64,000 nucleotides of DNA from the NCBI GenBank assembly GCA_040881665.1, contig JBBECT010000007.1, forward strand, positions 1-64,000, given 5' to 3'. The DNA comes from Actinomycetota bacterium. Its GTDB lineage: Bacteria > Actinomycetota > UBA4738 > HRBIN12. Both the position numbers and the translations under genes were made by a program. Shown here piece after piece: positions 1 to 64,000 of the stretch; position 1 is the first letter of the stretch; each line of letters opens with the position of its first letter. The notes under the pieces are model-generated. The model did no database searches, was not told the DNA's origin, and saw only the letters and a list, made by a program, of their open reading frames with translations.

Positions 1-283
1 GGCACGGTCCGGACCCGAGCGAGGCGCCCCCGTCCCGCGCGAGTCGGCGGACTGCGGGGCGAAGGCTCCGAACCCGCTTGTGGTTCTAGGCCACCGCCCA
101 TTGAGGGAGCAGGTTGAGCGGGCCCGACAATGTCTTAGCCACCAGGTCGCTCCCGCAAGTGAAGGGTGCGGTGTGCGCAGACCGTGGTGGTGTTACGGAC
201 AAGGTCGGCACGACGACGTTGGGCGTCGCCAATCGCACGCTTCGCGTGTCCGTCGTATCGGGCATCAAACCAAGTGACCTACT
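1..283. other. No recognisable gene
   Basis: All three forward frames are open for short distances from the left edge, and one ends at about position 90, so the tail of an upstream gene could be here. No frame has a recognisable motif, a ribosome binding site or a convincing composition. I see nothing that can be annotated in this stretch. Confidence 0.4.
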
Positions 284-520
284 TCAACCACCCGGTAGAG
301 GCGCCAGGGGTCGGGGACTCCCTTCAGTTCGTGCGTCGGCGAAGGTCAGACCGGAGCCGGCCACCAAGTCCTTCACTCTCTGCGAGACGCGCACCTCGGA
401 TGCGCCGGTCGCGGCGACCCGAGCTCCGATCAACACTGTGATGCCCCCGATCTTGCCATCGATCAGCTCGCAGTCGCCCGTGTGCACGCAGGCGCGGACT
501 CGATCCCGAGGTCGAGGAGC
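284..520 (-). pseudogene. Remnant of a class III adenylyl cyclase C-terminus
   Basis: Read on the minus strand, this piece matches the last quarter of the cyclase domain of the intact gene at 2129-3475. It contains HTGDCELIDGKIGG, IGARVAATGASEVRVS and VKDLVAGSGLTFADA, the same order and spacing as in that gene. The first part (LLDLGIES, before HTG) is in a different frame, and the end after FADA is frameshifted out of the expected HELKGVPD tail. No start codon, hydrolase domain or catalytic metal-binding half remains. It lies on the opposite strand from the other cyclase copies, so it is a broken, inverted fragment of the same gene family. The assignment rests on similarity visible inside this window. 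Confidence 0.8.
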
Positions 521-600
521 TCACGACCCGATGCCCCCGCCACGCGGGTGGGGTTTCGTAGTATCGCTGGAGTAGGGCCTGAGATGAGAGGGGTGGTGCT

Positions 601-1779
601 ATGCATTCCCGGGATCGGCCCGTGACGCGACTGTTGCTCGCGCATCAGACCGCGCAGCCGGATGCGCTTGTCGAAACTCTCGCTGCGGCAGTCGTCGGGA
701 TGGGCGGTCGCGACGTTGCGCTGTTTCTCATTGACTACGGGCACGTCTCCATGGCGCCACATCTCGCCGTCCCGAGGCCTGGGAGCGAGTCGGAGGTGGT
801 TTCGCTCGATGGGTCGATGGCTGGCCGTGCCTTCACGTCCTCGACGGTGGTGGCCGCCGAGTACGAGGACGGGTGGCACGTTTGGGTGCCAGTCACCGAG
901 CAATCGAACCGACTCGGCGTGCTAGCCATGACCCTGCCGCGATGGGACGACCAGATCGAGTTCCTGGTCACCGAGTTAGGCTTGGCGGCCGCTCCGTTGT
1001 TGTTGGCCAGCGCCCAGTACACCGATCTGACGCACCTGTTGCGCCGCCGCCGCGACATGGACTTGGCAGCCGAGATGCAGTGGTCGCTGCTACCGCCGTT
1101 GTCCTTCGCGGCCGCAGGGATGACCATCGCTGGGCTGCTCGAACCCGCCTATAACGTCGGCGGCGACTGTTTCGACTACGCCTTCAACGCGGGCATCCTC
1201 GACCTCGCTATTCTCGACACGGTCGGGCACGGCCTGAACAGCGCCGTTCTGGCCGCCCTCCTGGTCGGTGCGTACCGCCATAGCCGTCGTGCAGGAGACG
1301 ACCTCGCAAACCTGGCCACGCAGATAGATGCGGCGGCCGCCATCTTCCCGGCTCAGCCTGCATTCGCGACCGCGATCCTCGGTCGACTTGACACCACGCT
1401 CGGCACGTTCGACTGGATGAGCTGCGGGCATCCGCTGCCCATCCTTATACGCGATGGCGCGATCGTGTCCGAGCCGAGTGTGAGTCCGGGACTGCCCCTC
1501 GGGATGGGTGCCCTTGGTCCCGTCGTCGGGGACATCACTCGAGTCAACCTTCAGCCTGGAGACGGCGTACTGCTGTACACCGATGGCGTCACGGAGTGCC
1601 GCATGCCGGACGGCACGTTCTTCGGCGAGGATCGGCTACGAGACCTCTTCGCGCGCGAGCACGCCGCTGGCGCCTCACCACACGAAGTGGTTCGACGACT
1701 CACTCGCACCGCCATCGAACACTCCCAGGGCGACCTCCGCGACGACTCGACCATGCTCTATCTCCGCTGGGAAGGGTGA
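601..1779 (+). CDS. PP2C/SpoIIE-type serine phosphatase (RsbU-like)
   Basis: A 392-residue protein with an N-terminal sensory half (about residues 1-150, GAF-like length and pattern) and a C-terminal SpoIIE phosphatase domain (about 165-390). Diagnostic motifs are EMQWSLLPP at the domain start, GGDCFDYA and DTVGHGLNSA (metal-binding aspartates), CGHPLPILI, LYTDGVTE and the closing DDSTMLYLRW. Such enzymes dephosphorylate an STAS anti-anti-sigma protein in partner-switching pathways that free an alternative sigma factor. The start at 601 is preceded by GAGAGGGG. An STAS protein lies at 6946 and an HATPase protein at 7788, which would be plausible partners, although they are 5-7 kb away. The family call is secure; the partner is inference. 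Confidence 0.9.
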   Translation: MHSRDRPVTRLLLAHQTAQPDALVETLAAAVVGMGGRDVALFLIDYGHVSMAPHLAVPRPGSESEVVSLDGSMAGRAFTSSTVVAAEYEDGWHVWVPVTEQSNRLGVLAMTLPRWDDQIEFLVTELGLAAAPLLLASAQYTDLTHLLRRRRDMDLAAEMQWSLLPPLSFAAAGMTIAGLLEPAYNVGGDCFDYAFNAGILDLAILDTVGHGLNSAVLAALLVGAYRHSRRAGDDLANLATQIDAAAAIFPAQPAFATAILGRLDTTLGTFDWMSCGHPLPILIRDGAIVSEPSVSPGLPLGMGALGPVVGDITRVNLQPGDGVLLYTDGVTECRMPDGTFFGEDRLRDLFAREHAAGASPHEVVRRLTRTAIEHSQGDLRDDSTMLYLRWEG

Positions 1780-2064
1780 GGCGAGGAGCCAAGGGAGTGC
1801 CGACAGCGTGCCGCTCCGTTCGACAACGAGTCCTCCTCCCGAGCGGGCCAGTATCGCCCTCTGACGCTGACCGGCGCAACCGCCGAAGGTAGGCAGATGT
1901 CAAGGACTCAATCGAGACCGCGGTCAGCTCCGGGTGAGCCGCTCTTCGTGAGCACACGTGAGGACAGGAGAGCGGGTCGTGCACACGGACATGGCTTGCG
2001 ACCGGCGTCGAGTGCGAACGAGACTAGCCATGTGAAGAACCTCCGCGTGCGGCGAGCTTGGAAC

Positions 2065-2142
2065 GCCGGTGAGCACGAGCTGAAGGGTGTCCCCGACCGT
2101 TGGCCTCTCTACCGGATGGTGGGCCGAGATGGAGCGTCCTGA
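2065..2142 (+). pseudogene. 3' tail of a lost hydrolase-cyclase gene
   Basis: This stretch encodes AGEHELKGVPDRWPLYRMVG, which is nearly identical to the last residues of the intact cyclase at 2129-3475 (AGEHELKGVPDRWHLYRVVA). Nothing of the cyclase domain precedes it. The tail runs 14 bases into the start of the intact gene, just as that gene's end runs into the next one. It looks like the residue of an upstream tandem copy that was deleted by recombination. Confidence 0.75.
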
Positions 2143-3475
2143 GACGCGATACGCGAAGAACGACGGGGTCGCGCTCGCGTATCAGCTCGTCGGACGGGGC
2201 GAGTCGGTGCTCGCCTACGTTCCCGGCTTCGCTTCGAACCTGGAGCTGAACTGGGGGAACCCACGGTACGCGCGGTTCCTGAGCCGGCTCGCCTCGTTCT
2301 CGCGGCTCGTCGTCGTCGACCGGCGCGGAACTGGGCTCTCGGATCGCCTCTCCGCGAGCGAACTACCCCCGATCGAGGTGCTCGTCGCCGACCTCCGCGC
2401 GGTCCTCGACGACGCGGGCATCGAGCGAGCGGCGCTCTTCGGCTTCGCCGACGGCGCCGACCTCTGCGCCTTGTTCGCCGCGTCGCATCCCGATCGGGCG
2501 TCGGCGCTGATCCTCTACGGAGCCTCGGCTGTGGGCACCCGTACCCCCGATGAACCGTGGGCATGGAGCTCGGACGATTGGCAGCGATACCTTCACGAGC
2601 TGGGCGAGAGCTGGGGGCACCGGGACTACATCGAATCGGTACTGCGATGGGCCGCCCCGAGCGCTTACGACGACCCGCATGTCCGGGAATGGTTCGTGAC
2701 CTACCAACGGCTCGCCGCGAGTCCTTCCGCGGTCGTGGCGATCGAGTCGATCTGGCGTGACATCGACATGCGCGCGGTGCTGCCCTCCATCGCCGTCCCC
2801 ACCCTGGTGCTGCACCGCACAGGCGACGCGATCGAATCTGTCGACGCCGGACGAAGCCTGAGCACGCGGATCCCGGGTGCGTCGTTCGTGGAGCTCAGCG
2901 GCGATGATCACCTTCCGTGGGCAGGTGATCAGGATGCCCTGCTCGACGAGGTAGAGGAGTTCCTGACGGGAACCCGACGAGGACCGGATCCCGATCGAGC
3001 GCTGGCGACGGTGCTCTTCACCGACATCGTCGGTTCAACCGCCCGCGCGGCAGAGCTTGGCGACGCACGATGGCGGAACGTCCTCGAAGATCACTACGCG
3101 CTCGTGAGAACGGAGCTCGCTCGACACCGCGGCGTTGAGATCGGCACCGCCGGAGACGGCTTCTTCGCGACCTTCGACGGCCCGGCTCGCGCCGTGCGCT
3201 GCGCGCTGAGCATCGCGTCGTCCAGCAGCCGGCTCGACCTCGAGATCCGGGCCGGAGTCCACACGGGGGAATGCGATCTGATCGACGGGAAGATCGGCGG
3301 CATCGGGGTGGCCATCGGCGCGCGGATCGGCGCGCTCGCGGGTCCATCAGAAGTGTTCGTGTCATCGACCGTGAAAGACCTCACGGCCGGTTCCGGACTC
3401 GTGTTCGAGGACGCCGGCGAGCACGAGCTGAAGGGCGTTCCCGATCGCTGGCACCTTTACCGGGTAGTCGCGTGA
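2129..3475 (+). CDS. Alpha/beta-hydrolase fused to class III adenylyl/guanylyl cyclase
   Basis: A 448-residue two-domain protein. Residues about 1-285 are an alpha/beta hydrolase: VDRRGTGLSDR, then FGFADGADLCALFAASHPDR, where the usual nucleophile elbow GxSxG reads GFADG, so the serine is absent and hydrolase activity is doubtful. Residues about 295-448 are a class III nucleotide cyclase: LATVLFTDIVGSTARAAELG carries the first metal aspartate, GDGFFATFDGP the second, and IRAGVHTGE follows. The ATG at 2129 begins MERPETRY, parallel to the next gene's MDIPETRY. The stop overlaps the next start (TGATG). Such fusions are common in Actinomycetota and probably use the dead hydrolase as a ligand sensor that drives cyclic-nucleotide synthesis. 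Confidence 0.9.
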   Translation: MERPETRYAKNDGVALAYQLVGRGESVLAYVPGFASNLELNWGNPRYARFLSRLASFSRLVVVDRRGTGLSDRLSASELPPIEVLVADLRAVLDDAGIERAALFGFADGADLCALFAASHPDRASALILYGASAVGTRTPDEPWAWSSDDWQRYLHELGESWGHRDYIESVLRWAAPSAYDDPHVREWFVTYQRLAASPSAVVAIESIWRDIDMRAVLPSIAVPTLVLHRTGDAIESVDAGRSLSTRIPGASFVELSGDDHLPWAGDQDALLDEVEEFLTGTRRGPDPDRALATVLFTDIVGSTARAAELGDARWRNVLEDHYALVRTELARHRGVEIGTAGDGFFATFDGPARAVRCALSIASSSSRLDLEIRAGVHTGECDLIDGKIGGIGVAIGARIGALAGPSEVFVSSTVKDLTAGSGLVFEDAGEHELKGVPDRWHLYRVVA

Positions 3476-4804
3476 TGGATATCCCCGAGACCCGGTACAC
3501 CCGGGCGCCTGACGGAGCCTTCATCGCGTTCCAGGTGTTCGGCTCCGGCGCGATCGACGTGCTGCTGATTCCGGGGCTCTTCACGAACCTCGACGAGAAC
3601 TGGCGAATCCCCGAAATCGCCGACACGCACCGGCGCATCGGATCCTTCGCCCGGGTGATCGCAATGGATCGTCGCGGCATGGGTCTGTCCGACCGCATGT
3701 CGCCCGACGACGGGACGCCGCTCGAGACCCACGTGGACGACGTGGTCGCGGTGCTCGACGCCGTTGGCGCTCGCGACGTCTGCATCGTCAGCAGCGAGTC
3801 CGGAGCGCCGATCCTCGCCTTGCTCTTCGCCGCCGCGCACCCGGATCGGGTGCGCGGCCTTGCCCTCTACACCCCGATCCCGAGCAGCCCACTCGTCGCG
3901 CTCGGGATCGATCCCCGCGAGGAGATGGTTGCGTGGGGCAGCGAGGCGTTCGCTCGCAGGGATCTGGAGGCGGCCGCGCCGACCGTGGCGGGGGATCCGG
4001 CCGCGATCCGGTCGTGGGCCTCGTATCTCCGCGCGGCCGCGAGCCCGGGTTCCGCGTTCGCGATGCACGAACAATGGTGGGAGACGGACGTCCGCGGGGT
4101 CCTGCCGACGTGCGGTCCCCCACCCTGATCCTCACCCGCCCGGCGCGGCGCACGTCGAGCTCGCCGCCGGGTTCATCGAAACGCTCCGTGGGGCGATCCC
4201 CGACACGACCCTGGTCGAGCTGCCCGGCCGCGACCTGCCGTACTGGATCGGCGAGGCGGGAGCGTTCGTAGCCGAGATCGAGGAATTCTTCACCGGGACC
4301 CGATCGGCGCCCGACGACACGGACCGGGTCCTCGCGACGGTGCTCTTCACAGACATCGTGGACTCGACGTCGCACGCGGCAGGTCTCGGCGACGCCGCGT
4401 GGCAGGCGACCCGTTCGAGGCACGACGCCGTGGTGCGGGCCGCGCTCGCGCGGCACCGGGGGGAGGAGATCAAGACGATGGGCGACGGGTTCCTCGCGAC
4501 GTTCTCGGGACCGGCGCGCGGAGTCCGGGCCGCGCTGGAGATCGCGACGTCGGTGCGCGATCTCGGGCTGCAGATCCGCGCCGGGCTGCACACGGGCGAG
4601 ATCACGTTCGAGGGGTCCGACGTCTCGGGGATCGCGGTGGCGATCGGCGCGCGGATCGGCGCGGCCGCGGGACCATCCGAGGTGCTCGTTTCCTCGACCG
4701 TGAAGGATCTCGTTGCAGGGAGCGGCCTCACGTTCGCCGATGCGGGCGTGCACGAGCTGAAGGGCGTGCCTGACACGTGGCGGCTGTATCGAGTGATCAC
4801 ATGA
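3475..4804 (+). pseudogene. Second hydrolase-cyclase fusion, broken by two frameshifts
   Basis: A paralogue of the gene just upstream, starting with ATG inside the upstream stop. The hydrolase half reads in one frame through HEQWWETDVRGVLPT (about 4110). The sequence VRSPTLILTRP then continues in a second frame, and from about 4142 GAAHVELAAGFIETL and the whole cyclase domain read in a third. Each step fits loss of a single G. The cyclase domain itself is intact in outline (LATVLFTDIVDSTSHA, MGDGFLATFSGP, IRAGLHTGEI, HELKGVPDTWRLYRV). The elbow of the hydrolase reads VSSESGAP. It could be a true pseudogene, or two assembly errors in GC runs; raw reads would decide. Confidence 0.85.
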
Positions 4805-4822
4805 CGGGGCAGGAGCCCAGCC

Positions 4823-4880
4823 GTGCCGAACCGTGCCCCGGAGACGTGGCGGCTGTATCGGGTGAAGGGCCATGACGGCA
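4823..4880 (+). pseudogene. Another cyclase 3' tail
   Basis: Immediately after the broken cyclase, PETWRLYRVKG repeats the final residues of that gene (PDTWRLYRVIT) with matching DNA (gacgtggcggctgtatcg occurs in both). No other cyclase sequence accompanies it. It marks the position of a further tandem copy that has been lost. Confidence 0.65.
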
Positions 4881-5190
4881 GGCCGAGCGGATCCTGGTCG
4901 CTCTCTCTCCCTAAGTCCGACCGTCGCCGGGTCCATAAGCTACTAGTGCTCCGCAGACCTGGCGTCGTCCCGGATGACGTCTGGGTAACACACCTGAGAA
5001 GGACTCTTTGCAGCATGACCGAGGTGACGAGCAACGGACGTCCCAGCCAACTCTGTTGACCACATCATCCCTCGAGCCGATGGAGGCACTGACGACTGGG
5101 AATCTGCAGCCCCTGTGTTCCGGCTATGCGGGCGGCCACGCTCGCAAGAACGCACGAGAGGGAGCGCGAAACTAGCGCAACCCAGGGACG
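4881..5190. other. Intergenic stretch with no supported gene
   Basis: Short open frames only, with no motif and no ribosome binding site placed in front of a plausible start. I see no RNA-like structure that I could support by eye. Confidence 0.4.
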
Positions 5191-5457
5191 CTAGCTCTCC
5201 TCACCGATGGGCCATACCGTTCCGCAGCCGCTACACCGGACGAACGAAGGATCCCCGGTCAAGGGGTCGGTGTGCACCTCGAGACCGTGTCGGTGAGGTT
5301 CCTCCTTGACCCAGGGTTGACCCCATCGCGGAACCCTCTTACCCCTGCTCTCCTCAAGGCGGTGCTGCGCACATAGGTCTACGGCAGGGTGCTCGTTTCG
5401 AGACACTAGGACGTGGCACTGATGCCAGGCGTTGGCATCAGATCGGGAACGACACAT
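5191..5457 (-). CDS. Small hypothetical protein with a C-terminal zinc-ribbon-like CxxC
   Basis: A possible 88-residue product whose last third reads HTDPLTGDPSFVRCSGCGTVWPIGEE, that is, a CSGC knuckle in a context typical of short zinc ribbons; an upstream CAQH could supply further ligands. The reading frame stays open further upstream (to about 5700), so the start is uncertain; the one given begins MCRSRSDANAWH. The composition is less typical of the neighbourhood than that of firm genes, and I see no strong ribosome binding site. I regard it as plausible but unproven. Confidence 0.35.
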   Translation of the reverse strand: MCRSRSDANAWHQCHVLVSRNEHPAVDLCAQHRLEESRGKRVPRWGQPWVKEEPHRHGLEVHTDPLTGDPSFVRCSGCGTVWPIGEES

Positions 5458-5669
5458 TGCCCTGCACCGTCGCCGATCCTCGCTCATTTGGAGCCCAGAG
5501 TGCCCGATCGCGTGCGTGCCCAAACGTGCAGCACCGTACGCCTTTCCGGATGTTTGGTCGCTCATCGTGGTGGGTAGTGCATGCTCGATCGGGAGGGCAG
5601 TTGACCTGTGGAGGGCGAAGGCCATCAGTCCCCCCATACTCGGGCCTTCGCCCCCCGAGGGAGCGAGTG

Positions 5670-5948
5670 ATGATCGGACACGTCGTCTCGGCGACCACAC
5701 ACCGGCTCGTTGCGGTGTTCACGCTTGTGCGTGCACTCAGGGAGGAGTGCGTCGCGCAGCTCGAAGCGGAGTTCGGTGACAGCTTGACTCTCTCAGCCTC
5801 CACCATGACGATCCGCTGTGACATCAGGGCACCGGATCGCGACGGTGCCACATCGGAGGGTCTTACCCGAATCTACCAAGCCTTCGATCAAGCTGAGCTC
5901 ATGACCGATACCTATCGGATGGACAGTCTCTCGGTCGAAAGGCTGTAG
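5670..5948 (+). CDS. Small hypothetical protein (92 aa)
   Basis: Begins MIGHVVSATTHRL, with GAGGGAG about seven bases upstream of the ATG; a GTG one codon earlier is an alternative. The product is a soluble, acidic, mixed helix/strand protein (ALREECVAQLEAEFGDSL, then TMTIRCDIRAP). I do not recognise a family. It sits between cyclase remnants and the partner-switching genes, with the same codon use as firm genes nearby, which supports it being real. Confidence 0.5.
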   Translation: MIGHVVSATTHRLVAVFTLVRALREECVAQLEAEFGDSLTLSASTMTIRCDIRAPDRDGATSEGLTRIYQAFDQAELMTDTYRMDSLSVERL

Positions 5949-5995
5949 GAGTCCGCAGGAGTTTCGCTCACCGTTCGATAGGGAATCAGCCCAAC

Positions 5996-6259
5996 ATGGA
6001 CGGCGGAGTGCGGCTGCGAGTACGATTCCATGTGAGCCGCGAGTTGGCGCCCGGCGAGTGGGTCGCCCTGCGATCAGACCGAGCGATCTGCTGGAGCTGC
6101 GACCACCCTATGGTGCTCGAGGCAGAGGTGGAGATCGCGGACAGCCCATCGGCGCAGGTAGCAGCTGTCTGTCGCATGTACAAGCTCTTGGAGGCCACCG
6201 GACTCAGCGGATCTGAGTACGGCCCAGAAGCGCTGATCCTCGGCGAGGCCGCGGCATAA
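5996..6259 (+). CDS. Small hypothetical protein (87 aa)
   Basis: Predicted product MDGGVRLRVRFHVSRELA..., with a regular amphipathic pattern and a CWSC pair in the middle. There is no clear ribosome binding site before the ATG. No family recognised. It follows the 5670-5948 gene by 47 bases on the same strand and could be co-transcribed. Confidence is limited because the case rests on composition alone. Confidence 0.4.
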   Translation: MDGGVRLRVRFHVSRELAPGEWVALRSDRAICWSCDHPMVLEAEVEIADSPSAQVAAVCRMYKLLEATGLSGSEYGPEALILGEAAA

Positions 6260-6758
6260 GATCCCTCCGTTAGCACCGAACACCTCAGAGCTAGCTGAAC
6301 GAGTCTGGCGTTACCCGGCCGTCGTCCACGAGTAGGACTACCTAGCTGCAGCAAGCGGGCGCTAGCCGGTCTCCGGCAACCATCGACAGGCTTCCTCACC
6401 GAGATTCAAGGTGAGCGTCGCCTCTCCACCTTCCGCTAGGTCTCGAATCAGGGAAAGAACGCCGGAGGGCAGGACGCACATCCACGTTCCTACCCCCCAC
6501 TCCCTGGATGCGCAACCTCCCCGTGGTCGAGTGTTCAATCGCGCGTCCTTACAACGGAGGACATCCGCTGCCTTCCACCGCGATTTCGCTTCCAGGTGCT
6601 CCTAAGGGATGGCGTGGGGCTACCCAATCGTGGGCTGGGCTCGTTGAGGCACGTGCTGTGGGCTGCTTCCCGACCCACCTCCTGTCGGGGGGCGAGATTC
6701 CTACCCGGTGAGGGATGTGGGATGTTTCGCCGCCCACGCGGCTGGCTATATTCCTTGC
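6260..6758. other. Intergenic region, no supported gene
   Basis: About 500 bases without a convincing frame on either strand. The last part, just before 6759, holds a ctatatt stretch that could serve as a -10 element for the short frame that follows. Nothing else stands out. Confidence 0.4.
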
Positions 6759-6851
6759 ATGCTGCTCCGCTGGATCGGACGCCTGTTCCTCACCGCTATC
6801 GTCGCGCGTCTGGTGAAGCGATTCCTGGAACGGCGGACCGCCCGCGCCTGA
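6759..6851 (+). CDS. Putative 30-residue cationic membrane peptide
   Basis: A 31-codon frame encodes MLLRWIGRLFLTAIVARLVK followed by RFLERRTARA. It has a hydrophobic stretch of about 12-15 residues bounded by arginine and lysine, as in many tiny membrane peptides. An A-T-rich element (ctatatt) lies about ten bases upstream, which would suit a leaderless or short-leader transcript. It is too short to be judged by composition and has no recognisable family, so it is a candidate only. Confidence 0.35.
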   Translation: MLLRWIGRLFLTAIVARLVKRFLERRTARA

Positions 6852-6945
6852 AGCCGAGTCTGAAATCCTCCCTCGGCGCCGCCACTTGGAAGCGCCCGTG
6901 CTCCCGGAGTCCCGTTATCCCGCGCTATTGCTATCGGAGGGTTTC

Positions 6946-7425
6946 ATGAAAAGACTTCAGGACCCGGGCGGATCGCCCACTCTCACGTCCTTACGGAAAC
7001 CCGGCGGTGCGCCTGCCGAACTCTCCGACTCCTACAGAGTTCCAGCTTCCCGCGTTCAGGTCGAATCGCGCAGCGGCGCGATCCGCGTCAGCTTCCACGG
7101 CGAGTTGGACCTGGCATCGGCTCCGCTGATCAAGGAGGCGTTGCCTCGCGGTGCTGGATGCGGAGGCTGGGTCCTATTGGACGTTGACGGAATGTCGTTC
7201 ATGGACTGCACGGGTCTGCTTTCGATCTTGGAACTTGCCAGCGATGTGCGCGCGTCCGGAGGTGTCTTCGCCATCGCCAACTGCCCCCCGCAGGCCCGCC
7301 GCGTGTTCCAGCTGACCGAGCAGGAGGAGTTGTTGGATACGGACCTCCTGGCGCAGGTCCTCGCACACGCAGGGGACGCAAGTAATGGCAATCGTCAGGT
7401 CGAAGGAGCTGAGCAAGCACCGTGA
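6946..7425 (+). CDS. STAS-domain anti-anti-sigma factor
   Basis: A 159-residue protein. After a low-complexity N-terminus (about 1-45) comes an STAS domain: IRVSFHGELDLASAPLIKEAL, then the phosphorylation loop DVDGMSFMDCTGLLSI. In this loop the conserved DSSG serine region reads MDCTG, so the phosphorylated residue would be the threonine. The chosen ATG at 6946 has CGGAGGG about seven bases upstream. In partner switching the unphosphorylated STAS protein binds an HATPase anti-sigma factor and releases the sigma factor; the SpoIIE phosphatase at 601 and the MEDS-HATPase at 7788 are plausible partners. Its stop overlaps the next gene's GTG. Confidence 0.88.
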   Translation: MKRLQDPGGSPTLTSLRKPGGAPAELSDSYRVPASRVQVESRSGAIRVSFHGELDLASAPLIKEALPRGAGCGGWVLLDVDGMSFMDCTGLLSILELASDVRASGGVFAIANCPPQARRVFQLTEQEELLDTDLLAQVLAHAGDASNGNRQVEGAEQAP

Positions 7426-7760
7426 GTGATTGGCAACGGGCCGGGGTCCTCAATGGGGTTCGATCTCGCGATCGGAACGAGCGGATCCGAGAATTGAATG
7501 ACAGCCTCGGCGAGGTTCACGACAGTGACCTGTACCTCTGTGAATGCAGTGACCCTCTCTGCGCTAGCACCGTGCGACTCACTCGCAGGGAGTACGACGC
7601 CGTCCGCTCTGATGGCCGGACGTTCGCACTGAAGCCCGATCACGAGGATCCAGAGTTCGACATCCTCACCTCGGAACGGGTCCGCTACTCGGTGGTAACC
7701 ACGCTCCCCGGGACTCCGACCGAAATCGCACGCCGCTGGGACCCACGAGACGCCAACTGA
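7422..7760 (+). CDS. Small conserved actinobacterial protein of unknown function (112 aa)
   Basis: Starts with GTG overlapping the STAS stop by four bases (GTGA), so translation is probably coupled. The centre reads LYLCECSDPLCASTVRLTRREYDAVR and then a histidine, as in a family of short actinobacterial proteins with a CxCxxxxC-type cluster next to a 'T..EY..vR.dg..F.v.p.H' motif. The cysteines could bind a metal. Function is unknown. The coupling to an STAS gene suggests a role in the same stress circuit. Confidence 0.7.
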   Translation: MSDWQRAGVLNGVRSRDRNERIRELNDSLGEVHDSDLYLCECSDPLCASTVRLTRREYDAVRSDGRTFALKPDHEDPEFDILTSERVRYSVVTTLPGTPTEIARRWDPRDAN

Positions 7761-7787
7761 CCACGACTTGCAAGAGCGTTCCCGCGA

Positions 7788-8717
7788 CTATCGGTAACGC
7801 ATCTGCAGGCGCACAACAGTTCCGGTCTCGAACGAGCGAACCTGCACGAGATCGCAGACCTGGTTCGCGATCCATATCCCGTAGCCCGACACGCTCTCGG
7901 ATCCAGGGCGGTGTCGGCCGGCCAGCGGATCGTCGATCCGTCCGCGGTCCTGGATCTCGCAGTACAACGCGTCAGCCTGCTCCCAAACCGTGAGGGTGCC
8001 GCCCCCACCGCCGTACCGAACGCTGTTCGTCGCGATCTCGTTCGCCGCGAGAACGAGGTCGCTTCGGCGAGATCCATCCAGTCCTGCCGCGGCGGCTCGC
8101 CGATGGATGAACGCCCGCAAGTCATGCAGATCGGCCTCCCCGAACCGCAACCCATAAGGCGTGACGACCGGATCTGGGAGAGGTTCATCGAAGGGTCGTG
8201 CGATCTCGGCCAGCTCACGAGCGGTCGAGCTGGGCCGTCTACCTGCCCGATCCCACTCGAACGGGTGGTTCCGGCGCGCCTCGTCGAGCACGGAGAGCTC
8301 GAGCGTCGCGGTATCGTACGGGCACGCGAGCCACAACGCAGCCCCGTCGGCGAACGCTAGATTGAGCAACGCCTCGTGGCGAGCGCACTCGGTCAGCTCG
8401 GCCGCCGAGCGGCCAGCCCAGATGGGCTCTCCGATCCCTCGCAGGCGGCGACCCAACCCCGCGTGCCGATCAACGAACTCTCGCCAGGCGGGGATGATCC
8501 GCGCCGGATTCTGTCCGACCCCAGCCATGTCCTCGAAGTAGACGTCGTCGGCGTCCGGCCCCAGGTCGGAACGCAGCATGTCGATCTTCGGTGCACCGAC
8601 GACCACGAGCACCGGCTCGTCCGCATGCACCCCGTCGCGGATGAACGGGCCGGTGCGCGCCACGAAGTCGTCCGTGCCTGTGTAGAAGAGCGCCTCGTGG
8701 CGGAAGGATTCAGTCAT
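7788..8717 (-). CDS. MEDS-domain sensor with HATPase (anti-sigma factor-like kinase)
   Basis: A 309-residue protein with two domains. Residues about 5-165 form an MEDS (MEthanogen/methylotroph, DcmR Sensory) domain: FRHEALFYTGTDDFV, then FIRDGVHADEPVLVVV and the distal EALLNLAFADGAALWLACPYD. Residues about 205-305 form an RsbW-like HATPase: DLVLAANEIATNSVRYGGG (N box) and SGYGIWIANQVCDLV (G box). Such proteins are anti-sigma factors or light/volatile-signal sensors that phosphorylate STAS proteins. It is convergent with the STAS gene and separated by only 27 bases. ATG at 8717 is preferred over a TTG two codons earlier. Confidence 0.88.
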   Translation of the reverse strand: MTESFRHEALFYTGTDDFVARTGPFIRDGVHADEPVLVVVGAPKIDMLRSDLGPDADDVYFEDMAGVGQNPARIIPAWREFVDRHAGLGRRLRGIGEPIWAGRSAAELTECARHEALLNLAFADGAALWLACPYDTATLELSVLDEARRNHPFEWDRAGRRPSSTARELAEIARPFDEPLPDPVVTPYGLRFGEADLHDLRAFIHRRAAAAGLDGSRRSDLVLAANEIATNSVRYGGGGGTLTVWEQADALYCEIQDRGRIDDPLAGRHRPGSESVSGYGIWIANQVCDLVQVRSFETGTVVRLQMRYR

Positions 8718-8723
8718 TGGCAA

Positions 8724-9084
8724 TCGCTAATATCAGAAGACACACGGGCGCTCCATCGGGCATGCTCGAAACCGCGCTGCGCGGCGCCTGGGACCTTGTC
8801 TACCCCCTCCCGTGCTTCCCCAAACCCCAATGACCCCGTCGAGGACGCGTCGAGCAACAGCCTGTTCGGGAGATCCGGCGATGACGTGCTGCGCGGCGGG
8901 ATGGGCGTGGATGCGGCACACGGGCAGGCTGGCATCCGACCTCCGCATCGGGGAGATCTAGACCTTCTGCGAGCGCTGAGGCTTCTCTCCGGATCACGGC
9001 CAGGGCTCGTCCAAAAACCCCGTGCCTGCCTACAGCCAGTGACCCCGGCGCGTCGGAGCGACCTTCGCGTCTACCCTGGGCGGC
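8724..9084. other. Intergenic region between divergent genes
   Basis: About 360 bases between the divergent MEDS-HATPase gene and the giant amidase fusion. It should contain both promoters. I see no gene in it. A gatattag stretch lies just upstream of the MEDS-HATPase gene (on its strand) and may be a -10 element. No clear operator is visible. Confidence 0.4.
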
Positions 9085-12000
9085 ATGCAGGTCGAGCGCC
9101 ACCCCGCGCCGAACGTGGATCGCGGACGATCCGGTGAGACGGTCCGGGGGATCGTGCTGCACACGAACGAGGGTTCGTTCGAGAGCACGCTCCGCTGGTT
9201 CGCACGCACCTCGAGCCGCGTCAGCGCGCACTATCTCGTGGCCCTCGACGGGCGTATTGCCTCATTCGCCGACGAGACGGACACGGCGCGCCACGCCGGG
9301 AGCAAGGTTCATGCCTCAAGCCCGCTCGTACGGGGCGTTCGCAACCCGAACCTGATCACGATCGGGATCGAGTTCGAGGACGGCGGCGACCCGGACGGTG
9401 CGATCCGAACCGACGCGCAGTACGCGGCCGGTGCGCGGCTGCTGCGGGAGATCGCCGGGCGGTGGGACGTCGCGCTCGACCGCGACCACGTCGTTGGCCA
9501 CCACGAGATCCGCGAGGATCGATCTTGTCCCGGGAATCTGGACATCGACCGCCTGCTCAAGGAGGCGGCCCAGGGCAGGGCCGGCGGCATCGTTTGTCTG
9601 CTCCCGGTCCGCAACGGGGTGCTGGACCTCCCGGGCTACCTCGACGCGGCAGCATCGTGGTGCGATGCGATCGTCGCCCTGGACGACGGCAGCACCGACG
9701 ACACACGCATGCTCCTCGACGAGCATCCCCACGTGCGTCGGGTGCTCGAGAACCCACCTCGGGCGACGGCCGCCGGCTGGCACGACGGGAAGAACCGGAA
9801 CCGCCTGCTGGAGGCCGCGGCCGGGCTCGCCCCTTCGTGGATCGTCTCGGTCGACGCCGATGAGCGGATCCCGCCGGCGGACGCCGCCGCGCTCCGAACG
9901 TTCCTAGACTCCGACGCTTTGCCGGCGGTGGCGTACGGCTTGCGGCACGTTCGCCTCTGGGGCGAGGATCGCGGCGATCCCACGCCGATGTGGGTCTACC
10001 GTGTGTTCGCGTTCGATCCCACGTACCGGTTCCCGAACGAGCGTCTGCACTTCAATCCCGTCCCCACCGCGATCGAACGCGGTGCATGGGTCCGAACGAC
10101 GTTGCGCGTGCTGCACCTCGGATCGCAGGACGAGATCCGTGTCGCCCAACGACGCCGCCGGTATGCGGAAGCCGACCCCGACGGCGAGTACCCGACCTCG
10201 TTCGGCGGCCTGGACGAGAGCCCCGCCCATACCGTGCCGCTGGCCGACCTCGAACCGTCGCCATCGGTGATCGCGCCGCTCGAGGACCAGTTCGGGCTGC
10301 GGCCGATGTTCGATCCGGACGCCGCGGGGGACGCAGCTGCCGAGAGCGAACGACCGCTCCTCGCCGTATTGCTTCCCGTGCGCAACGGCGAGGAGGATCT
10401 GCCCGCGTGGTTCAACTCGGTGCGCGCGTTCGCCGACGCGATCGTCGCGCTCGACGACGGCAGCACCGACGGAACGCGGAGGCTGCTGGAGGGCGAGCCA
10501 CTCGTCCACCGCTTGCTCACGATGCCCCGACGTCCCGACTACGTCGAGTGGGACGACGCCGGGAACCGGAACGCACTGCTGCGTGCCGCCGACGAGCTGC
10601 GTCCACAGTGGATCCTGTTCCTGGACGCCGACGAGCGCCTGGATGCCGACGACGCCGCCGCGCTGAGTGACTTCCTCGAGACCGACGCGGTGCCGGGGGA
10701 CGCCTACGGGCTCACGGTGCACCGGATGATCGGCGATCTGCAGCACTGGGATCGGGCGGACCTGGTGGCGTACCGGCTCTTCGCGTGGGAGAAGGGGCTC
10801 AGGCTCGACGACGACCGGCTGCACGCCCCGCCGGTGCCGGTCTCGATCCCGCAGGCCAGGTACGTCCCGACGACCTTGCGGATCATGCACCTCGCGAGCT
10901 TGACCCCGGAACGCCGCCGCAGGCGTTTCGCGAAGTACCGTCAGGCCGACCCGGACGGCGCGTTCCAGCCGGACTACGGCGACCTGCTCGCCGAGCCGGA
11001 GACGCTTCGCCCGTGGGACGGGCGAGCGGACGACATGGCCGTCGTGCCGTTCGCGGGCGAGGACGACGACGAACTGGCCCGCGCGCTCGCCGAAATCGAT
11101 CCGGAGGCGCCTGCCCTGTCCGCGATCGTGATCTCGCGAGACGACGAGGATGTGATCGAACGCTCGGTGCGGGCCGTGGTCGAGCAAGAGGTTCCCGAGC
11201 CGTTCGAGGTGATCGTCGTGACGAGCGGCACCGACCGGACCGCGCAGGTCGTGCGCGATCGATTCCCTGACGTGGTGGTGGTGGAGCTCGACCGCCCGGC
11301 GCTTCCCGGGGAGGCACGCAACGCCGGGCTGGCGGCGGCCCGTGGCGACTACGTGTCGTTCCCCGGATCCCACGTCGTGCTGGAGCCCGGAAGCCTGGCT
11401 GCCCGGATCGCGGCGCACCGGCTCGGCTACCCGATGGTTACCGGGACGACGCTCAACCTGACCGACACGCCTGCCGGCTGGGCTTCCTACTTCCTCGACC
11501 ATTCCGGGGTGCTGCCCGGCCGGCCGTCCCAGGAGCTCGCCTCGGCACCGTCCCATTGCTCCTACGACCGAGGTTTCCTCGAGGAGGTCGGCGGGTTCCC
11601 CGAACACCTGCGCGCCGGGGAGGACACGGTCGTGAACCTCCGCCTCGCCTCGCGGGGCTGTCGCGCCTATCGCGCCGAGGACGTGCGGTTCGGCCACCGC
11701 TCCCCCGCCGATACACCGGCCAAACTCGTGATGCACCACTTCCGTCGCGGCCGGGGCCTCGGAAGGATCCTGCTCGAGGGGGGGATCCGGCACGGCCGCG
11801 TGCTGACGCGTCAGACCCTCAAGATCCACCTCGTCGGGTACCTCCCCCGCCGCCTCAGGGGCATCGAGCGCAACGTCCGGCGCTGGGCCGACCCGGACCT
11901 GCGCGAGCGACACCGAGCCGTGCGTCCCCTGGTCGCGCTCGGCTCCGTCGCCGCATTGGCCGGGACCTGGGCGGAGGTGCTCAAACCCGGGCCAGGCAAG

Positions 12001-12906
12001 CTCCGCACGCTGATCGGGATCCCCTCGGTGCACGTCGCGATCGGCGGCCTCGACGCCCGGGCGACCCATCCGATCGGCCGCACCGACGTCCTCCTCGTCG
12101 CGAGGATCGAGCCGCTGCACGGAACGGTGCGGTTGCTCAGCCTCCCGCGCGATCTGCTCGTCGGCCTTCCCGGCCGGCGCGAGGCCCGCCTGAACGAGGC
12201 GTACTTCGTCGGGGCGATCGGGCCGGAGGCCGCAACAGCGAGCGGCGGCGCAGCGCGGTCGCCAGACACCGAGACCAGGGTCGACGCGCGGGCGGGTATG
12301 CGGCTGCTCGCGCGAGCGCTCGAGCGAACCCTCGGCGCGCGGATCGACGGCAGCGTGATCGTGGACTTCGAGGGGTTCCAGGGGCTGGTCGACACGCTCG
12401 GCGGACTGGACGTCGACGTGCCACACCCGATCGACGACGAGTTCGTCGCGGAGGATGGCGAGCACTTCTCCGCGCACTTCCGGAGCGGTCGCCAGATCCT
12501 CGACGGCGATGCGGCACTCACTTACGCGCGGACGCGTAAGGCCGACGGCGACGCGTGGCGCCGCGAGCGGCACGTCGATCTGATCCGCGCCGCCTTCCGC
12601 GCACTCCGCACGATCCGCTCGCCGTCCCGAGCTCTCCGGGTCGCGGGGACGGGGCTGCGCTCGATCCGCGTCGATCTCAGCGTCTACGCGGGCATCAAGG
12701 TGATCGCGGGACTCGCTCGAGCCCGCTCGATCGAGGCCGTCCAACTGGCTCCCCCCGTGGTGCGGTCGGTGAAGACGGAGCGGGGCAAGTGGGTCCACCG
12801 CGGCGACGCGGGGGAGATTAGGGACTTCGCGCGCCGGCGATGGGTCGACGGCGCAGGCGCGGACGGCCGCGAGTCCGGGGGCGTCCCCCGGGGGGCCGTC
12901 AGGTGA
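9085..12906 (+). CDS. Giant fusion: peptidoglycan amidase + three GT2-like domains + LCP domain
   Basis: One uninterrupted 1273-residue frame. Residues 1-165 are an Amidase_2/PGRP-like domain: RGIVLHTNEG, SAHYLVALDG and VVGHHEIREDRSCPGN carry the zinc ligands and catalytic region. Residues about 168-345 and 425-620 are two related GT2-like domains, each with LLPVRNG, AIVALDDGSTD and a DADER metal motif. Residues about 678-930 are a third GT2 domain: LSAIVISRDDEDVIERSV, then GEARNAGLAAARGDYVSF and GGFPEHLRAGEDT. Residues about 995-1175 are a LytR-CpsA-Psr domain (RTDVLLVARI, LSLPRDLLVGLPG, DGDAALTYARTRK). There is no clear signal peptide. The parts suggest building, trimming and attaching a cell-wall glycopolymer, but topology is puzzling because amidase and LCP domains normally act outside the membrane. 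Confidence 0.92.
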   Translation: MQVERHPAPNVDRGRSGETVRGIVLHTNEGSFESTLRWFARTSSRVSAHYLVALDGRIASFADETDTARHAGSKVHASSPLVRGVRNPNLITIGIEFEDGGDPDGAIRTDAQYAAGARLLREIAGRWDVALDRDHVVGHHEIREDRSCPGNLDIDRLLKEAAQGRAGGIVCLLPVRNGVLDLPGYLDAAASWCDAIVALDDGSTDDTRMLLDEHPHVRRVLENPPRATAAGWHDGKNRNRLLEAAAGLAPSWIVSVDADERIPPADAAALRTFLDSDALPAVAYGLRHVRLWGEDRGDPTPMWVYRVFAFDPTYRFPNERLHFNPVPTAIERGAWVRTTLRVLHLGSQDEIRVAQRRRRYAEADPDGEYPTSFGGLDESPAHTVPLADLEPSPSVIAPLEDQFGLRPMFDPDAAGDAAAESERPLLAVLLPVRNGEEDLPAWFNSVRAFADAIVALDDGSTDGTRRLLEGEPLVHRLLTMPRRPDYVEWDDAGNRNALLRAADELRPQWILFLDADERLDADDAAALSDFLETDAVPGDAYGLTVHRMIGDLQHWDRADLVAYRLFAWEKGLRLDDDRLHAPPVPVSIPQARYVPTTLRIMHLASLTPERRRRRFAKYRQADPDGAFQPDYGDLLAEPETLRPWDGRADDMAVVPFAGEDDDELARALAEIDPEAPALSAIVISRDDEDVIERSVRAVVEQEVPEPFEVIVVTSGTDRTAQVVRDRFPDVVVVELDRPALPGEARNAGLAAARGDYVSFPGSHVVLEPGSLAARIAAHRLGYPMVTGTTLNLTDTPAGWASYFLDHSGVLPGRPSQELASAPSHCSYDRGFLEEVGGFPEHLRAGEDTVVNLRLASRGCRAYRAEDVRFGHRSPADTPAKLVMHHFRRGRGLGRILLEGGIRHGRVLTRQTLKIHLVGYLPRRLRGIERNVRRWADPDLRERHRAVRPLVALGSVAALAGTWAEVLKPGPGKLRTLIGIPSVHVAIGGLDARATHPIGRTDVLLVARIEPLHGTVRLLSLPRDLLVGLPGRREARLNEAYFVGAIGPEAATASGGAARSPDTETRVDARAGMRLLARALERTLGARIDGSVIVDFEGFQGLVDTLGGLDVDVPHPIDDEFVAEDGEHFSAHFRSGRQILDGDAALTYARTRKADGDAWRRERHVDLIRAAFRALRTIRSPSRALRVAGTGLRSIRVDLSVYAGIKVIAGLARARSIEAVQLAPPVVRSVKTERGKWVHRGDAGEIRDFARRRWVDGAGADGRESGGVPRGAVR

Positions 12907-13588
12907 CTTCGAGTGCCTTCGGGGCGGACCAACCGGACGTCGCGCCGTTCGACGTCCGGCGCAGGCGAGCCCGGAACCGGAACGTCCCTCGGCGGCCCGG
13001 CGTGAACATCGTGCTTCGCGTGGTCACACTCGTCTTGAACGCCTTGTAGGTCGTGTCGTTCGGTCCTTTTCGCTGGACGTCGAACACATAGCCACTGAGC
13101 GTCCCCGAAGCCCACGTGATCTTGAAGGCGTTCCCGAGCGGACCCTGCTTCGGCTTCACCGTGATCGGCACCTTGATCGTGCCGGTCATGAACCCGACGT
13201 GGGAGGCCTGCTTACACGCATAGGCATACGTCCCGGCCGCGACGAACCGATCGACGAACTTCACCGATCCCGCGGCCGACAGCCCCGTGTCGAACAGTGC
13301 GAGGGGCGAGGTATCGGTCGCCGAGTGGGTGTGCTGGCTGAACTGAGAGAAGCCGAAGCGAGCACGCTGCCCCCGCTTCAGCTTCGCGGGATCCGGCGTG
13401 AACGAGTAGTCGCGAACCAGGATGTAGAAGTCACCGACCGTGCCGGCGGAGGCAGGGTTGCGGCGGAGGATATCGACGTAGGCGAGGGCGGCCATCGCGG
13501 ACACACCGGTGGCCACAAGGCGACGAACGAACACGCGCCTGCTGACCTGCCCGTCGAGGTAGCTCCGTACCAGCTCGTCCCGTGACAT
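12899..13588 (-). CDS. Tat-exported cupredoxin with C-terminal fibronectin-like domain
   Basis: A 229-residue protein. The N-terminus has a twin-arginine signal (SRRVFVRRLVATG followed by a hydrophobic run ending near ASA). Residues about 45-145 form a cupredoxin: FGFSQFSQHTHSATDTSP supplies the first histidine and YAYACKQASHVGFM supplies Cys-His-Met, a type 1 copper set. Residues about 155-229 look like a fibronectin type III strand pattern (FKITWASGTLSGYVFDVQRK, then GTFRFRARLRR). It probably carries electrons or copper outside the membrane. The start at 13588 is favoured because it puts the RR motif near the N-terminus. Its 3' end overlaps the end of the convergent giant gene by eight bases. 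Confidence 0.85.
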   Translation of the reverse strand: MSRDELVRSYLDGQVSRRVFVRRLVATGVSAMAALAYVDILRRNPASAGTVGDFYILVRDYSFTPDPAKLKRGQRARFGFSQFSQHTHSATDTSPLALFDTGLSAAGSVKFVDRFVAAGTYAYACKQASHVGFMTGTIKVPITVKPKQGPLGNAFKITWASGTLSGYVFDVQRKGPNDTTYKAFKTSVTTRSTMFTPGRRGTFRFRARLRRTSNGATSGWSAPKALEVT

Positions 13589-13734
13589 CCTCGGCCCCCT
13601 TCGACCGTCTCCGGCTCGGTCCGGGCAAGGGTAGTCATATCCCTGCCCGGAACACAACGGTCGAAGGTTGCAGCCCGGCTCCCGTCACGGGGCTCCGACC
13701 AAGCCGGTAGGCTGCATGCTTGGCTCGCAGCAAC

Positions 13735-14733
13735 CTATGGGGGAGGCAGACGGGTCCGACCCGCAAGCGTGGTCGATGGCGAGGGGCTTCTTCTTGACAG
13801 CCAACTGACAGCCAAGCGGATGGATGTCCACGGACGCTGGCGGACGTCCCCGGACTCGCACCGGGCTTCCACCTGCGCTCCTGGACGGCCTGACCGTGTT
13901 GTAGTACTCACAGAACCGATCCACCTGGGCTTGCAGCTGAGCGATCGTGTGTGCCGAGTCCTGCTTGGCGAGGAACCGCTTGAGCGTTTGATGCACCCGC
14001 TCGACCTTGCCGCAGGTCTGCGGGTGGTAGGGCCGAGAGTGCACCGAGCGGATCCCCAGGGCCGCGCACTCGAGCTCGATCGCGCACCGTCCGCCTCGAG
14101 GTGCCGCGGTGAACACCGCTCCGTTGTCGGTGAGCAGCGACGCCGGGAACCCGTGGACCGCAGCGGCTGCATGAAAGCTGTCCACGATGTCGGCAGCTTG
14201 AAGATCACTCGTGCATCGGAGGCCACGAGCAACCTGGAGTGATCGTCGATGATGTTCAAGATCTCGACCTCATCCCCGCCGGCCAAGCGGACGTGGGTGA
14301 TGTCGGCCTGCCAGCGTTCGTTGGGCATCTGGGCCTCGAAGCGCACGAACGAGCTCCGTGGGCGTTTGTGCGGCTGGGGCGTAACGAAGCCCCGGCGCAC
14401 CAAGATCCGCCAGATCGTGGAGACCGAAGGAACCGATGCATGTTCGTGGCGACGGCTCAGGTGCACCGCGATCGTGTGAGCACCGGCGTCCACCCCCAGG
14501 TCCAACAGCTCCTTGCGCAGCGCGACGATCTCGTCTTCGATCTGCACCCGTGTGCGCCTCGGGCTCCCAGACGGTCGGCGCGATCGAGGCTCCAGGCCGG
14601 CTTCGCCTTCGGCGTCGAAGCGTCGGACGAGTTCGTGGACCCATCGGCGGCTCACGCCGTAGTCACGAGCCACCTCCGCTTTGCTCCGACCTTCGACGCG
14701 TACCGCCGTGACGACCAATCGAGCCAAGGACAT
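13735..14733 (-). pseudogene. IS481-type transposase, frameshifted and truncated
   Basis: The N-terminal half is a helix-turn-helix (SKAEVARDYGVSRRWVHELV, then LEPRSRRP) followed by the start of a DDE integrase core (NERWQADITHVRL, IIDDHSRLLVA). At about 14198, after VIFK, one base is missing and the core continues in another frame: DIVDSFHAAAAVHGFP, LLTDNGAVF, then SRPYHPQTCGKVERVHQTLKRFL and RFCEYYNTVRP. Recognisable homology stops at about 13885, where the sequence changes to repeats unlike an IS481 C-terminus. The catalytic residues exist but are split between frames. IS481 elements do not normally need a programmed frameshift, so I call it dead. Confidence 0.85.
13795..13890. repeat. Candidate recombinase arm-type repeats (old attachment site?)
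   Basis: On the minus strand ggctgtca occurs twice at an 11-base period and is followed by agaagaag. Next to it (13822-13890) lies a stretch with gtcc/ggac steps at roughly ten-base spacing. The same plan, two tgtcaacg copies 11 bases apart followed by aagaag, sits beside tRNA-Lys at 60380. Short direct repeats at helical period are typical of tyrosine-recombinase arm sites, so this may be a relic of an attachment site. Similarity of layout is seen; the function is inferred. Confidence 0.35.
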
Positions 14734-14795
14734 CCGACACCTCCGCAGCTGAGGTGTTCACCATGTCCCGAGACAGGCCGGAACCATGTCCTGAA
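13885..14795. mobile_element. IS481-family insertion sequence remnant
   Basis: The element comprises the broken transposase and its upstream terminal region. At the promoter-proximal end (14760-14791) accatgtcc occurs twice, 23 bases apart, as in the subterminal transposase-binding repeats of IS481 relatives, next to gaggtgttc. No matching end is visible beyond the C-terminal break at about 13885, so one end has been lost. No target duplication can be recognised. Confidence 0.65.
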
Positions 14796-15121
14796 ACCAC
14801 ACACTGCGCGCAGGGGGAAACGGACGGTAATTCTGATCGTGAGTGGGAGGCGCAGTCCAGGGGAGGTCCACCTGACCCGGGCCCGTCAAGAACGCCCTTG
14901 GTCCCGCTCCATCACCTGCAGGCCAAGGACCCACGATCGCGGAACACCGGTCGGTCGGGATCGACGAGGCGGCGGGGAGCCTCGCCCTCTCCCGAAGGGT
15001 GGTCCGGTCGATTCGCTGGCGACGGCGCTGAAAAAGAGTTGTCCTTCGAGCGTTTGGAGCGGGGCTCTCGTGGACATCCATTCGACGCTGTTGTGGAAGC
15101 TTGCGCGTGGAAGGGGGAACG
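14796..15121. other. Intergenic region before the GPGG protein gene
   Basis: About 325 bases between the IS481 end and the small membrane protein gene. Frames exist on both strands but none has a motif or a good start. The last 25 bases hold the ribosome binding site of the next gene. It should also contain that operon's promoter, which I cannot place with confidence. Confidence 0.4.
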
Positions 15122-15319
15122 ATGTTACAGACGGGGCTCGCACTCGCCGCACAGAACGGCGGGAACGAAGGGGCTACGGACACCATCTTGTGGATCATCG
15201 CGGCCGTGTTGGTCGTCGCTGGCATCGTGAGCATCGTCCGTGGGGCGCTGCTCTGGGGAATCGTGCTGATCATCGGAGGTCTGCTCGTAGGGCCCGGTGG
15301 CGTCAGCCTATTGGACTGA
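15122..15319 (+). CDS. GPGG-motif small membrane protein
   Basis: A 65-residue protein. The N-terminus (MLQTGLALAAQNGGNEGATD) is followed by two transmembrane segments, about residues 22-38 (ILWIIAAVLVVAGIVSIV) and 42-54 (LLWGIVLIIGGLL), and ends GPGGVSLLD. This matches a family of tiny actinobacterial membrane proteins known by the C-terminal GPGG motif; the function is unknown. ATG at 15122 has GGAAGGGGG five bases upstream, much better than the in-frame start seven codons earlier. The mechanosensitive-channel-like gene follows after 11 bases, so the two probably form an operon. Confidence 0.75.
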   Translation: MLQTGLALAAQNGGNEGATDTILWIIAAVLVVAGIVSIVRGALLWGIVLIIGGLLVGPGGVSLLD

Positions 15320-15330
15320 TGGGAGGCGTC

Positions 15331-16074
15331 ATGCTTGCAGACATCGATGTGCAACAGGGCCTTGAAGAGGCGTGGGCTGACGTTGCCACGTTCGCTCCGA
15401 AGCTGCTGGGCTTCTTTTTGATCCTGCTGATCGGCTACTTCATCGCAAAGGCCTTGTCCAAGGTCGCCGATTCACTGCTTGAGCGGGTTGGGTTCGACGG
15501 ACTCGTCGAGCGCGGCACGATGCGACAGGCCTTCGAGCGCAGCAAGACCGATCCTTCTGACGTGATCGGCGTGATCGTCTTCTGGCTTGTGTTCCTCGTC
15601 GCGTTGCAGCTGGCCTTCGGCATCTGGGGCCCGAACCCGATCAGTGACCTACTGGAAGGTCTCATCGCCTACCTGCCGCACGTCATAGTGGCCGTCGTGA
15701 TTCTCGTGATCGCGTCGGTACTGGCGAGGGTACTGACCGACATCCTTCAGCCAATGATCGGGTCCGTGCGAGGCGGGACGATCATCGCCAAGGGCGCTGG
15801 CTTCGCCGTATTGCTGGTCGGCGTGTTCGCTGCCCTAGATTCACTGCAGGTGGCACCGGCAATCGTGCGGGGACTGTTTTACGCGCTGCTCGTCATGGTC
15901 GTCGGTTCCGTTGTGGTGTCCTTCGGGGTTGGCGGGATCCCGATCGCTCGTCGCTATCTCGAACGATGGAGTGGCCCGATTGAGGCAACGGCCCGCGACG
16001 TCAAGTCCGAGGTTCAAACCAAGACCGGCAATGACGACCCGACAACGCCGATCCCCGGAGAGGGAACACTCTAA
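15331..16074 (+). CDS. Mechanosensitive ion channel-like membrane protein (CmpX-type)
   Basis: A 247-residue membrane protein with four to five transmembrane helices in two similar units: the first carries KLLGFFLILLIGYFIAKALSK, the second HVIVAVVILVIASVLARVLTD; a third hydrophobic pair is LVGVFAALDSL and LFYALLVMVVGSVVVSFGVG. The repeated 'TM helix' pattern is typical of the conserved TM region of CmpX/MscS-related proteins, but the beta domain of true MscS channels is missing. The C-terminus is a soluble acidic tail. ATG at 15331 is preceded by GGGAGG; an in-frame ATG at 15319 lacks this. Probably envelope stress or osmotic function. Confidence 0.75.
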   Translation: MLADIDVQQGLEEAWADVATFAPKLLGFFLILLIGYFIAKALSKVADSLLERVGFDGLVERGTMRQAFERSKTDPSDVIGVIVFWLVFLVALQLAFGIWGPNPISDLLEGLIAYLPHVIVAVVILVIASVLARVLTDILQPMIGSVRGGTIIAKGAGFAVLLVGVFAALDSLQVAPAIVRGLFYALLVMVVGSVVVSFGVGGIPIARRYLERWSGPIEATARDVKSEVQTKTGNDDPTTPIPGEGTL

Positions 16075-16088
16075 AGAGAGCATGCTAT

Positions 16089-16130
16089 GGGTTGGGGGGG
16101 GTGCTCAACCTCCCCCACTTCCCCCAACCC
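16089..16130. terminator. Perfect inverted repeat between convergent genes
   Basis: gggttggggg at 16089-16098 pairs with cccccaaccc at 16121-16130, a perfect ten-base stem with a 22-base loop that can fold further. It lies 15 bases after the channel gene. There is no T tract, so it is a possible factor-dependent or bidirectional terminator rather than a classical intrinsic one. Confidence 0.45.
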
Positions 16131-16149
16131 GATCACCCCAACCGCCCAG

Positions 16150-16401
16150 TCAACAGGCCGCGTTCAGACACTGGGCGGGATCGCCATTCCTTCGCGCCTT
16201 GTTCTTGCCGCCGTCGATCACGCCCTCGACGGCCTCGATCCCGAGATCACCGTTCAGATCCGCGCGGTTCTGTGTGACCGTGGTCGCGGGGTCGAGGATC
16301 CGGATGCCGTCCCCAGCGTTCTCATTCGAGCGGTTCCTCAGGATCACGGTTCCGGTCGACACCTGTGGACGTCCGTGGAATCGCAGGACTCCTACCCGCA
16401 T
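16150..16401 (-). pseudogene. C-terminal remnant of a right-handed beta-helix protein
   Basis: The 83-residue frame reads TGTVILRNRSNENAGDGIRI, then VTQNRADLNGDLGIEAVEG, IDGGKNKARRNGDPAQCLN and the final AAC. This is the coil rhythm (V.N..a..N...GI.v) and the 'GNGdp.QC.nv.C' ending of secreted parallel beta-helix (NosD-like) proteins, which are normally several hundred residues long and begin with a signal peptide. Here only two to three coils are left and the first twenty residues are unrelated. It appears to be the stump of a gene cut off by an ancient insertion. Confidence 0.6.
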
Positions 16402-16600
16402 CCTGGACTCTGGTGGACGCCCCTGGACGACCGGCCGCCCTCGACCGTGTAGACCCTCTCGAACTCGGCCAACGCGAGATCGTAGTCATCCACCACAAGG
16501 TACGCGGCGCAGAACTCGTTGGCCTGCTCCTCGCCCAGCCCGTCGACGATCTCTTCCCTCGCATCTGCTCGCGCTTCGGCTTGACGATCGCGTCACAAGC
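16392..16600 (-). other. Open frame without a start: possible gene fragment
   Basis: On the minus strand a frame follows a TGA and reads RQAEARADAREEIVDGLGEE, then QANEFCAAYLVVDDYDLALAEFERVYTVEGG before ending at 16392. The helical, acidic pattern looks like real protein, but there is no ATG, GTG or TTG, and its tail runs into gtcca-rich repeat sequence (16368-16440). It may be the broken end of a gene upstream of the beta-helix stump. I do not recognise the family. Confidence 0.3.
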
Positions 16601-16647
16601 GGGAGGAGCCTCTTGTGCCGGCGGATTCACGGAAGCAGAATCAGGCC

Positions 16648-16923
16648 ATGCGAGCGGGCCGTCTGGCTGGTGCGGCGGTCCTCGTGCTGCTGTTGAGTGG
16701 CTGCAGCGACGGGGACGTGACTCACTACGCATGCAGCCAGGGAAAGCTCGAGGCGGCAATGACCCAGTTCATGGAGTCGGGGTCCGCTGAGGTAGACGGC
16801 CAGTTCGGGGACCGTGTGGCTGAGTACGCGAAGGCCGTATACCGGAACGATCGCCCCGGACGCGCACTCGAATTGATCAACGACTTCGCGAAGACGTGTG
16901 AGAGCTGGTACGAGAGCGACTAG
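16648..16923 (+). CDS. Small secreted lipoprotein of unknown function
   Basis: A 91-residue protein with a textbook lipoprotein signal: MRAGRLAGAAVLVLLLSGCS, lipobox LLSGC with cysteine at residue 19. The mature part is acidic and helical (QGKLEAAMTQFMESGSAEV, then ELINDFAKTCESWYESD) with two further cysteines that could form a disulphide. The start at 16648 places the signal at the N-terminus; an in-frame start eleven codons earlier would add a charged leader. No family recognised. It is anchored outside the membrane by lipidation. Confidence 0.7.
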   Translation: MRAGRLAGAAVLVLLLSGCSDGDVTHYACSQGKLEAAMTQFMESGSAEVDGQFGDRVAEYAKAVYRNDRPGRALELINDFAKTCESWYESD

Positions 16924-16931
16924 GGGCGTCT

Positions 16932-17213
16932 ATGAGCGACGGGTTCGCCGGAACTCGCCGCGGACGGCGCAGCAAGCCCGTGATCGCTCTAATCGGCCAG
17001 GCAGGCAGTTGCGACTTCCTAGGATGGTGCCCGCCGGACCTGAGCGAGGGCGCGTTCTTCGAATGGCAGACGTCACCCGATGAGACGTTGCGGCGGATCG
17101 AGCAAGAATGGCAGGCGCTGGGAAGCGTCAGTCTCGGCGACGTGTGTTGGCTCGCGAACACCAATGCAGGAGACGCATGGGCGGAGAGAGCGGATCCAGC
17201 CGCTCGGCGCTAG
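16932..17213 (+). CDS. Hypothetical protein (93 aa)
   Basis: Starts eight bases after the lipoprotein gene and may be co-transcribed. The sequence (KPVIALIGQAGSCDFLGWCP, then EGAFFEWQTSPDETLRRIEQE) has no recognisable domain; the two cysteines around DFLGW could bind metal or be structural. A second frame overlaps its 3' part and continues to 17262 (ASEVITAAFAAAAREDS), so a late frameshift may have truncated it. Low to moderate confidence. Confidence 0.45.
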   Translation: MSDGFAGTRRGRRSKPVIALIGQAGSCDFLGWCPPDLSEGAFFEWQTSPDETLRRIEQEWQALGSVSLGDVCWLANTNAGDAWAERADPAARR

Positions 17214-17271
17214 CGAGGTGATCACGGCCGCGTTCGCGGCCGCGGCGCGCGAAGACAGCTAGGGTGTCTTG

Positions 17272-17805
17272 GTGAGACGCGGTCCCGAGACCTTCACCTT
17301 TGAGACCTCGGTGTCGGTTGGATCGAAGGCTCCGCCCGAGGTCTTCGAGGTCGTAGCCGATCTGCCGGCTCACTTGCTCTGGTCAGGGGAACGGGCAAGC
17401 GACCAGAAGTTCAAGCTGCTGACGCTGCACGCTCCCGAGGGCCCCGTGACGGTTGGGACCATGTTCGATTCGACCGGTGCCAACTTCAATGGCACCTTCC
17501 ACGATCGCTCGACCGTCGTCGAAGTATCGCGTCCGAGCCGCTTCGCGATCCAAACCGAGGCACGTCTCGACCGCGATCGAGGGAGACCGTGGAAGGTTTA
17601 GTTCCTGCACCGCTACGATATCCAACCGGACGGGGCGGGCTCTCGCATCGTCTACACCGACACGGCGCGACACATGAACTACATCCCCTATTGGTTGCGC
17701 ATATGGATGCGCCCGTTCACGCGCATCGCGATCCGTCGTGGAGATACGAAACAGGTCGAGAACCTGGCTCGTCTCGCCGAAGAGCGACCTGGGACAACGT
17801 GCTGA
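17272..17805 (+). pseudogene. SRPBCC-type polyketide cyclase/dehydrase-like protein with an in-frame stop
   Basis: The frame reads RRGPETFTFETSVSVGSKAP, then PPEVFEVVADLPAHLLWSGE and PSRFAIQTEARL, the strand-helix opening of a START/SRPBCC fold that binds small hydrophobic ligands. At 17599-17601 TAG interrupts it after GRPWKV. The same frame continues without a break to TGA at 17803 and is clearly coding: FLHRYDIQPDGAGSRIVYTD, then MNYIPYWLRIWMRPFTRIAI and a C-terminal helix VENLARLAEERP. The full product would be about 177 residues, normal for the family. Either a recent nonsense mutation, read-through, or a base-call error. GTG at 17272 or TTG at 17269 could be the start. Confidence 0.75.
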
Positions 17806-17816
17806 GGAGGATGGAC

Positions 17817-19430
17817 CTACGCCAACGCCGAGCCGAACCGGTCGGACGCCTCGCCGGAATCCTTCAAGGTGCCACTCCGTTGCCACCAGAACTGACTGCC
17901 GGACGAGTTCAGTCCGTCATCCGCTCCGTAGATCACGTTGACCGCGCCGATGAGCGAGATCACCTCGAGTACCGGGAAGGTGTCTTCGTACCCTTCGCCT
18001 GGCACGCCGACGGCCAGGTCGGACTCCGGGCCCCGGCCGAAGTCTGCGATCGCGAGCGCCTGCCCGAAGGCATCCGACTTCTCGGGGGCACCCGCGATCC
18101 CCGAGCTTCCCTGGGTCCAAGCCTGAACGCTTGAAGTGCTTAGCCCCGTTGCGGATCCGTACACGACGATCGCCGATCCGGCGTTGGATTCATCTGGATC
18201 GTCGAACGGGATCCCGACGGCGAGGTCGTCCCGAGCGTCCCTTCCGAGATCGCCGGCGGCCAGAGCGGATCCGAAGGCGTCCCCGTCTGCGGCAGCGCCG
18301 GGAACCCCCGAACTGTTCAGGTACCAGATCTGGTTTCCAGCCGGGGCCAGGCCGGTCGCGGTTCCGTACAGGACCTGCGCCACGCCGGCATCGACCGCTC
18401 CCCCGGCATCTTCGCCCGGGACACCGATCGCGAGATCGCCGGTGGACTCCCTTCCGAACTCTCCTGTGGTCAGCGCCGCTCCGAAGTGATCCGCCGGCTC
18501 CGCGCCACCGCCCACCCCCGCGCTGTTCTGATGCCACAGCTGGTTCCCTTGAGAGGTGAGCCCGTTCCTCCCACCGTAGATCACGTTCACCGATCCCGCA
18601 TCCGCCTCCGTCGAGGTATTCAGGTCCTCGAGGGGAACACCGACGGCGAGGTCTGCTCGTGCGCTCGTTCCCACGTCCCCGATCGCGAGCGCGGACCCGA
18701 ACTCATCGGAGATCTCCGCGACGCCCGAGATCCCGGCGCTGTCCTGGTGCCAGAGCTGGTTCCCGCCCGAGCCGACACCGAACCCGCCGTACAACACGTT
18801 CACTGCACCAGCCCTGCTTACCGAGCCGACCCTGTCGCGCGGCGTCCCGATGGCCAGCTCGTCACCGGCCCCCGCCCCGAGGTTGCCCGCGGCGAGAGCG
18901 AAGCCGAACCGGTCTCCGGTTTGAACCACGCCGAGGATGCCCTGAGAGTTCTGCGTCAGAACGACGTCGCCGAACGCGGTGAGGCCGGACGGCGATCCGT
19001 ACGCCACGTGGACCACCCCTGCATCCGCCATGTTTCCGGTGGAGATCTGCACGTCCTCGAACGGCGCCCCGATGGCGAGGTCGTCGAACCCGTCGGCATC
19101 GAAGTCTCCCCAGGCCAGCGCGTGGCCGAATCGATCACCCGGCTCGACCGAGCCCGAGAGTGTGCCTTGCGTCAGGAACTGATCGTCGATCGGCGCGTCG
19201 CCGTTCAGGCCGTTCTGCGTCCCGTAGATGACCTCGACCCCACCGGCGTCGTCGTCGGAGCCGACGTCCTCGAACTCCACTCCGATCGCCAGGTCATGGT
19301 AGCCATCGCCGTTGAAGTCTCCCCGGCGCTCTGGAGACGGTGCAGCCTCGGCCAGCAAGCCCATGGGAGACGGCAGCACGGTCAGAGCGGCAACGAAAGC
19401 CGTGACCGTGACCCAGATGCGACGCCGCAT
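17817..19430 (-). CDS. Secreted FG-GAP (integrin alpha-like) beta-propeller protein
   Basis: A 537-residue protein with a signal peptide (MRRRIWVTVTAFVAALTVLP... cleaved near AEAAP). The rest consists of about seven FG-GAP repeats, each with a calcium-binding D-x-D-G-D-x-x-D-L-type loop (DFNGDGYHDLAIGVEFED; GDFDADGFDDLAIGAPFED), a V.YG...GL strand and a closing DRFG.AL turn. This is the integrin alpha N-terminal propeller. The last repeat stops at DRFGSALA, in the middle of a unit, so the C-terminus may be truncated or the propeller closes with the N-terminal blade. It probably has an extracellular adhesive or ligand-binding role. Confidence 0.9.
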   Translation of the reverse strand: MRRRIWVTVTAFVAALTVLPSPMGLLAEAAPSPERRGDFNGDGYHDLAIGVEFEDVGSDDDAGGVEVIYGTQNGLNGDAPIDDQFLTQGTLSGSVEPGDRFGHALAWGDFDADGFDDLAIGAPFEDVQISTGNMADAGVVHVAYGSPSGLTAFGDVVLTQNSQGILGVVQTGDRFGFALAAGNLGAGAGDELAIGTPRDRVGSVSRAGAVNVLYGGFGVGSGGNQLWHQDSAGISGVAEISDEFGSALAIGDVGTSARADLAVGVPLEDLNTSTEADAGSVNVIYGGRNGLTSQGNQLWHQNSAGVGGGAEPADHFGAALTTGEFGRESTGDLAIGVPGEDAGGAVDAGVAQVLYGTATGLAPAGNQIWYLNSSGVPGAAADGDAFGSALAAGDLGRDARDDLAVGIPFDDPDESNAGSAIVVYGSATGLSTSSVQAWTQGSSGIAGAPEKSDAFGQALAIADFGRGPESDLAVGVPGEGYEDTFPVLEVISLIGAVNVIYGADDGLNSSGSQFWWQRSGTLKDSGEASDRFGSALA

Positions 19431-19603
19431 TGCGTCTCAGCTCCCCGACGGGCCCCAGGGCGAGCCGCCCGTTGGATGCTCAGGAACCGCGTCCCGCCAA
19501 CCCTATCGACTCGTCACGTTGGTTGCTAGGGGTACCTTGCCCCGGAAAGCACCTGAAGGGGGACGGCTCCCGCTAGGCTCCTGCCCGGGAGGAGAGAGCG
19601 CCC

Positions 19604-20953
19604 GTGGGAGACGAAGGATCCGGAGGTGAGCGGCCGGAGGGCCGCACGCCCTCCCGACCGGAACGGTCCCGCGCTCGGCACGTTCTTTCCAGGATCGCCC
19701 TCGACCTGAGCCCGCTGCGCACCTCGCGCGACTTCCGATTGCTCTGGTCCGGTGAACTGATCTCTGAGACGGGCTACCAGATCGCGCTCGTCGCCGTCTA
19801 CGTCCAGGTGTACGAGCTGACCGGATCACCGGCCGCTGTCGGCTTGATCGGTCTCGTTTCCCTTGTCCCCCAGCTGATCGGTGCGGTGCTCGTCAGCGCG
19901 ATCGTCGACGCCGTCGACCGCCGCAAGCTGCTCGTCTACTCGCAGGTGGGGATGTCGATCGCCGCGGGGCTGCTCCTGTTGGGCGCCGTGATGGACCGAC
20001 CTCCCTTGGCGCTGATCTACGGCGCCGTCGGTTTCGGAGCGGTGTTCTCCGCGATCGACTCGCCCACGAGGATCGCGATGGTCCCCCGGCTCGTCGGCCG
20101 CGAGGAGCTGCCCGCGGCGCTCGCGCTGAACCAGGTGATGTGGAACGGCACGACGATCGTAGGTCCCGCGATCGGCGGGATCGTGATCGCGCAGTTCGGT
20201 CTCGACTGGGCGTATGGGATCGACCTGATCAGCTACGGAGCGACGCTCGGCGTGGCGGCCCTGATGCGGCCCGTGCCGCCGGAACACGAGGACGGTCGTC
20301 AACCCGCCGTCGGGCTGGCTGCGGTCCGCGAGGGTCTCACGTACCTGAAGGGCCGACGCGTGATCCAATCGACCTTCACGTTCGACCTGATCGCGATGAT
20401 CTTCGGGATGCCGCGCGCACTGTTCCCGGTGATCGCGGTCACGCAGTTCGGCGGCGGGGCGGAGATCGTGGGTCTGTTGCTCGCAGCCCCCGCGGCGGGA
20501 GCACTCGCCGGTTCCCTCACCGCCGGGTGGGTCGGATCGGTCCGCCGCCAGGGGCTCGCCGTGATCTGGGCGGTGGTTGCGTGGGGCGCCTGCATCGCGC
20601 TGTTCGGCCTCGTGGGTCAACTGTGGCTCGCGCTGGTGTTCTTGGCGCTCGCCGGATGGGCAGACATGATCTCCGCGCTGTTCCGCAACACGATCCTGCA
20701 GTTGTCGGTGCCCGACTCCCTCCGGGGACGCATGTCCTCGATCCACGTTCTCGTTGTGTCCGGCGGCCCCCGACTCGGCGATCTCGAGGCGGGGTTGGTC
20801 GCGCAAGCCTTCACCGCCCAGGTCTCGATCGTATCGGGCGGCCTGCTCTGCATCGCAGGAGCGGCGATCATCGCGATCTTCGTGCCGGGGTTCCGCCGGT
20901 ATCGGACAGGGGGACCCGACGGCCTTGCCGAGCGGACCGACGCGGTCGGCTGA
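19604..20953 (+). CDS. MFS exporter (EntS/MFS_3-like)
   Basis: A 449-residue major facilitator with twelve predicted helices after a 40-residue charged N-terminus. LRTSRDFRLLWSGELISETG begins helix 1 exactly as in the EntS/MFS_3 group, and VDAVDRRKLLVYSQVGM is the loop 2-3 motif A region. ALFRNTILQLSVPDSLRGRM (helix 10-11) is also typical. This group exports siderophores and other small molecules with a proton motive force. GTG at 19604 is used as start. The aminotransferase gene lies 57 bases downstream; a functional link is not evident. Confidence 0.88.
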   Translation: MGDEGSGGERPEGRTPSRPERSRARHVLSRIALDLSPLRTSRDFRLLWSGELISETGYQIALVAVYVQVYELTGSPAAVGLIGLVSLVPQLIGAVLVSAIVDAVDRRKLLVYSQVGMSIAAGLLLLGAVMDRPPLALIYGAVGFGAVFSAIDSPTRIAMVPRLVGREELPAALALNQVMWNGTTIVGPAIGGIVIAQFGLDWAYGIDLISYGATLGVAALMRPVPPEHEDGRQPAVGLAAVREGLTYLKGRRVIQSTFTFDLIAMIFGMPRALFPVIAVTQFGGGAEIVGLLLAAPAAGALAGSLTAGWVGSVRRQGLAVIWAVVAWGACIALFGLVGQLWLALVFLALAGWADMISALFRNTILQLSVPDSLRGRMSSIHVLVVSGGPRLGDLEAGLVAQAFTAQVSIVSGGLLCIAGAAIIAIFVPGFRRYRTGGPDGLAERTDAVG

Positions 20954-21010
20954 CTTTCCGGCACCCTCTTCACCCCCCCGGGCGAACGCTGCAATCTATA
21001 GGATTGAGGG

Positions 21011-22177
21011 ATGACGAAGGTTCGACCCTCCGCCCGGGCGTCCTCCTTCACCGAATCGGTGATCCGGGAGATGACACGGTTCGCGGCCGATTTCGATGCG
21101 ATCAACCTCGCCCAGGGATTCCCCGATTTCCCCTCCCCGGCCGAACTGAAGCGGGCCGCCCAGCAGGCGATCGAGGACGACGTGAACCAGTACCCGATCA
21201 CCTGGGGATCGGAGTCGTTCCGCGAGGCCCTCGCCACGACCTACCACGAGCGCTACGGCATGACGTGGGTCGATCCCGAGCGACACATCACCGTCACCTG
21301 CGGCGCGACGGAGGCGATGATCGCGTCGATGCTCGGGGTGCTCGACCCCGGGGACGAGGTGATCGTCTTCGAACCTTTCTACGAGAACTACGGGCCGGAT
21401 ACGATCCTGTCGGGCGCCATCCCGCGCCTAGTGTCGCTGCATCGCCCGGACTGGACGTTCGACGAGCCCGCCCTGCGAGCGGCCTTCAACGATCGGACGC
21501 GCGGGATCGTCATCAATTCCCCGAACAACCCGACCGGCAAGGTCTTCTCGATCGAGGAGCTCCGGGTCGTCTCGGAACTCTGCCAGCGGTGGGACGTGGT
21601 CGTGTTCACCGACGAGATCTACGAGCACATCGTCTACGACGGTTACCGGCACATCCCTCCCGCAACCGTTCCGGGGCTGGAGGACCGCACCGTCACGATC
21701 AGTGCGATGTCGAAGACCTACGCCGTCACCGGCTGGCGGGTCGGCTGGGTGATCGCACCGGACGCGATCGCGAACGGGATCCGCACGGTGCACGACTTCC
21801 TAACGGTCGCGGCCGCGGCACCTCTCCAGGAGGCCGGGGTCGCCGCACTCGCCCTCCCGGAGTCGTACTACCGAGAGGAGGCGGCGTCCTACCAGGAGCG
21901 TCGGGACGTGATGATGGCGATCCTCGACCGATGTGGGTTCGTGGCTGCTCCCCCACGGGGGGCGTACTACGTGATGGCCGACGTCTCCACGCTGGGGTTC
22001 GGTGACGACGTCACGGCGGCGATGCACTTCGTCAAGGAGCTCGGTGTTGCCGTCGTACCCGGTTCGTCGTTCTTCTCCGATCCGGCGGCGGCCGTCGACC
22101 TCGTGCGATTCGCGTTCCCCAAGAAGCTCGAGACATTGCATGAGGCCGGGCGGCGCATGCTGCAGGGATCGACGTGA
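21011..22177 (+). CDS. PLP-dependent aminotransferase, class I/II
   Basis: A 388-residue fold-type I aminotransferase. INLAQGFPDFPSP near the N-terminus, VINSPNNPTGKVFS, FTDEIYEHIVYDG and SAMSKTYAVTGWRVGW (the PLP lysine is in SMSKTY position) are all present, with an arginine in LVRFAFPKK to bind the substrate carboxylate. It resembles the methionine/kynurenine-type aminotransferases (YbdL, KAT) rather than aspartate aminotransferase. It is followed at 41 bases by a zinc alcohol dehydrogenase, giving a short likely operon that could convert an amino acid to an oxo acid and further. The substrate cannot be told. Confidence 0.9.
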   Translation: MTKVRPSARASSFTESVIREMTRFAADFDAINLAQGFPDFPSPAELKRAAQQAIEDDVNQYPITWGSESFREALATTYHERYGMTWVDPERHITVTCGATEAMIASMLGVLDPGDEVIVFEPFYENYGPDTILSGAIPRLVSLHRPDWTFDEPALRAAFNDRTRGIVINSPNNPTGKVFSIEELRVVSELCQRWDVVVFTDEIYEHIVYDGYRHIPPATVPGLEDRTVTISAMSKTYAVTGWRVGWVIAPDAIANGIRTVHDFLTVAAAAPLQEAGVAALALPESYYREEAASYQERRDVMMAILDRCGFVAAPPRGAYYVMADVSTLGFGDDVTAAMHFVKELGVAVVPGSSFFSDPAAAVDLVRFAFPKKLETLHEAGRRMLQGST

Positions 22178-22217
22178 TCGATCGGGGACGACCCGGGCGA
22201 GCGGAGAGGAGCGCGTC

Positions 22218-23219
22218 CTGCGCGCCGCGATCCTGACGGGACCGGAACGGATCGAGGTCCGAACGGTTCCACCACCGGCGTCCAGGGACCCGCTCGTGCG
22301 GATCCGCTCGGTCGGCATCTGTGGCACCGACCAGAAGATCTTCCACGGCGCGATCCCCGTGGGCTACCCCCGCGTCATGGGCCACGAGCTCTCGGGAGAA
22401 GTGGCGGTCGCCCCTCCGGGATCCGGTGTGTCCGTCGGTTCGCGAGTGCTGGTCGACCCGGGGATCACGTGTGGAACCTGCCGCCAGTGTCGCGAGGGTC
22501 GTGGCAACATCTGCACCCGCGGATGGCTCATCGGCCGGGACCGCGATGGAGGGCTCCGCGAGGTGCTCGACGTTCCCGCGACCAATCTGCACACGCTTCC
22601 CCCGTCCCTCGATCACGACGTCGCCCCTCTGTTGCAGGTGCTGGCGACCTGCGTGCACGCACAGCAACGCTCACCGGTGGCTGCCGGAGAGTCCGTCGTG
22701 ATCGTGGGACTGGGCGTCACGGGGCTGCTGCACCTCCAGCTCGCGAAGCACCGAGGTGCCTCGCCGGTCGTCTGTGTCACGCGGAACGAAGCCAAACTCG
22801 AGCTCGCCCGCCGGCTGGGAGCCGACGTCACCGTGCGTGCCGGCGAGAGCGGCGGATCGGATCGGGTCGCCGGCGCGACCGGTGGGGGCGCAGATCTGGT
22901 GATCGAGTGCGCCGGCACCGTCGCGACGCTGGCGAGCGCGATCGAGGTCGCCCGGATCGGTGGACGGATCCTCTCCTACGGGACGATCTCGGAGGTGGAG
23001 GGCGCACTTCCCTTCTACGACCTGTACTACAAGGAGCTCGCGATCACGAACGCCCGGTCCGCGCTCGCGGCGGACTTCCCCGCCGCGATCACCGCGGTTG
23101 CCGAGCGGCACGTCCAGCTCGCTCCTCTCGTCTCCCACAGGTTCGAGCTCGACGAGGTCGAGGAGGCGATCCGCGTCGGGGGCGAAGGCGGATCGCTCAA
23201 GGTCCTGATCGAGGTCTGA
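22218..23219 (+). CDS. Zinc-dependent alcohol dehydrogenase (threonine/sorbitol dehydrogenase-like)
   Basis: A 333-residue medium-chain dehydrogenase. The catalytic zinc site is in SVGICGTDQKIFHG and VMGHELSGEV; the structural zinc cysteines are CGTCRQCREGRGNIC; the Rossmann motif is VVIVGLGVTGLLHLQLA. Upstream of LRAAILTGPE no ATG, GTG or TTG is in frame within reach of the ribosome binding site, whereas AGAGGA sits seven bases before a CTG at 22218, so I choose this unusual start; an ATG at 22140 would add 26 odd residues and overlap the previous gene. It lies in a cluster with a second alcohol dehydrogenase. Confidence 0.85.
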   Translation: MRAAILTGPERIEVRTVPPPASRDPLVRIRSVGICGTDQKIFHGAIPVGYPRVMGHELSGEVAVAPPGSGVSVGSRVLVDPGITCGTCRQCREGRGNICTRGWLIGRDRDGGLREVLDVPATNLHTLPPSLDHDVAPLLQVLATCVHAQQRSPVAAGESVVIVGLGVTGLLHLQLAKHRGASPVVCVTRNEAKLELARRLGADVTVRAGESGGSDRVAGATGGGADLVIECAGTVATLASAIEVARIGGRILSYGTISEVEGALPFYDLYYKELAITNARSALAADFPAAITAVAERHVQLAPLVSHRFELDEVEEAIRVGGEGGSLKVLIEV

Positions 23220-23237
23220 GGGGACGGAGACCGATCG

Positions 23238-24275
23238 ATGCGTGCCATGGCCGTTACCGCGTACGGGGATCCGCTCACCTTGCTCGATCTGCCCGAGCCC
23301 GACCTCCCTCCCGGCTTCGCGCTGCTCGACGTGCTCGCATCCGGTGTCTGCTTCACGGACGTGAAGATCGCGCGGGGACGCATGCCGTCCAGCGCCGACC
23401 TCGCACTCCCCCACGTTCCCGGACACGAGGTGTGCGCAGCCGTCGTCGGAACCAACCCACCGGGCGTGCTCGCGACCGGGACGCGCGCGATCGTGTACCA
23501 GTACTGGTCGTGCGGGCGGTGCCCGGCCTGCCGACGCGGACACGACGCGATGTGCTCGTCGCTCGAGGGGTGGATGGGGTTCCGCGACCCGGGCGGGTTC
23601 GAGGAGCGCCTGATCGCCCCCGTCGATCGGCTGATCCCGGTGCCGACGTCGGTCGACCCGATCCACGCTGCCCCGATGTCGTGCGCGCTCGGGACCGCCT
23701 ACCGATCGGTCGTCACCCGTGGCGGGGTGCGTGCGGCGAACCGTGTCGCGGTCATCGGCCTCGGAGGTGTCGGGATCCACGCCGCGCAGGTGGCGATCGC
23801 GTCAGGGGCCCACGTCGTGGGATTCGACGTCCACGACCCCACGCTCACGCGGGCAGGTGAGCTCGGCATCGACGCCCGACGCAGCGACGATGCGGAGGCC
23901 ATCGCGGCGACGATCGACGAAACGGGAGGCGAGGGGGTCGACGTGGTGATCGAGACCGTCGCCCATGAGGCTACGCTGTCGCTCGCGAACGCCCTCGTCC
24001 GGAAGGGGGGACGGATCGTCGCCGTCGGACACGCGCCCACGACAGCACTCACCCTCCCAACGGTCCGTCTCGTCCTCGACGAGGTCGAGATCGTGGGTTC
24101 CCGCTACGCATCCCTCGACGAGATGCACCGGGCGGTCGCGCTCGTCGCCGACGGCAGGGTCCGTCCCGTGGTCGGCCTCGTCCGGCCCCTCGAAGAGGTC
24201 AACGAGGTCCTCGAAGCCCTTGAGTCCGGCGAGGTCGTCGGGAGGGCGGTTCTCGACGTCTCGAGTGGGTCCTAG
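23238..24275 (+). CDS. Second zinc-dependent alcohol dehydrogenase
   Basis: A 345-residue medium-chain dehydrogenase only distantly similar to its upstream neighbour. SGVCFTDVKIARGR and VPGHEVCAAVVG hold the catalytic zinc ligands; CGRCPACRRGHDAMC the structural zinc; VAVIGLGGVGIHAAQVA the NAD(P)-binding loop. It starts 18 bases after the previous stop and very likely shares its transcript. The ATG at 23247 is an alternative start. Its end overlaps the end of the convergent hydroxyacid dehydrogenase by four bases. The substrate is unknown; the family oxidises alcohols or reduces aldehydes. Confidence 0.88.
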   Translation: MRAMAVTAYGDPLTLLDLPEPDLPPGFALLDVLASGVCFTDVKIARGRMPSSADLALPHVPGHEVCAAVVGTNPPGVLATGTRAIVYQYWSCGRCPACRRGHDAMCSSLEGWMGFRDPGGFEERLIAPVDRLIPVPTSVDPIHAAPMSCALGTAYRSVVTRGGVRAANRVAVIGLGGVGIHAAQVAIASGAHVVGFDVHDPTLTRAGELGIDARRSDDAEAIAATIDETGGEGVDVVIETVAHEATLSLANALVRKGGRIVAVGHAPTTALTLPTVRLVLDEVEIVGSRYASLDEMHRAVALVADGRVRPVVGLVRPLEEVNEVLEALESGEVVGRAVLDVSSGS

Positions 24276-25252
24276 CCTCGTCGCTCTGCGAGGGCCGCCG
24301 CGTTCACGGCGTACGGGGGCGCCTGACCCGCCAGCACCGCCACGACCTGTTCCGCCGCCTTGCGCTGGAGCTCGGCCACGGATTCCTCGCTGTAGAACGC
24401 TGCGTGTGGGGTCACGATCACGTTGTCCCTGCGGAGAAGGGGGTCGTCGGCCGCCGGGGGTTCGGTTTCGAGCACATCCAACCCCACGCCACCCAGCCGC
24501 CCCGTCTCGAGCGCGGCATCTAGGGCATCGTGGTCGATCAATGGACCACGTGAAGTGTTGATCAGGAACGCCCCGGGCTTCATGATCGCCAGTTCCGTGT
24601 CCCCGATCAGATGTCGCGTCTGTTCCGTGAGAGGTGCATGGAGCGAGACGATGTCGGCGTCCGCCAGCAACGCCTCGAGGGGCAGGGGTTCGCCGCCTGC
24701 GGCCCGTACCACATCGTCGGGCACGAAGGGGTCGTACACGGCGACCGCTAACCCGAGCGAACCGCACTTCGCAGCCAGCGTCGTGGCGATCTTCCCGAAC
24801 CCGATCAGCCCCAGCGTCCGACCCCGCAACCGATGGAGCGGACGCGCGTCCGAGGGTGTCCACGAACCGCCGCGCACGCTTCGATCGAGGCGCGCGACCC
24901 CTCGGGCGAGCGCGAGCATCAGCGCGAGCGCATGGTCCGAGACCTCGTCGACACAGTAGTCGGGGACGTTCGTGACGACGATCCCTCTGGCAGTCGCCGC
25001 GTCGAGGTCGATCGTGTCCAGGCCGATCCCGTAGCGCGCGATCACCCGGCACGCCTCGAGCTCCCGGATCACCTCGGCCGGGATCACCGTGTAGCAGTTC
25101 AGGATCGCATCTGCCCCCGCGACGGCAGCTCGGACCTCGTCGGGCGTCGTGGCGTTCCGTTCGAATCGCAGTTCGTGGCCGGCCGCCTCCAAGAGCGCAC
25201 GCTCGCGGTCGAGATCGGTGAAGACGTGATCGGTGACGGCGACTACTGCCAT
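24272..25252 (-). CDS. D-2-hydroxyacid dehydrogenase (phosphoglycerate-dehydrogenase/CtBP-like)
   Basis: A 326-residue NAD-dependent dehydrogenase: LGLIGFGKIATTLA is the Rossmann loop, and the catalytic triad is the arginine of NTSRGPLIDHD, the glutamate of DVLETEPPA and the histidine of VTPHAAFYSEES. The HAAFYSEES variant is typical of the C-terminal-binding-protein-like subgroup. It is the last gene of a minus-strand run that begins at 30484 (aldolase, M24 protein, dikinase-like enzyme, amidohydrolase, dehydrogenase) and could reduce or oxidise the 2-oxo/2-hydroxy acid produced by the aldolase or the amidohydrolase. Confidence 0.9.
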   Translation of the reverse strand: MAVVAVTDHVFTDLDRERALLEAAGHELRFERNATTPDEVRAAVAGADAILNCYTVIPAEVIRELEACRVIARYGIGLDTIDLDAATARGIVVTNVPDYCVDEVSDHALALMLALARGVARLDRSVRGGSWTPSDARPLHRLRGRTLGLIGFGKIATTLAAKCGSLGLAVAVYDPFVPDDVVRAAGGEPLPLEALLADADIVSLHAPLTEQTRHLIGDTELAIMKPGAFLINTSRGPLIDHDALDAALETGRLGGVGLDVLETEPPAADDPLLRRDNVIVTPHAAFYSEESVAELQRKAAEQVVAVLAGQAPPYAVNAAALAERRG

Positions 25253-25289
25253 AGCGGTCCAGCTCCTTCGGTGCGTGCGGGTCGGATGT

Positions 25290-26285
25290 TCATCGTTCGA
25301 GGCGCAGCAGCCGGGCGGCGTTCCCCCCGGTCACGAGGACGCGCTGTTCGTCGGTCAACCCGTCGACCTGCCCGACGAGCCCAACCGGATCCTCCTCGCC
25401 CATGTCGAACGGATAGTCGGTGCCCATGAGGACGTGATCGGCCCCGAAGTCCTCGATCAGCCGCCCCAGCTGCACCGGGTCGTAAACCATCGTGTCGAAG
25501 TGCAGCTGTCGCAGATACGTGCTCGGAGTGCGGGAGATGTGTTCGCGGGTCTCCGGTCGCACTTCGTAGGCGTGATCGAACCGAGCCGGGTAGAACGGAA
25601 GGTACCCACCCCCATGGACGACGCAGATCTTCAGCTCACCGAAGCGCTCCAACACTCCCCCGAAGATCATGTGGGCGAGGAAGACCGTCGAGTCCAGCGG
25701 CATGCCCACCGTGTTGATCATGTAGTGCTCCGTGAACCGCTCCCCCTGCGTGAAGCCGTGTGGGTGGACGACGAGCAGCAGATCGAGCTCTTGAACACGC
25801 TGGAAGAAGGGCACGAAGCGGGCGTCGTCGAAGTCGATGCCATTCACGTTCGTGCAGATCTCGACCCCCGTGAATCCGAGATCGCCGGCCAGACGGTCGA
25901 GCTCGATGATCGCGCGGTCGACGTCTTGCAGCGGCAGCGTTCCCAGCGCGCGGAACCGATCCGGATGCCGCTGGACGATACCGGCGAGATTGTCGTTGTG
26001 CAGCCGGGACAGTCGCTCCCCCAGCTCGGGCTCGGTCCAATAGAAGTACTGGGGAGGGGCGATCGCGATCGCCTGCACATCGACACCCATGCGATCCATG
26101 TCCCGCAGGCGCTCTTGCGGATCGACGAACTTGGGTCGCAGGCGTTCGACCTGACTCCGGTTGACGGCATCACTCGCCGCACCCGAATAGCGGAAGAACG
26201 GGTCCACCTCGGGCGAGAAGAACGGGGCCACCAGCTCCTCACACTCGGGGGTCAGCACGTGGCAGTGGATATCGATCGTCGTCAC
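25290..26285 (-). CDS. ACMSD-like amidohydrolase (amidohydrolase family 2), paralogue A
   Basis: A 331-residue TIM-barrel metalloenzyme. HCH near the N-terminus (MTTIDIHCHVLTPE), LLVVHPHGFT, KICVVHGGGYLPFY and LMGTDYPFDMGEE give the HxH, His, His and Asp metal ligands of the aminocarboxymuconate-semialdehyde decarboxylase family, whose members carry out non-oxidative decarboxylations or hydrolyses. Two paralogues are at 30591 and 32606. The start overlaps the previous gene's stop by four bases (ATGA), so translation is coupled. The family is clear; whether it decarboxylates an aromatic acid or hydrolyses a lactone or amide cannot be told. Confidence 0.9.
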   Translation of the reverse strand: MTTIDIHCHVLTPECEELVAPFFSPEVDPFFRYSGAASDAVNRSQVERLRPKFVDPQERLRDMDRMGVDVQAIAIAPPQYFYWTEPELGERLSRLHNDNLAGIVQRHPDRFRALGTLPLQDVDRAIIELDRLAGDLGFTGVEICTNVNGIDFDDARFVPFFQRVQELDLLLVVHPHGFTQGERFTEHYMINTVGMPLDSTVFLAHMIFGGVLERFGELKICVVHGGGYLPFYPARFDHAYEVRPETREHISRTPSTYLRQLHFDTMVYDPVQLGRLIEDFGADHVLMGTDYPFDMGEEDPVGLVGQVDGLTDEQRVLVTGGNAARLLRLER

Positions 26286-27970
26286 GCTCCGACTCCCCCG
26301 ATCCGTGTCGAGGAGCGAGCCGGATCAGTCACGGTGACGATACCGTTGCATCCGTCGACCGTCGCGAGAGCGCCATCGAGGCCGGCTAGATGAACGCCGA
26401 CCACCGCGGGCACGCCGAGCGATCGAGCGACTTCGAACAGGTGCGCTCCAGGGCTCCCCGAGGCCGCCACCAATCCCGCGCTGTTCCACAGCAGCGGCGC
26501 GAGCTGCGGCAGGGGCTGCGACACGGCGAGCACCGCCCGCGGACCCGGGGTTGCCGAAACGCTTCCGTCGACCACCGACACGATGCCCGCACCGATCCCG
26601 GGACACACTGCCGTGCCCTCGGAAGCGGCGCCGGCCCAGCGCACGACATCAACCACGAAGGGTTCCCAGCGGTCGGGCCCGCGCCGGATCGGTGGTCGCG
26701 ACCCCTCGCGCGCCGCCCGCTCGAGCTCTCGGACCGAGAGGCGCCAGACCAGTCGGGCGTCGGGCAGCACACCCGTCTGCTCCAGCGCCTCCCCGATCCC
26801 TTCCACCAGTCCCAGGATGCGGCGAACGGTTCCGGGATGTGGAGGATCACATCGCTCCGAGAGCGACGCAGGCCACGCCTCCGGCTCCGCCCCGAGCAGA
26901 GACCGAGCCCGCGCCTCGGCGGCGCGGAAGGCGACATGAGGTGGCGATCGCCAGACCTGCCCCGTCAGGCCATCGGCGAGCGATCGCGCCTCGGCGAGCG
27001 CGGCGACCGGATCGGGCGTAGGGATCGCCCTCGCCTCGGGCACATCGAGTGCCGCGTACACCCACGGGATCACGAGCTCGTCGCCTAACGGCGCGGGATA
27101 GCGCCGGACCGTCGCAGCCAGTCGCTCGGCGCCCTGCGGCATCGCACGGGACGTGATGGTCGTGATCGAGGGGGCGGGCGAAGCCGACGGCACGGGCAGC
27201 CGCCGGGCTTGCAACAGAAGGATCCCGTCATCCGCCCACCCCCACTCGATCGCGTCGGCGTCGATCGTCGACGCCAGATCTCGTACGAGCCGCCCGGCCT
27301 CGATCGCCCAACGCGGCGTCAGTCCGTCCAGGCCGGCACCCATGTGGACCGTGCCGTCCGCCGACACCTCCGCCAGGACCCCGGATCGCCGCCCGCTCAC
27401 GAGCGTGTCCGGACCCGCGGCGGTCGCGGCGATCGACACCCGGCCGTCGGGTTCCAACCGAGCGGTACCGCCCGCGTCGAATCGCACCCAGGGCTGCAGG
27501 AGCACACCGATCCGAAGAGCATCCGGAGCCACGCCCGCCGCGACCGAGCGCTCGATCACATCCTTGGTGAACGCCGAGGCCCAGCACCCTCGCACACCCA
27601 CCGGAAGATGCTCGGGGTCGACGTCGTGGTAGGTCGCGAAAGCCCCCGACCACCGGCCGTCCTCGTCCAGCGGCGTGGACGATCGCACCACGAGGGTCCC
27701 CTCGAGGAGGGAACCGACGCGACCGAGGTCGCGATCGAGCGCCGGATCGAGCCGTCCGTCGGAGATCGCCAGGGTCGCGGCCGACGGTCCCGAACGGTCG
27801 AGGGCCTCCACGCCGGCGCGGATCGCAACCGCCGACTCGGCGCACGGAACCACCCACCCCCCGAGCACCGGGAACCCGGCCTCGAGGGCACGCGCCAGCC
27901 CCGCGGCCTTGGCTCCGACGGACCCGGGTTGACGAGCCGGCTCCTCGGCGAGCGAGATGAGCCGCTCCAC
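26282..27970 (-). CDS. PEP-synthase/rifampicin-phosphotransferase-like dikinase of unknown substrate
   Basis: A 562-residue protein with the ATP-grasp half of PEP synthases (about 1-255: GAKAAGLARALEAGFPV, LVVRSSTPLDEDGRWSGAF, DADAIEWGWADDGILLLQAR), a helical middle domain (about 265-445) and the swivelling phosphohistidine domain (about 455-545). The catalytic histidine is H510 in AHLFEVARSLGVPAVVG. There is no PEP-binding TIM barrel, so the architecture matches rifampicin phosphotransferases, though shorter (those are about 870 residues). It would transfer phosphate from ATP to an unknown acceptor bound by the middle domain. It is translationally coupled to the amidohydrolase after it, so the acceptor is probably the pathway substrate. 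Confidence 0.8.
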   Translation of the reverse strand: MERLISLAEEPARQPGSVGAKAAGLARALEAGFPVLGGWVVPCAESAVAIRAGVEALDRSGPSAATLAISDGRLDPALDRDLGRVGSLLEGTLVVRSSTPLDEDGRWSGAFATYHDVDPEHLPVGVRGCWASAFTKDVIERSVAAGVAPDALRIGVLLQPWVRFDAGGTARLEPDGRVSIAATAAGPDTLVSGRRSGVLAEVSADGTVHMGAGLDGLTPRWAIEAGRLVRDLASTIDADAIEWGWADDGILLLQARRLPVPSASPAPSITTITSRAMPQGAERLAATVRRYPAPLGDELVIPWVYAALDVPEARAIPTPDPVAALAEARSLADGLTGQVWRSPPHVAFRAAEARARSLLGAEPEAWPASLSERCDPPHPGTVRRILGLVEGIGEALEQTGVLPDARLVWRLSVRELERAAREGSRPPIRRGPDRWEPFVVDVVRWAGAASEGTAVCPGIGAGIVSVVDGSVSATPGPRAVLAVSQPLPQLAPLLWNSAGLVAASGSPGAHLFEVARSLGVPAVVGVHLAGLDGALATVDGCNGIVTVTDPARSSTRIGGVGA

Positions 27971-27974
27971 GAAG

Positions 27975-29213
27975 CTAGTCGACCACCGTGATCTCGTCGA
28001 TCGGGAACGAGGTGATGAGCTCGTGACCGGTCTCGGTGACGACGAGCATCTCCTCGAGCCGGACGCCGAACTCGTGCACCTTGCCGTGCTGGGTCTCCAG
28101 TGCGAAGACCATCCCCGGCTTGATCTCGATCGGGTGATCGAGCGACCAGATCCGCGAGATCACCGGCTGGTCGTACTGCGCGAGTCCGAGACCGTGACCC
28201 CACAGGTTCGCGGCGGCTTCGTCCTCGTCCGCGTACCCCCAGGTCTCCATGGCCGACGGCCACTTCGAGGCGATGTCGCGCGTGCTGACTCCGGGCGCGA
28301 CGGCATCGATCGAGTCGCGGAGCCACTTCAGAGCCGTGTCGTAGTAGGAGCGCATCTCGTCGGTGGGCTTGCCGCCGACGCAGTAGGTCCGGTAGACGCA
28401 CGACTTGAAACCGTTCCAGGTCAGCGCCGCGACGTCGATGATCACCAGCTCCCCGGGCCGGATGATGCGGTCGGAGAAGTTCCGCCAGTTCGGCCAGGCG
28501 TTCGGACCCGACGACACGATGATGTCCTCGACATCTTCGACTCCCGGGTAGTTGTAGAGGAACTCGAACCCGTGAGCGGCCACCTGGTTCTCGGTGAGGC
28601 CCGGACGGATGAACTGGGTCATCTCGTAGTGGAGCGCGTCGCACATCGAGCCCACGATCCGCGAGCAGTTCTGTTCGTCCGGACTCTTGATCGCGCGAGC
28701 CTCCATCATCGGCGTCATCCCGTCGGTCCAGGTGATGCCCGCGCGCTCGAACGTCTTCATCATCGTGAGGTCGATGAAGTCGACCCCGAGCGGCCGGTCT
28801 TTCACACCCGCGTCCTCTAGGTCTCCCGCCAGCGCCTCGGTGAACTTCTCCACCTGCATCATCGAGGCGGGTCCGGCCGCACCCTTGATCCATGCGAACG
28901 AGTGCCGCACGTTCTGAGGTGGGATCCAGGGCGAGTGCTCCTTGATGTGGATGCCGATGTCACCCTGCTCGTACAGGATCGGCTCTCGGCCGTCGACGAG
29001 CACCGCGTAGCGCAGGCCGGGCTTGAGCTTGTTCCATCCCGGCGTCAACGTGGACGTGACGTAGCGGATGTTCTCGTCGTACATCATCAGCATCGCGCCC
29101 AGCCCATGACGCTTCATCGCGTCGCGTGCGCGCTCCAGACGGTACGCACGCACCGCATCCCAGTTGATGCCCCGTTTCCATTCGATGTTCGCGTAGCCGA
29201 ACGCTTCCTTCAT
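27975..29213 (-). CDS. M24-family (creatinase/Xaa-Pro dipeptidase-like) protein with altered metal site
   Basis: A 412-residue pita-bread-fold protein: an N-terminal creatinase-type domain (ALMMYDENIRYVTSTLTPGW) and a catalytic domain with NAWPNWRNFSDRIIRPGEL, GHGLGL, ALETQHG and VRLEEMLVVTE. Of the five usual metal ligands, the first aspartate (IIDVAAL, lacking the usual D-x-G), the histidine and both glutamates are there, but the second aspartate of the 'SDxTRT' motif is a cysteine (KSCVYRTY). It may therefore bind one metal or be a metal-free hydrolase like creatinase itself. It follows the aldolase gene by 53 bases and precedes the dikinase by 4, inside one operon. Confidence 0.85.
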   Translation of the reverse strand: MKEAFGYANIEWKRGINWDAVRAYRLERARDAMKRHGLGAMLMMYDENIRYVTSTLTPGWNKLKPGLRYAVLVDGREPILYEQGDIGIHIKEHSPWIPPQNVRHSFAWIKGAAGPASMMQVEKFTEALAGDLEDAGVKDRPLGVDFIDLTMMKTFERAGITWTDGMTPMMEARAIKSPDEQNCSRIVGSMCDALHYEMTQFIRPGLTENQVAAHGFEFLYNYPGVEDVEDIIVSSGPNAWPNWRNFSDRIIRPGELVIIDVAALTWNGFKSCVYRTYCVGGKPTDEMRSYYDTALKWLRDSIDAVAPGVSTRDIASKWPSAMETWGYADEDEAAANLWGHGLGLAQYDQPVISRIWSLDHPIEIKPGMVFALETQHGKVHEFGVRLEEMLVVTETGHELITSFPIDEITVVD

Positions 29214-29266
29214 CTGTGTGGCTCCTTCTTCTCGGTCTCGGTGTGCGCGGTTCTCGTGCGGACCGG

Positions 29267-30484
29267 TCAGGAGGTGACCCCGTCGACGATCGCGGTGAAG
29301 GCATCGTCGTCGACGAGCCCCTTGGTCTCGAGCGAACGTGCCTTGACCTCGTCCAGGATCTCCTGCATCTGCTCGTCCGTCGCCTTGAGGCCGAGACGGT
29401 CAAGTCCGGCCGCGACCGAGTCCAGACCCGAACCTTTGCCGAGCACGAGCACCGGGTCGGGCTGACCGACCAGCTCGGGCCGATACGGGAACGACTCGGT
29501 GAGTTCGTCGCCGACGTTGCGGACCCATGTCGTGATGATCCCCGACTCGACGTTGTAGAGGCGCTCCCCGACCACGGGCCGATTCGAGGGCTGCGAAACG
29601 CCCGCGATCTCCATCACGAGCTTCGACAGGTCGAAGAACCGTTCCGTGGAGATCCCGGTCTCCATCCCGTACATCGTCAGCAGCGCGAGCACGGTCTCCT
29701 CCATCGGGGTGTTCCCGGCGCGTTCGCCGATCCCCGTGACCGTCGTCTGGATCACCTCCACGCCTTCGGCCACCGCGATCAGGGTGTTCGCGACCCCGAG
29801 TCCGAAGTCCATGTGGAAGTGGGTCTCCAGCGGGACCCCGAGACGATCGCGCGTCTTGCGCACGAAGAGTTGGACGCCGTGCGGGGACAACACGCCGAAC
29901 GTGTCCACGAGTCCGACCGCATCGACGTGCCCGTCGGTGGCCACCCGCTCCAGGAGGTCGAGGTACTCGACCAGTCCCGCGCGCGTCGCGTCGATCGGGA
30001 AGAAGGACACGGTCAGTCCGAGTTCGTGTGCGAGGCTCGTCGCCTCGATCGACGCGTCGATCGCGCGCTCGACCGGCCAGCGGTAGGCCATCTCGATCAG
30101 GTGGTGGCTCGAGGGGATCTCCATCACGACCCCGTCGACCCCGCAGTCCGCTGCACGCTTCACGTCGTCGACCATGCAGCGGGAGAACGCGTAGACCTTC
30201 GACGGCAGGCCCATCTTCACCATCTCGCGCACCGCGGCGTCGTCGGCCGGAGACACGGCCGGCAGGCCGGCTTCGATCCGCGGGACCCCGGCCTCGGCCA
30301 GCGCCTCGGCGATCCGCAGCTTCTCGTCTTTCGTGAAGACGACTCCGGCCTGTTGCTCGCCGTCGCGGAGGGTGACGTCGTGGACCTGCACCGTGGCAGG
30401 AAGGTCCATCGTGTCGCGGATCTCCGGCATGAAGTTCCACGGACTGGTGAACCAACGATCGGTCTTCCACGGCTGCTCGGCCAT
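29267..30484 (-). CDS. HMG-CoA-lyase/isopropylmalate-synthase-like aldolase
   Basis: A 405-residue DRE-TIM metallolyase. The signature is HDVTLRDGEQQAGVVFTKDE near residue 36, with THFHMDFGLGVANTLIA later supplying the HxH metal ligands. It also has a C-terminal extension of about 110 residues, but it lacks the leucine-sensing domain of true isopropylmalate synthases. Members condense or cleave an oxo acid with an acyl-CoA or pyruvate. ATG at 30484 has GAGGGGAG just upstream and heads the minus-strand operon; an A-T-rich palindrome lies 35 bases further upstream. It may form or split the central intermediate of the pathway. Confidence 0.88.
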   Translation of the reverse strand: MAEQPWKTDRWFTSPWNFMPEIRDTMDLPATVQVHDVTLRDGEQQAGVVFTKDEKLRIAEALAEAGVPRIEAGLPAVSPADDAAVREMVKMGLPSKVYAFSRCMVDDVKRAADCGVDGVVMEIPSSHHLIEMAYRWPVERAIDASIEATSLAHELGLTVSFFPIDATRAGLVEYLDLLERVATDGHVDAVGLVDTFGVLSPHGVQLFVRKTRDRLGVPLETHFHMDFGLGVANTLIAVAEGVEVIQTTVTGIGERAGNTPMEETVLALLTMYGMETGISTERFFDLSKLVMEIAGVSQPSNRPVVGERLYNVESGIITTWVRNVGDELTESFPYRPELVGQPDPVLVLGKGSGLDSVAAGLDRLGLKATDEQMQEILDEVKARSLETKGLVDDDAFTAIVDGVTS

Positions 30485-30518
30485 ATCGCTCCCCTCAGAA
30501 CACCCGGATCCGGATGGT

Positions 30519-30534
30519 GCATCATATACGATGC
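30519..30534. promoter_or_regulatory. A-T-rich palindrome in a divergent promoter
   Basis: gcatcatatacgatgc is an imperfect 16-base palindrome (one symmetric mismatch) lying between the divergent aldolase operon (start 30484) and the amidohydrolase gene (start 30591). In such GC-rich DNA this island is conspicuous. It could be a -10 element, an operator of the GntR protein at 40092, or both. Confidence 0.45.
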
Positions 30535-30590
30535 GCTCACGAAGCGGGCCCGGTCCCGTGCCTGGGGACTCACGGACACAGGAGTGAACG

Positions 30591-31571
30591 ATGCCGATCA
30601 TCGATATCCACAATCACGTCACCCCACGACGGTTCCGGGACGCGATCGAGCGGGACGGAGTCTGGAACACCTTGGGGCCCGACGTCGGAGAGCTCCACAT
30701 CCCCAAGTTCTCGATCGACCCCGCCGAGCGGGTCGCGGAGATGGACGAGATGGGCGTGGACATCCACGCCCTGACGATCAACACGGGATTCTTCAAGTAC
30801 GACCTCGATCCGGAGGTCACGAAGGTCATCGCCCGCGAATGCAACGAGGAACTCGCCGAGATGATGACCGCGTTCCCCGATCGGTTCACGGCCCTCGCGT
30901 CGCTGCCGATGCAGGATGTCCCCGCCGCGATCGACGAGATGGCCTGGGCGATGGACGAGAAGGGCTTCAAGGGGGTCACGCTCGGCGACCACGTGAACGG
31001 TCAGGAGCTGGACGAGCCACAGTTCCGCCCCTTCTGGAAGGCCGTCGAGGAACTCGGAGCGGTGATTTTCTTTCACCAGTGCAGCGCAACGGTTGTGGAG
31101 TATCGAACGGACCGCTACGGACTGCCCAACGTCGTCGGCAACCTCGCGGATCGCGCGGTGACGTACGGCTCCCTGGTCTACGGCGGGGTGATGGACGAGT
31201 TCCCCGACCTGAAGATCTGTCTCGGCCACGCCGGAGGCTACGCGGCCTTCGGCGCCGCGAGGATGGACCGCGGCTGGCAGGCCGGTGCGCTCGAGAACAT
31301 GCCGGAGTTCGACGACTCACGCACCGTGCTGCGCACGCCGCCGAGCGAGTACCTCAGCAGGTTCTACTACGACTGCTGCACCTATACGGAGGCGACCCTC
31401 CGGTTCCTGATCGACGCGGTGGGGATCGACCGTGTCGTGCTCGGCACCGACTATCCGGCTCCGATGCTCCTCGAAGACGCGGTCAGGTGGATCCGATCGC
31501 TCGAGGGTCTCACCGACGCCGAGAAGGACGCGATCCTGTCCGAGAACGCGACCCGGCTGCTGGGGATGTAA
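30591..31571 (+). CDS. ACMSD-like amidohydrolase, paralogue B
   Basis: A 326-residue TIM-barrel enzyme related to the proteins at 25290 and 32606. Metal ligands are HNH (MPIIDIHNHVTPRRF), VIFFHQCSA, LKICLGHAGGYAAF and VLGTDYPAPM. The region after the second ligand (YGLPNVVGNLADRAVTYGSL) closely parallels paralogue C, suggesting that B and C are the nearer pair. It is transcribed alone on the plus strand, divergently from the aldolase operon, and shares its promoter palindrome. Its 3' end meets the end of the D-hydroxyacid dehydrogenase gene head to head. Confidence 0.9.
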   Translation: MPIIDIHNHVTPRRFRDAIERDGVWNTLGPDVGELHIPKFSIDPAERVAEMDEMGVDIHALTINTGFFKYDLDPEVTKVIARECNEELAEMMTAFPDRFTALASLPMQDVPAAIDEMAWAMDEKGFKGVTLGDHVNGQELDEPQFRPFWKAVEELGAVIFFHQCSATVVEYRTDRYGLPNVVGNLADRAVTYGSLVYGGVMDEFPDLKICLGHAGGYAAFGAARMDRGWQAGALENMPEFDDSRTVLRTPPSEYLSRFYYDCCTYTEATLRFLIDAVGIDRVVLGTDYPAPMLLEDAVRWIRSLEGLTDAEKDAILSENATRLLGM

Positions 31572-32600
31572 CTACCCCAGCCGGTCCGGTTGCTCGATCG
31601 GCGCTTCGCCGTACACCTCGGGATTCATCACGTTCGGCGGACGATCACCCCGGATCATCGCGGAGAGGTTCTCCACGACCGCGAGCGCCATGTTCGTCCG
31701 CGCCTCCACGGTCGCGCTCCCGATATGCGGGGTCAGGACGACGTTGGGGAAGGTGAACAGCTCCGGACTCGGCGACGGTTCGCTGATCGGCGGTTCGTTC
31801 CAGTAGACATCGAGGGCCGCCCCCGCGATCTTCGCCTCGCGCAGCGCCTCGATCATCGCGGGCTCGTCCACGATCCGCCCTCGAGCCGCGTTCACGAAGA
31901 ACGCGGTCGGCTTCATCAGGTCGAACTCCCGGGCGCCGATCATCTTGTGCGTCGTAGCGTTGTAGGTCGTCATCAGCACGACGAAGTCCGCGCGTCGCAG
32001 CAGGTCGTCGCGCTCGGGCTCCCACGAGACCCCGAGCTCGGCCTCCAGCTCGGAGCCGAGGCGATTGCGCTTGGTGTAGATCACGTCCATCTCGAACGCT
32101 CGCAGGCGTTTCGCGATCTGCTGACCGATGTCTCCGAGCCCGATCATCCCGACGGTCTTGCCGCTGAGCTCGGTCGTGAGGAACGTGGTCGACTGCTCCT
32201 GATGGAACCGACCCGCCCGGACGAACGCGTCCGCCTCGGGGATCCGCCACGCTAGGGAGATCAGAAGCGCACACGTGAGGTCACACGTGGTCTTGGTGAT
32301 CAGGTGCGGGATCACGGTCACCGGCAGCTGACGGCGGGTGGCCGCCTCGACGTCGACGACATTGGGGAACAGCGCCATCGTCGCGATCCCCTTCAGCTTG
32401 GGAGCGGCCTCCATCACCTCTTCGTCGACCGGGGTGTCCCCGAGCATCCATAGGTACTCCGCGTCCCGAACGCCGTGCATCAATTCGGGCTTGCTGATCA
32501 TCCGCTCGGACTCGAACACCTCGACGTCGGCGAACGTGGCGAGTTCGGTCCGGCCGATGTCCATGATCGGCTGACAGACGAACACTTTGGGCTTGGCCAT
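31572..32600 (-). CDS. D-2-hydroxyacid dehydrogenase, second copy
   Basis: A 342-residue dehydrogenase of the phosphoglycerate/glyoxylate reductase family. VGMIGLGDIGQQIAKRLRAF is the Rossmann loop; the catalytic residues are the arginine of NAARGRIVDEP, the glutamate of VYWNEPPIS and the histidine of LTPHIGSAT. It is not a close relative of the copy at 24272. It is the last gene of the ABC transporter operon, five bases after amidohydrolase C. ATG at 32600 is chosen because a ribosome binding site (GAGGGTGATC) precedes it. Probably oxidises or reduces the acid made by the amidohydrolase. Confidence 0.9.
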   Translation of the reverse strand: MAKPKVFVCQPIMDIGRTELATFADVEVFESERMISKPELMHGVRDAEYLWMLGDTPVDEEVMEAAPKLKGIATMALFPNVVDVEAATRRQLPVTVIPHLITKTTCDLTCALLISLAWRIPEADAFVRAGRFHQEQSTTFLTTELSGKTVGMIGLGDIGQQIAKRLRAFEMDVIYTKRNRLGSELEAELGVSWEPERDDLLRRADFVVLMTTYNATTHKMIGAREFDLMKPTAFFVNAARGRIVDEPAMIEALREAKIAGAALDVYWNEPPISEPSPSPELFTFPNVVLTPHIGSATVEARTNMALAVVENLSAMIRGDRPPNVMNPEVYGEAPIEQPDRLG

Positions 32601-32605
32601 CGAGA

Positions 32606-33574
32606 TCACCCTCCGAAGATCGTCGCGGCGGTGCCGCGTAGGAGCGCCTCGCGCTCGTCCGTGGACAACTCATCCATCGCTTCGAGTCGTCCGACCGGGT
32701 CGTCGAACGTCATCGGGGCCGGCCAGTCGGTGCCGAACACCACGCGGTCCGCCCCGACGACGTCGATCAGGAACCGCAGGTTCCGAGGCGTGTACACCAC
32801 CGTGTCGTAGTAGAAGCGGCGTACGTAGGTGCTGGGACGGTCTTTCGCCTTGCCGCGCATCGACGGCCACACGTCCCATCCCTTGTCCAAGCGGTCGAGC
32901 GCGTACGGTACGTAGCCGCCCCCGTGACACAGACACACGGTGAGGTTCGGGTACTTGTCCATCACGCCGCCGTAGATCAACGAGGCGAACGTGATCGTCC
33001 GATCGACGAGGTTGCCGATCGAGTTCAGCAGGAAGAAGTCCTCGGTACGCGCCGCGACCGTGGTGTGCTTAAACTGGTGCACGAGCAGGAACACGCCGAG
33101 CTCCTCGGCGACCTCGAAGAAGCTGTCGAACACAGCGTCGTCGTAGGTGCGGTTGTTCACATGGTCGTCGATCATGAATCCCGTGAGACCCAGCTCCCCC
33201 ATCCCACGGGCCATCTCCTTCTTGGCCCGTTCGACATCCTGCATCGGGAGTGTGCCGAGCCCCGTGAACCGATCCGGGTGATCGCGCACCATGCCCGCGA
33301 TCTCCTCATTCGCCTCCTGCGAGATCCGCTCGGTAACCTCCGGAGCCTGGTCGTACTGATAGAACACGTCGGTAGGCGAGACGAGCTGGATGTCGATCCT
33401 CAGCTCGTCCATCGTCTCGATCCGCTTCTGGACGCTCCATCGGTTCTTCTCGTTGCCGAGCTCGCCGTCGGCGGACGTCATGCCGTGCCAGTCGGTGCCG
33501 TCTTCGAGGACGGCCTTCTTGAATCGCTCGAGCGTGCAGTGGCAATGCACGTCGATGACCTTGCCCTGTGCCAT
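32606..33574 (-). CDS. ACMSD-like amidohydrolase, paralogue C
   Basis: A 322-residue amidohydrolase-2 protein. Ligands: HCH (KVIDVHCHCTLERF), FLLVHQFKH, VCLCHGGGYVPYA and VFGTDWPAPMTFDD. It is encoded between a double Dabb protein and a D-2-hydroxyacid dehydrogenase, downstream of the NitT/TauT-type transporter genes on the same strand, so it probably acts on the imported compound or a close derivative. It is one of three paralogues within 8.3 kb, an unusual local multiplication of this family. Confidence 0.9.
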   Translation of the reverse strand: MAQGKVIDVHCHCTLERFKKAVLEDGTDWHGMTSADGELGNEKNRWSVQKRIETMDELRIDIQLVSPTDVFYQYDQAPEVTERISQEANEEIAGMVRDHPDRFTGLGTLPMQDVERAKKEMARGMGELGLTGFMIDDHVNNRTYDDAVFDSFFEVAEELGVFLLVHQFKHTTVAARTEDFFLLNSIGNLVDRTITFASLIYGGVMDKYPNLTVCLCHGGGYVPYALDRLDKGWDVWPSMRGKAKDRPSTYVRRFYYDTVVYTPRNLRFLIDVVGADRVVFGTDWPAPMTFDDPVGRLEAMDELSTDEREALLRGTAATIFGG

Positions 33575-33611
33575 GCGGGTGGGTCCTCTCGTCGAGTCGC
33601 GTTAAGGGTGG

Positions 33612-34304
33612 TCAGTGGCCGTACATCGTGTGGGTCATGCGGGCGGTCCACTCGTACCTCGTCACGTCGGCGACCTCTCGCATCGCCTTCGTGTACGCGT
33701 CACCTTTCACGAACGCATCCGCAGCGTCCCGATCGGTCAACCCGACGTCGATGATCCAGTCGTAGTCGGTCCGCAGCTTGCCCACACTCGTGCCGATCGT
33801 GACCCGCTCGACACCCGGTTCGTCACCCAGGCGCTTGATCTCGGCCAGGGTGCGTTCCTTCGTCGCGTCGTCGACGTCGTCCTTCCAGAGGAACAGCGCC
33901 GCGTGCCGGACGTGGCCCGGCTCGATGATCGGGTCGCCGTCGTACCAGAAGTCGATCCGAGCGGTCAGTTCACCCTGGCACTTGGCGGCGTTGTAGACCG
34001 CGATCTCGTGGTGCACGTCGTCCTTGTTGTATGCCTCGAGGGCGGCTTCGTCCTCGAAGTCCAGATGCAGCGCGACGTCGTAGTCGCACGGCGGTCCCTC
34101 CGTCTGGCCTTGCCAGCGTGGCGTCCGATCCCACGGCTTCGTGTCCTTCAGGTGGAGGGAGCCACCGAACAGATCCTGGCCGAAGTCGATCGCCGACGGC
34201 CCGGCGGCGGTGAAGCGCATGAACGCGGATCCCTTCTGCATCCAGCGCATCTCCTCCTCTCCGTTGCCCTCCTTCAGCATGAAGAAAGCGGTGTGTCGCA
34301 ACAT
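33612..34304 (-). CDS. Protein with two tandem Dabb (dimeric alpha-beta barrel) domains
   Basis: A 230-residue protein made of two ferredoxin-like Dabb units: residues 1-105 start MLRHTAFFMLKEGN, and residues about 128-230 start HVRHAALFLWKDDVDDATKE, each with the usual early histidine and a later 'Y...A' helix (ALEAYNKDDVHHEIA; AADAFVKGDAYTKAM). Single Dabb proteins act as dimers, for example as cyclases or stress proteins; here the dimer seems to be fused. It sits between the transporter ATPase and amidohydrolase C, which suggests a catalytic role, for example a cyclisation or decarboxylation in the same pathway. Confidence 0.85.
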   Translation of the reverse strand: MLRHTAFFMLKEGNGEEEMRWMQKGSAFMRFTAAGPSAIDFGQDLFGGSLHLKDTKPWDRTPRWQGQTEGPPCDYDVALHLDFEDEAALEAYNKDDVHHEIAVYNAAKCQGELTARIDFWYDGDPIIEPGHVRHAALFLWKDDVDDATKERTLAEIKRLGDEPGVERVTIGTSVGKLRTDYDWIIDVGLTDRDAADAFVKGDAYTKAMREVADVTRYEWTARMTHTMYGH

Positions 34305-34363
34305 GTGGTCCTCCTCGTGTCGTCGTCGGGCGCTCGAAGAAAGCTACACGTGGCGGGGCACCG

Positions 34364-35122
34364 TCACGCTTCGACCAGCGGACGTTCCATCTCCTCGAAC
34401 AGCTCGAGGATCTCCGCCTGCTGGATCGCGACCTCCCGATCGGTCTGCCGACGCGGGAACGGGAGGTCGATCATGAGATCGCGGAACACCATGCCGCGGC
34501 TGCTCATCATGATGACGCGGTTCGACAACTGGACGGCTTCGAGCACGTCGTGGGTCACGAAGAGCACGGTCGAGTGGGTATCGAGCCACAGCTTCTGGAG
34601 CTCCACGCGCAGGTCCCGAGCCGTGATCGCGTCGAGGTGGCTGAAGGGCTCGTCCATCAGCAGCAGGTCGGGGCGGATCGACAAGGCGCGAGCGATCCCG
34701 ACGCGCTGCTGCATCCCACCGGACAGCTGCCCCGGGAACATCTCCGCGGTGGCGCCGAGGTTGACCATGTCGAGGAACTCCCGACCGCGCGCGACGCGCG
34801 CTTCCGAGTCCTTTTCGTCGAGCACGTAGACCATGTTGTCGAGCACCGTCTTCCACGGCAGGAGCCGGGGATCCTGAAAGACGTACCCGATGCGGGCCGG
34901 GCCCTCGTCCCCCGTCACCTCCAAGGTGCCGCCGCTGGGATCTTCGATACCCGAGACCATGTTCAGGAACGTGCTCTTCCCGCATCCGGACGGGCCGACC
35001 AGTGCGACGAACGTGTGGCCTTCAGCCTCGAAGCTGACGTCGCGCAGCGCGACGACCGGATCCTGCCCCGCACGTGTGGGTGCGAAGACCTTCTTGACGT
35101 CATCTGCTACCAGTCGCGCCAC
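34364..35122 (-). CDS. ABC transporter ATP-binding protein, NitT/TauT type
   Basis: A 252-residue ATPase with Walker A GPSGCGKST, Q-loop FQDPRLLPW, signature LSGGMQQRVGIARAL, Walker B LLLMDEPFSHLDA and H-loop FVTHDVLEA. The sequence matches the SsuB/TauB/NrtD group that powers uptake of sulphonates, nitrate, thiamine precursors and related small molecules. It belongs to an operon with two permease genes upstream and a substrate-binding lipoprotein gene at 38021. The 35-base gap to the permease gene supports co-transcription. Cytoplasmic face of the membrane. Confidence 0.93.
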   Translation of the reverse strand: MARLVADDVKKVFAPTRAGQDPVVALRDVSFEAEGHTFVALVGPSGCGKSTFLNMVSGIEDPSGGTLEVTGDEGPARIGYVFQDPRLLPWKTVLDNMVYVLDEKDSEARVARGREFLDMVNLGATAEMFPGQLSGGMQQRVGIARALSIRPDLLLMDEPFSHLDAITARDLRVELQKLWLDTHSTVLFVTHDVLEAVQLSNRVIMMSSRGMVFRDLMIDLPFPRRQTDREVAIQQAEILELFEEMERPLVEA

Positions 35123-35157
35123 GTCGTCTCAGCTCCTGTTCGTCGTCGCTCCGTCGC

Positions 35158-36018
35158 CTACCCGGACCACTGCTGCCCGCCGATGCGCCAGCGGCGGAAG
35201 TGCCGCACGACGCGGTCCATCACGATCCGATCGAAGGCCAGGATGATCACCATCATCACGAGCCCCCACGCCATCATGCCGGCGAAGGACCCGGCGTCGT
35301 ACCAGTAGTGCGCCCTGAACCCGACACCTTTGTCGTTGCCGAACCACTCCACGAGCAGGATCGCCCCCCACCCGGCGAGCACCGCCGAGCGGAAGCCGGC
35401 CGCGATGTACTCCATCATCGAAGGGATCACGAGCGAGCGGAACTGGCGTTTCGCGGGCACCCGATACGCCTCCGACATCGCCCGCAGCTTGCCGGGCGTC
35501 GCCGTCGCTCCCTGGAACGTACTGATCACCAGCTGCGGCGTCGCCGACAGCACGCAGACCGCGATCGGACCGATGTTGCTGAAGCCCCACCACATCACGA
35601 CGAGCAACGCCCAGATGAAGGCCGGCAGCGTGATCCCGACGAGGATCAGATCGGTCATGAAGTAGCGCACGCGCCACCAGCGCGCCATCGCGATCCCGAT
35701 CACGACGCCGAGGACGAGCACGATCGACAGACCGATCACCGCCCTGACCAGACTGATCGCGATGTTGGGCCAGACCTCTCCGCTCTGGAACTCCTCGATC
35801 AGGAACTCGATCGTCTCGGTCGGAGCGGGGATGTCTTCGAAGGTCGTGCCCGCCCACTGCCAGATCAAGACGAACAGCACGCGAGCCGTATACCGTGCGG
35901 CGCGGTCCGACACGATCCACCGGTACCAGGGCTTCGGGGCCGGGGGCAGGCTCACCTCGGGCAGATCGCCCACGACCGGTCCGCCGCCCCGCACTCCTTT
36001 GTCGCTGACCGTGCTCAT
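35158..36018 (-). CDS. ABC transporter permease, NitT/TauT type (second)
   Basis: A 286-residue permease with about six helices after a 45-residue cytoplasmic N-terminus. The BPD_transp_1 domain contains VVIGIAMARWWRVRYFMTDL, an EAA-loop-like region around AYRVPAKRQFRSLVIPSMM and WGAILLVEWFGNDKGVGF, as in SsuC/TauC proteins. ATG at 36018 overlaps the stop of the other permease by four bases (ATGA), so the two are translationally coupled and probably form a heterodimer. With the ATPase and the binding lipoprotein it completes a high-affinity importer. Confidence 0.92.
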   Translation of the reverse strand: MSTVSDKGVRGGGPVVGDLPEVSLPPAPKPWYRWIVSDRAARYTARVLFVLIWQWAGTTFEDIPAPTETIEFLIEEFQSGEVWPNIAISLVRAVIGLSIVLVLGVVIGIAMARWWRVRYFMTDLILVGITLPAFIWALLVVMWWGFSNIGPIAVCVLSATPQLVISTFQGATATPGKLRAMSEAYRVPAKRQFRSLVIPSMMEYIAAGFRSAVLAGWGAILLVEWFGNDKGVGFRAHYWYDAGSFAGMMAWGLVMMVIILAFDRIVMDRVVRHFRRWRIGGQQWSG

Positions 36019-36860
36019 GCGTCGGCCCTCCGTGCGCGGGACGGATCTCGCCAGGCGAAAACACGCTTCTCCAGGGGGGTGATCAACACCCGTTCGACGA
36101 GCACGACGAAGATCACGAAGTAGAACATCCAGGCCAGCAGGCTCTCGACCGAGAAGGCTTGGAAGGCCTTCTCGAGCTGGAAGCCGACGCCGACGTAGCC
36201 CCCGAAGGTCTCCGCCAGCGCGGCGAGCTTCCAGGAGTTCGCGAATGAGGTGCGTCCGCTCGCGAACAGGAACGGCACCACCGAGGGGACCACGACCGCC
36301 TTCGCGGTCTGCCGGCTGTTCCGACGGAACGAACGGCTCATCGAGAGCAACCCACGGTCCACCGACTCGACGCCGGCCGCCACGTTGATCGCGATCCCGG
36401 TGAACGCCTCCAGGGCGACCACGAAGGCCGGCCCCCAGGGACTGATCCCGAACACGATCAGTGCCACGACGGCGTACACCAGCAGGGGGACGTTGGCGAA
36501 GATGTACACGAAGTCGTGGAAGAAGGCCTTGCCGTAGCGATACCGGCCCATGATCAGGCCGATCGGGATACCGACCGCCAGTGCGATCGCCCACCCGACC
36601 ATCGTCTTGACGAAGCTGCTCCAGAAGTTCTCGACGACCAGGCCGGTGGTGAGCAGCTCCCACATCCTCGCCACGACGCGGCCGGGTGATGGAAGCACGT
36701 AGGGCTCGAACACGAAGGCGGCGAAGTACGCCCACACACCGATGAAGGCCAAGCCGCCGAGCAGCGAATACATGACCTTCGCGCGGGAGCGCCCACCTTT
36801 GGTGAACGCGTCGAGTGCCTCTTCTTCGAGATCCTCGAGAGATTTCTCTATCGTCGCCAT
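36015..36860 (-). CDS. ABC transporter permease, NitT/TauT type (first)
   Basis: A 281-residue permease with six helices. An acidic N-terminal helix (IEKSLEDLEEEALDAFTK) precedes the first segment (VMYSLLGGLAFIGVWAYFAA). GIPIGLIMGRYRYGKAFFHD and the EAA-loop region SFRRNSRQTAKAVVVPSVVP are typical of the family. It is followed with a four-base overlap by the second permease, so this transporter has two different permease subunits, unlike the usual homodimer of SsuC. Its start lies about 80 bases after the binding protein gene. Confidence 0.92.
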   Translation of the reverse strand: MATIEKSLEDLEEEALDAFTKGGRSRAKVMYSLLGGLAFIGVWAYFAAFVFEPYVLPSPGRVVARMWELLTTGLVVENFWSSFVKTMVGWAIALAVGIPIGLIMGRYRYGKAFFHDFVYIFANVPLLVYAVVALIVFGISPWGPAFVVALEAFTGIAINVAAGVESVDRGLLSMSRSFRRNSRQTAKAVVVPSVVPFLFASGRTSFANSWKLAALAETFGGYVGVGFQLEKAFQAFSVESLLAWMFYFVIFVVLVERVLITPLEKRVFAWRDPSRARRADA

Positions 36861-36941
36861 GGCTCCAAGGGGGTTGGGGCGCCGACATCGACCGCGCGGG
36901 CAGCGGTCGACGCCGACGCCGGAACTGCTATCGCCTGCTCG

Positions 36942-38021
36942 TTACACCTTGGGGCAGGCGCGCTCGGCCTCCGGGGGCGGCTCGATCGCCGCGTGCTCCG
37001 GGAACTCCGCGTCCTCGGGGACGATCCCCGCGTCCTGCACCAGGTCGAAGACGGGCCGCTCACCCTCGATCCACTCGTCCGTCAGGTACGGGCTCTCGAC
37101 GAACCAGTCGAAGGTATTGGCGAAGTAGTCCTTCATGAAGTCGGCCTCGGACGGATCCTCCACCGCGAAGTGCTGCGGGTAGGTGTCGATGATCTCCTCG
37201 TAGTTGGCGTCCCACTCCTGCATCGCGCAGTCCCAGACGTCGAGGAAGAACGCGACCGCTTCGGGGTTCGCGTCGAACCATTCCTTCCGCGAGACGAACG
37301 CGTTGCTCAGCACGCCCTCGTGGCCGGGCACGATCTCCTCGCCGTAGAGCTGCGAGGCCGACTTCCCGTCGTACATGACGGTCAGGTCGCCGGAGGCCAT
37401 GTCCCCGATCACCTGGGTCGGGTCGAGGATGCCAGCGCACGCCTCACCTTCCCGCAGGAGGGTCGGGATGATCTGGTAGTCCGCCGTGACGATGCCGATG
37501 TCGTCGGATCCCTCCGCGACCTCGCGCCCGTCGACTTCGTTGATCAGCGACGCCCAGATGATCGTGTTGCCGGTGACGGACTCGGAAGCGATCTTGCAAC
37601 CTTCGGGCATGTCCGCGACCGTCTTGTATTCAGGGTTCGCCGTCACGAGCACGTCCTTGTTCATGTTGAACTGAGCGAACGTGACCGTTTCGATCCCCTG
37701 ATCTTCGAGCAACGGGGTCTCGTACGTGCCGGTCGAGATCACATCGGCGTGCCCACCCGCGAACGTCGCGAACTCGTCCCACGTCGCTAGCTGGATGATG
37801 CGGAAGCCGGACTCCTGCTCCATCGCCTCCAGCATGCCGTTGTCTTTGATCCAATCCCACGCCGGGTCGGGCGCGAACGTGAAGCGGATGATGTCGGACT
37901 TCTCACCGGATTCACCGCTCTCGTCGCCTTCGCCGTCCCCGTCGTTCCCGCATGCAGCCGCCACGAACAACAACGCCGCGAGCAGCGCCAGCGTTCGGAA
38001 CAACACCTTCCTCTGAACCAT
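36942..38021 (-). CDS. Substrate-binding lipoprotein of the NitT/TauT-type transporter
   Basis: A 359-residue NMT1/THI5-like periplasmic-type binding protein. Signal and lipobox: LALLAALLFVAAACGN with Cys24 lipidated, then an acidic, glycine-rich linker (DGDGEGDESGESGEKSD). The mature lobes contain HADVISTGTYETPLL and TVADMPEGCKIASESVTGN, typical ligand-lining regions. It heads the minus-strand operon of transporter, Dabb, amidohydrolase and dehydrogenase genes. The ligand cannot be deduced; the acid/amide enzymes next to it suggest a small carboxylated compound. A near-palindromic A-T island is 44 bases upstream. Confidence 0.92.
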   Translation of the reverse strand: MVQRKVLFRTLALLAALLFVAAACGNDGDGEGDESGESGEKSDIIRFTFAPDPAWDWIKDNGMLEAMEQESGFRIIQLATWDEFATFAGGHADVISTGTYETPLLEDQGIETVTFAQFNMNKDVLVTANPEYKTVADMPEGCKIASESVTGNTIIWASLINEVDGREVAEGSDDIGIVTADYQIIPTLLREGEACAGILDPTQVIGDMASGDLTVMYDGKSASQLYGEEIVPGHEGVLSNAFVSRKEWFDANPEAVAFFLDVWDCAMQEWDANYEEIIDTYPQHFAVEDPSEADFMKDYFANTFDWFVESPYLTDEWIEGERPVFDLVQDAGIVPEDAEFPEHAAIEPPPEAERACPKV

Positions 38022-38064
38022 GGACCCCCACCTTCCCCTCGTCGCGGGTGGACCTTGGTCGCGT

Positions 38065-38076
38065 ACTATATAAAGT
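38065..38076. promoter_or_regulatory. A-T-rich near-palindrome in a divergent promoter
   Basis: actatataaagt (10 of 12 positions symmetric) lies between the divergent binding-protein operon (start 38021) and an EamA gene (start 38098). As it is one of very few A-T runs nearby, it is a likely -10 element or operator. It resembles the islands at 30519 and 40865 in setting, not in exact sequence. Confidence 0.4.
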
Positions 38077-38097
38077 GTTGGAAACGCTGTCTAGGGA

Positions 38098-38997
38098 GTG
38101 GACATCGTTGCAGCGCAGGGACTTCTCGGAAGGCGCGGGCGAGCGACCGCCCTGTGCGTGGCAGCCGTGCTCATCCTTTCCCCCGACGCGCTGATCATCC
38201 GGAGCCTGCACGCCGATCCCTGGACGGTCCTGCTGTGGCGGGGTGTGCTGACGGCCACCGGGATCGTGGCACTGGCCTGGGTCATCGTGCGCCGTGGTCC
38301 TCGTCCGTTCACGGGTCCGGCCGTGCAGGTGACGCTGTTGGGCGCGGTCTTCTTCTCCGGTGCAACGGTCGCGTTCGTGACCTCGTTGCGTCGCACCGAC
38401 GTCGCGAACGTGCTCGTGATCGTCGGCGCCGGCCCCCTGTTCGCGGCGATCCTCAGTCGTGTGTTCCTCCGGGAGGACATCCCACGCCGGACGTGGGTCG
38501 CGAGTCTGTCGGTGGTCGTGGGCCTCGCGGTGATCCTCGCGGGGAGCCTCCAGCACGGCTCCTTGGTGGGTGACCTCATCGCCGTGGCCGGATCCCTCTG
38601 CTTCGCTGCGTTCCTGACGACGGTGCGACGAGCTGGTGAGGCGAGCATGCTTCCGGCGCTCGCGATCGCAGGCTTGATCACTGCCTGCGTTGCGGTCGTC
38701 GCCGGTGCGGGCCTCCGTCCACCACCCAGCGACGTGCCCCTGCTCCTCATCCTCGGGCTCGTGATCCTGCCGGTGTCGCTCACCCTCACGACACGTGCGG
38801 CCCGAGACCTGCCGGCCCCGGAGGTCAGTCTCGTCTCCAGGATCGAGACGTTGCTCGGTCCGTTCTGGGTGTGGCTCGCTGTGGGAGAGATCCCCGCGGT
38901 GGAGGTCGTCGTGGGTGGGCTCCTGATCGTCGTCGCCGCATCTCTTCACTCCCTGAGCGCGCTCCGCGCCGAACGGCACCAGGCGCGGACCACCTGA
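38098..38997 (+). CDS. EamA/DMT-family transporter
   Basis: A 299-residue permease with ten helices in two EamA repeats. LHADPWTVLLWRGVLTATGI opens the first repeat and VSLVSRIETLLGPFWVWLAV closes the second with the usual proline-glycine helix pattern. The family exports amino acids, metabolites or drugs. GTG at 38098 is used as start, with AGGGAG eleven bases upstream overlapping the promoter region. It is divergent from the importer operon, and a second EamA gene is at 42309 in the same island, so it may export a pathway side product. Confidence 0.88.
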   Translation: MDIVAAQGLLGRRGRATALCVAAVLILSPDALIIRSLHADPWTVLLWRGVLTATGIVALAWVIVRRGPRPFTGPAVQVTLLGAVFFSGATVAFVTSLRRTDVANVLVIVGAGPLFAAILSRVFLREDIPRRTWVASLSVVVGLAVILAGSLQHGSLVGDLIAVAGSLCFAAFLTTVRRAGEASMLPALAIAGLITACVAVVAGAGLRPPPSDVPLLLILGLVILPVSLTLTTRAARDLPAPEVSLVSRIETLLGPFWVWLAVGEIPAVEVVVGGLLIVVAASLHSLSALRAERHQARTT

Positions 38998-39011
38998 GGT
39001 CGACGATCACC

Positions 39012-40004
39012 TCACCGCAGGTCGGCCAACTCCACCGCGCACCCCGAAGCGACGCTGCGATCGATGGCCTCCAGCACGGCGGCAACCTCGAGTCCCTGCG
39101 CTGCACCCGTTTCGGGCGTGGTGCCGTCGCGGATACACCGGGCGAACTCGGCGAGCTCGTCGACGATCGTGTTCACGGTGTCGACCTCCCGCTCGATCCG
39201 CGCGGGGTCCTTCCGCTCCTGGGTGAAGAGCCGAGTTCCGTCCTCTTCGTTCCATGCGTTGCCGTCACTGCCGTACACCGACAGCACGTTCACGGCCGGC
39301 ACGAAATAGGAGGTACCGATGTAGCCCAACGGACCGCTCTCGTATTCCAGGATCACGGTAGTGGCCTCATCGAGTGGCAGGAAGCCGTGGATCCGCTTGC
39401 TGAACGCCGTGACACGCTTCGCGGGCCCCACGAAGTAGTTGAAGGTGTCGACGATATGCACGCCGAGCCCGGTCATCCCCCCGGCGGGACATTCCTCGGC
39501 GGTGCGGCGCCAGCCGGGCAGCGCCGGCTTGTGACCGCCGGGGCCGGACTGGTTCCCCTCGAGCTGAAGGACCGTCCCCAGCTCGCCGGACCCGATCAGT
39601 TCCTTCAGCAGGCGGTTGGCGGGCTGCCGACGACGGTTGTGTCCCACCTGCAGGATCACGCCGGCCGCCTCGGTTGCGGCGATCGAACGCTTCGCCTCGG
39701 CCACGGTCAGTGTGAGTGGCTTCTCGACGAAGACGTGCTTACCCGCGGCTGCGGCCCGCTCGACCATCTCGAGATGGGTCGAGTGTGGCGTCGCGACGAG
39801 AAGCCCGTCGATCTCGGGATCGTCCAGGATGTCCTCCAAGCTCGACGCTGCACGGCACCCGTGCTCCTTCGCGAACGCTTCGCGCGTGTCCACCGACCGA
39901 GCGAAACACGCCACGACCTCCGCGAGCCCCGACTCTCGTGCGCTCTCGGTCAGGACGCCACCCCACCAGCCGATCCCTACGACTCCGAGACGTACCGTGT
40001 CCAT
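39012..40004 (-). CDS. Gfo/Idh/MocA-family oxidoreductase
   Basis: A 330-residue NAD(P)-dependent oxidoreductase. The Rossmann fold starts GVVGIGWWGGVLTESARES; VFVEKPLTLTVAEAK contains the family's EKP motif; HNRRRQPANRLLKELI follows and GLGVHIVDTFNYFVGP carries the catalytic histidine region. The family acts on sugars, inositols and related alcohols. ATG at 40004 is supported by GGGAGG twelve bases upstream. It probably shares a transcript with the GntR gene at 40092-40787, 87 bases upstream. Confidence 0.9.
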   Translation of the reverse strand: MDTVRLGVVGIGWWGGVLTESARESGLAEVVACFARSVDTREAFAKEHGCRAASSLEDILDDPEIDGLLVATPHSTHLEMVERAAAAGKHVFVEKPLTLTVAEAKRSIAATEAAGVILQVGHNRRRQPANRLLKELIGSGELGTVLQLEGNQSGPGGHKPALPGWRRTAEECPAGGMTGLGVHIVDTFNYFVGPAKRVTAFSKRIHGFLPLDEATTVILEYESGPLGYIGTSYFVPAVNVLSVYGSDGNAWNEEDGTRLFTQERKDPARIEREVDTVNTIVDELAEFARCIRDGTTPETGAAQGLEVAAVLEAIDRSVASGCAVELADLR

Positions 40005-40091
40005 ACTTCGTGCCTCCCGTTCGCTGGTTGCCGAGATCGCCCAGATGTCCGGGTCGTATGCCACCCTCGGCGGGCATCGACCGACGAGCCG

Positions 40092-40787
40092 CTACGCCTC
40101 GCCGCGCTCCTCGGGGCGGGTCATGTCGATCGGCATCGCCGAGTGGCCCGTCATGACCTGTCCCGCTTGCTCCGCGTCCCGCCCCCGGAACGCATCCACC
40201 AGTGCCCGGTGCTCGTCGTCCGCGCGCCGACGGATCTCGGGGTGCCATCGCTGCGCCTGCGCGACGTAGACGGCGGATGTCTCCTCGAATCCCTCCAGGA
40301 TCGACGCCAGGCGCGGCACACCCGTCGACTCGTGGAAGACCAGGTGGAACCGCGTGTTCAGCTCGACCCAGTTCCCGAGATCCTTCTCCTTCGCCATCTC
40401 CTGGCGCAGGCGGTCGGCCTCGCGCAACTCGGGTTCGGTGATGCGTTCGACGACGAGCCTGACCGCCAGGGGCTCCAGCTGATGGCGGATCTGGCGGATG
40501 TCCTCCATCTCGGTCCAGTTGAGCTCGCGCACGATGCCCCCACGGTGGCGGTCGAGGGTGATCAAGCCCTCGGTCGCCAGATCGCGCAACGCTTCGCGCA
40601 CGGGGGTCGTGCTGACGTGCAACGTCGCGGCGAGGTCGGCCTGGATCAGGCGGGCACCTCCGGGAAGGTCTCCGCGAAGGATCGCTCGCCGGAGGGATTC
40701 CTTGACGAATTCGTGTGCCGTTCGTCGACCCTGATCATTGGCGAGGTTGGCCCACATACCGTCGTCGACCGTTTTCGCGCTCGCCAT
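40092..40787 (-). CDS. GntR-family transcriptional regulator (FadR/FCD type)
   Basis: A 231-residue regulator. An N-terminal winged helix-turn-helix (VKESLRRAILRGDLPGGARL, then QADLAATLHVSTTPVREALR and the wing LDRHRGGIV) is followed by an all-helical FCD ligand domain (about 90-220) with NTRFHLVFHESTGVP and DEHRALVDAFRGRD, which hold the histidines that often bind a metal and the carboxylated effector. It is divergent from the M24 gene at 40982. A perfect palindrome at 40865-40881 between them is the likely operator. It may control the surrounding catabolic genes in response to an organic acid. Confidence 0.92.
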   Translation of the reverse strand: MASAKTVDDGMWANLANDQGRRTAHEFVKESLRRAILRGDLPGGARLIQADLAATLHVSTTPVREALRDLATEGLITLDRHRGGIVRELNWTEMEDIRQIRHQLEPLAVRLVVERITEPELREADRLRQEMAKEKDLGNWVELNTRFHLVFHESTGVPRLASILEGFEETSAVYVAQAQRWHPEIRRRADDEHRALVDAFRGRDAEQAGQVMTGHSAMPIDMTRPEERGEA

Positions 40788-40864
40788 CAGGTCCCTCCTC
40801 GGTCTCGTTCCCCACCGAACGTCTCTCGAGGCCGAGCAGAACAGTTCCGGGGGTGCTTCCGACA

Positions 40865-40881
40865 AGATGTATGATACATCT
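40865..40881. promoter_or_regulatory. Predicted GntR operator
   Basis: agatgtatgatacatct is a perfect 17-base palindrome (eight bases each side of a central g) between the divergent GntR gene and M24 gene. FCD-type GntR proteins typically bind short A-T-containing inverted repeats of the form TGTxxxxxACA, which this fits (tgtatgataca). Position and symmetry are seen; regulation is inferred. Confidence 0.7.
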
Positions 40882-40981
40882 CTTCTCGGGACATCCTATC
40901 GCTCGAGCACCACCGTACGGAACCGTCGGGACGTGAGCGGACCAGGTGTTCAGCCCGCAGCGTCCGGTGAGGAGCACTCCG

Positions 40982-42202
40982 ATGAGCAAGTACGCACGAG
41001 GTCCATTCGGAGTCGATTGGGAGGACCGGATCGATTTCGATCGACTCCGACGGAACCGCATCCGGCAGGTCAGGGACACGCTTCGCGCCTCCGACATCGA
41101 CGCGATGTTGTTGTGGAAGGACGAAAACGTCCGGTACCTGACCTCCCTGCGAGCACAGCTGATCGCCGGCAAGACGACCTCCTTGAACGGCGTGCTGATC
41201 TCGCAGGACTCGGACCCGATCCTGCTGTGCTCCGGAGGGGAGATCGACAAGGTCTCGATGGGGATGTCGTGGCTGACCGCGGCCCATCCGATCCCGATCA
41301 TGGAGCAGCGAGAACTGGTCGACGGCTTCGTCAAGTCCACGCTGGTTCCGCTGCTGGCCGACCTGGGGGTCGACGCCGGGCGGCTCGGCGTCGACCAGGT
41401 CAACTACTCCCTCGTCGAGGCGATGCAGTCGCATGTGCCCGACGTCCAGCTGACCGATGGCGATTCGCTGATGCAACAGGCTCGCCTGATCAAGTCCGAG
41501 GACGAGATCGCGATCATCGAGGAGTCGTGCGCGATCGGTGATGCCGTGACCCAGCGCGCACTCGACGCAACGCGAGCCGGAAGGCGAGAGAACGAGGTTG
41601 CCGGCGACGCGATGCAGACCCTCTACTACATGGGCGGCGAGATGGCGCACGTCATCACGCCGTTCGTCGCTTCCGGTGAACACATGTCGCCCCCGCATCG
41701 CATCTGCACGGACAAGATCATCCGGAACCAGGACCTCTGTTTCATCGACATCGGCGCGATGTGGAACGGATACTTCGCCGATATCGGACGCACGACCATA
41801 GTCGGGAAGCCGTCCGCCATGCAGAAGCGTGTGTACCGCAGCGTGTACGAGGGTCTGATGGCCGGCGTCGAGAAGATGCGTCCCGGGAACACGAATCAGG
41901 ACATCGCCGACGCGATCATCGACAAGGTCGGGCAACATGGATTCGCGGACAACCTTTTCAGCCTGTTCATCGGTCATGGGATCGGCATGGGGGCGAACGA
42001 ACCCCCCTACATCGGCGAGACGCTCCCCGGATCGACGGCGTTCGAGCTCAAGGCCGGCATGGTGTTCGCGGTCGAGCCGCTCGTGTGGGTCCCCGACGTC
42101 CCGGGAGGAGGAGGGGTCCGCATCGAGGACATGGTGCTGATCACCGAGGGTGACCCGCGGATCCTGTCACGCGTCGAATACGAAGACCGACTGCTCGATT
42201 AG
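40982..42202 (+). CDS. M24-family metallopeptidase/creatinase-like hydrolase with complete metal site
   Basis: A 406-residue pita-bread-fold protein. The creatinase-like N-terminal domain contains MLLWKDENVRYLTSLRAQL; the catalytic domain has all five dinuclear metal ligands: FIDIGAMWNGYFADIGRT (two Asp), GHGIGMG (His), FAVEPL and VRIEDMVLITE (Glu, Glu). It is thus a likely active Xaa-Pro-type dipeptidase or C-N hydrolase, in contrast to the altered copy at 27975. ATG at 40982 has a GGAG eight bases upstream. It is divergent from the GntR gene, with the predicted operator between, and an EamA gene follows. Confidence 0.9.
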   Translation: MSKYARGPFGVDWEDRIDFDRLRRNRIRQVRDTLRASDIDAMLLWKDENVRYLTSLRAQLIAGKTTSLNGVLISQDSDPILLCSGGEIDKVSMGMSWLTAAHPIPIMEQRELVDGFVKSTLVPLLADLGVDAGRLGVDQVNYSLVEAMQSHVPDVQLTDGDSLMQQARLIKSEDEIAIIEESCAIGDAVTQRALDATRAGRRENEVAGDAMQTLYYMGGEMAHVITPFVASGEHMSPPHRICTDKIIRNQDLCFIDIGAMWNGYFADIGRTTIVGKPSAMQKRVYRSVYEGLMAGVEKMRPGNTNQDIADAIIDKVGQHGFADNLFSLFIGHGIGMGANEPPYIGETLPGSTAFELKAGMVFAVEPLVWVPDVPGGGGVRIEDMVLITEGDPRILSRVEYEDRLLD

Positions 42203-42308
42203 CGGCATCGGCGACTTGTCGGATCGCACCCGCAGACGGCGTCGACCGAACGTCGCCCTGAAGCATCGCGTCTGGACGCCGTCGCGGCGAACGTCGGAGC
42301 CACCTGTC

Positions 42309-43214
42309 ATGCGTCGTCCCGCCGTCTTCGTGCTCGCCGCTGCCACGATCGTCGTGCTGGGAGTGAACTGGCCGATCATGTCGGCGGGGGTCGAGCTCGT
42401 CCCGCCGCTGTGGCTCGCGGCATTCCGGATGGCCGGGGCCGCGGCGGTTGTCGGCGCCGTCATGGCATCGAGAGGCGGTCTCCGTCGGCCGCTGCGCTCG
42501 GACCGACCGATCCTGTTCAGCGTGGGGCTGATCAGACTCGCGTTGGTGACTGCCCTGGTGTTCAGCGCCCTGCGGTTCGTCCCCCCGGGGCGCTCGTCGA
42601 TCCTCGTGTACACGGCCAGCCTGTGGACCGTTCCGTTCGCCGTGGCATTGCTGCACGAACGCCTGACGGCACAGCGGATCGCCGGACTCGCCCTCGGGTG
42701 TGCGGGCATCGTCCTGCTGCTCGAGCCATGGGGGCTGGACTGGAGCGACACGCAGCTGCTCGTCGGCGTCGGGATGCTCCTCGCTGCCGCGATCGCGAAC
42801 GCGGTGACCACGGTCCACATCCGCGGGCACCGATGGACCGGCACTCCGTTCGAGCTCATGCCCTGGCAGCTCGCCCTCGCGGCGGTGCCGATCACTGCGC
42901 TGGCGGTCATCTTCGACGGCGCACCGAGCATACGGTGGAACGCGGAGACGGTCGCGATCGTCGCCTATCAGGTCTTCCTGGGTTCGGCCTTCGGGTTGTG
43001 GGGGCTCATCACGATCAGCCGAAGCCTGCCTTCGATCACAACGAACCTCACCCTCATGGCAGTTCCCGTCGTCGGTCTGGCCTCCTCGGTCGTATTCGTT
43101 GACGAGCCGCTGACGGCCGCGCTCGTACTGAGTCTGCTCTTGGTCCTCGGAGGCGTTGGGCTCGGTCTGTGGTCGGATCAGGAGACCGGTGAGCCGGTGA
43201 TCCCGTCCGCTTGA
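42309..43214 (+). CDS. EamA/DMT-family transporter, second copy
   Basis: A 301-residue permease with ten helices. VVLGVNWPIMSAGVELVPPL is the typical opening of an EamA repeat, FSALRFVPPGRSSILVYTAS the middle of the first repeat and AVPVVGLASSVVFVDEPLTA the end of the second. It lies 107 bases after the M24 gene on the same strand. ATG at 42309 is chosen over an upstream frame that lacks hydrophobic content. The two EamA copies in this island are not close paralogues. Probably a metabolite exporter. Confidence 0.88.
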   Translation: MRRPAVFVLAAATIVVLGVNWPIMSAGVELVPPLWLAAFRMAGAAAVVGAVMASRGGLRRPLRSDRPILFSVGLIRLALVTALVFSALRFVPPGRSSILVYTASLWTVPFAVALLHERLTAQRIAGLALGCAGIVLLLEPWGLDWSDTQLLVGVGMLLAAAIANAVTTVHIRGHRWTGTPFELMPWQLALAAVPITALAVIFDGAPSIRWNAETVAIVAYQVFLGSAFGLWGLITISRSLPSITTNLTLMAVPVVGLASSVVFVDEPLTAALVLSLLLVLGGVGLGLWSDQETGEPVIPSA

Positions 43215-43303
43215 TCTATCCCGGGTCGGTCGAGTGTCCTGGGGTCGCGGCCGCCGTCGAGATCGTGACCCCTCCCTCGTCGATCTCCATCTCCTCGGCG
43301 CGC

Positions 43304-43494
43304 TCACCGAGGCGCCACGTCGTAGATCGTCTTCTCCGGGTACAGGGCGGTGATCTGACCGCCCGGCTCGGCCACCGAATCCATCAAGCCGACGGAGAAC
43401 TTCCCGAAACCGGCGTCGTAGCCCGCGTAGGACCAACGGGACCGACGCCGACGATCAGCAGGTCCAGCGTGGCGCGGCCGTTGCCGCTCGTCAT
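43304..43494 (-). pseudogene. 5' remnant of a thioredoxin-reductase-like ferredoxin-NADP reductase
   Basis: The start [21 protein letters not shown] is in one frame; after loss of bases in GPVG the next frame continues [18 protein letters not shown], then [19 protein letters not shown], the FAD-binding opening of type 2 ferredoxin-NADP reductases. These enzymes are normally about 330 residues; here only about 60 are left, followed by a stop. It overlaps the end of the ureohydrolase gene by four bases. A dead gene fragment. Confidence 0.75.
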
Positions 43495-44462
43495 CGACTT
43501 CGAAGGGCGAACAGGCCGAGGAGCTCGTACGCGGCGTGCGAGGCGGCAATGCTCGTCAGTTCGGCATGGTCGTAGGCGGGGGCCACCTCGACCACGTCTG
43601 CGCCGACCAGGTTCAACCCCGAGAGCCCGCGCAAGATCCCGATCAGCTCACGACTCGTGAGACCCGCGGCTTCGGGGGTCCCGGTCCCGGGCGCATGCGC
43701 CGGATCGAGCACGTCGATGTCGATCGAGACGTACAGCGGCGCATCTCCGACGCGCTCGCGGACCCGTGTCACGACCTCTGTCACGCTCGTCGACTGCAGG
43801 TCCATCGCGTGCACGATCGCGAAGCCGAAGCTCGCGTCGTCGACGAGATCCTGCGGCGTGAACACAGGTCCGCGCGTCCCAACGTGCATGGAGCGGTCCT
43901 TCGTGAGAAGGCCTTCCTCCCACGCCCTGCGGAACGGTGTCCCGTGCGTGTAGGAGGCTCCGAAGTAGGAGTCCCAGGTGTCCAAGTGGGCATCGAAGTG
44001 CAGCAGCGCGATCGGCCCGTGCCGCCGAGCCATCGCCCGCAAGAGGGGAAGGGAGATCGTGTGATCGCCACCGATCGTGAGCAGGCTACCGGCATCGGCC
44101 AGGACCGACTCCGCGGCGGCCTCGACCTGTGTGATCGCCTCGGCGATGTCGAAAGGGTTGCATCCCACGTCGCCGGCGTCCGCAACCTGTTGTGCCGCGA
44201 ACGGCTCCACGTCCAGACCCGGATGGTACGAGCGGAGCAAGCGGGTCGCGTTGCGCACGGCGTTCGGACCGAAACGAGCCCCGGGCCGGTAGCTCACTCC
44301 GCTGTCGAACGGCACACCCACGATCGCGACATCACATCTGTCCACCTCGTCGAGCCGGGGGAGGCGCGCGAACGTCGAAGGCCCGGCGAACCGAGGGATC
44401 TGGAGAGGGTCGACGGGGCCAACCGGCCCGCCATCGCCCGCGCCAACTCGTGGATAATCCAT
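43491..44462 (-). CDS. Ureohydrolase (agmatinase/arginase family)
   Basis: A 323-residue protein with the complete dinuclear manganese site: [25 protein letters not shown] and [20 protein letters not shown]. The family removes urea from guanidino compounds (agmatine, arginine, guanidinobutyrate, guanidinopropionate). [20 protein letters not shown] near the N-terminus is closest to the agmatinase subgroup, but the substrate is not certain. Its start is nine bases from a taaaat -10-like element, so the transcript may be leaderless. The nearby creatinase-like M24 proteins raise the possibility of guanidino-compound breakdown. Confidence 0.88.
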
Positions 44463-44470
44463 GATGCAGG

Positions 44471-44476
44471 ATTTTA
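44471..44476 (-). promoter_or_regulatory. Possible -10 element for the ureohydrolase gene
   Basis: taaaat on the minus strand ends nine bases before the ATG at 44462. With a -10 so close, transcription would start at or near the start codon, as in the many leaderless genes of Actinomycetota. No -35 element is clear. Confidence 0.4.
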
Positions 44477-44540
44477 CCGGAAGGCCGGCTCTCGCGCGGG
44501 GTCCCGAGCGTGGAGGCCGTGGCCTAGCGACCTGCAGAGA

Positions 44541-45326
44541 TCATGCAGCGATCGCCGACCATCGGGCGCCGGTTCTCCCGACGCGCAATCCCATGTCGAA
44601 GGTTGCCGACAGCGTTGCGTCGGTCAATGCCTCCTCGATCGGACCCGAGGCCACGATCTGCCCTTGACGAAGCAGCGCAGCGTGGGTCGTCGAGGCGGGG
44701 ATCTCCTCGAGGTGGTGGGTGACCAGGATCGTCGTCGGGCCGTCCTCGACGCTCGCGTATCCCTCGATCGCGCGGAGCAGCGATTCCCGCCCCGGCAGAT
44801 CGAGCCCCGCCGCCGGTTCGTCGAGCAGCAGCAGCTCGTGACGAGCGAACCGAGCGCGCGCAAGGAGCACCCGTTGGCGCTCCCCCTGCGAACACGCCGC
44901 GAAGGCCTGACCGGCGAGCCCCCCGCACCCGAACTCATCGAGCAGAGCGCGGGCGTACCCGTGATCGGCCTCCGTGAAGTCGTGGAACCAGGTCTCCAGC
45001 ATCGATCCCCGACCCGTCAGCACGACGTCCAACACCTCTATCGACGGCCGGATCCGATCGGCGATCGCGTGGCTGACGTGGCCGATCCGCTCGCGCAGCC
45101 GTCGGATGTCGGTGCGACCGAGCTGCTCCCCCAACACCCACGCCTCGCCGCGCGACGGATGACGCATCGTGCCGGCGAGTGTGAGCAGGGTCGTCTTTCC
45201 ACCGCCGTTCGGACCGAGGACCACCCAGTGCTCCCCGACGGCGACCTCGAGATCGATCGGCCCGAGGATCGTGCGCCCACGAGCGATATCGATCTGGACG
45301 CCACGCAGGGTCAAGGCATCACCCAT
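44541..45326 (-). CDS. ABC transporter ATP-binding protein (iron/molybdate-type, solitary)
   Basis: A 261-residue ATPase with Walker A GPNGGGKTTLL, signature CSQGERQRVLLARA, Walker B LLLLDEPAAGLD and H-loop LVTHHLEEI. The overall form matches the ModF/FepC-like single ATPases (YlmA group), which are often encoded without a permease. No transporter subunit is adjacent: a proline-tailed membrane protein follows upstream. ATG at 45326 is taken since the sequence before it (MRILHG) is not typical. Role unknown; could serve an importer encoded elsewhere. Confidence 0.85.
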   Translation of the reverse strand: MGDALTLRGVQIDIARGRTILGPIDLEVAVGEHWVVLGPNGGGKTTLLTLAGTMRHPSRGEAWVLGEQLGRTDIRRLRERIGHVSHAIADRIRPSIEVLDVVLTGRGSMLETWFHDFTEADHGYARALLDEFGCGGLAGQAFAACSQGERQRVLLARARFARHELLLLDEPAAGLDLPGRESLLRAIEGYASVEDGPTTILVTHHLEEIPASTTHAALLRQGQIVASGPIEEALTDATLSATFDMGLRVGRTGARWSAIAA

Positions 45327-45374
45327 GCCGTGCAGGATACGCACCGAAACGCGATGCGGCTTCGAACAACGCTT

Positions 45375-45926
45375 CTAGGACGGCGGAGGTGGTGGTGGCG
45401 GTGGAACGTTCCCGGGGGAAGGCGGGAGCGGCGGGGCTGCGGTCGTGGAGGGGGGGCGCGTGGCGCCAGCGGTCGAAGTGACACCCGATGCCCGATCGGG
45501 TGCTGTCGAGACCGGTCCCGACAGCACTCCGCCGATCAGCGCGACGATCGCTCCGGCCACCGCGACGTAGATGCCGATCCCGGCCGCCGCCTCGGCCAGA
45601 CCGCCCGTCTGGATCGCGATGTCATCGATCGCGTCGTTGATGTTGATCAGGTCGTAGATCGCGATCCCCGCCGCCAGGACGGCGACGATCACGCCCACGA
45701 CGCGCCCCCATCTACGGCCGGTCATCCACATCAGCGCAGCGCCCGCGATCAGGACCGCTCCGACGACCGTCAACACGCCGTCACCCTCGAGACCTCCGAT
45801 CGATCGCTCCACGGCGAAGGGAGCGCTCACCTTCGCCCACGGGAGGACCGATCCGGCCGCGAGCACGACGGCTCCCACGAGCATCACGATCGGTCCGGGA
45901 CCTCGACTCGTCACTGGCTGGCGCAT
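45375..45926 (-). CDS. Four-helix membrane protein with proline-rich tail
   Basis: A 183-residue protein with four hydrophobic segments (IVMLVGAVVLAAGSVLPW; GVLTVVGAVLIAGAALMW; VVGVIVAVLAAGIAIYDL; IYVAVAGAIVALIGGVL) and a C-terminal tail rich in Thr, Ala and Pro, ending in eight consecutive prolines. The LPWAK loop after helix 1 and the acidic 'INDAIDD' loop are typical of small actinobacterial membrane proteins of unknown function. It is followed by a zinc-ribbon protein gene upstream on the same strand (nine bases). Confidence 0.75.
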   Translation of the reverse strand: MRQPVTSRGPGPIVMLVGAVVLAAGSVLPWAKVSAPFAVERSIGGLEGDGVLTVVGAVLIAGAALMWMTGRRWGRVVGVIVAVLAAGIAIYDLININDAIDDIAIQTGGLAEAAAGIGIYVAVAGAIVALIGGVLSGPVSTAPDRASGVTSTAGATRPPSTTAAPPLPPSPGNVPPPPPPPPS

Positions 45927-45935
45927 CGTCTCCTC

Positions 45936-46202
45936 CTACAGCTTCGGGTACGGGTAGCCGACGCCCGTGGATTCGCGGGCCTTGGTCGCCTCGGTGAACG
46001 AGATCCTCGTAGGAACGTCCACCTTCCGCTGGCACTTGCCGCACGTGAAGCTCGTCCAGCGTTTCGCGATCGTCTGCGCCGTCTCGCAGTTCGGACAGCG
46101 GAAGAACCGGTGCTCGATGAAACAGCTGAAGCACGTGTAGTCGGTCGACTCGTCGGCCACCTGCTGCGGAACACGGCAGTCGGGGCACTCCACGTAGGCC
46201 AT
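45936..46202 (-). CDS. Double zinc-ribbon protein (88 aa)
   Basis: Four CxxC knuckles (ECPDCR, YTCFSCF, FRCPNCE, FTCGKCQ) form two treble-clef-type zinc ribbons, with a short basic, proline-ending tail. Such proteins mediate protein-protein or nucleic-acid contacts; no enzyme function can be seen. It lies 11 bases downstream of purK and 9 bases upstream of the four-helix membrane protein gene, so the purE-purK transcript probably continues through it. No family name can be given. Confidence 0.75.
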   Translation of the reverse strand: MAYVECPDCRVPQQVADESTDYTCFSCFIEHRFFRCPNCETAQTIAKRWTSFTCGKCQRKVDVPTRISFTEATKARESTGVGYPYPKL

Positions 46203-46213
46203 CGCTGGCGAGC

Positions 46214-47320
46214 CTACTCCTGGTCGGGGGGCGGGTCGACGATCCGCGCGACCTGCGCGAGGCGTGCGTCGCGCGACCAGGCGTCCTCGGCGACGACCGT
46301 CACGTGCCCGAGCTTGCGCCCGGGACGCGGCTCCTTCCCGTACCGATGCAGGTGCGCTCCCGGGACCGCGAGGATCCCCGCTGCCTCGGGCTCGGAGCCG
46401 ATCAGGTTCAGCATCCCACTGGCGCCCCGCGGAGCGGTCGATCCCAGCGGGAGGCCGAGCACCGCCCGCAGGTGGTTCTCGAACTGACTCGTCTCGGAAC
46501 CCTCGATGCTCCAGTGCCCGGAGTTGTGGACGCGGGGTGCCAGCTCGTTCGCGAGCACCCGCTCCCCCACCTGGAACAGCTCGAGCGCGAGCACCCCGAC
46601 GTAGCCGATCTCGTCCATGATCCGGTTCGCGTGCACCTCCGCCTGGGCTTGCAGATCGAGCGTGACGTTCGGTGCCGGGGCGACGGAGCGCCGCAGGATC
46701 CCCTCCTCGTGGCGGTTCTCCACCAGCGGGTAGCACAGCGTGCGGCCCTCGTGATCTCGCACCGCGATCACCGACAGCTCCCGGTCGAACTCGACGAGCG
46801 ATTCGAGGATGCTCGATGTGCCCCCGACCCTCTCCCACGCGGCCGCCGCGTCGCCGAGCTCGGCGATCACCGCCTGACCTTTGCCGTCGTAGCCGAGCCG
46901 GCGCGTCTTCAGCAGCGACGGGGTCCCGACCTCGTCGATCGCTTCCTGGAGCTCCTCGAGCGAGTCGACCGGCCGGTAGGCATGGAACGGGATGTCCACC
47001 ACACCGAACAGCGTCTTCTCCGCGACACGGTCCTGCGCGACCTCGAGCGCACGCGGGGGCGGGAACACCGGTGCCCATCGCTCGAGGGTGCGTGCGGCGT
47101 CGACGGGAACGTTCTCGAACTCGTAGGTGACCACGGAGGCGCCGTCGGCGAGCCGCTGCAGCGCCTCTTCGTCGTCGTAGTCCGCGACGATCAGCTCCCC
47201 GAGACCGCCGACGGGCGCATCCGGGTTCGGATCAAGGAACCGGAAGCGCAGGCCCAGCGGGATCCCCGCCAGTGCGAGCATCCGCCCGAGCTGCCCGCCT
47301 CCGACCACGGCGACGAGCAT
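46214..47320 (-). CDS. purK: N5-carboxyaminoimidazole ribonucleotide synthase
   Basis: A 368-residue ATP-grasp enzyme that makes N5-CAIR from AIR, bicarbonate and ATP in purine synthesis. The N-terminus VAVVGGGQLGRMLALAGIPL is the family signature; VVTYEFENVPVDAARTLE, KTRRLGYDGKGQAVI and ANELAPRVHNSGHWSIEG (ATP/Mg and substrate loop) follow. ATG at 47320 starts two bases after the purE stop, so the two genes form a tight operon. Length is normal for the family. Confidence 0.95.
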   Translation of the reverse strand: MLVAVVGGGQLGRMLALAGIPLGLRFRFLDPNPDAPVGGLGELIVADYDDEEALQRLADGASVVTYEFENVPVDAARTLERWAPVFPPPRALEVAQDRVAEKTLFGVVDIPFHAYRPVDSLEELQEAIDEVGTPSLLKTRRLGYDGKGQAVIAELGDAAAAWERVGGTSSILESLVEFDRELSVIAVRDHEGRTLCYPLVENRHEEGILRRSVAPAPNVTLDLQAQAEVHANRIMDEIGYVGVLALELFQVGERVLANELAPRVHNSGHWSIEGSETSQFENHLRAVLGLPLGSTAPRGASGMLNLIGSEPEAAGILAVPGAHLHRYGKEPRPGRKLGHVTVVAEDAWSRDARLAQVARIVDPPPDQE

Positions 47321-47322
47321 CG

Positions 47323-47817
47323 CTACTCCTCGGAGGGGTCGGGATGCGCGAGCACGTCGTTCGTCTGTCGCTCGCGGAACGCCTTCAGCCGTTCGCGCAC
47401 CGCGCCGTCGCCGAGCGCGACCACGCCCGCCGCCAGCAGCGCCGCGTTCACGGCGCCGGCCCGGCCGATCGCGACCGTGCCGACGGGAACGCCCGACGGC
47501 ATCTGGACGATCGACAGGAGCGAGTCGATCCCCTTGAGCGCCTTCGACTCGATCGGCACGCCGAAGACGGGGATCGTGGTCTTCGAGGCGGTCATCCCGG
47601 GCAGATGGGCGGCGCCGCCCGCCCCCGCGACGATCGACCGCAAGCCTCGCTGTTCCGCGGCCGCCGCGTACTCGAACAACAGGTCCGGGGTGCGATGCGC
47701 GGAGACCACGCGAGTTTCGAACGGCACGCCGAGCTCCTCGAGGGTCTCGGCCGTATGCCGCATCGTCTCCCAGTCGGACCGGGATCCCATGATCACGCCC
47801 ACCACCGGTTCGGCCAT
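47323..47817 (-). CDS. purE: N5-carboxyaminoimidazole ribonucleotide mutase
   Basis: A 164-residue enzyme that converts N5-CAIR to CAIR, the partner of purK. The conserved [28 protein letters not shown] and [14 protein letters not shown] motifs form the substrate site of class I PurE, including the serine, aspartate and histidine of the octameric enzyme. It is the first gene of the purE-purK transcript and is followed by purK with a two-base gap. It starts 74 bases from the divergent methylcitrate operon. Confidence 0.96.
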
Positions 47818-47891
47818 CGCTCCATGCTACCCGGCGGGCATGCGCCGCAGGGCCCACCGGGCAGCGGGCCCAGCCGATAGGCTCCCGAGCT

Positions 47892-49277
47892 ATGTCCGAC
47901 CGCTACAGCAGGATGCTCGCCGGATACGCGGCGGGCGTCACCACGATCCCGGACTCGACCGCCCACGAGGTCAAGCGACGGATCCTCGACTCGATCGGTG
48001 TCGCGACCGCCGCGTTCGATGCGGACTCCCCGACCGCCGCACGTGCGTACGCGAACGCCTTCCCCGATGCGGCCGGCGCCTCGATCTGGAACACGTCCCG
48101 GCGCGCGAACCCGGAGATCACGAGCTTCGCGAACGCCGTGGCCGTGCGCTATCTCGACTTCAACGACACGTACCTATCGAAGGAACCCCTGCATCCGAGC
48201 GACGTGATCCCCGCGCTGGTCGCGATCGCCGAGGTTCGCAACCGCTCACCGCGTGAGCTGCTCGAGGCGATCGCGGTGGCCTATGAGATCCCGGTGACGC
48301 TGTGCGACGCGGCGAGTCTGCGCGCGCACGGCTGGGACCACGTGAACTACATCGCGATCGGGGCCGCGCTGGGTGCCGGCATGCTCGTCGACCTGGATGA
48401 GCAGCATCTCGAACACGCGGTATCGATCGCGACCGTCCCCCACGCGGCGATGCGGCAGACGCGGGCCGGCGAGCTGTCGATGTGGAAGGGCGCCGCCGCC
48501 GCGAACGCCGCGCGCAACGGCATTTTCGGGGCGCTGCTCGCCGAGGCGGGGATGACCGGACCGAACGAGCCGTTCACGGGGGAGATGGGGCTGTTCGCGC
48601 AGCTCCTCGATGGATCGGGGTTCGACGACACGACCCTCGCCGGGATCGCGGCCGGAGGCGCTCCGAGCCGGATCCTCGACACCTACATCAAGTTCTGGCC
48701 GGTCGAGTACCACGCGCAGAGCGCGGTCGACGCCGCGCTGCGGCTCCGGAGCGAGATCGGATCCGTCGAGATCGCGGCGATCCGGATCGACACGTTCCGC
48801 ACGAGCTACGAGATCATCGCGAAGGATCCGGAGAAGTGGGACCCGAAGACGCGGGAGACCGCCGACCACTCGATCCAGTACATCGTGTGCGCCGCGCTCG
48901 AGGACGGCGAGGTCACGATGGCGACGTTCGACCTCGACCGGATCCGCCGGCCGTCGACGTTGGGGCTGCTCCAGCAGCGCACGACCGTCGAGTCGGACGA
49001 CGCGCTCACGGACGGCTACCCCGACGGGGTTCCGAACCGGATCACCGTCACGACCGCCGACGGAGTCGAACACGTCCGTGAGGTGCGCTACCCGCGCGGG
49101 CACGCGAAGAACCCGATGACCGACGAGGAGGTCACGCGCAAGTACCGGGCGAACGTCTCCGGACGCTGGTCCGACGAACGAGTGGGCCTCGTGGCCGAGC
49201 ACGTGTGGAACCTCGACGAGTCGACCACCCTCGAGTACCTGCTCGCACAGCTCCGAACCGAGGAGGCGAACACATGA
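47892..49277 (+). CDS. prpD: 2-methylcitrate dehydratase (MmgE/PrpD family)
   Basis: A 461-residue protein of the MmgE/PrpD fold. RYLDFNDTYLSKEPLHPSDV carries the conserved substrate-binding loop; MWKGAAAANAARNGIFGALL and HSIQYIVCAALEDGEV are also family landmarks. It dehydrates 2-methylcitrate in the propionate-degrading methylcitrate cycle. It is first in a run in which each gene overlaps the next by one to four bases (prpD-prpB-prpC-methyltransferase). The start is the ATG at 47892, 74 bases from the divergent purE. Confidence 0.92.
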   Translation: MSDRYSRMLAGYAAGVTTIPDSTAHEVKRRILDSIGVATAAFDADSPTAARAYANAFPDAAGASIWNTSRRANPEITSFANAVAVRYLDFNDTYLSKEPLHPSDVIPALVAIAEVRNRSPRELLEAIAVAYEIPVTLCDAASLRAHGWDHVNYIAIGAALGAGMLVDLDEQHLEHAVSIATVPHAAMRQTRAGELSMWKGAAAANAARNGIFGALLAEAGMTGPNEPFTGEMGLFAQLLDGSGFDDTTLAGIAAGGAPSRILDTYIKFWPVEYHAQSAVDAALRLRSEIGSVEIAAIRIDTFRTSYEIIAKDPEKWDPKTRETADHSIQYIVCAALEDGEVTMATFDLDRIRRPSTLGLLQQRTTVESDDALTDGYPDGVPNRITVTTADGVEHVREVRYPRGHAKNPMTDEEVTRKYRANVSGRWSDERVGLVAEHVWNLDESTTLEYLLAQLRTEEANT

Positions 49278-50206
49278 CCTGGCTGACACCCGATCCCGGT
49301 GAGCACCCGGCGAAGAAGCTCCGCGAGCTGCTCCGCTCGGACGAGACGCTCGTGGTTCCCGGCGTGTTCCACGGCCTCTCGGCGCTTCTGGCCCGCCGTG
49401 CCGGTGCGCAGGCCGTCTACCTGTCGGGGGCGGGGTACTCGGCCTCGATGGGCCTTCCGGACATCGGCCTCGTGACGCTCGACGAGCTGGCCCGCAACGC
49501 ACGACAGATCGTTCGGGTTACCCGCATGCCACTCATCGTCGACGCTGATACGGGCTTCGGATCCGCGCTGATGGTGATGCGGACCGTGCGGGAACTGGAA
49601 GGGGCCCGGTGCGCGGCGATCCAGATCGAGGATCAGCTGGATCCGAAGCGCTGCGGCCACCTCGACGGCAAGGAGGTCGTGCCGGCCGAGGTGATGGTCG
49701 AGAAGGTGGCGGCCGCCCGCGAGGCCGCCCAGCACCTCGTCGTCGTCGCTCGCACCGACACACGTTCGACCCATGGTCTGGACGAAGCGATCCGTCGCGG
49801 TATCGCCTACCGCGAGGCGGGCGCCGACGTGATCTTCCCCGAAGCGCTCGAGACCGAGGAGGAGTTCGCGTCGTACGCGAAGGCGGTCCCCGGGCCGCTC
49901 CTCGCGAACATGACGGAGTTCGGCAAGAGCCCCCTGCTGCCCGCGGCTCGGCTCGGCGAGCTCGGGTTCCGGATCGTGATCTTCCCCGTGTCGGCTGCGC
50001 GGATCTTCTCTCAGCTCGCCGGCGAGTTCTACGACGAACTGCTCACGACGGGAACGCAGGAGGCCTGGGTCGATCGGATGTTCACGCGCGAGCAGCTGTA
50101 CGAGCTGATCGGCTACGACGACTACGCTGCGCTCGATTCGACGCTGGCGCGCTCGACGCGGGACATCGCGCGGGCGGGCGATCCGCCTGGGAGGGATCCC
50201 GCATGA
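49274..50206 (+). CDS. prpB: 2-methylisocitrate lyase
   Basis: A 310-residue TIM-barrel enzyme that cleaves methylisocitrate into pyruvate and succinate. VYLSGAGYSASMGLPDIGLV, LIVDADTGFGSALMVMRTV and IQIEDQLDPKRCGHLDGKEV (with the catalytic cysteine of KRCGH) are diagnostic, as is VARTDTRSTHGLDEAI. The ATG overlaps the prpD stop by four bases (ATGA), giving coupled translation, and the same holds towards prpC. Phosphoenolpyruvate mutase-like enzymes share the fold, but the KRCGH motif and the neighbours decide for PrpB. Confidence 0.93.
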   Translation: MTWLTPDPGEHPAKKLRELLRSDETLVVPGVFHGLSALLARRAGAQAVYLSGAGYSASMGLPDIGLVTLDELARNARQIVRVTRMPLIVDADTGFGSALMVMRTVRELEGARCAAIQIEDQLDPKRCGHLDGKEVVPAEVMVEKVAAAREAAQHLVVVARTDTRSTHGLDEAIRRGIAYREAGADVIFPEALETEEEFASYAKAVPGPLLANMTEFGKSPLLPAARLGELGFRIVIFPVSAARIFSQLAGEFYDELLTTGTQEAWVDRMFTREQLYELIGYDDYAALDSTLARSTRDIARAGDPPGRDPA

Positions 50207-51339
50207 CCGATCCGACCCACGAGTACCGCCCGGGTCTGGAAGGCGTGATCGCCACCGACACGCAGGTGTCGTTCCTCGACCTGGAGACCGAGCAGATCAT
50301 CGTGCGTGGCTACGACCTGATCGAGCTGGCGCGCACCGCCCGGTACCCGGATGTCGCGTACCTGCTCCTGTACGGGGAGCTCCCGACCACCGACCAGCAG
50401 GCCGGGTTCGACACCGACCTGCGCGACGCCGCCGCGTTGCCGCCGGGGATGGAGGCCGTTCTTCGGTCGCTGCCCCCGGAGATGGACGCGATGGACGCGC
50501 TGCGCACCGCCCTGTCGGCGCTCGCCGGGTTCGAGGACCCGGACGTGCTCGCCGACACCTCGCACGCGGCGAACCTCGCGAAGGCGACGCGGATCCTCGC
50601 GAAGGCCCCGGCGGTCGCGGCCAACGCCTACCGCGCCACCCACTCGCTCGAGCTCGTCACGTCCGATCCCGAGCTCGGGTTCGTCGCGAACTTCCTGCAC
50701 CTGCTCCCGGGGCCGGACGTCGACGAGGAGGCGATCGAGGTGTTCGACCGCGTGCTCACCTGTTATTCCGAGCACGAGCTCGCGAACTCGACACTGACGG
50801 CACGCGTCGTGGCGAGCACGCTCGCCGACATCTACGGCGCGATCGTTGCCGCCACCGCCTCGCTGAAGGGACCGCTGCACGGCGGAGCGAACGAGGCCGG
50901 CGCGAGGATGTTCGCCGAGATCGCCGCGAACGGAGGCTCGTCGACCGCCGAGACCTACGTGCTCGACAAGCTCGAGCGCAAGGAACGCATCATGGGCTTC
51001 GGCCACCGCGTCTACATGCATCGCCCCGATCCCCGGGCCACACTCCTCGCCGAGGATCTGACGACGCTCGCCGCTCGCCGACCCGGTGGCGAGGATCTCG
51101 TTCGCAGCTACGAGATCTGTGTCGCGACGATGGAGCGGGAGAAAGGCCTGTACCCCAACACCGACCTGCCGATCGGCCTGCTGCTGTACCTGCTCGACAT
51201 CCCGATCGACCTGTACACCCCGGTGTTCCTGTGTGCCCGGATCGCGGGACTCGCGGCGCACGTTCTCGAACAACACGACGACAATCGCCTCTACCGTCCA
51301 CGCGTGCTGTACACGGGTCCTCGCGAGAAGCATCCCTGA
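50203..51339 (+). CDS. prpC: 2-methylcitrate synthase/citrate synthase
   Basis: A 378-residue citrate-synthase-family protein. GPLHGGANEAGARMFAEIA and IMGFGHRVYMHRPDPRATLL carry the catalytic histidines; LPIGLLLYLLDIPIDLYTPV and an arginine-rich end (YRPRVLYTGPREK) are typical. It condenses oxaloacetate with propionyl-CoA (and possibly acetyl-CoA). The start is the ATG that overlaps the prpB stop (ATGA). The operon context makes PrpC more likely than a housekeeping citrate synthase. No prpE or regulator is visible next to it. Confidence 0.92.
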   Translation: MTDPTHEYRPGLEGVIATDTQVSFLDLETEQIIVRGYDLIELARTARYPDVAYLLLYGELPTTDQQAGFDTDLRDAAALPPGMEAVLRSLPPEMDAMDALRTALSALAGFEDPDVLADTSHAANLAKATRILAKAPAVAANAYRATHSLELVTSDPELGFVANFLHLLPGPDVDEEAIEVFDRVLTCYSEHELANSTLTARVVASTLADIYGAIVAATASLKGPLHGGANEAGARMFAEIAANGGSSTAETYVLDKLERKERIMGFGHRVYMHRPDPRATLLAEDLTTLAARRPGGEDLVRSYEICVATMEREKGLYPNTDLPIGLLLYLLDIPIDLYTPVFLCARIAGLAAHVLEQHDDNRLYRPRVLYTGPREKHP

Positions 51340-52121
51340 TGGCCTCCCGCTACACGCTCGGGCACACGCCGGCCTCCGCCGAACGCCTCCGCTACGTCGC
51401 CGCGATCGCGGACGAACAGACCCGCTTTCTGCTCGAGAACCTGACGATCGACGAGCCGCCCGCGCTCGTCGTGGACCTTGGCTGTGGCCCCGGCTACACG
51501 ACGCGCCTGCTGGCCGAGACCTTGCGACCGGATCGGACCGTCGGGCTCGACGTCGCGGAGTCGTTCCTCGAAGTCGCTCGGCAATCCCCGCACGAAGGGC
51601 TCGAGTACCGACGTCACGACCTGCTGGAGGGTGAACTGCCCGTGTCCGACGCCGACGTGGTGTTCACCCGCTTCCTCCTTTCACACCTGCCCCGACCGAC
51701 CTCCCACCTAGGGACGTGGAGCCGAGCTCTGGCTCTTGGCGGTCGCCTGATACTCGTCGAGGTTGAACGCGTGAACTCACCGGACGCTGTGTTCACCGAC
51801 TACCTCGCGATGCTCGACGGACTCCTTCGATCGCAAGGAGGCGTCTTCTCGGTGGGGCCTGTCCTAGCCGAGGCCGAACGTCCAGAGGATATGACGACGG
51901 AGCTCGATCGGGTCGCGACCTTCGACGTGCCTGCGTCGCTCGCGGGGCGCTCCTTCCATCTGAACCTCCAAAACGTTCGCAACGACCCCTATGTCCTTGA
52001 CGAGGTCGGCCCGGAGCGCGTCGATCGGATCGATCGTGGCTTGGCGGAGCTGGCCGAGGGAACGAGGACCACCACGATCACCTGGCAGCTCCGCCAGCTC
52101 GTGCTCCGCCGAACCGGATAG
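51339..52121 (+). CDS. SAM-dependent methyltransferase (class I)
   Basis: A 260-residue Rossmann-fold methyltransferase with motif I VVDLGCGPGYTTRLLAE, motif II VGLDVAESFL and DADVVFTRFLLSHLPRP as motif IV region. The ATG is inside the prpC stop (TGATG), so it is the last gene of the prp operon as far as translation is concerned. Methylcitrate cycle operons do not usually need a methyltransferase, so its presence here is unexplained. The substrate is not evident. Its stop lies eight bases from the convergent oxidoreductase gene. Confidence 0.85.
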   Translation: MASRYTLGHTPASAERLRYVAAIADEQTRFLLENLTIDEPPALVVDLGCGPGYTTRLLAETLRPDRTVGLDVAESFLEVARQSPHEGLEYRRHDLLEGELPVSDADVVFTRFLLSHLPRPTSHLGTWSRALALGGRLILVEVERVNSPDAVFTDYLAMLDGLLRSQGGVFSVGPVLAEAERPEDMTTELDRVATFDVPASLAGRSFHLNLQNVRNDPYVLDEVGPERVDRIDRGLAELAEGTRTTTITWQLRQLVLRRTG

Positions 52122-52129
52122 ATCCCCCT

Positions 52130-53731
52130 TCAGCGGCGCTTCTTCAGGTCGCGCAGCACCTTGTGGCTCGCGGCGTAGCCTGGGGCGCCGGTGACGCCGC
52201 CGCCGGGGTGCACGCCGGCGCCGCACAGGTAGAGACCGTCCACCGGCGTGCGGTAGTCGGCATATCCGGGGACGGGACGCATGAAGAACAGCTGCTCGAT
52301 GTTGAGGTCACCGTGGAAGATGTTCCCCTCGGTCAAGCCGTACGTTCGTTCCAGATCCAACGGGGTGACGACCTGCATCGCCTGGATCGCGTTGGGCACG
52401 TTCGGCGCGTAGTGCGCGATCTTCTGCACGACGCGGCGGCCCAGCAGGTCGCGCTTGTCGTCCCACGTTCCTTCTCGGAGCTCGTAGGGCACGTACTGCA
52501 CGAAGCACGTCATCACGTGGGTCCCCGGGGGCGCGAGGGAGTCGTCGACGTTGGACGCGACGACGCAGTCGACCCACAGGTCCTCGGGGATCTCACCCCA
52601 CTTGGCGACGTCGTACATCCGCTCCGCGGCCTCCAGCGTCGGCACGAGCGTCGCGAGCGAGCGGCGGATCGGATCGGCGTCGTCGGGCATGCCGGTCCAG
52701 CGAGGCTCCTCGGACAGCGCCATGTTCACCTTCGCGCACGGACCGTCCATCTTGATGCCCTCGACCGACAGGCGGAACTCCTCCGACAGGTCGCCCTTCT
52801 CGAGCAGGCCGAGGAACGTGCGTTTCGGGTCGGCGTTCGACACGATGGTCTTGGCGTGCAGTTCGGTGCCGTCCTCGAGCACGACACCGGTCGCGCGTCC
52901 GTCCTGCGTGAGGATCCTGGCGACGGGAGCGTCGGTGCGGATCTCGACGCCGGCGTCGGTCGCGGCGGAGGCGATCGCCTGGGTGATCGAACCCATGCCG
53001 CCGATCACGTGACCGTAGAAGCCCTGGACGTCGTCGTCGCCGCCCGACAGCAGGTGGAACAGCAGTCCGATCGCCGTTCCCGGCCGGTAGGGGGGCGAGT
53101 GCATCCCGTAGACGTTGTTCGCCAGGTACATCCGCTTGATGTACTCCGACTCGAAGTGCCGGTCGAGGAACTCCCCCAGCGAACCGGTGAGGAACGAGAC
53201 GAGGTCGGTGATCTCGTCCCCCTTGATTGTCCGGAACCGCTTCAGCAGCCTGCGCCCCTCGGACAGCTTCTTCCAGCCGCGTGCGTGCACGTCCGGCGGC
53301 TCCTCCAGGAAGAACCCCTGCAGGTAGCGCGCGAGGTGCTTGAGCCGCTTGTCCACCGTGTCGAAGGTCTTCGCGTCGGCGGCGGAGATCTTGGACCATT
53401 CCCGGACCGTGCGCTCGTGATCGGTCCAGTACGGGATCACCGTGCCGTCCTCGAACACCGACTGCAGACCCGGTTCGCACGGGACCATACGCAGCCCCCG
53501 CTGCTCCAGCTGCAGGTCACGGATCACCTCGGGTCGCAGCATCGACGCGATGTAGGAGGTGGTCGACGCCCGAACCCCCGGCGCGATCTCCTCGGTGACA
53601 CACGCTCCGCCCACGAGATCGCGGCGTTCGAGCACGAGCGTCCGCAGTCCGGCGCGTGCGAGGTAGGCCGAGGCGGTCAGGCCGTTGTGGCCCCCGCCCA
53701 CGACGATCGCGTCGTAGCCGTTCGAACTCAT
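52130..53731 (-). CDS. Phytoene-desaturase-like FAD-dependent oxidoreductase
   Basis: A 533-residue amine-oxidase/CrtI-fold flavoprotein. The dinucleotide-binding motif is IVVGGGHNGLTASAYLARAG with the following LERRDLVGGACVTEEIAPG, and the C-terminal FAD motif is DGLYLCGAGVHPGGGVTGAPGY; SNADPKRTF is also typical. This group includes pyrroline/phytoene desaturases and the so-called PYROXD2-like proteins, whose substrates in bacteria are mostly unknown. It is followed at seven bases by a homocysteine S-methyltransferase gene on the same strand (that gene is upstream in transcription), and the two form an operon. Confidence 0.88.
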   Translation of the reverse strand: MSSNGYDAIVVGGGHNGLTASAYLARAGLRTLVLERRDLVGGACVTEEIAPGVRASTTSYIASMLRPEVIRDLQLEQRGLRMVPCEPGLQSVFEDGTVIPYWTDHERTVREWSKISAADAKTFDTVDKRLKHLARYLQGFFLEEPPDVHARGWKKLSEGRRLLKRFRTIKGDEITDLVSFLTGSLGEFLDRHFESEYIKRMYLANNVYGMHSPPYRPGTAIGLLFHLLSGGDDDVQGFYGHVIGGMGSITQAIASAATDAGVEIRTDAPVARILTQDGRATGVVLEDGTELHAKTIVSNADPKRTFLGLLEKGDLSEEFRLSVEGIKMDGPCAKVNMALSEEPRWTGMPDDADPIRRSLATLVPTLEAAERMYDVAKWGEIPEDLWVDCVVASNVDDSLAPPGTHVMTCFVQYVPYELREGTWDDKRDLLGRRVVQKIAHYAPNVPNAIQAMQVVTPLDLERTYGLTEGNIFHGDLNIEQLFFMRPVPGYADYRTPVDGLYLCGAGVHPGGGVTGAPGYAASHKVLRDLKKRR

Positions 53732-53738
53732 CGCAACC

Positions 53739-54740
53739 TCACGCGCCGGTCTCGGTCTCGGTGTGGTCGTAGTACTCGTAGGCCGACATCGCCTTACCCG
53801 ACGTCGAGCGCCACGGGCGCTCCGCGTCGGGCAGCTTGCCGAGCACCTTGGCCATCGCACGGATGTGTCCCGCGACCGAGCCGCAGCACGAGCCGATGAA
53901 CCCGATGCCGGCCTCGTTCGCCTCGCTGGTGAACTCGGCCATGTCGTGGCGCGAGACCTGCATCGGATCGAGCGCGTAGGGGAAGTTCTCGAACGAGGTG
54001 AAGTCGGGCTTGTCGTCGGTCGTCGCGTACGCCACGGGCTGGGTCGCGACCGGTCCGGAGACCGCCGCCCGGATCCGCTTCGCGATCCGCAGCTGCTGGA
54101 CCGGGCCGTTGAGGCAGTTCACCCCGACGATGTCCGCGCCGGCGTCCTGGAGCTTGACCGCCGCCTCTTCCGGGGTGTCGCCCTCATAGGCCTTGGGATC
54201 GGACTGCTCGTAGGACATCGTCGCCATCACCGGGAGCCCGGTGGTCTTCGCGCGTTCGACGAACAGGAGGGCCTCTCCGACGTAGCTGAACGTCTCCCCG
54301 ATCCAGAAGTCGGGGGGTCCCGCATCGAGCTGCGCCTGGAGCTGGCGGTCGAAGAGCGCGCGGACGTGATCGGCGCTGGCCGGATCGGCGGGCTCGTAGG
54401 CCCACGTGACCGAGAGGTTGCCCGCGACGAGCGCGTCGGACTCGTCGGCGACCTGCCGGGCGATCCGCACGGCGTCGCGGTTGATCTCGTCGACCTTCCC
54501 CTCGAGCCCGACCGTCGCGAGCTTGTCGTCGCTCGCGTAGAAGGTCATCGTCTGGAGCACATCGACCCCCGACCGCAGGAACTCGCGGTGCAGCTGGGTC
54601 AGGGCGTCGGGGTGGTCGAGGACGACCTCGGGCGTGAAGGGTCCGGCCTGCACGTAGCCGCGCTTCTCGAGCTCGAGCAGGTAGCCACCGTCGCCGAGCA
54701 CCGGCCCCGCAGCCAGTCGTTCCAGGATCCCTCCGGGCAT
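53739..54740 (-). CDS. Homocysteine S-methyltransferase/BHMT-like enzyme
   Basis: A 333-residue zinc methyltransferase of the homocysteine-binding fold. The N-terminus GPVLGDGGYLLELEKRGYVQ resembles betaine-homocysteine methyltransferases; the zinc cysteines are in IVGVNCLNGP and GFIGSCCGSVAGHIR. It transfers a methyl group, for example from betaine, dimethylsulphonioacetate or S-methylmethionine, to homocysteine. The C-terminal RSTSGKAMSAYEYYD is a BHMT-like tail. It lies upstream of, and close to, a CrtI-like oxidoreductase gene; two HemL-like aminotransferase genes are nearby on the same strand. The donor is unknown. Confidence 0.9.
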   Translation of the reverse strand: MPGGILERLAAGPVLGDGGYLLELEKRGYVQAGPFTPEVVLDHPDALTQLHREFLRSGVDVLQTMTFYASDDKLATVGLEGKVDEINRDAVRIARQVADESDALVAGNLSVTWAYEPADPASADHVRALFDRQLQAQLDAGPPDFWIGETFSYVGEALLFVERAKTTGLPVMATMSYEQSDPKAYEGDTPEEAAVKLQDAGADIVGVNCLNGPVQQLRIAKRIRAAVSGPVATQPVAYATTDDKPDFTSFENFPYALDPMQVSRHDMAEFTSEANEAGIGFIGSCCGSVAGHIRAMAKVLGKLPDAERPWRSTSGKAMSAYEYYDHTETETGA

Positions 54741-54972
54741 GTGCCTTCCCCCTCCGTCGCTCCCCCGGTCGGCCCGCCGGGTTCTCGGCCGAGTCTAGGC
54801 TGGCCGCGCGGCAGCCCTCCATGTGCCCCCGTGACCACGGGTCGCCGTTCCGACCCCGGCGCCCGCCGTGCTCCTGGTCAAGGGGTCCCCCCGACGGGTC
54901 GACACCTTGAACGGGCAGCATGCCGCTACGCCGGCGTGCCCCCCTGGCCAGGACGGATGGAACGGACGAGGG

Positions 54973-56418
54973 ATGCAGGAAACCAGCGACCGGCACGACA
55001 ACCTGGCCGAAGCCGTGCGTGATTCGTTCCGACCTGCGATCGACCTCGCCCCGGTCATCACCTACATCGACGACCTCGACGGCGCGAGCACCTCCCTGTA
55101 CGTGAGCCCCCAGACGGAGGAGCTGCTCGGCTTCTCCGAGCAGGACTGGCTCGACGACCCGGATCTATGGGAGAAGATGATCCACCCGGACGATCTCGAA
55201 CGCGTCCTGCGGGAGAACGACGAGTCGGAGACGACCGGCTACTTCTCGACCGACTACCGCATCCTGACGAGGGACGGTCGCACGCGCTGGATCCACGACG
55301 AGGCCGTGATCGTCCGCGACGGCGACACCCCTATCTTCTGGCGTGGGTCGATGGTCGACATCACCGACCGCAAGCTCGTGGAGGACACGCTCCGGCGAAC
55401 CGAGGCGCAGTACCGGGCACTGGTCGAGCGGATCCCCGGGTGCGTGTACATCGAGGAGCTCGAGACGAGTCGCCTAATCTACATGAGCCCGCAGATCGAG
55501 GAGATCACCGGGTACCCCGACGCCGCGTTCGTCCGCACCGCGGACATGTGGCACGACATCGTGCACCCGGACGATCGGGCCCGGTACATGGAGGCCGACC
55601 ACGACGCGGGGGTCTCGGGCGAGGCGTTCTTGATGGAGTACCGGACGGTGCGTCCCGACGGGACGGTCGTGTGGGTCCGCGACGAGTCCCACCAGATCGT
55701 CGAGGACGGCGTGCCGCTGTTCCGGCAGGGGCTCGTGATCGACGTGACCGAGCGCCACGTCGCCGAGCGTGAGCGTGCCGAGCTGTTGGGACGCCTCGTC
55801 ACCGCCCAGGAGGAAGAGCGGGCGCGGATCGCCTCATCGATCCACGACGAGCCGATCCAGAAGATGACCGCGGTCGGGCTCCGGCTGTTCACGCTGCGAT
55901 CCCATGTTCGCGGCGAGGGAACCGGGGCGGTGCTGGACCAGCTCGAGAGCTCGGTCAACGAGGCGATCACGCGCATGCGCGGCCTGCTGTTCGAGCTGCG
56001 TCCTCCGGCGCTGGAACGCGACGGTCTCGCGAGCGCGCTGCGCCAGTACGCCGACACGACCGCCCGGGAAGGCGACCCACGGGTGACGGTCGAGAGCCTG
56101 CTGACGATCGACCCGCCGATGGCCACACGCACGATCGCCTACCGGATCGTGCAGGAGGCGCTCTCCAACGCCCGGCGCCACGCGGGGGCCACGAGGATCG
56201 CCGTCGAGCTCGACGATCACGAGGGCGGGGTCCGCGGCCGGGTGATCGACGACGGATCGGGGTTCACTGTCGACGCGGCCGGGGCGCTCGCCGCCGACGC
56301 CGCGCACCTGGGGATCGCCACGATGCGTGAGCGGGCCGAGATGGCCAAGGGCTGGATCCGGGTGGAAAGCGGACCTGGCGAGGGAACCTCCGTCGAGTTC
56401 TGGCTCCCCGCGACCTGA
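54973..56418 (+). CDS. PAS-PAS sensor histidine kinase (HisKA_3/NarX type)
   Basis: A 481-residue soluble kinase. Two PAS/PAC units (about 20-135 and 140-265, marked VSPQTEELLGFSEQDWLDDP and YMSPQIEEITGYPDAAFVRT) precede a HisKA_3 domain with the phosphorylated H291 in IASSIHDEPIQKM, and a HATPase (IVQEALSNARRHAGATRIAV; IDDGSGF; LGIATMRERAEMAKGWI). No transmembrane segment is present, so it senses a cytoplasmic or diffusible signal. No response regulator is adjacent, making it an orphan here. ATG at 54973 is preceded by GACGAGGG. It is divergent from the BHMT-like gene and convergent with an aminotransferase gene, whose stop is two bases away. Confidence 0.92.
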   Translation: MQETSDRHDNLAEAVRDSFRPAIDLAPVITYIDDLDGASTSLYVSPQTEELLGFSEQDWLDDPDLWEKMIHPDDLERVLRENDESETTGYFSTDYRILTRDGRTRWIHDEAVIVRDGDTPIFWRGSMVDITDRKLVEDTLRRTEAQYRALVERIPGCVYIEELETSRLIYMSPQIEEITGYPDAAFVRTADMWHDIVHPDDRARYMEADHDAGVSGEAFLMEYRTVRPDGTVVWVRDESHQIVEDGVPLFRQGLVIDVTERHVAERERAELLGRLVTAQEEERARIASSIHDEPIQKMTAVGLRLFTLRSHVRGEGTGAVLDQLESSVNEAITRMRGLLFELRPPALERDGLASALRQYADTTAREGDPRVTVESLLTIDPPMATRTIAYRIVQEALSNARRHAGATRIAVELDDHEGGVRGRVIDDGSGFTVDAAGALAADAAHLGIATMRERAEMAKGWIRVESGPGEGTSVEFWLPAT

Positions 56419-56419
56419 C

Positions 56420-57793
56420 CTAGCGCGTGATCGCCTGGGCGAGGCTCTCGAAGTTGTCGACGTAGAGCCGGGCGTCCTCGTCGCTCATCACGATCGAGGT
56501 CGTCCAGCTCTCCCACTTCGAACCCGGGCTCTTGAACACTCCCCGGTTCAGCTGCCAGAGCCACGCGAGCTGCGGGATCCGATCGTCGATCTCCCACAGG
56601 TCGCGGTACGAGTGGATCGGTTCGCTTCGCCAGTCGATCGAGCCCTTGGCCGACAGCATCTTCATGCTCGCCGGCAGGCGGTGGCGCTCGATCACGCCGT
56701 TGCAACCGTCGAGGATCGCGTTGATCTCGTCGAGGCGCGTGTAGGCGTCCTTCGTGAGCACCTCGGTCAGGTTCACCTTCGCCGCGGCCATCGTGAGCGG
56801 GTTCCCGTTGAACGTGCCGACCTGATCGAGGTCACCGTCGATCACCATCCGCATCGCCTCGCGCGTCCCGCCGATCGCTCCGCACGGCACCCCGGCACCG
56901 AGCGACTTCGCGTAGGCCAGGAGGTCGGGCTGCACACCGAACGCCTCGACCGCACCGCCCCACGCGGTCGTGAAGCCGGTCTTCACCTCGTCGTAGGCGA
57001 GCATCGCGCCGTTCGCGCGACAGATGTCCTTCAGGCGCTGCAGGTAGCCCTCGTCCGGGAGCACCACGCCGCAGTTGGTCATCACCGGCTCGACGATCAT
57101 GCCCGCGATCTGTCCGGGATGTTCGGCGAACGCCTTCTCGAGCGCCTCGGCGTCGTTGAACGGAACGTTGATCACCAAGTCGATGAACGCCTGCGGGATC
57201 CCCTTGGACTGCGGGACGGACACGGGATGCTGGACGGGGCCGGCGTCCTCCGGGGCGGGGAACACCGACACCATCAGGGAGTCGTGGTGCCCGTGATAGG
57301 TGCCCTCGACCTTCACGATCAGGTCGCGGCCGGTGCTTGCGCGCATGATGCGCACGGCGTCCAGCGTCGCCTCGGTGCCCGAGTTGCCGAACCGCCAGAA
57401 CTCCAAGCCGGTCCGTTCGACGAGGTTCTCGGCGACGATCAGCGCGTCCTCGGTCGGCTGGGCGAAGTGCGTCCCGAGCTCGACGCGCTTCTGCACCGCT
57501 TCGACGATCTTCGGGTGCGCGTGGCCCATCACCATCGCGCCGTAGCCGTTGTGGTAGTCGACGTACTCGTTCCCGTCGATGTCCCAGACCTTCGAACCCA
57601 TGCCGTGGGTGACGTAGATCGGGTGCGGCGGCCACGACTGCCAGCTCGACGACACCCCGCCGGGCAGGTGCGCCGCCGCCTCGCCGCGATAGCTCAGGCT
57701 GCGCGCGTGCTTCGCGTCCAGCGCGGCTGTTTCCTCTTTCGTGAGCTCCTCGACGAGATCGAGGTCGATCTGCACGGTTTCGGTCGTTGCCAA
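56420..57793 (-). CDS. Class III aminotransferase, glutamate-1-semialdehyde aminomutase-like, copy 1
   Basis: A 457-residue PLP enzyme. RFGNSGTEATLDAVRIMRAS, VKVEGTYHGHHDSLMVSVFP, LAYDEVKTGFTTAWGG and LAYAKSLGAGVPCGAIGG (PLP lysine in AKSLGAG) are all present, in the order of HemL. However, the N-terminal extension (ETVQIDLDLVEELTKEETAA) and absence of nearby haem genes argue against a haem role; related enzymes aminate or isomerise other aldehydes. A paralogue at 57893, same length and strand, is its neighbour. Both start with the same T-E-T-V-.-I-D-L motif, so they arose by duplication. Confidence 0.85.
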   Translation of the reverse strand: MATTETVQIDLDLVEELTKEETAALDAKHARSLSYRGEAAAHLPGGVSSSWQSWPPHPIYVTHGMGSKVWDIDGNEYVDYHNGYGAMVMGHAHPKIVEAVQKRVELGTHFAQPTEDALIVAENLVERTGLEFWRFGNSGTEATLDAVRIMRASTGRDLIVKVEGTYHGHHDSLMVSVFPAPEDAGPVQHPVSVPQSKGIPQAFIDLVINVPFNDAEALEKAFAEHPGQIAGMIVEPVMTNCGVVLPDEGYLQRLKDICRANGAMLAYDEVKTGFTTAWGGAVEAFGVQPDLLAYAKSLGAGVPCGAIGGTREAMRMVIDGDLDQVGTFNGNPLTMAAAKVNLTEVLTKDAYTRLDEINAILDGCNGVIERHRLPASMKMLSAKGSIDWRSEPIHSYRDLWEIDDRIPQLAWLWQLNRGVFKSPGSKWESWTTSIVMSDEDARLYVDNFESLAQAITR

Positions 57794-57892
57794 GGGGTAT
57801 CGGCTCCTCGTCGATGTGGGCGGCCCGGGCGTGTCGGCACAAGCACCCGTCCAGCGTACCCGCGGACGCCCGTTCGGGCAGGCGCCGGACCG

Positions 57893-59269
57893 TCAGCTCG
57901 CGAGCATCGCGGCGAGCTCCTCGAAGTTCGCCACGTACCGCTGCACGTCCTCGATCGTGTGCTGCACCGAGAGCGTCCAGGTCTCCTGCTTGGACCACGG
58001 CGACTTGAAGATGCCGCGGTTCTGCTGGACGAGCCAGGCCAGGTAGGTGATCCGCTCGTCGATCCCGATCGCGTCGCGGTACTCGCGGACCGGTGTCGGG
58101 GAGTAGATCACCGAGCCCTTCGCGCCGATACCCGTCACGTAGGCAGGCAGCTTGTAGGACTCGATCGCGGCCCCCGTGCCTTCCTTCATCGCCCGGTCGA
58201 GGGTGTTCAGGTGATCGTAGGACTGCTTGGTGAGCACCTCGGTGAGGGTCGCCTTCGAGGCCGCCATCGTGAGCGGGTTCCCGTTGAAGGTCCCGGCCAT
58301 GTCCATCTCGTCGTCGAGGACCATCTGGTACAGCTCCTGCGTCGCGCCGATCGCGCCGCACGGGATCCCGCCGCCGATCGCCTTCGCGAGACAGATGATG
58401 TCGGGAACCACACCGAAGGCCTCGACCGCTCCCCCGTAAGAGATCGTCGCACCGGTCTTCACCTCGTCGAACGCGAGGTACGCGCCGTGCTTGTGAAGCA
58501 GGTCCCGCACCCCGGCGAGGTAGCCGTCATCGGGCAGGATCACGCCGCAGTTCATCATCGCGGGCTCGACGATCATCCCGGCGACCTTGCCCTCGTTCTC
58601 GTTCAGCGCGCGCTCGACCTCGGCGAGATCGTTGAAGGGAACGACGCGCACGAGATCGGCGAATGCCTGCGGGATCCCCGGGACCTGGGCGAGCGTGACC
58701 GGATGCTCACGCGGGCCGATCAGCTCGGGGTCGGGGATCACCGAGAACATCAAGGAGTCGTGGTGCCCGTGATAGGTACCCTCGATCTTGAGGATCAGGT
58801 CCCGGCCGGTGGTCGCGCGCATCAGCCGCGCGGCTTCGAGCGTCGCCTCGGTGCCCGAGTTGCAGAAGCGCCACAGCGGGAGCTTGAACCGATCGCGCAG
58901 GTTCTCCCCGATCTCGTGCAGGTCCTGGGTCGGCTGCGCGAAGTGGGTGCCGCGCTCGGCCTGCCGCTGGATCGCGGCGACGATCTTCGGGTGCGCGTGG
59001 CCGGCGACCATCGCCCCGTAGCCCAGGTGGAAGTCGATGTACTCGTTGCCGTCGATGTCCCAGAGTCGGGAGCCCTTGGCGTGGTCGGCGAAGATCGTGT
59101 GCGGAGGCGAGTCCTGCCAGCTCGAGGCGACCCCCCCGGTCACGGTCTCGGCGGCGATCTCCTTGTACTCGATCGAACGCCGGTGCTTCGGCTCGAGGGT
59201 GGCCTCCTCCGCCGCGATCAGGTGGTCCACCTTCTGGAGATCGATCTCGACGGTCTCCCTCACTGCCAT
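57893..59269 (-). CDS. Class III aminotransferase, glutamate-1-semialdehyde aminomutase-like, copy 2
   Basis: A 458-residue paralogue of the gene downstream, with the same landmarks: FCNSGTEATLEAARLMRATT, LKIEGTYHGHHDSLMFSVIP, LAFDEVKTGATISYGG and CLAKAIGGGIPCGAIGA with the PLP lysine. The substrate loop differs (VSVPQSKGIPQAFIDLVINV in copy 1, VTLAQVPGIPQAFADLVRVV here), so the two probably have different substrates or form a heterodimer. The 100-base gap between them lacks a gene. The upstream region to tRNA-His (59270-59456) may hold the promoter. Confidence 0.85.
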   Translation of the reverse strand: MAVRETVEIDLQKVDHLIAAEEATLEPKHRRSIEYKEIAAETVTGGVASSWQDSPPHTIFADHAKGSRLWDIDGNEYIDFHLGYGAMVAGHAHPKIVAAIQRQAERGTHFAQPTQDLHEIGENLRDRFKLPLWRFCNSGTEATLEAARLMRATTGRDLILKIEGTYHGHHDSLMFSVIPDPELIGPREHPVTLAQVPGIPQAFADLVRVVPFNDLAEVERALNENEGKVAGMIVEPAMMNCGVILPDDGYLAGVRDLLHKHGAYLAFDEVKTGATISYGGAVEAFGVVPDIICLAKAIGGGIPCGAIGATQELYQMVLDDEMDMAGTFNGNPLTMAASKATLTEVLTKQSYDHLNTLDRAMKEGTGAAIESYKLPAYVTGIGAKGSVIYSPTPVREYRDAIGIDERITYLAWLVQQNRGIFKSPWSKQETWTLSVQHTIEDVQRYVANFEELAAMLAS

Positions 59270-59456
59270 GCCTTTCGCCTCCCTACCAGGAACGACCGGG
59301 GTTGAACGGCCGTTCAGTCGACCCGCCCATGGTACCCCAGAGATGCAAGCCCGACCTCTGGTCGGAGGTCTCTCCCCGGCTGAACGCGGTTCGGTTCCGT
59401 GGCGCGAAGGGGAGTCTGGCGCCCGGGTCCACGGCGGTACAATCGACCTCGCACGT

Positions 59457-59535
59457 GGTGGCCGTAGCTCAATCAGGTTAGAGCACCAGGTTGTGATCCT
59501 GGGGGTTGGGGGTTCAAATCCCCTCGGTCACCCCA
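59457..59535 (+). tRNA. tRNA-His (anticodon GTG)
   Basis: The sequence folds into a full cloverleaf: acceptor GTGGCCG with CGGTCAC, D-arm around AGCTCAATCAGGTTAGAGC, anticodon stem CCAGG/CCTGG with loop TTGTGAT (anticodon GTG), and T-arm GGGG-TTCAAAT-CCCC. The base before the acceptor is G and the discriminator is C, the special G-1:C73 pair of tRNA-His. CCA is encoded. Confidence 0.96.
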
Positions 59536-59566
59536 CACCGCAACGCCATCCCACGGAGGCGACACG

Positions 59567-60196
59567 TTGACGAACGAGCCAGTGAGGTTCTTCGGCCCCG
59601 ACACCGGGCCCGGGGTCATCGTGATCCACGACTGGTTCGGTCTGCTGCCCGGGATCGTCTCCTACGCCGAGCGACTCGGCGATGCCGGCTTCCGTACGGC
59701 GCTTCCCGACATCTACGAGGGTCAGACGACCACGGACCCGGCCGAGGCCGAGGTCTTGATCGACCGCTTCGAACAGCCGCCGGCTCTGGCGGTGGTGAAG
59801 CAAGCCAGCGAGCGTCTGACCGACGCCGGCCCGCTGCCCACGACCTTCGGCTTCTCGGCGGGCGGCTGGATGGCCTTCCACGCGGCCGCAGCGGGGCTCG
59901 CCGGTCCGGTCGCCGCCGTGTATGCGGTTCCCGGCGAGTCCAGTCGCGACGCGATCTCGAACCCGGTCGCGCTCCACATGGCCGCCGAGGACGATTTCGA
60001 CCCCCCCGACGCCGCCGAGCGGTTCGCGGCCTCCCTGAGCGCCCGCGAGATCGAGGCGACCGTGACCACCTACCCGGGAACCGTCCATTCGTTCGCGAAC
60101 CAGGACGTTCCTCAGTACGACGCGGAGGCGGCCGAGCGCATGTTCGAGAGCGTCGTCTCGTTCCTTCGCCGCCACGCGACGTCGGGCGGGGGCTGA
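59567..60196 (+). CDS. Dienelactone hydrolase-family protein
   Basis: A 209-residue alpha/beta hydrolase. VIVIHDWFGLLPGIVSYAER opens the fold; the nucleophile elbow is FGFSAGGWMAF, so serine replaces the cysteine of classical dienelactone hydrolases; the acid is in AAEDDFDPPDAAERF and the histidine in PGTVHSFANQ. Reaction probably hydrolysis of a lactone or ester. It starts with TTG, preceded by GGAGG, and lies between tRNA-His and tRNA-Lys. The 32-base gap after the tRNA suggests that it may be read through from the tRNA promoter. Confidence 0.88.
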   Translation: MTNEPVRFFGPDTGPGVIVIHDWFGLLPGIVSYAERLGDAGFRTALPDIYEGQTTTDPAEAEVLIDRFEQPPALAVVKQASERLTDAGPLPTTFGFSAGGWMAFHAAAAGLAGPVAAVYAVPGESSRDAISNPVALHMAAEDDFDPPDAAERFAASLSAREIEATVTTYPGTVHSFANQDVPQYDAEAAERMFESVVSFLRRHATSGGG

Positions 60197-60246
60197 ACGA
60201 GCTTCAACGCTGCGGGTCGTCCCGGCGCCCTTGGTAGCATCCTGCC

Positions 60247-60320
60247 GGGCCTCTAGCTCAATCTGGCAGAGCAACGGACTCTTAATCCGCAGGTTCGGGG
60301 TTCGAATCCCCGGGGGCCCA
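60247..60320 (+). tRNA. tRNA-Lys (anticodon CTT)
   Basis: Acceptor GGGCCTC pairs with GGGGCCC (one G-T), the anticodon arm has loop CTCTTAA (anticodon CTT), and the T-arm is CGGGG-TTCGAAT-CCCCG. The discriminator is A and no CCA is encoded (CCG follows). Its 3' end is the likely attachment site of the integrative element to its right. Confidence 0.95.
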
Positions 60321-60379
60321 CCGAGTGACCTGCAACTTCACCGGCCCCGCCTCCTACCCATTCCCGAAAACCGCCCAGT

Positions 60380-60398
60380 TGTCAACGACGTGTCAACG
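60380..60398. repeat. Candidate integrase arm sites
   Basis: tgtcaacg occurs at 60380 and again at 60391, an 11-base period, followed by aagaag. Paired short repeats in phase with the helix beside a tRNA attachment site are typical of tyrosine recombinase arm binding. A similar plan exists at 13795-13816. Confidence 0.4.
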
Positions 60399-60553
60399 GG
60401 AAGAAGCTGAGAGTGTGTCGGGGGGCGATGCGATGATCAACGCCGGCCGCTCGAGAGGTGTGAACGACGAAGAACCGACCCGCGATCCTCGTTCCCTTCG
60501 CGGTCGTCCTCACCACTGCCGCGCTGGCGATCCTGCCCGTCCTAGCTTTCGCC

Positions 60554-61138
60554 GTGGAGCATGTCCAGCGCTGGTGGTGGATGGGTACCTTTACGATGCT
60601 CAGCGTCGGGCTGTTGATCTTCGCAGTCCTTGGGATCCGGGTGGCTTGGGAGATCCTGAGCGACTTGCGGGCCTGGCGACCGCGGGGATGGAGGGTCGGG
60701 CACGTCCGGCTCAAGGAGCTGCCGCCCGACACGACATCGCTCTGGCTCCAGCATCGAACGCTCGCTGTTGACATCGGAACAGTCCAGTGCCAGGTCACAG
60801 ATCCGAATGGTGATCGCACGAGCTCCGACCTGATCCTCGTGCAGCGTTGGAAGGATCGGCCCGAGGCCGGGCACTTCGCCACTCTGTTTCCAAAGTCATT
60901 CCTCGGAGCTCCCCGGCCCTTGCCGAGTGGGAGCTACCGCGTCGAATGGTGGTCGGTGGGAGACGTGGCCCCGGCACCGATCCGGCGGCATCGGTTCGCG
61001 ATTCGCGCCGGCAGGATCCGAGGAACAGCCGACCGAAGGAGCCATCGACCGGGGCCTTCGGCGTGTACACCGAGGAGTCTCGTTAGTCATCTCTCAGCCG
61101 TCCGAGCAAGCAATGCTGCGGAAAACGCCGCGCGCTAG
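60554..61138 (+). CDS. Membrane protein of the element, unknown function
   Basis: A GTG at 60554 gives 194 residues: one transmembrane segment (MLSVGLLIFAVLGIRVAW) followed by a soluble, beta-rich domain of about 120 residues (GHVRLKELPPDTTSLWL; FATLFPKSFLGAPRPLPSGS) and a basic tail. The same frame is open upstream of this GTG and encodes another perfect hydrophobic segment (AILVPFAVVLTTAALAILPV), but no ATG, GTG or TTG lies before the TGA at 60461. Either a rare start codon is used or the gene lost its start. It precedes the Shedu-type gene by 30 bases and could be part of the same system. Confidence 0.6.
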   Translation: MEHVQRWWWMGTFTMLSVGLLIFAVLGIRVAWEILSDLRAWRPRGWRVGHVRLKELPPDTTSLWLQHRTLAVDIGTVQCQVTDPNGDRTSSDLILVQRWKDRPEAGHFATLFPKSFLGAPRPLPSGSYRVEWWSVGDVAPAPIRRHRFAIRAGRIRGTADRRSHRPGPSACTPRSLVSHLSAVRASNAAENAAR

Positions 61139-61168
61139 TCCAAGACCCCTGCGGATAAGATCCGTCTC

Positions 61169-62398
61169 GTGTCTCACAGCGACTGGCGGGATCCGGTAGC
61201 CCACCTGCGAGCGATCCTGTCCGGCCCCACCCAACAGCAGCAGCGGATTGCTCGGGCCGCGGGGGTCACGATTCCGGCTCGTTTGCCGCAGCCTGTCGCC
61301 GCCGCGCGACTTCGCGCCGCACTTAGAATCGACCTTGAGCTTACCCGCGAGTACGAGCCTTCGGACGGCGAACTCGCCTACCTTGCCGCGCTAGCCAACT
61401 CGCTGGGTGTCCCCGTTCCCAGCTGCTCAACGCGCGGCGAAGTAAGGGCTTGGGTTCAAGCACTTCGCGCGAAACAACGACGCGCATCACTCCGCGCCCT
61501 GAAGTTGAAAAGTGGCGACATCGTGGCTGTGGAGAACGACCCGATGTCTGCTGAGGAAGTTTCTTCGATAGGAAGGGACGGGACTGTGTACTTGAGAGGT
61601 CATCGGCAGGCGTGGCCAGACACCCTAACTGTGTTGGCACGTCCCAACGACCAGTCCGACCACGCAGCCGCCTATCGTCAACAAGCCCGGAACAATGCGG
61701 CCGCCCGAGCACGCCGACGTGCCCCCTCTCTGGAGATGCTTCGTCAGCTCCAGAACTTCGCGTGCCCGGACACGCCAACCGCCGTCGAGATCGACGAACT
61801 CGAGCGCGTTGTCGATGCTGCTACCGACGAGGGGCCAATCCAGGCCTACCTCGGGGCCCATCCCCACGTGCTGGGAATGTTGATGCGTGGACCCGATCGC
61901 TTCGTAGTTCCGCAGGTGAGGCTCGGCAGAGATTATGTGGGCGACTTCTTCCTTGCGAATGTTGATTCCTCTGGTATCAGATGGATTCTGCTGGAGCTCG
62001 AAACACCGAAAAGCGACACCACGTTGGCGAAGAGCAGACGCCTCGACAAACACGCGAGAGACGGGCTAGGTCAGATCCGCGAATGGCGGGAATGGTTGCA
62101 GAACAATCTCGACCAAGCTAAGCGACCGCGCTCGGAGGATGGGTTGGGTCTGTTCGACATGAGGCCGCAGGCTGACGGACTGTTGCTCGTCGGCCGAAGA
62201 CACAGGCTAGGGACTGACGCTCGCTCCCTCCGGCGTCAACAGGCTGAGGAGAGCCGCGTGACAATTCACACATACGACTGGCTGATCGAGAGCCTCAGGG
62301 GGGCCTTGAGCTACGTAGGACCGCCTGGGGCCAACCCGCATCTGATTCATGACTTGCCCTCGTCTGATGGAGGAAGGACCGATGAGTCGAGGGGATAG
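61169..62398 (+). CDS. Shedu-type (SduA C-terminal, DUF4263) anti-phage nuclease
   Basis: A 409-residue protein. The C-terminal half (about 215-385) follows the SduA/DUF4263 pattern: PIQAYLGAHPHVLGML, GRDYVGDFFLANV (Asp259), WILLELETPKS (Glu276), GQIREWREWLQNNLD (Gln302), ADGLLLVGRRHRLG and VTIHTYDWLIESL. This is the PD-(D/E)xK nuclease of the Shedu defence system, although the usual ExK lysine position reads ELE with a lysine three residues on. The N-terminal 210 residues hold a separate domain (DGELAYLAALANSLGVPVPS; SGDIVAVENDPM; SSIGRDGTVYLRGHRQAWPD) that may sense phage infection. GTG start. It overlaps the HEPN gene by 17 bases. Confidence 0.78.
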   Translation: MSHSDWRDPVAHLRAILSGPTQQQQRIARAAGVTIPARLPQPVAAARLRAALRIDLELTREYEPSDGELAYLAALANSLGVPVPSCSTRGEVRAWVQALRAKQRRASLRALKLKSGDIVAVENDPMSAEEVSSIGRDGTVYLRGHRQAWPDTLTVLARPNDQSDHAAAYRQQARNNAAARARRRAPSLEMLRQLQNFACPDTPTAVEIDELERVVDAATDEGPIQAYLGAHPHVLGMLMRGPDRFVVPQVRLGRDYVGDFFLANVDSSGIRWILLELETPKSDTTLAKSRRLDKHARDGLGQIREWREWLQNNLDQAKRPRSEDGLGLFDMRPQADGLLLVGRRHRLGTDARSLRRQQAEESRVTIHTYDWLIESLRGALSYVGPPGANPHLIHDLPSSDGGRTDESRG

Positions 62399-63332
62399 AG
62401 GGAAGCTGACGGACGAGCTATACACCACGTCGAGAACGTTCGCCCGGACTTCGATAACAGCCTACGAAGACGATCAAGACAGCGTCTTCCTCCTGCACGC
62501 CGCCACAGCTCTCGAGCAACTCGCCAAAGCGTTCCTAGCATCCCAGCACCCTAGCTTGCTCATCGACAAGGACTTCGACGCCCTCTTGCATGTTGTGGGC
62601 TTGCCGCAGGCGGCAAAGCGCCCTCCGTCAAGAATGAGAACAGTAGGCATGGAGACCGCCTTGCAGAGGTGCTCCCTATTCGCACCGGCGCTGATGCGAA
62701 TGGACCGGGAGCTGAGCACACTCCGGGAGGTCCGCAACGGGCTAGTGCACCTAGGTCGGTCTGCTGAATCATCGTCAGAGGTGCTCCTTCCCTACCTCCA
62801 GGCCACGGACATCCTTCTCGCTGAGCTGGCTCAGGGAAACAAGGCCGACTATTGGGGAGACTCCCATCCATTCGTTACGGCGACGCTTTCGGAGGCGGTG
62901 GAATCCAACAGGGAGCAGGTCGAGCGGCTATTGAGCGACAGCAGGGCTGCGTTCACTCGTCGGTTCAAAGGCTCCGACCCTTCATGGAAGGAAGAAGTGG
63001 TCACGATCACCGTGTCAGGGTATGACCTCGACAGACTCGAGCGGCAGCTCTATGAGTGTCCAGCCTGCGGTAGTGACGCCCTCGCTGAAGGTCATATCGA
63101 GCCTGACTATGAATTCGACGAGGAAGTAGACGACGGTCAGTTCGTGGTCCACGCGGACTTGAAAGCGCTCTTCTTCTACCCCCAGAGGCTCCAGTGCAGG
63201 GTCTGCGGACTGCACCTGGACGGCCCACAGCAGATCGATGGCGCAGAAGTGCCTTCAAACTGGGAACTCCCCGACCCCAACCTCGACCAGCTCAATGCGT
63301 GGGAAGCGCGGTGGGCTGACGTGGACTACTAA
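62382..63332 (+). CDS. HEPN-domain protein with RxxxxH motif and C-terminal zinc ribbon
   Basis: A 316-residue protein. Residues about 10-160 are helical and HEPN-like: VFLLHAATALEQLAKAFLAS, then a long spacer, and LREVRNGLVHLGR with R118-N-G-L-V-H123, the RNase motif Rx4-6H of HEPN toxins. A helical linker (about 165-215) leads to a zinc ribbon (C226-P-A-C229 and C272-R-V-C275). ATG at 62382 is preceded by GGAGGAAGG and begins inside the Shedu-type gene, so the two proteins are translationally coupled. HEPN RNases cut host or phage RNA in defence. The partner relationship with the nuclease is inferred from the overlap. Confidence 0.75.
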   Translation: MSRGDRGKLTDELYTTSRTFARTSITAYEDDQDSVFLLHAATALEQLAKAFLASQHPSLLIDKDFDALLHVVGLPQAAKRPPSRMRTVGMETALQRCSLFAPALMRMDRELSTLREVRNGLVHLGRSAESSSEVLLPYLQATDILLAELAQGNKADYWGDSHPFVTATLSEAVESNREQVERLLSDSRAAFTRRFKGSDPSWKEEVVTITVSGYDLDRLERQLYECPACGSDALAEGHIEPDYEFDEEVDDGQFVVHADLKALFFYPQRLQCRVCGLHLDGPQQIDGAEVPSNWELPDPNLDQLNAWEARWADVDY

Positions 63333-63356
63333 GCCGATAGCGGCCCGAAACCCCTG

Positions 63357-64000
63357 TCACGGATGGCCACTCCCATTCCCTCCGTACGCCGCGCCGAGAG
63401 CGTCGGCTCCCGCTTCGGTCATCTTCTGCAGCACGTGTTGATACTGGTCCGCCGTGAAGCTCGAACTTGAGTGTCCCAACATCGCGCTCGCAACCTTCAC
63501 CTCGACACCCGCCTCGAGGAGCTGAGTCGCGGCCGCGTGTCGGAGTCCGTGGAGACTCAGGCTGCTGGGCAGTCCGGCGTTCTTGGCGATCCGCTTGAAG
63601 GCGTGGGTGAACCCGTCGGGATCGAGCGGTCCCCCGTCACCCCGATCGCACACCAGATCGGCTGTGGCCCATTCGCGGTCACTCCCGATGAGGAGCAAAC
63701 GGCGGCGCTGCTCGGCCCGGTGACGACGCAGGAACGCAACCAGCGCCGGCGGGATCGAGAGTCGGCGGTGGGCGTTCTCGGTTTTCGGCTCGACGAGCTC
63801 GAGCGGTTGACCCGATGCAGGACGCTGCAGCGCTCGCGAGATCGCCAGAGATCCACGTCCCTCGGACGGGAGATCGAAGTCCGACCATGCCAGGCCCAGC
63901 ACCTCACCGCGACGTGCACCCGTGAACGCCGCGATCGTCAACGGTGCGACCCACGGGGTTCCCTCGGCGCGCTGGAGAAGAGTACGCACCTGTTCGGCCG
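63357..64000 (-). CDS. Tyrosine recombinase/integrase, C-terminal part (cut by window edge)
   Basis: The last 214 residues of a phage-type integrase, reading into the window from beyond 64000. All catalytic residues of the core are visible: Arg in FTGARRGEVLGLAW, Lys in EPKTENAHRRLS, His-x-x-Arg in LHGLRHAAATQL, His in LGHSSSSFTAD and the tyrosine nucleophile in DQYQHVL. The N-terminal arm-binding domain is outside the window. It reads towards the HEPN gene, with a 24-base gap between the two convergent stops. Its presence together with tRNA-Lys implies that the intervening genes are mobile. Confidence 0.92.
   Translation of the reverse strand, partial: AEQVRTLLQRAEGTPWVAPLTIAAFTGARRGEVLGLAWSDFDLPSEGRGSLAISRALQRPASGQPLELVEPKTENAHRRLSIPPALVAFLRRHRAEQRRRLLLIGSDREWATADLVCDRGDGGPLDPDGFTHAFKRIAKNAGLPSSLSLHGLRHAAATQLLEAGVEVKVASAMLGHSSSSFTADQYQHVLQKMTEAGADALGAAYGGNGSGHP

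Follow-up and report, generated by a model that had tools for sequence, protein, structure and literature searches.

Within the window, the whole 64,000-nucleotide stretch of DNA that was analysed, one plus-strand gene encodes a 1273-residue protein in which an Amidase_2 domain, three GT2-like glycosyltransferase (GT) domains, a hydrophobic helix and a LytR-CpsA-Psr (LCP) domain follow one another. The 1273-codon frame with this string of domains is real and lies far beyond chance. The combination is unique so far as searched and is built on a small conserved triple-GT2 family, and it appears to be a genuine new arrangement, put together locally, of wall-glycan enzymes that are already known. 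Surface-glycan assembly and attachment is the likely role of the protein, and a coupling of glycan synthesis to LCP attachment across the membrane appears plausible from its sequence. The features are as follows.

9085-12906, plus strand: whole gene, Amidase_2 + GT2 + GT2 + GT2 + helix + LCP, 1273 aa (frame, Pfam, codon score)
9133-9537, plus strand: Amidase_2 domain, residues 17-151 (Pfam, weak AmpD match, alignment with the G001 relative)
9580-10254, plus strand: GT2 domain 1, about residues 166-390, DDGSTDDT at 200 and DADER at 257 (Pfam, alignment, motifs, model)
10360-11034, plus strand: GT2 domain 2, about residues 426-650, DDGSTDGT at 457 and DADER at 514 (Pfam, alignment, motifs, model)
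11110-11784, plus strand: GT2 domain 3, about residues 676-900, GEDT kept at 845 (Pfam, TarS match, outgroup comparison, model)
11359-11373, plus strand: FPGSH, residues 759-763, replacing the DxD of GT2 domain 3 (outgroup comparison, TarS alignment)
11923-11982, plus strand: hydrophobic helix 947-966, candidate membrane anchor, where the GT core passes into the LCP part (hydropathy, alignment, insertion energy, model)
12046-12762, plus strand: LCP domain, about residues 988-1226, with the Pfam core 999-1173 at nt 12079-12603 (Pfam, conserved residues, predicted fold)
12899-13657, minus strand: convergent gene of 252 aa with one N-terminal hydrophobic segment and no Pfam match (homologue tail-to-tail in both relatives)

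Gene integrity and domain order

The frame at 9085-12906 runs from ATG to stop with no internal stop codon, and its codon log-likelihood of 237 was the top score in the window, on which the score was trained. When codon usage was followed in 150-nt steps, frame 1 was the best everywhere, domain joins included, and the third-position GC content in sliding 150-nt windows was 0.80-0.96 across every join. An antisense ORF at 9904-12798 (964 aa) was rejected as the true gene, its coding score being -24 against 237. The host genome is assembled into 7 contigs (2.46 Mb, 96% complete). It contains four matches to the WhiB profile. Of 61 phylum genomes that were sampled, 33 had WhiB, and Corynebacterium alone had it out of 14 control genomes, which places the uncultured host within the Actinomycetota.

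An assembly artefact or a frame error that fused two genes at the GT-LCP boundary would fit with the full fusion being known from one genome. However, the small number of contigs, the frame and codon usage that continue unchanged across this join, and the downstream convergent neighbour at its conserved place make an assembly chimera very unlikely, and no second copy of the fused LCP was found elsewhere in the host genome. We therefore give this reading almost no weight.

The Pfam search of the 1273-aa protein, in which all the families named here exceeded their curated cut-offs, returned Amidase_2 at residues 17-151 (E 7e-23), Glycos_transf_2 in three stretches (E 1.5e-32), Glyco_tranf_2_4 (PF13704) in two stretches and LytR_cpsA_psr at residues 999-1173 (E 1e-26), which agrees with the domain list and order given by the first-pass annotation. 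No LytR_C domain was found by Pfam. The same annotation had held the order to be previously undescribed, and indeed our literature search found no description of such an amidase-GT2-LCP fusion, nor did the order appear elsewhere in a 397-genome sample of the phylum. It had also placed priming, synthesis and attachment of a glycan in one chain. Pfam detected no priming domain (PF00953 or another polyprenyl-phosphate sugar-1-phosphate transferase) in the 1273-aa chain, while three strong PF00953 genes (MraY/WecA/TagO type) lie on other contigs of the host genome, so that this proposal shrinks to at most synthesis and attachment.

The glycosyltransferase core and its relatives

GT domains 1 and 2 are sisters with 45% identity, as their likeness had suggested at first reading. 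Both show the GT-A fold with DDGS and DxD-type motifs, and DDGS and DADE are retained by the two domains in all three proteins of the family. In the AlphaFold model the GT domains are mostly at pLDDT 80-95. The best fold match in the PDB was K4CP, a chondroitin polymerase with tandem GT2 domains, and TarP, TarS, RmlT and heparosan synthase were among those that ranked next; TM-scores were low because the query is multi-domain, and these matches are informative at the family level only. The protein resembles K4CP and the P. multocida heparosan synthase in having two motif-intact GT2 domains in one soluble chain, but it differs from them in that domains 1 and 2 are close sisters, a third GT2 lacks the DxD, and amidase and LCP parts are added. 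TarS, TarP and RmlT share the GT2 fold, and TarS also matches domain 3 in sequence; however, their identity is about 10-20% and the host domain 3 is without DxD. Domain 2 has DxGSTD and DADE in common with GmaR (E 1e-5), which acts on flagellin. TPR-GT2 glycosyltransferase chains from a Clostridia MAG are weakly similar, but the host protein has no TPR repeats.

The first-pass annotation had listed a third GT2 domain, but the DxD motif of this domain is absent. FPGSH occupies this place in all three family members, whereas Asp is kept at the position in all six outgroup sequences, and a weak match with TarS (E 1e-3) sets SFPGSH opposite VDSDDY. The domain still has the fold and the acidic GED motif. 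Since the DxD is replaced by FPGSH, domain 3 is probably unable to bind a metal-nucleotide-sugar in the usual way, and as judged from these residues it should be called GT2-like rather than an active GT2.

Relatives were sought in the family, in the class (27 genomes, all of one order, among which the host is the sole member of its genus) and in the phylum sample. Only two long homologues were found. That of G001 (980 aa, 57% identity) comprises the amidase and three GT2 domains and ends just past the hydrophobic helix, and an LCP gene on the same strand ends 30 bp upstream of it; the G001 genome carries 7% contamination, which calls for caution on its contig, although gene and neighbour nonetheless match. 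That of G010 (800 aa, 58% identity) consists of three GT2 domains only and begins directly at GT1. The alignment shows a common C-terminus up to GTW, which is followed by a short tail in both relatives and by the LCP domain in the host, indicating that LCP was either added at the very end of the gene in the host or lost from both relatives. The complete five-domain order was seen in one genome only among the 27 class genomes and the 397 of the phylum; its absence elsewhere is provisional, since the phylum was sampled rather than fully covered. Judged by these alignments, the triple GT2 forms a stable core, to which variable amidase and LCP parts are joined. The first-pass annotation had regarded homologues split at the domain joins in all relatives as evidence against the fusion; half of this picture was found. 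Neither relative has the LCP in its chain, either because it is a separate gene or because there is none, and one relative has no amidase, but in every case the three GT2 domains are joined. One small bacterial family thus displays three states of the chain: three GT domains, amidase and three GT domains beside an LCP gene, and the full fusion. Our search revealed no viral relatives of the fusion protein.

Stand-alone relatives of both GT types were found elsewhere in the phylum. G238 contains a 260-aa stand-alone GT with 46% identity to domain 2 beside a domain-3-related gene, and no intermediate architectures were found in its order. In G069 about 1.4 kb separates the relatives of the two types, and from inspection by eye we take the remaining ORFs of that stretch to be rmlA, rmlB, rmlC, rmlD and further glycosyltransferases. 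In G141 a domain-3 relative lies near an ORF, also read by eye, that presumably belongs to an ABC-2-like exporter. Based on these observations, we suggest that the GT types come from surface-polysaccharide settings. No glycan-synthesis genes were recognised beside the fusion gene in the window. A homologue of the convergent gene lies tail-to-tail with the GT gene in all three genomes with an overlap of a few bases; its product has a hydrophobic N-terminal segment in each and is presumably secreted. Members of this family are present in ten further class genomes, none of which has the GT gene.

The LCP domain, the helix and the amidase

The LCP identity of the C-terminal domain was confirmed, with an intact active site. 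The domain scored 94 bits with PF03816 (cut-off 24.6) and 83 with TIGR00350 (cut-off 62). The fused domain carries R1022, N1037, R1149, R1151, D1156 and R1159, none of which varied across 50 LCPs, and also D990 and D1001, which are nearly invariant there. When these were mapped onto the TagT and A. oris numbering by motif spacing, R1022 corresponded to TagT R118 and A. oris R149, and R1159 to TagT R227 and A. oris R266, which are needed for activity (PMC6381275); the catalytic Arg/Asp set of the family (TagT R118, R219, R227; A. oris R149, R266) is thus present. The model of the domain (pTM 0.73) shows the LCP fold, with TagV, Cps2A and LcpA as the best PDB matches (E 1e-16 to 1e-14), and the closest solved relatives are TagV and TagT. 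Identity to other LCPs is only about 25-36%, the best match in the phylum sample being 32% identical, so by its sequence the fused LCP keeps the catalytic residues though divergent.

In trees of LCP domains, the class forms two well-supported groups, neither of which includes the fused LCP, itself a long branch. The host genome has one member of each group elsewhere, and the fused domain as a displaced housekeeping LCP is therefore not supported. Its placement with the group of the LCP adjacent to the GT gene in G001 was not significantly rejected (p-AU 0.09), with long branches involved, and the G001 protein is not clearly a relative of it. None of five other class LCPs that were scanned is fused to a GT or an amidase.

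The first-pass annotation had seen no signal peptide and no clear membrane anchor. The former agrees with our analysis, which found no hydrophobic N-terminal segment, while the latter was partly wrong. The sole candidate membrane segment of the protein is at 944-966 (Kyte-Doolittle 1.5), and a confidently predicted helix at 947-966 closes the C-terminal helical part of GT3, where it is conserved as the GT C-terminus in the host protein and its relatives. Its predicted insertion energy is marginal in the host (+1.1) and more membrane-like in G001 (-0.6) and G010 (+0.45). On the same scale, the anchors of three stand-alone LCPs from the family scored between -0.6 and +0.15, two known TM helices used as controls gave -1.5 and -1.05, and in six cytosolic enzymes no segment came below +1.6. 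An LCP protein usually carries a TM helix at its N-terminus, with the catalytic domain outside the cell (PMC7831098), and with the helix directly before the LCP domain the fusion sets the candidate membrane helix of the GT exactly where the LCP anchor belongs. The protein resembles the LCP transferases (TagT/TagU/TagV, Cps2A, S. aureus LcpA and A. oris LcpA) in domain, fold, catalytic Arg/Asp and a helix just before the LCP domain. In these enzymes a short tail leads into the helix, but in the fusion the helix is part of the GT and comes after about 940 residues of amidase and GT sequence.

H26, H139 and C148 of the amidase, together with Tyr50, are kept in the host protein and in G001, and by motif we take the first three to be the zinc ligands and Y50 the catalytic Tyr. 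The host protein matches the Amidase_2 profile and, weakly, AmpD; however, the NCBIfam AmpD score of 41.7 is far under the cut-off of 143, and the host amidase is fused to glycosyltransferases. Several of the closest stand-alone amidase relatives have a hydrophobic or twin-Arg-like, export-like segment before the domain. At odds with these, the amidase of the fusion would face the cytoplasm, and a single membrane crossing would place it and the LCP domain on opposite sides rather than both outside, as had been assumed. Within about 10 kb of the closest amidase relatives (seven loci/genomes), no LCP or related GT genes were found.

Proposed mechanism and alternative readings

LCP enzymes are normally separate proteins, and how a particular glycan is directed to its LCP is still under discussion. 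With a natural GT2-helix-LCP chain, a possible coupling of synthesis to attachment could be tested directly. From the intact gene, domains, motifs and relatives observed, we infer topology, activity and coupling as follows. With confidence that is evenly balanced, we suggest a membrane-tethered surface-glycan enzyme made of joined known modules, in which a GT2 core in the cytoplasm is linked by the helix to an LCP ligase outside. The three GT2 domains would form the stable core on the cytoplasmic face, where domains 1 and 2, with intact donor-site motifs, probably add sugars to a growing lipid-linked glycan and the DxD-less domain 3 is probably a scaffold, acceptor-binding or membrane-docking domain. 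The conserved hydrophobic C-terminal helix of the core would enter or cross the membrane and, replacing the usual N-terminal LCP anchor, put the LCP domain outside, where it may take the completed glycan-phosphate off its polyprenyl-pyrophosphate carrier and attach it to peptidoglycan or a surface protein. Priming and flipping would still have to be done by separate enzymes and a separate flippase. The cytoplasmic amidase might cleave muropeptides or wall precursors, or do no more than bind them.

A further proposal, which we put forward only tentatively, is that the one polypeptide couples cytoplasmic glycan assembly to LCP attachment outside, with the cytoplasmic amidase sensing or trimming precursors and so matching glycan supply to wall growth. 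The continuous coding frame, the GT core conserved at 57-58% identity in two other genera, and the two GT types encoded side by side by individual genes in other members of the phylum (for G069, within an apparent rml sugar cluster) argue for the membrane-tethered surface-glycan enzyme outlined above. So do the structural similarity to K4CP, TarP, TarS and RmlT, which act on capsule and wall glycans, the complete LCP catalytic residues with the predicted LCP fold, and the single helix directly before LCP. In addition, the LCP gene 30 bp upstream in G001 ties an LCP to the GT gene in a second genus in another way, although it is not clearly kin of the fused domain. The marginal helix, the complete order in one genome, the amidase that lacks the export signal of its closest stand-alone relatives, and the lack of recognised glycan-synthesis genes adjoining in the window argue against it.

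The same observations can be read without coupling. The triple GT and the LCP might serve pathways of their own, an LCP downstream having been captured in frame with the GT helix merely as its anchor. This is somewhat unlikely in our view: LCP is missing from the G001 and G010 homologues, the fused LCP has no close kin and forms a long branch, and LCP enzymes have been described as unspecific for the glycan (PMC12220298), but LCP genes usually lie near the glycopolymer genes that they serve (PMC12220298), and in G001 too an LCP gene adjoins the GT gene. Still less likely is a misplaced LCP, which would stay inside and inactive, the weak helix not crossing the membrane and the fusion being a recent near-neutral accident. 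Although the marginal insertion energy, the single genome and the long LCP branch are consistent with this, the preservation of all checked catalytic residues at about 25-36% identity points to selection, and the helix, the least hydrophobic of its class, is yet clearly apart from the other segments of the protein.

Protein glycosylation, finally, would make a surface protein the acceptor of the glycan that the LCP transfers, much as GspA is for A. oris LcpA, and the convergent gene might encode this acceptor. Three genera have the convergent gene beside the GT gene, and linked LCP and target genes are known in an actinobacterium (PMC6381275); however, the convergent family in ten class genomes without the GT gene and the tail-to-tail arrangement, which means no operon, make this reading improbable. 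Among known systems, the Streptomyces cglA locus likewise brings LCP, amidase and glycosyltransferase genes together, but as separate genes (PMC11481543), whereas the host has them in one chain.

Genes upstream of the fusion gene

The SpoIIE phosphatase, STAS and MEDS-HATPase genes are components of a partner-switching regulatory set and lie near the fusion gene on its upstream side.

601-1779, SpoIIE phosphatase gene
2087-3475, + strand, alpha/beta hydrolase and adenylate/guanylate cyclase domain in one fused protein
6886-7425, STAS gene
7788-8723, MEDS-HATPase gene

Downstream genes

Approximately 0.8 kb downstream of the fusion gene lies a transposase (13685-14733, - strand) that matches HTH and integrase-core (rve) domains. 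Its coding sequence is divided between two overlapping frames, and this split may reflect a programmed frameshift or decay. Farther downstream, three Amidohydro_2 genes are interspersed with two D-2-hydroxyacid dehydrogenase genes and one HMGL-like gene, and this stretch is probably a catabolic cluster.

17817-19430, - strand, FG-GAP repeat protein of 537 aa, secreted-looking
24272-33574, Amidohydro_2, D-2-hydroxyacid dehydrogenase and HMGL-like genes

Relatives of the third GT2 domain

Two GT2 genes related to the third GT2 domain of the fusion protein were observed on opposite strands in another genome (G141, L033:2802-4835), and their start regions overlap slightly, provided that the listed starts hold. 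A further chain with two GT2 domains (genome G017, L006:103-3270) is arranged differently from the fusion protein, and one of its domains is a relative of that third domain (41%).
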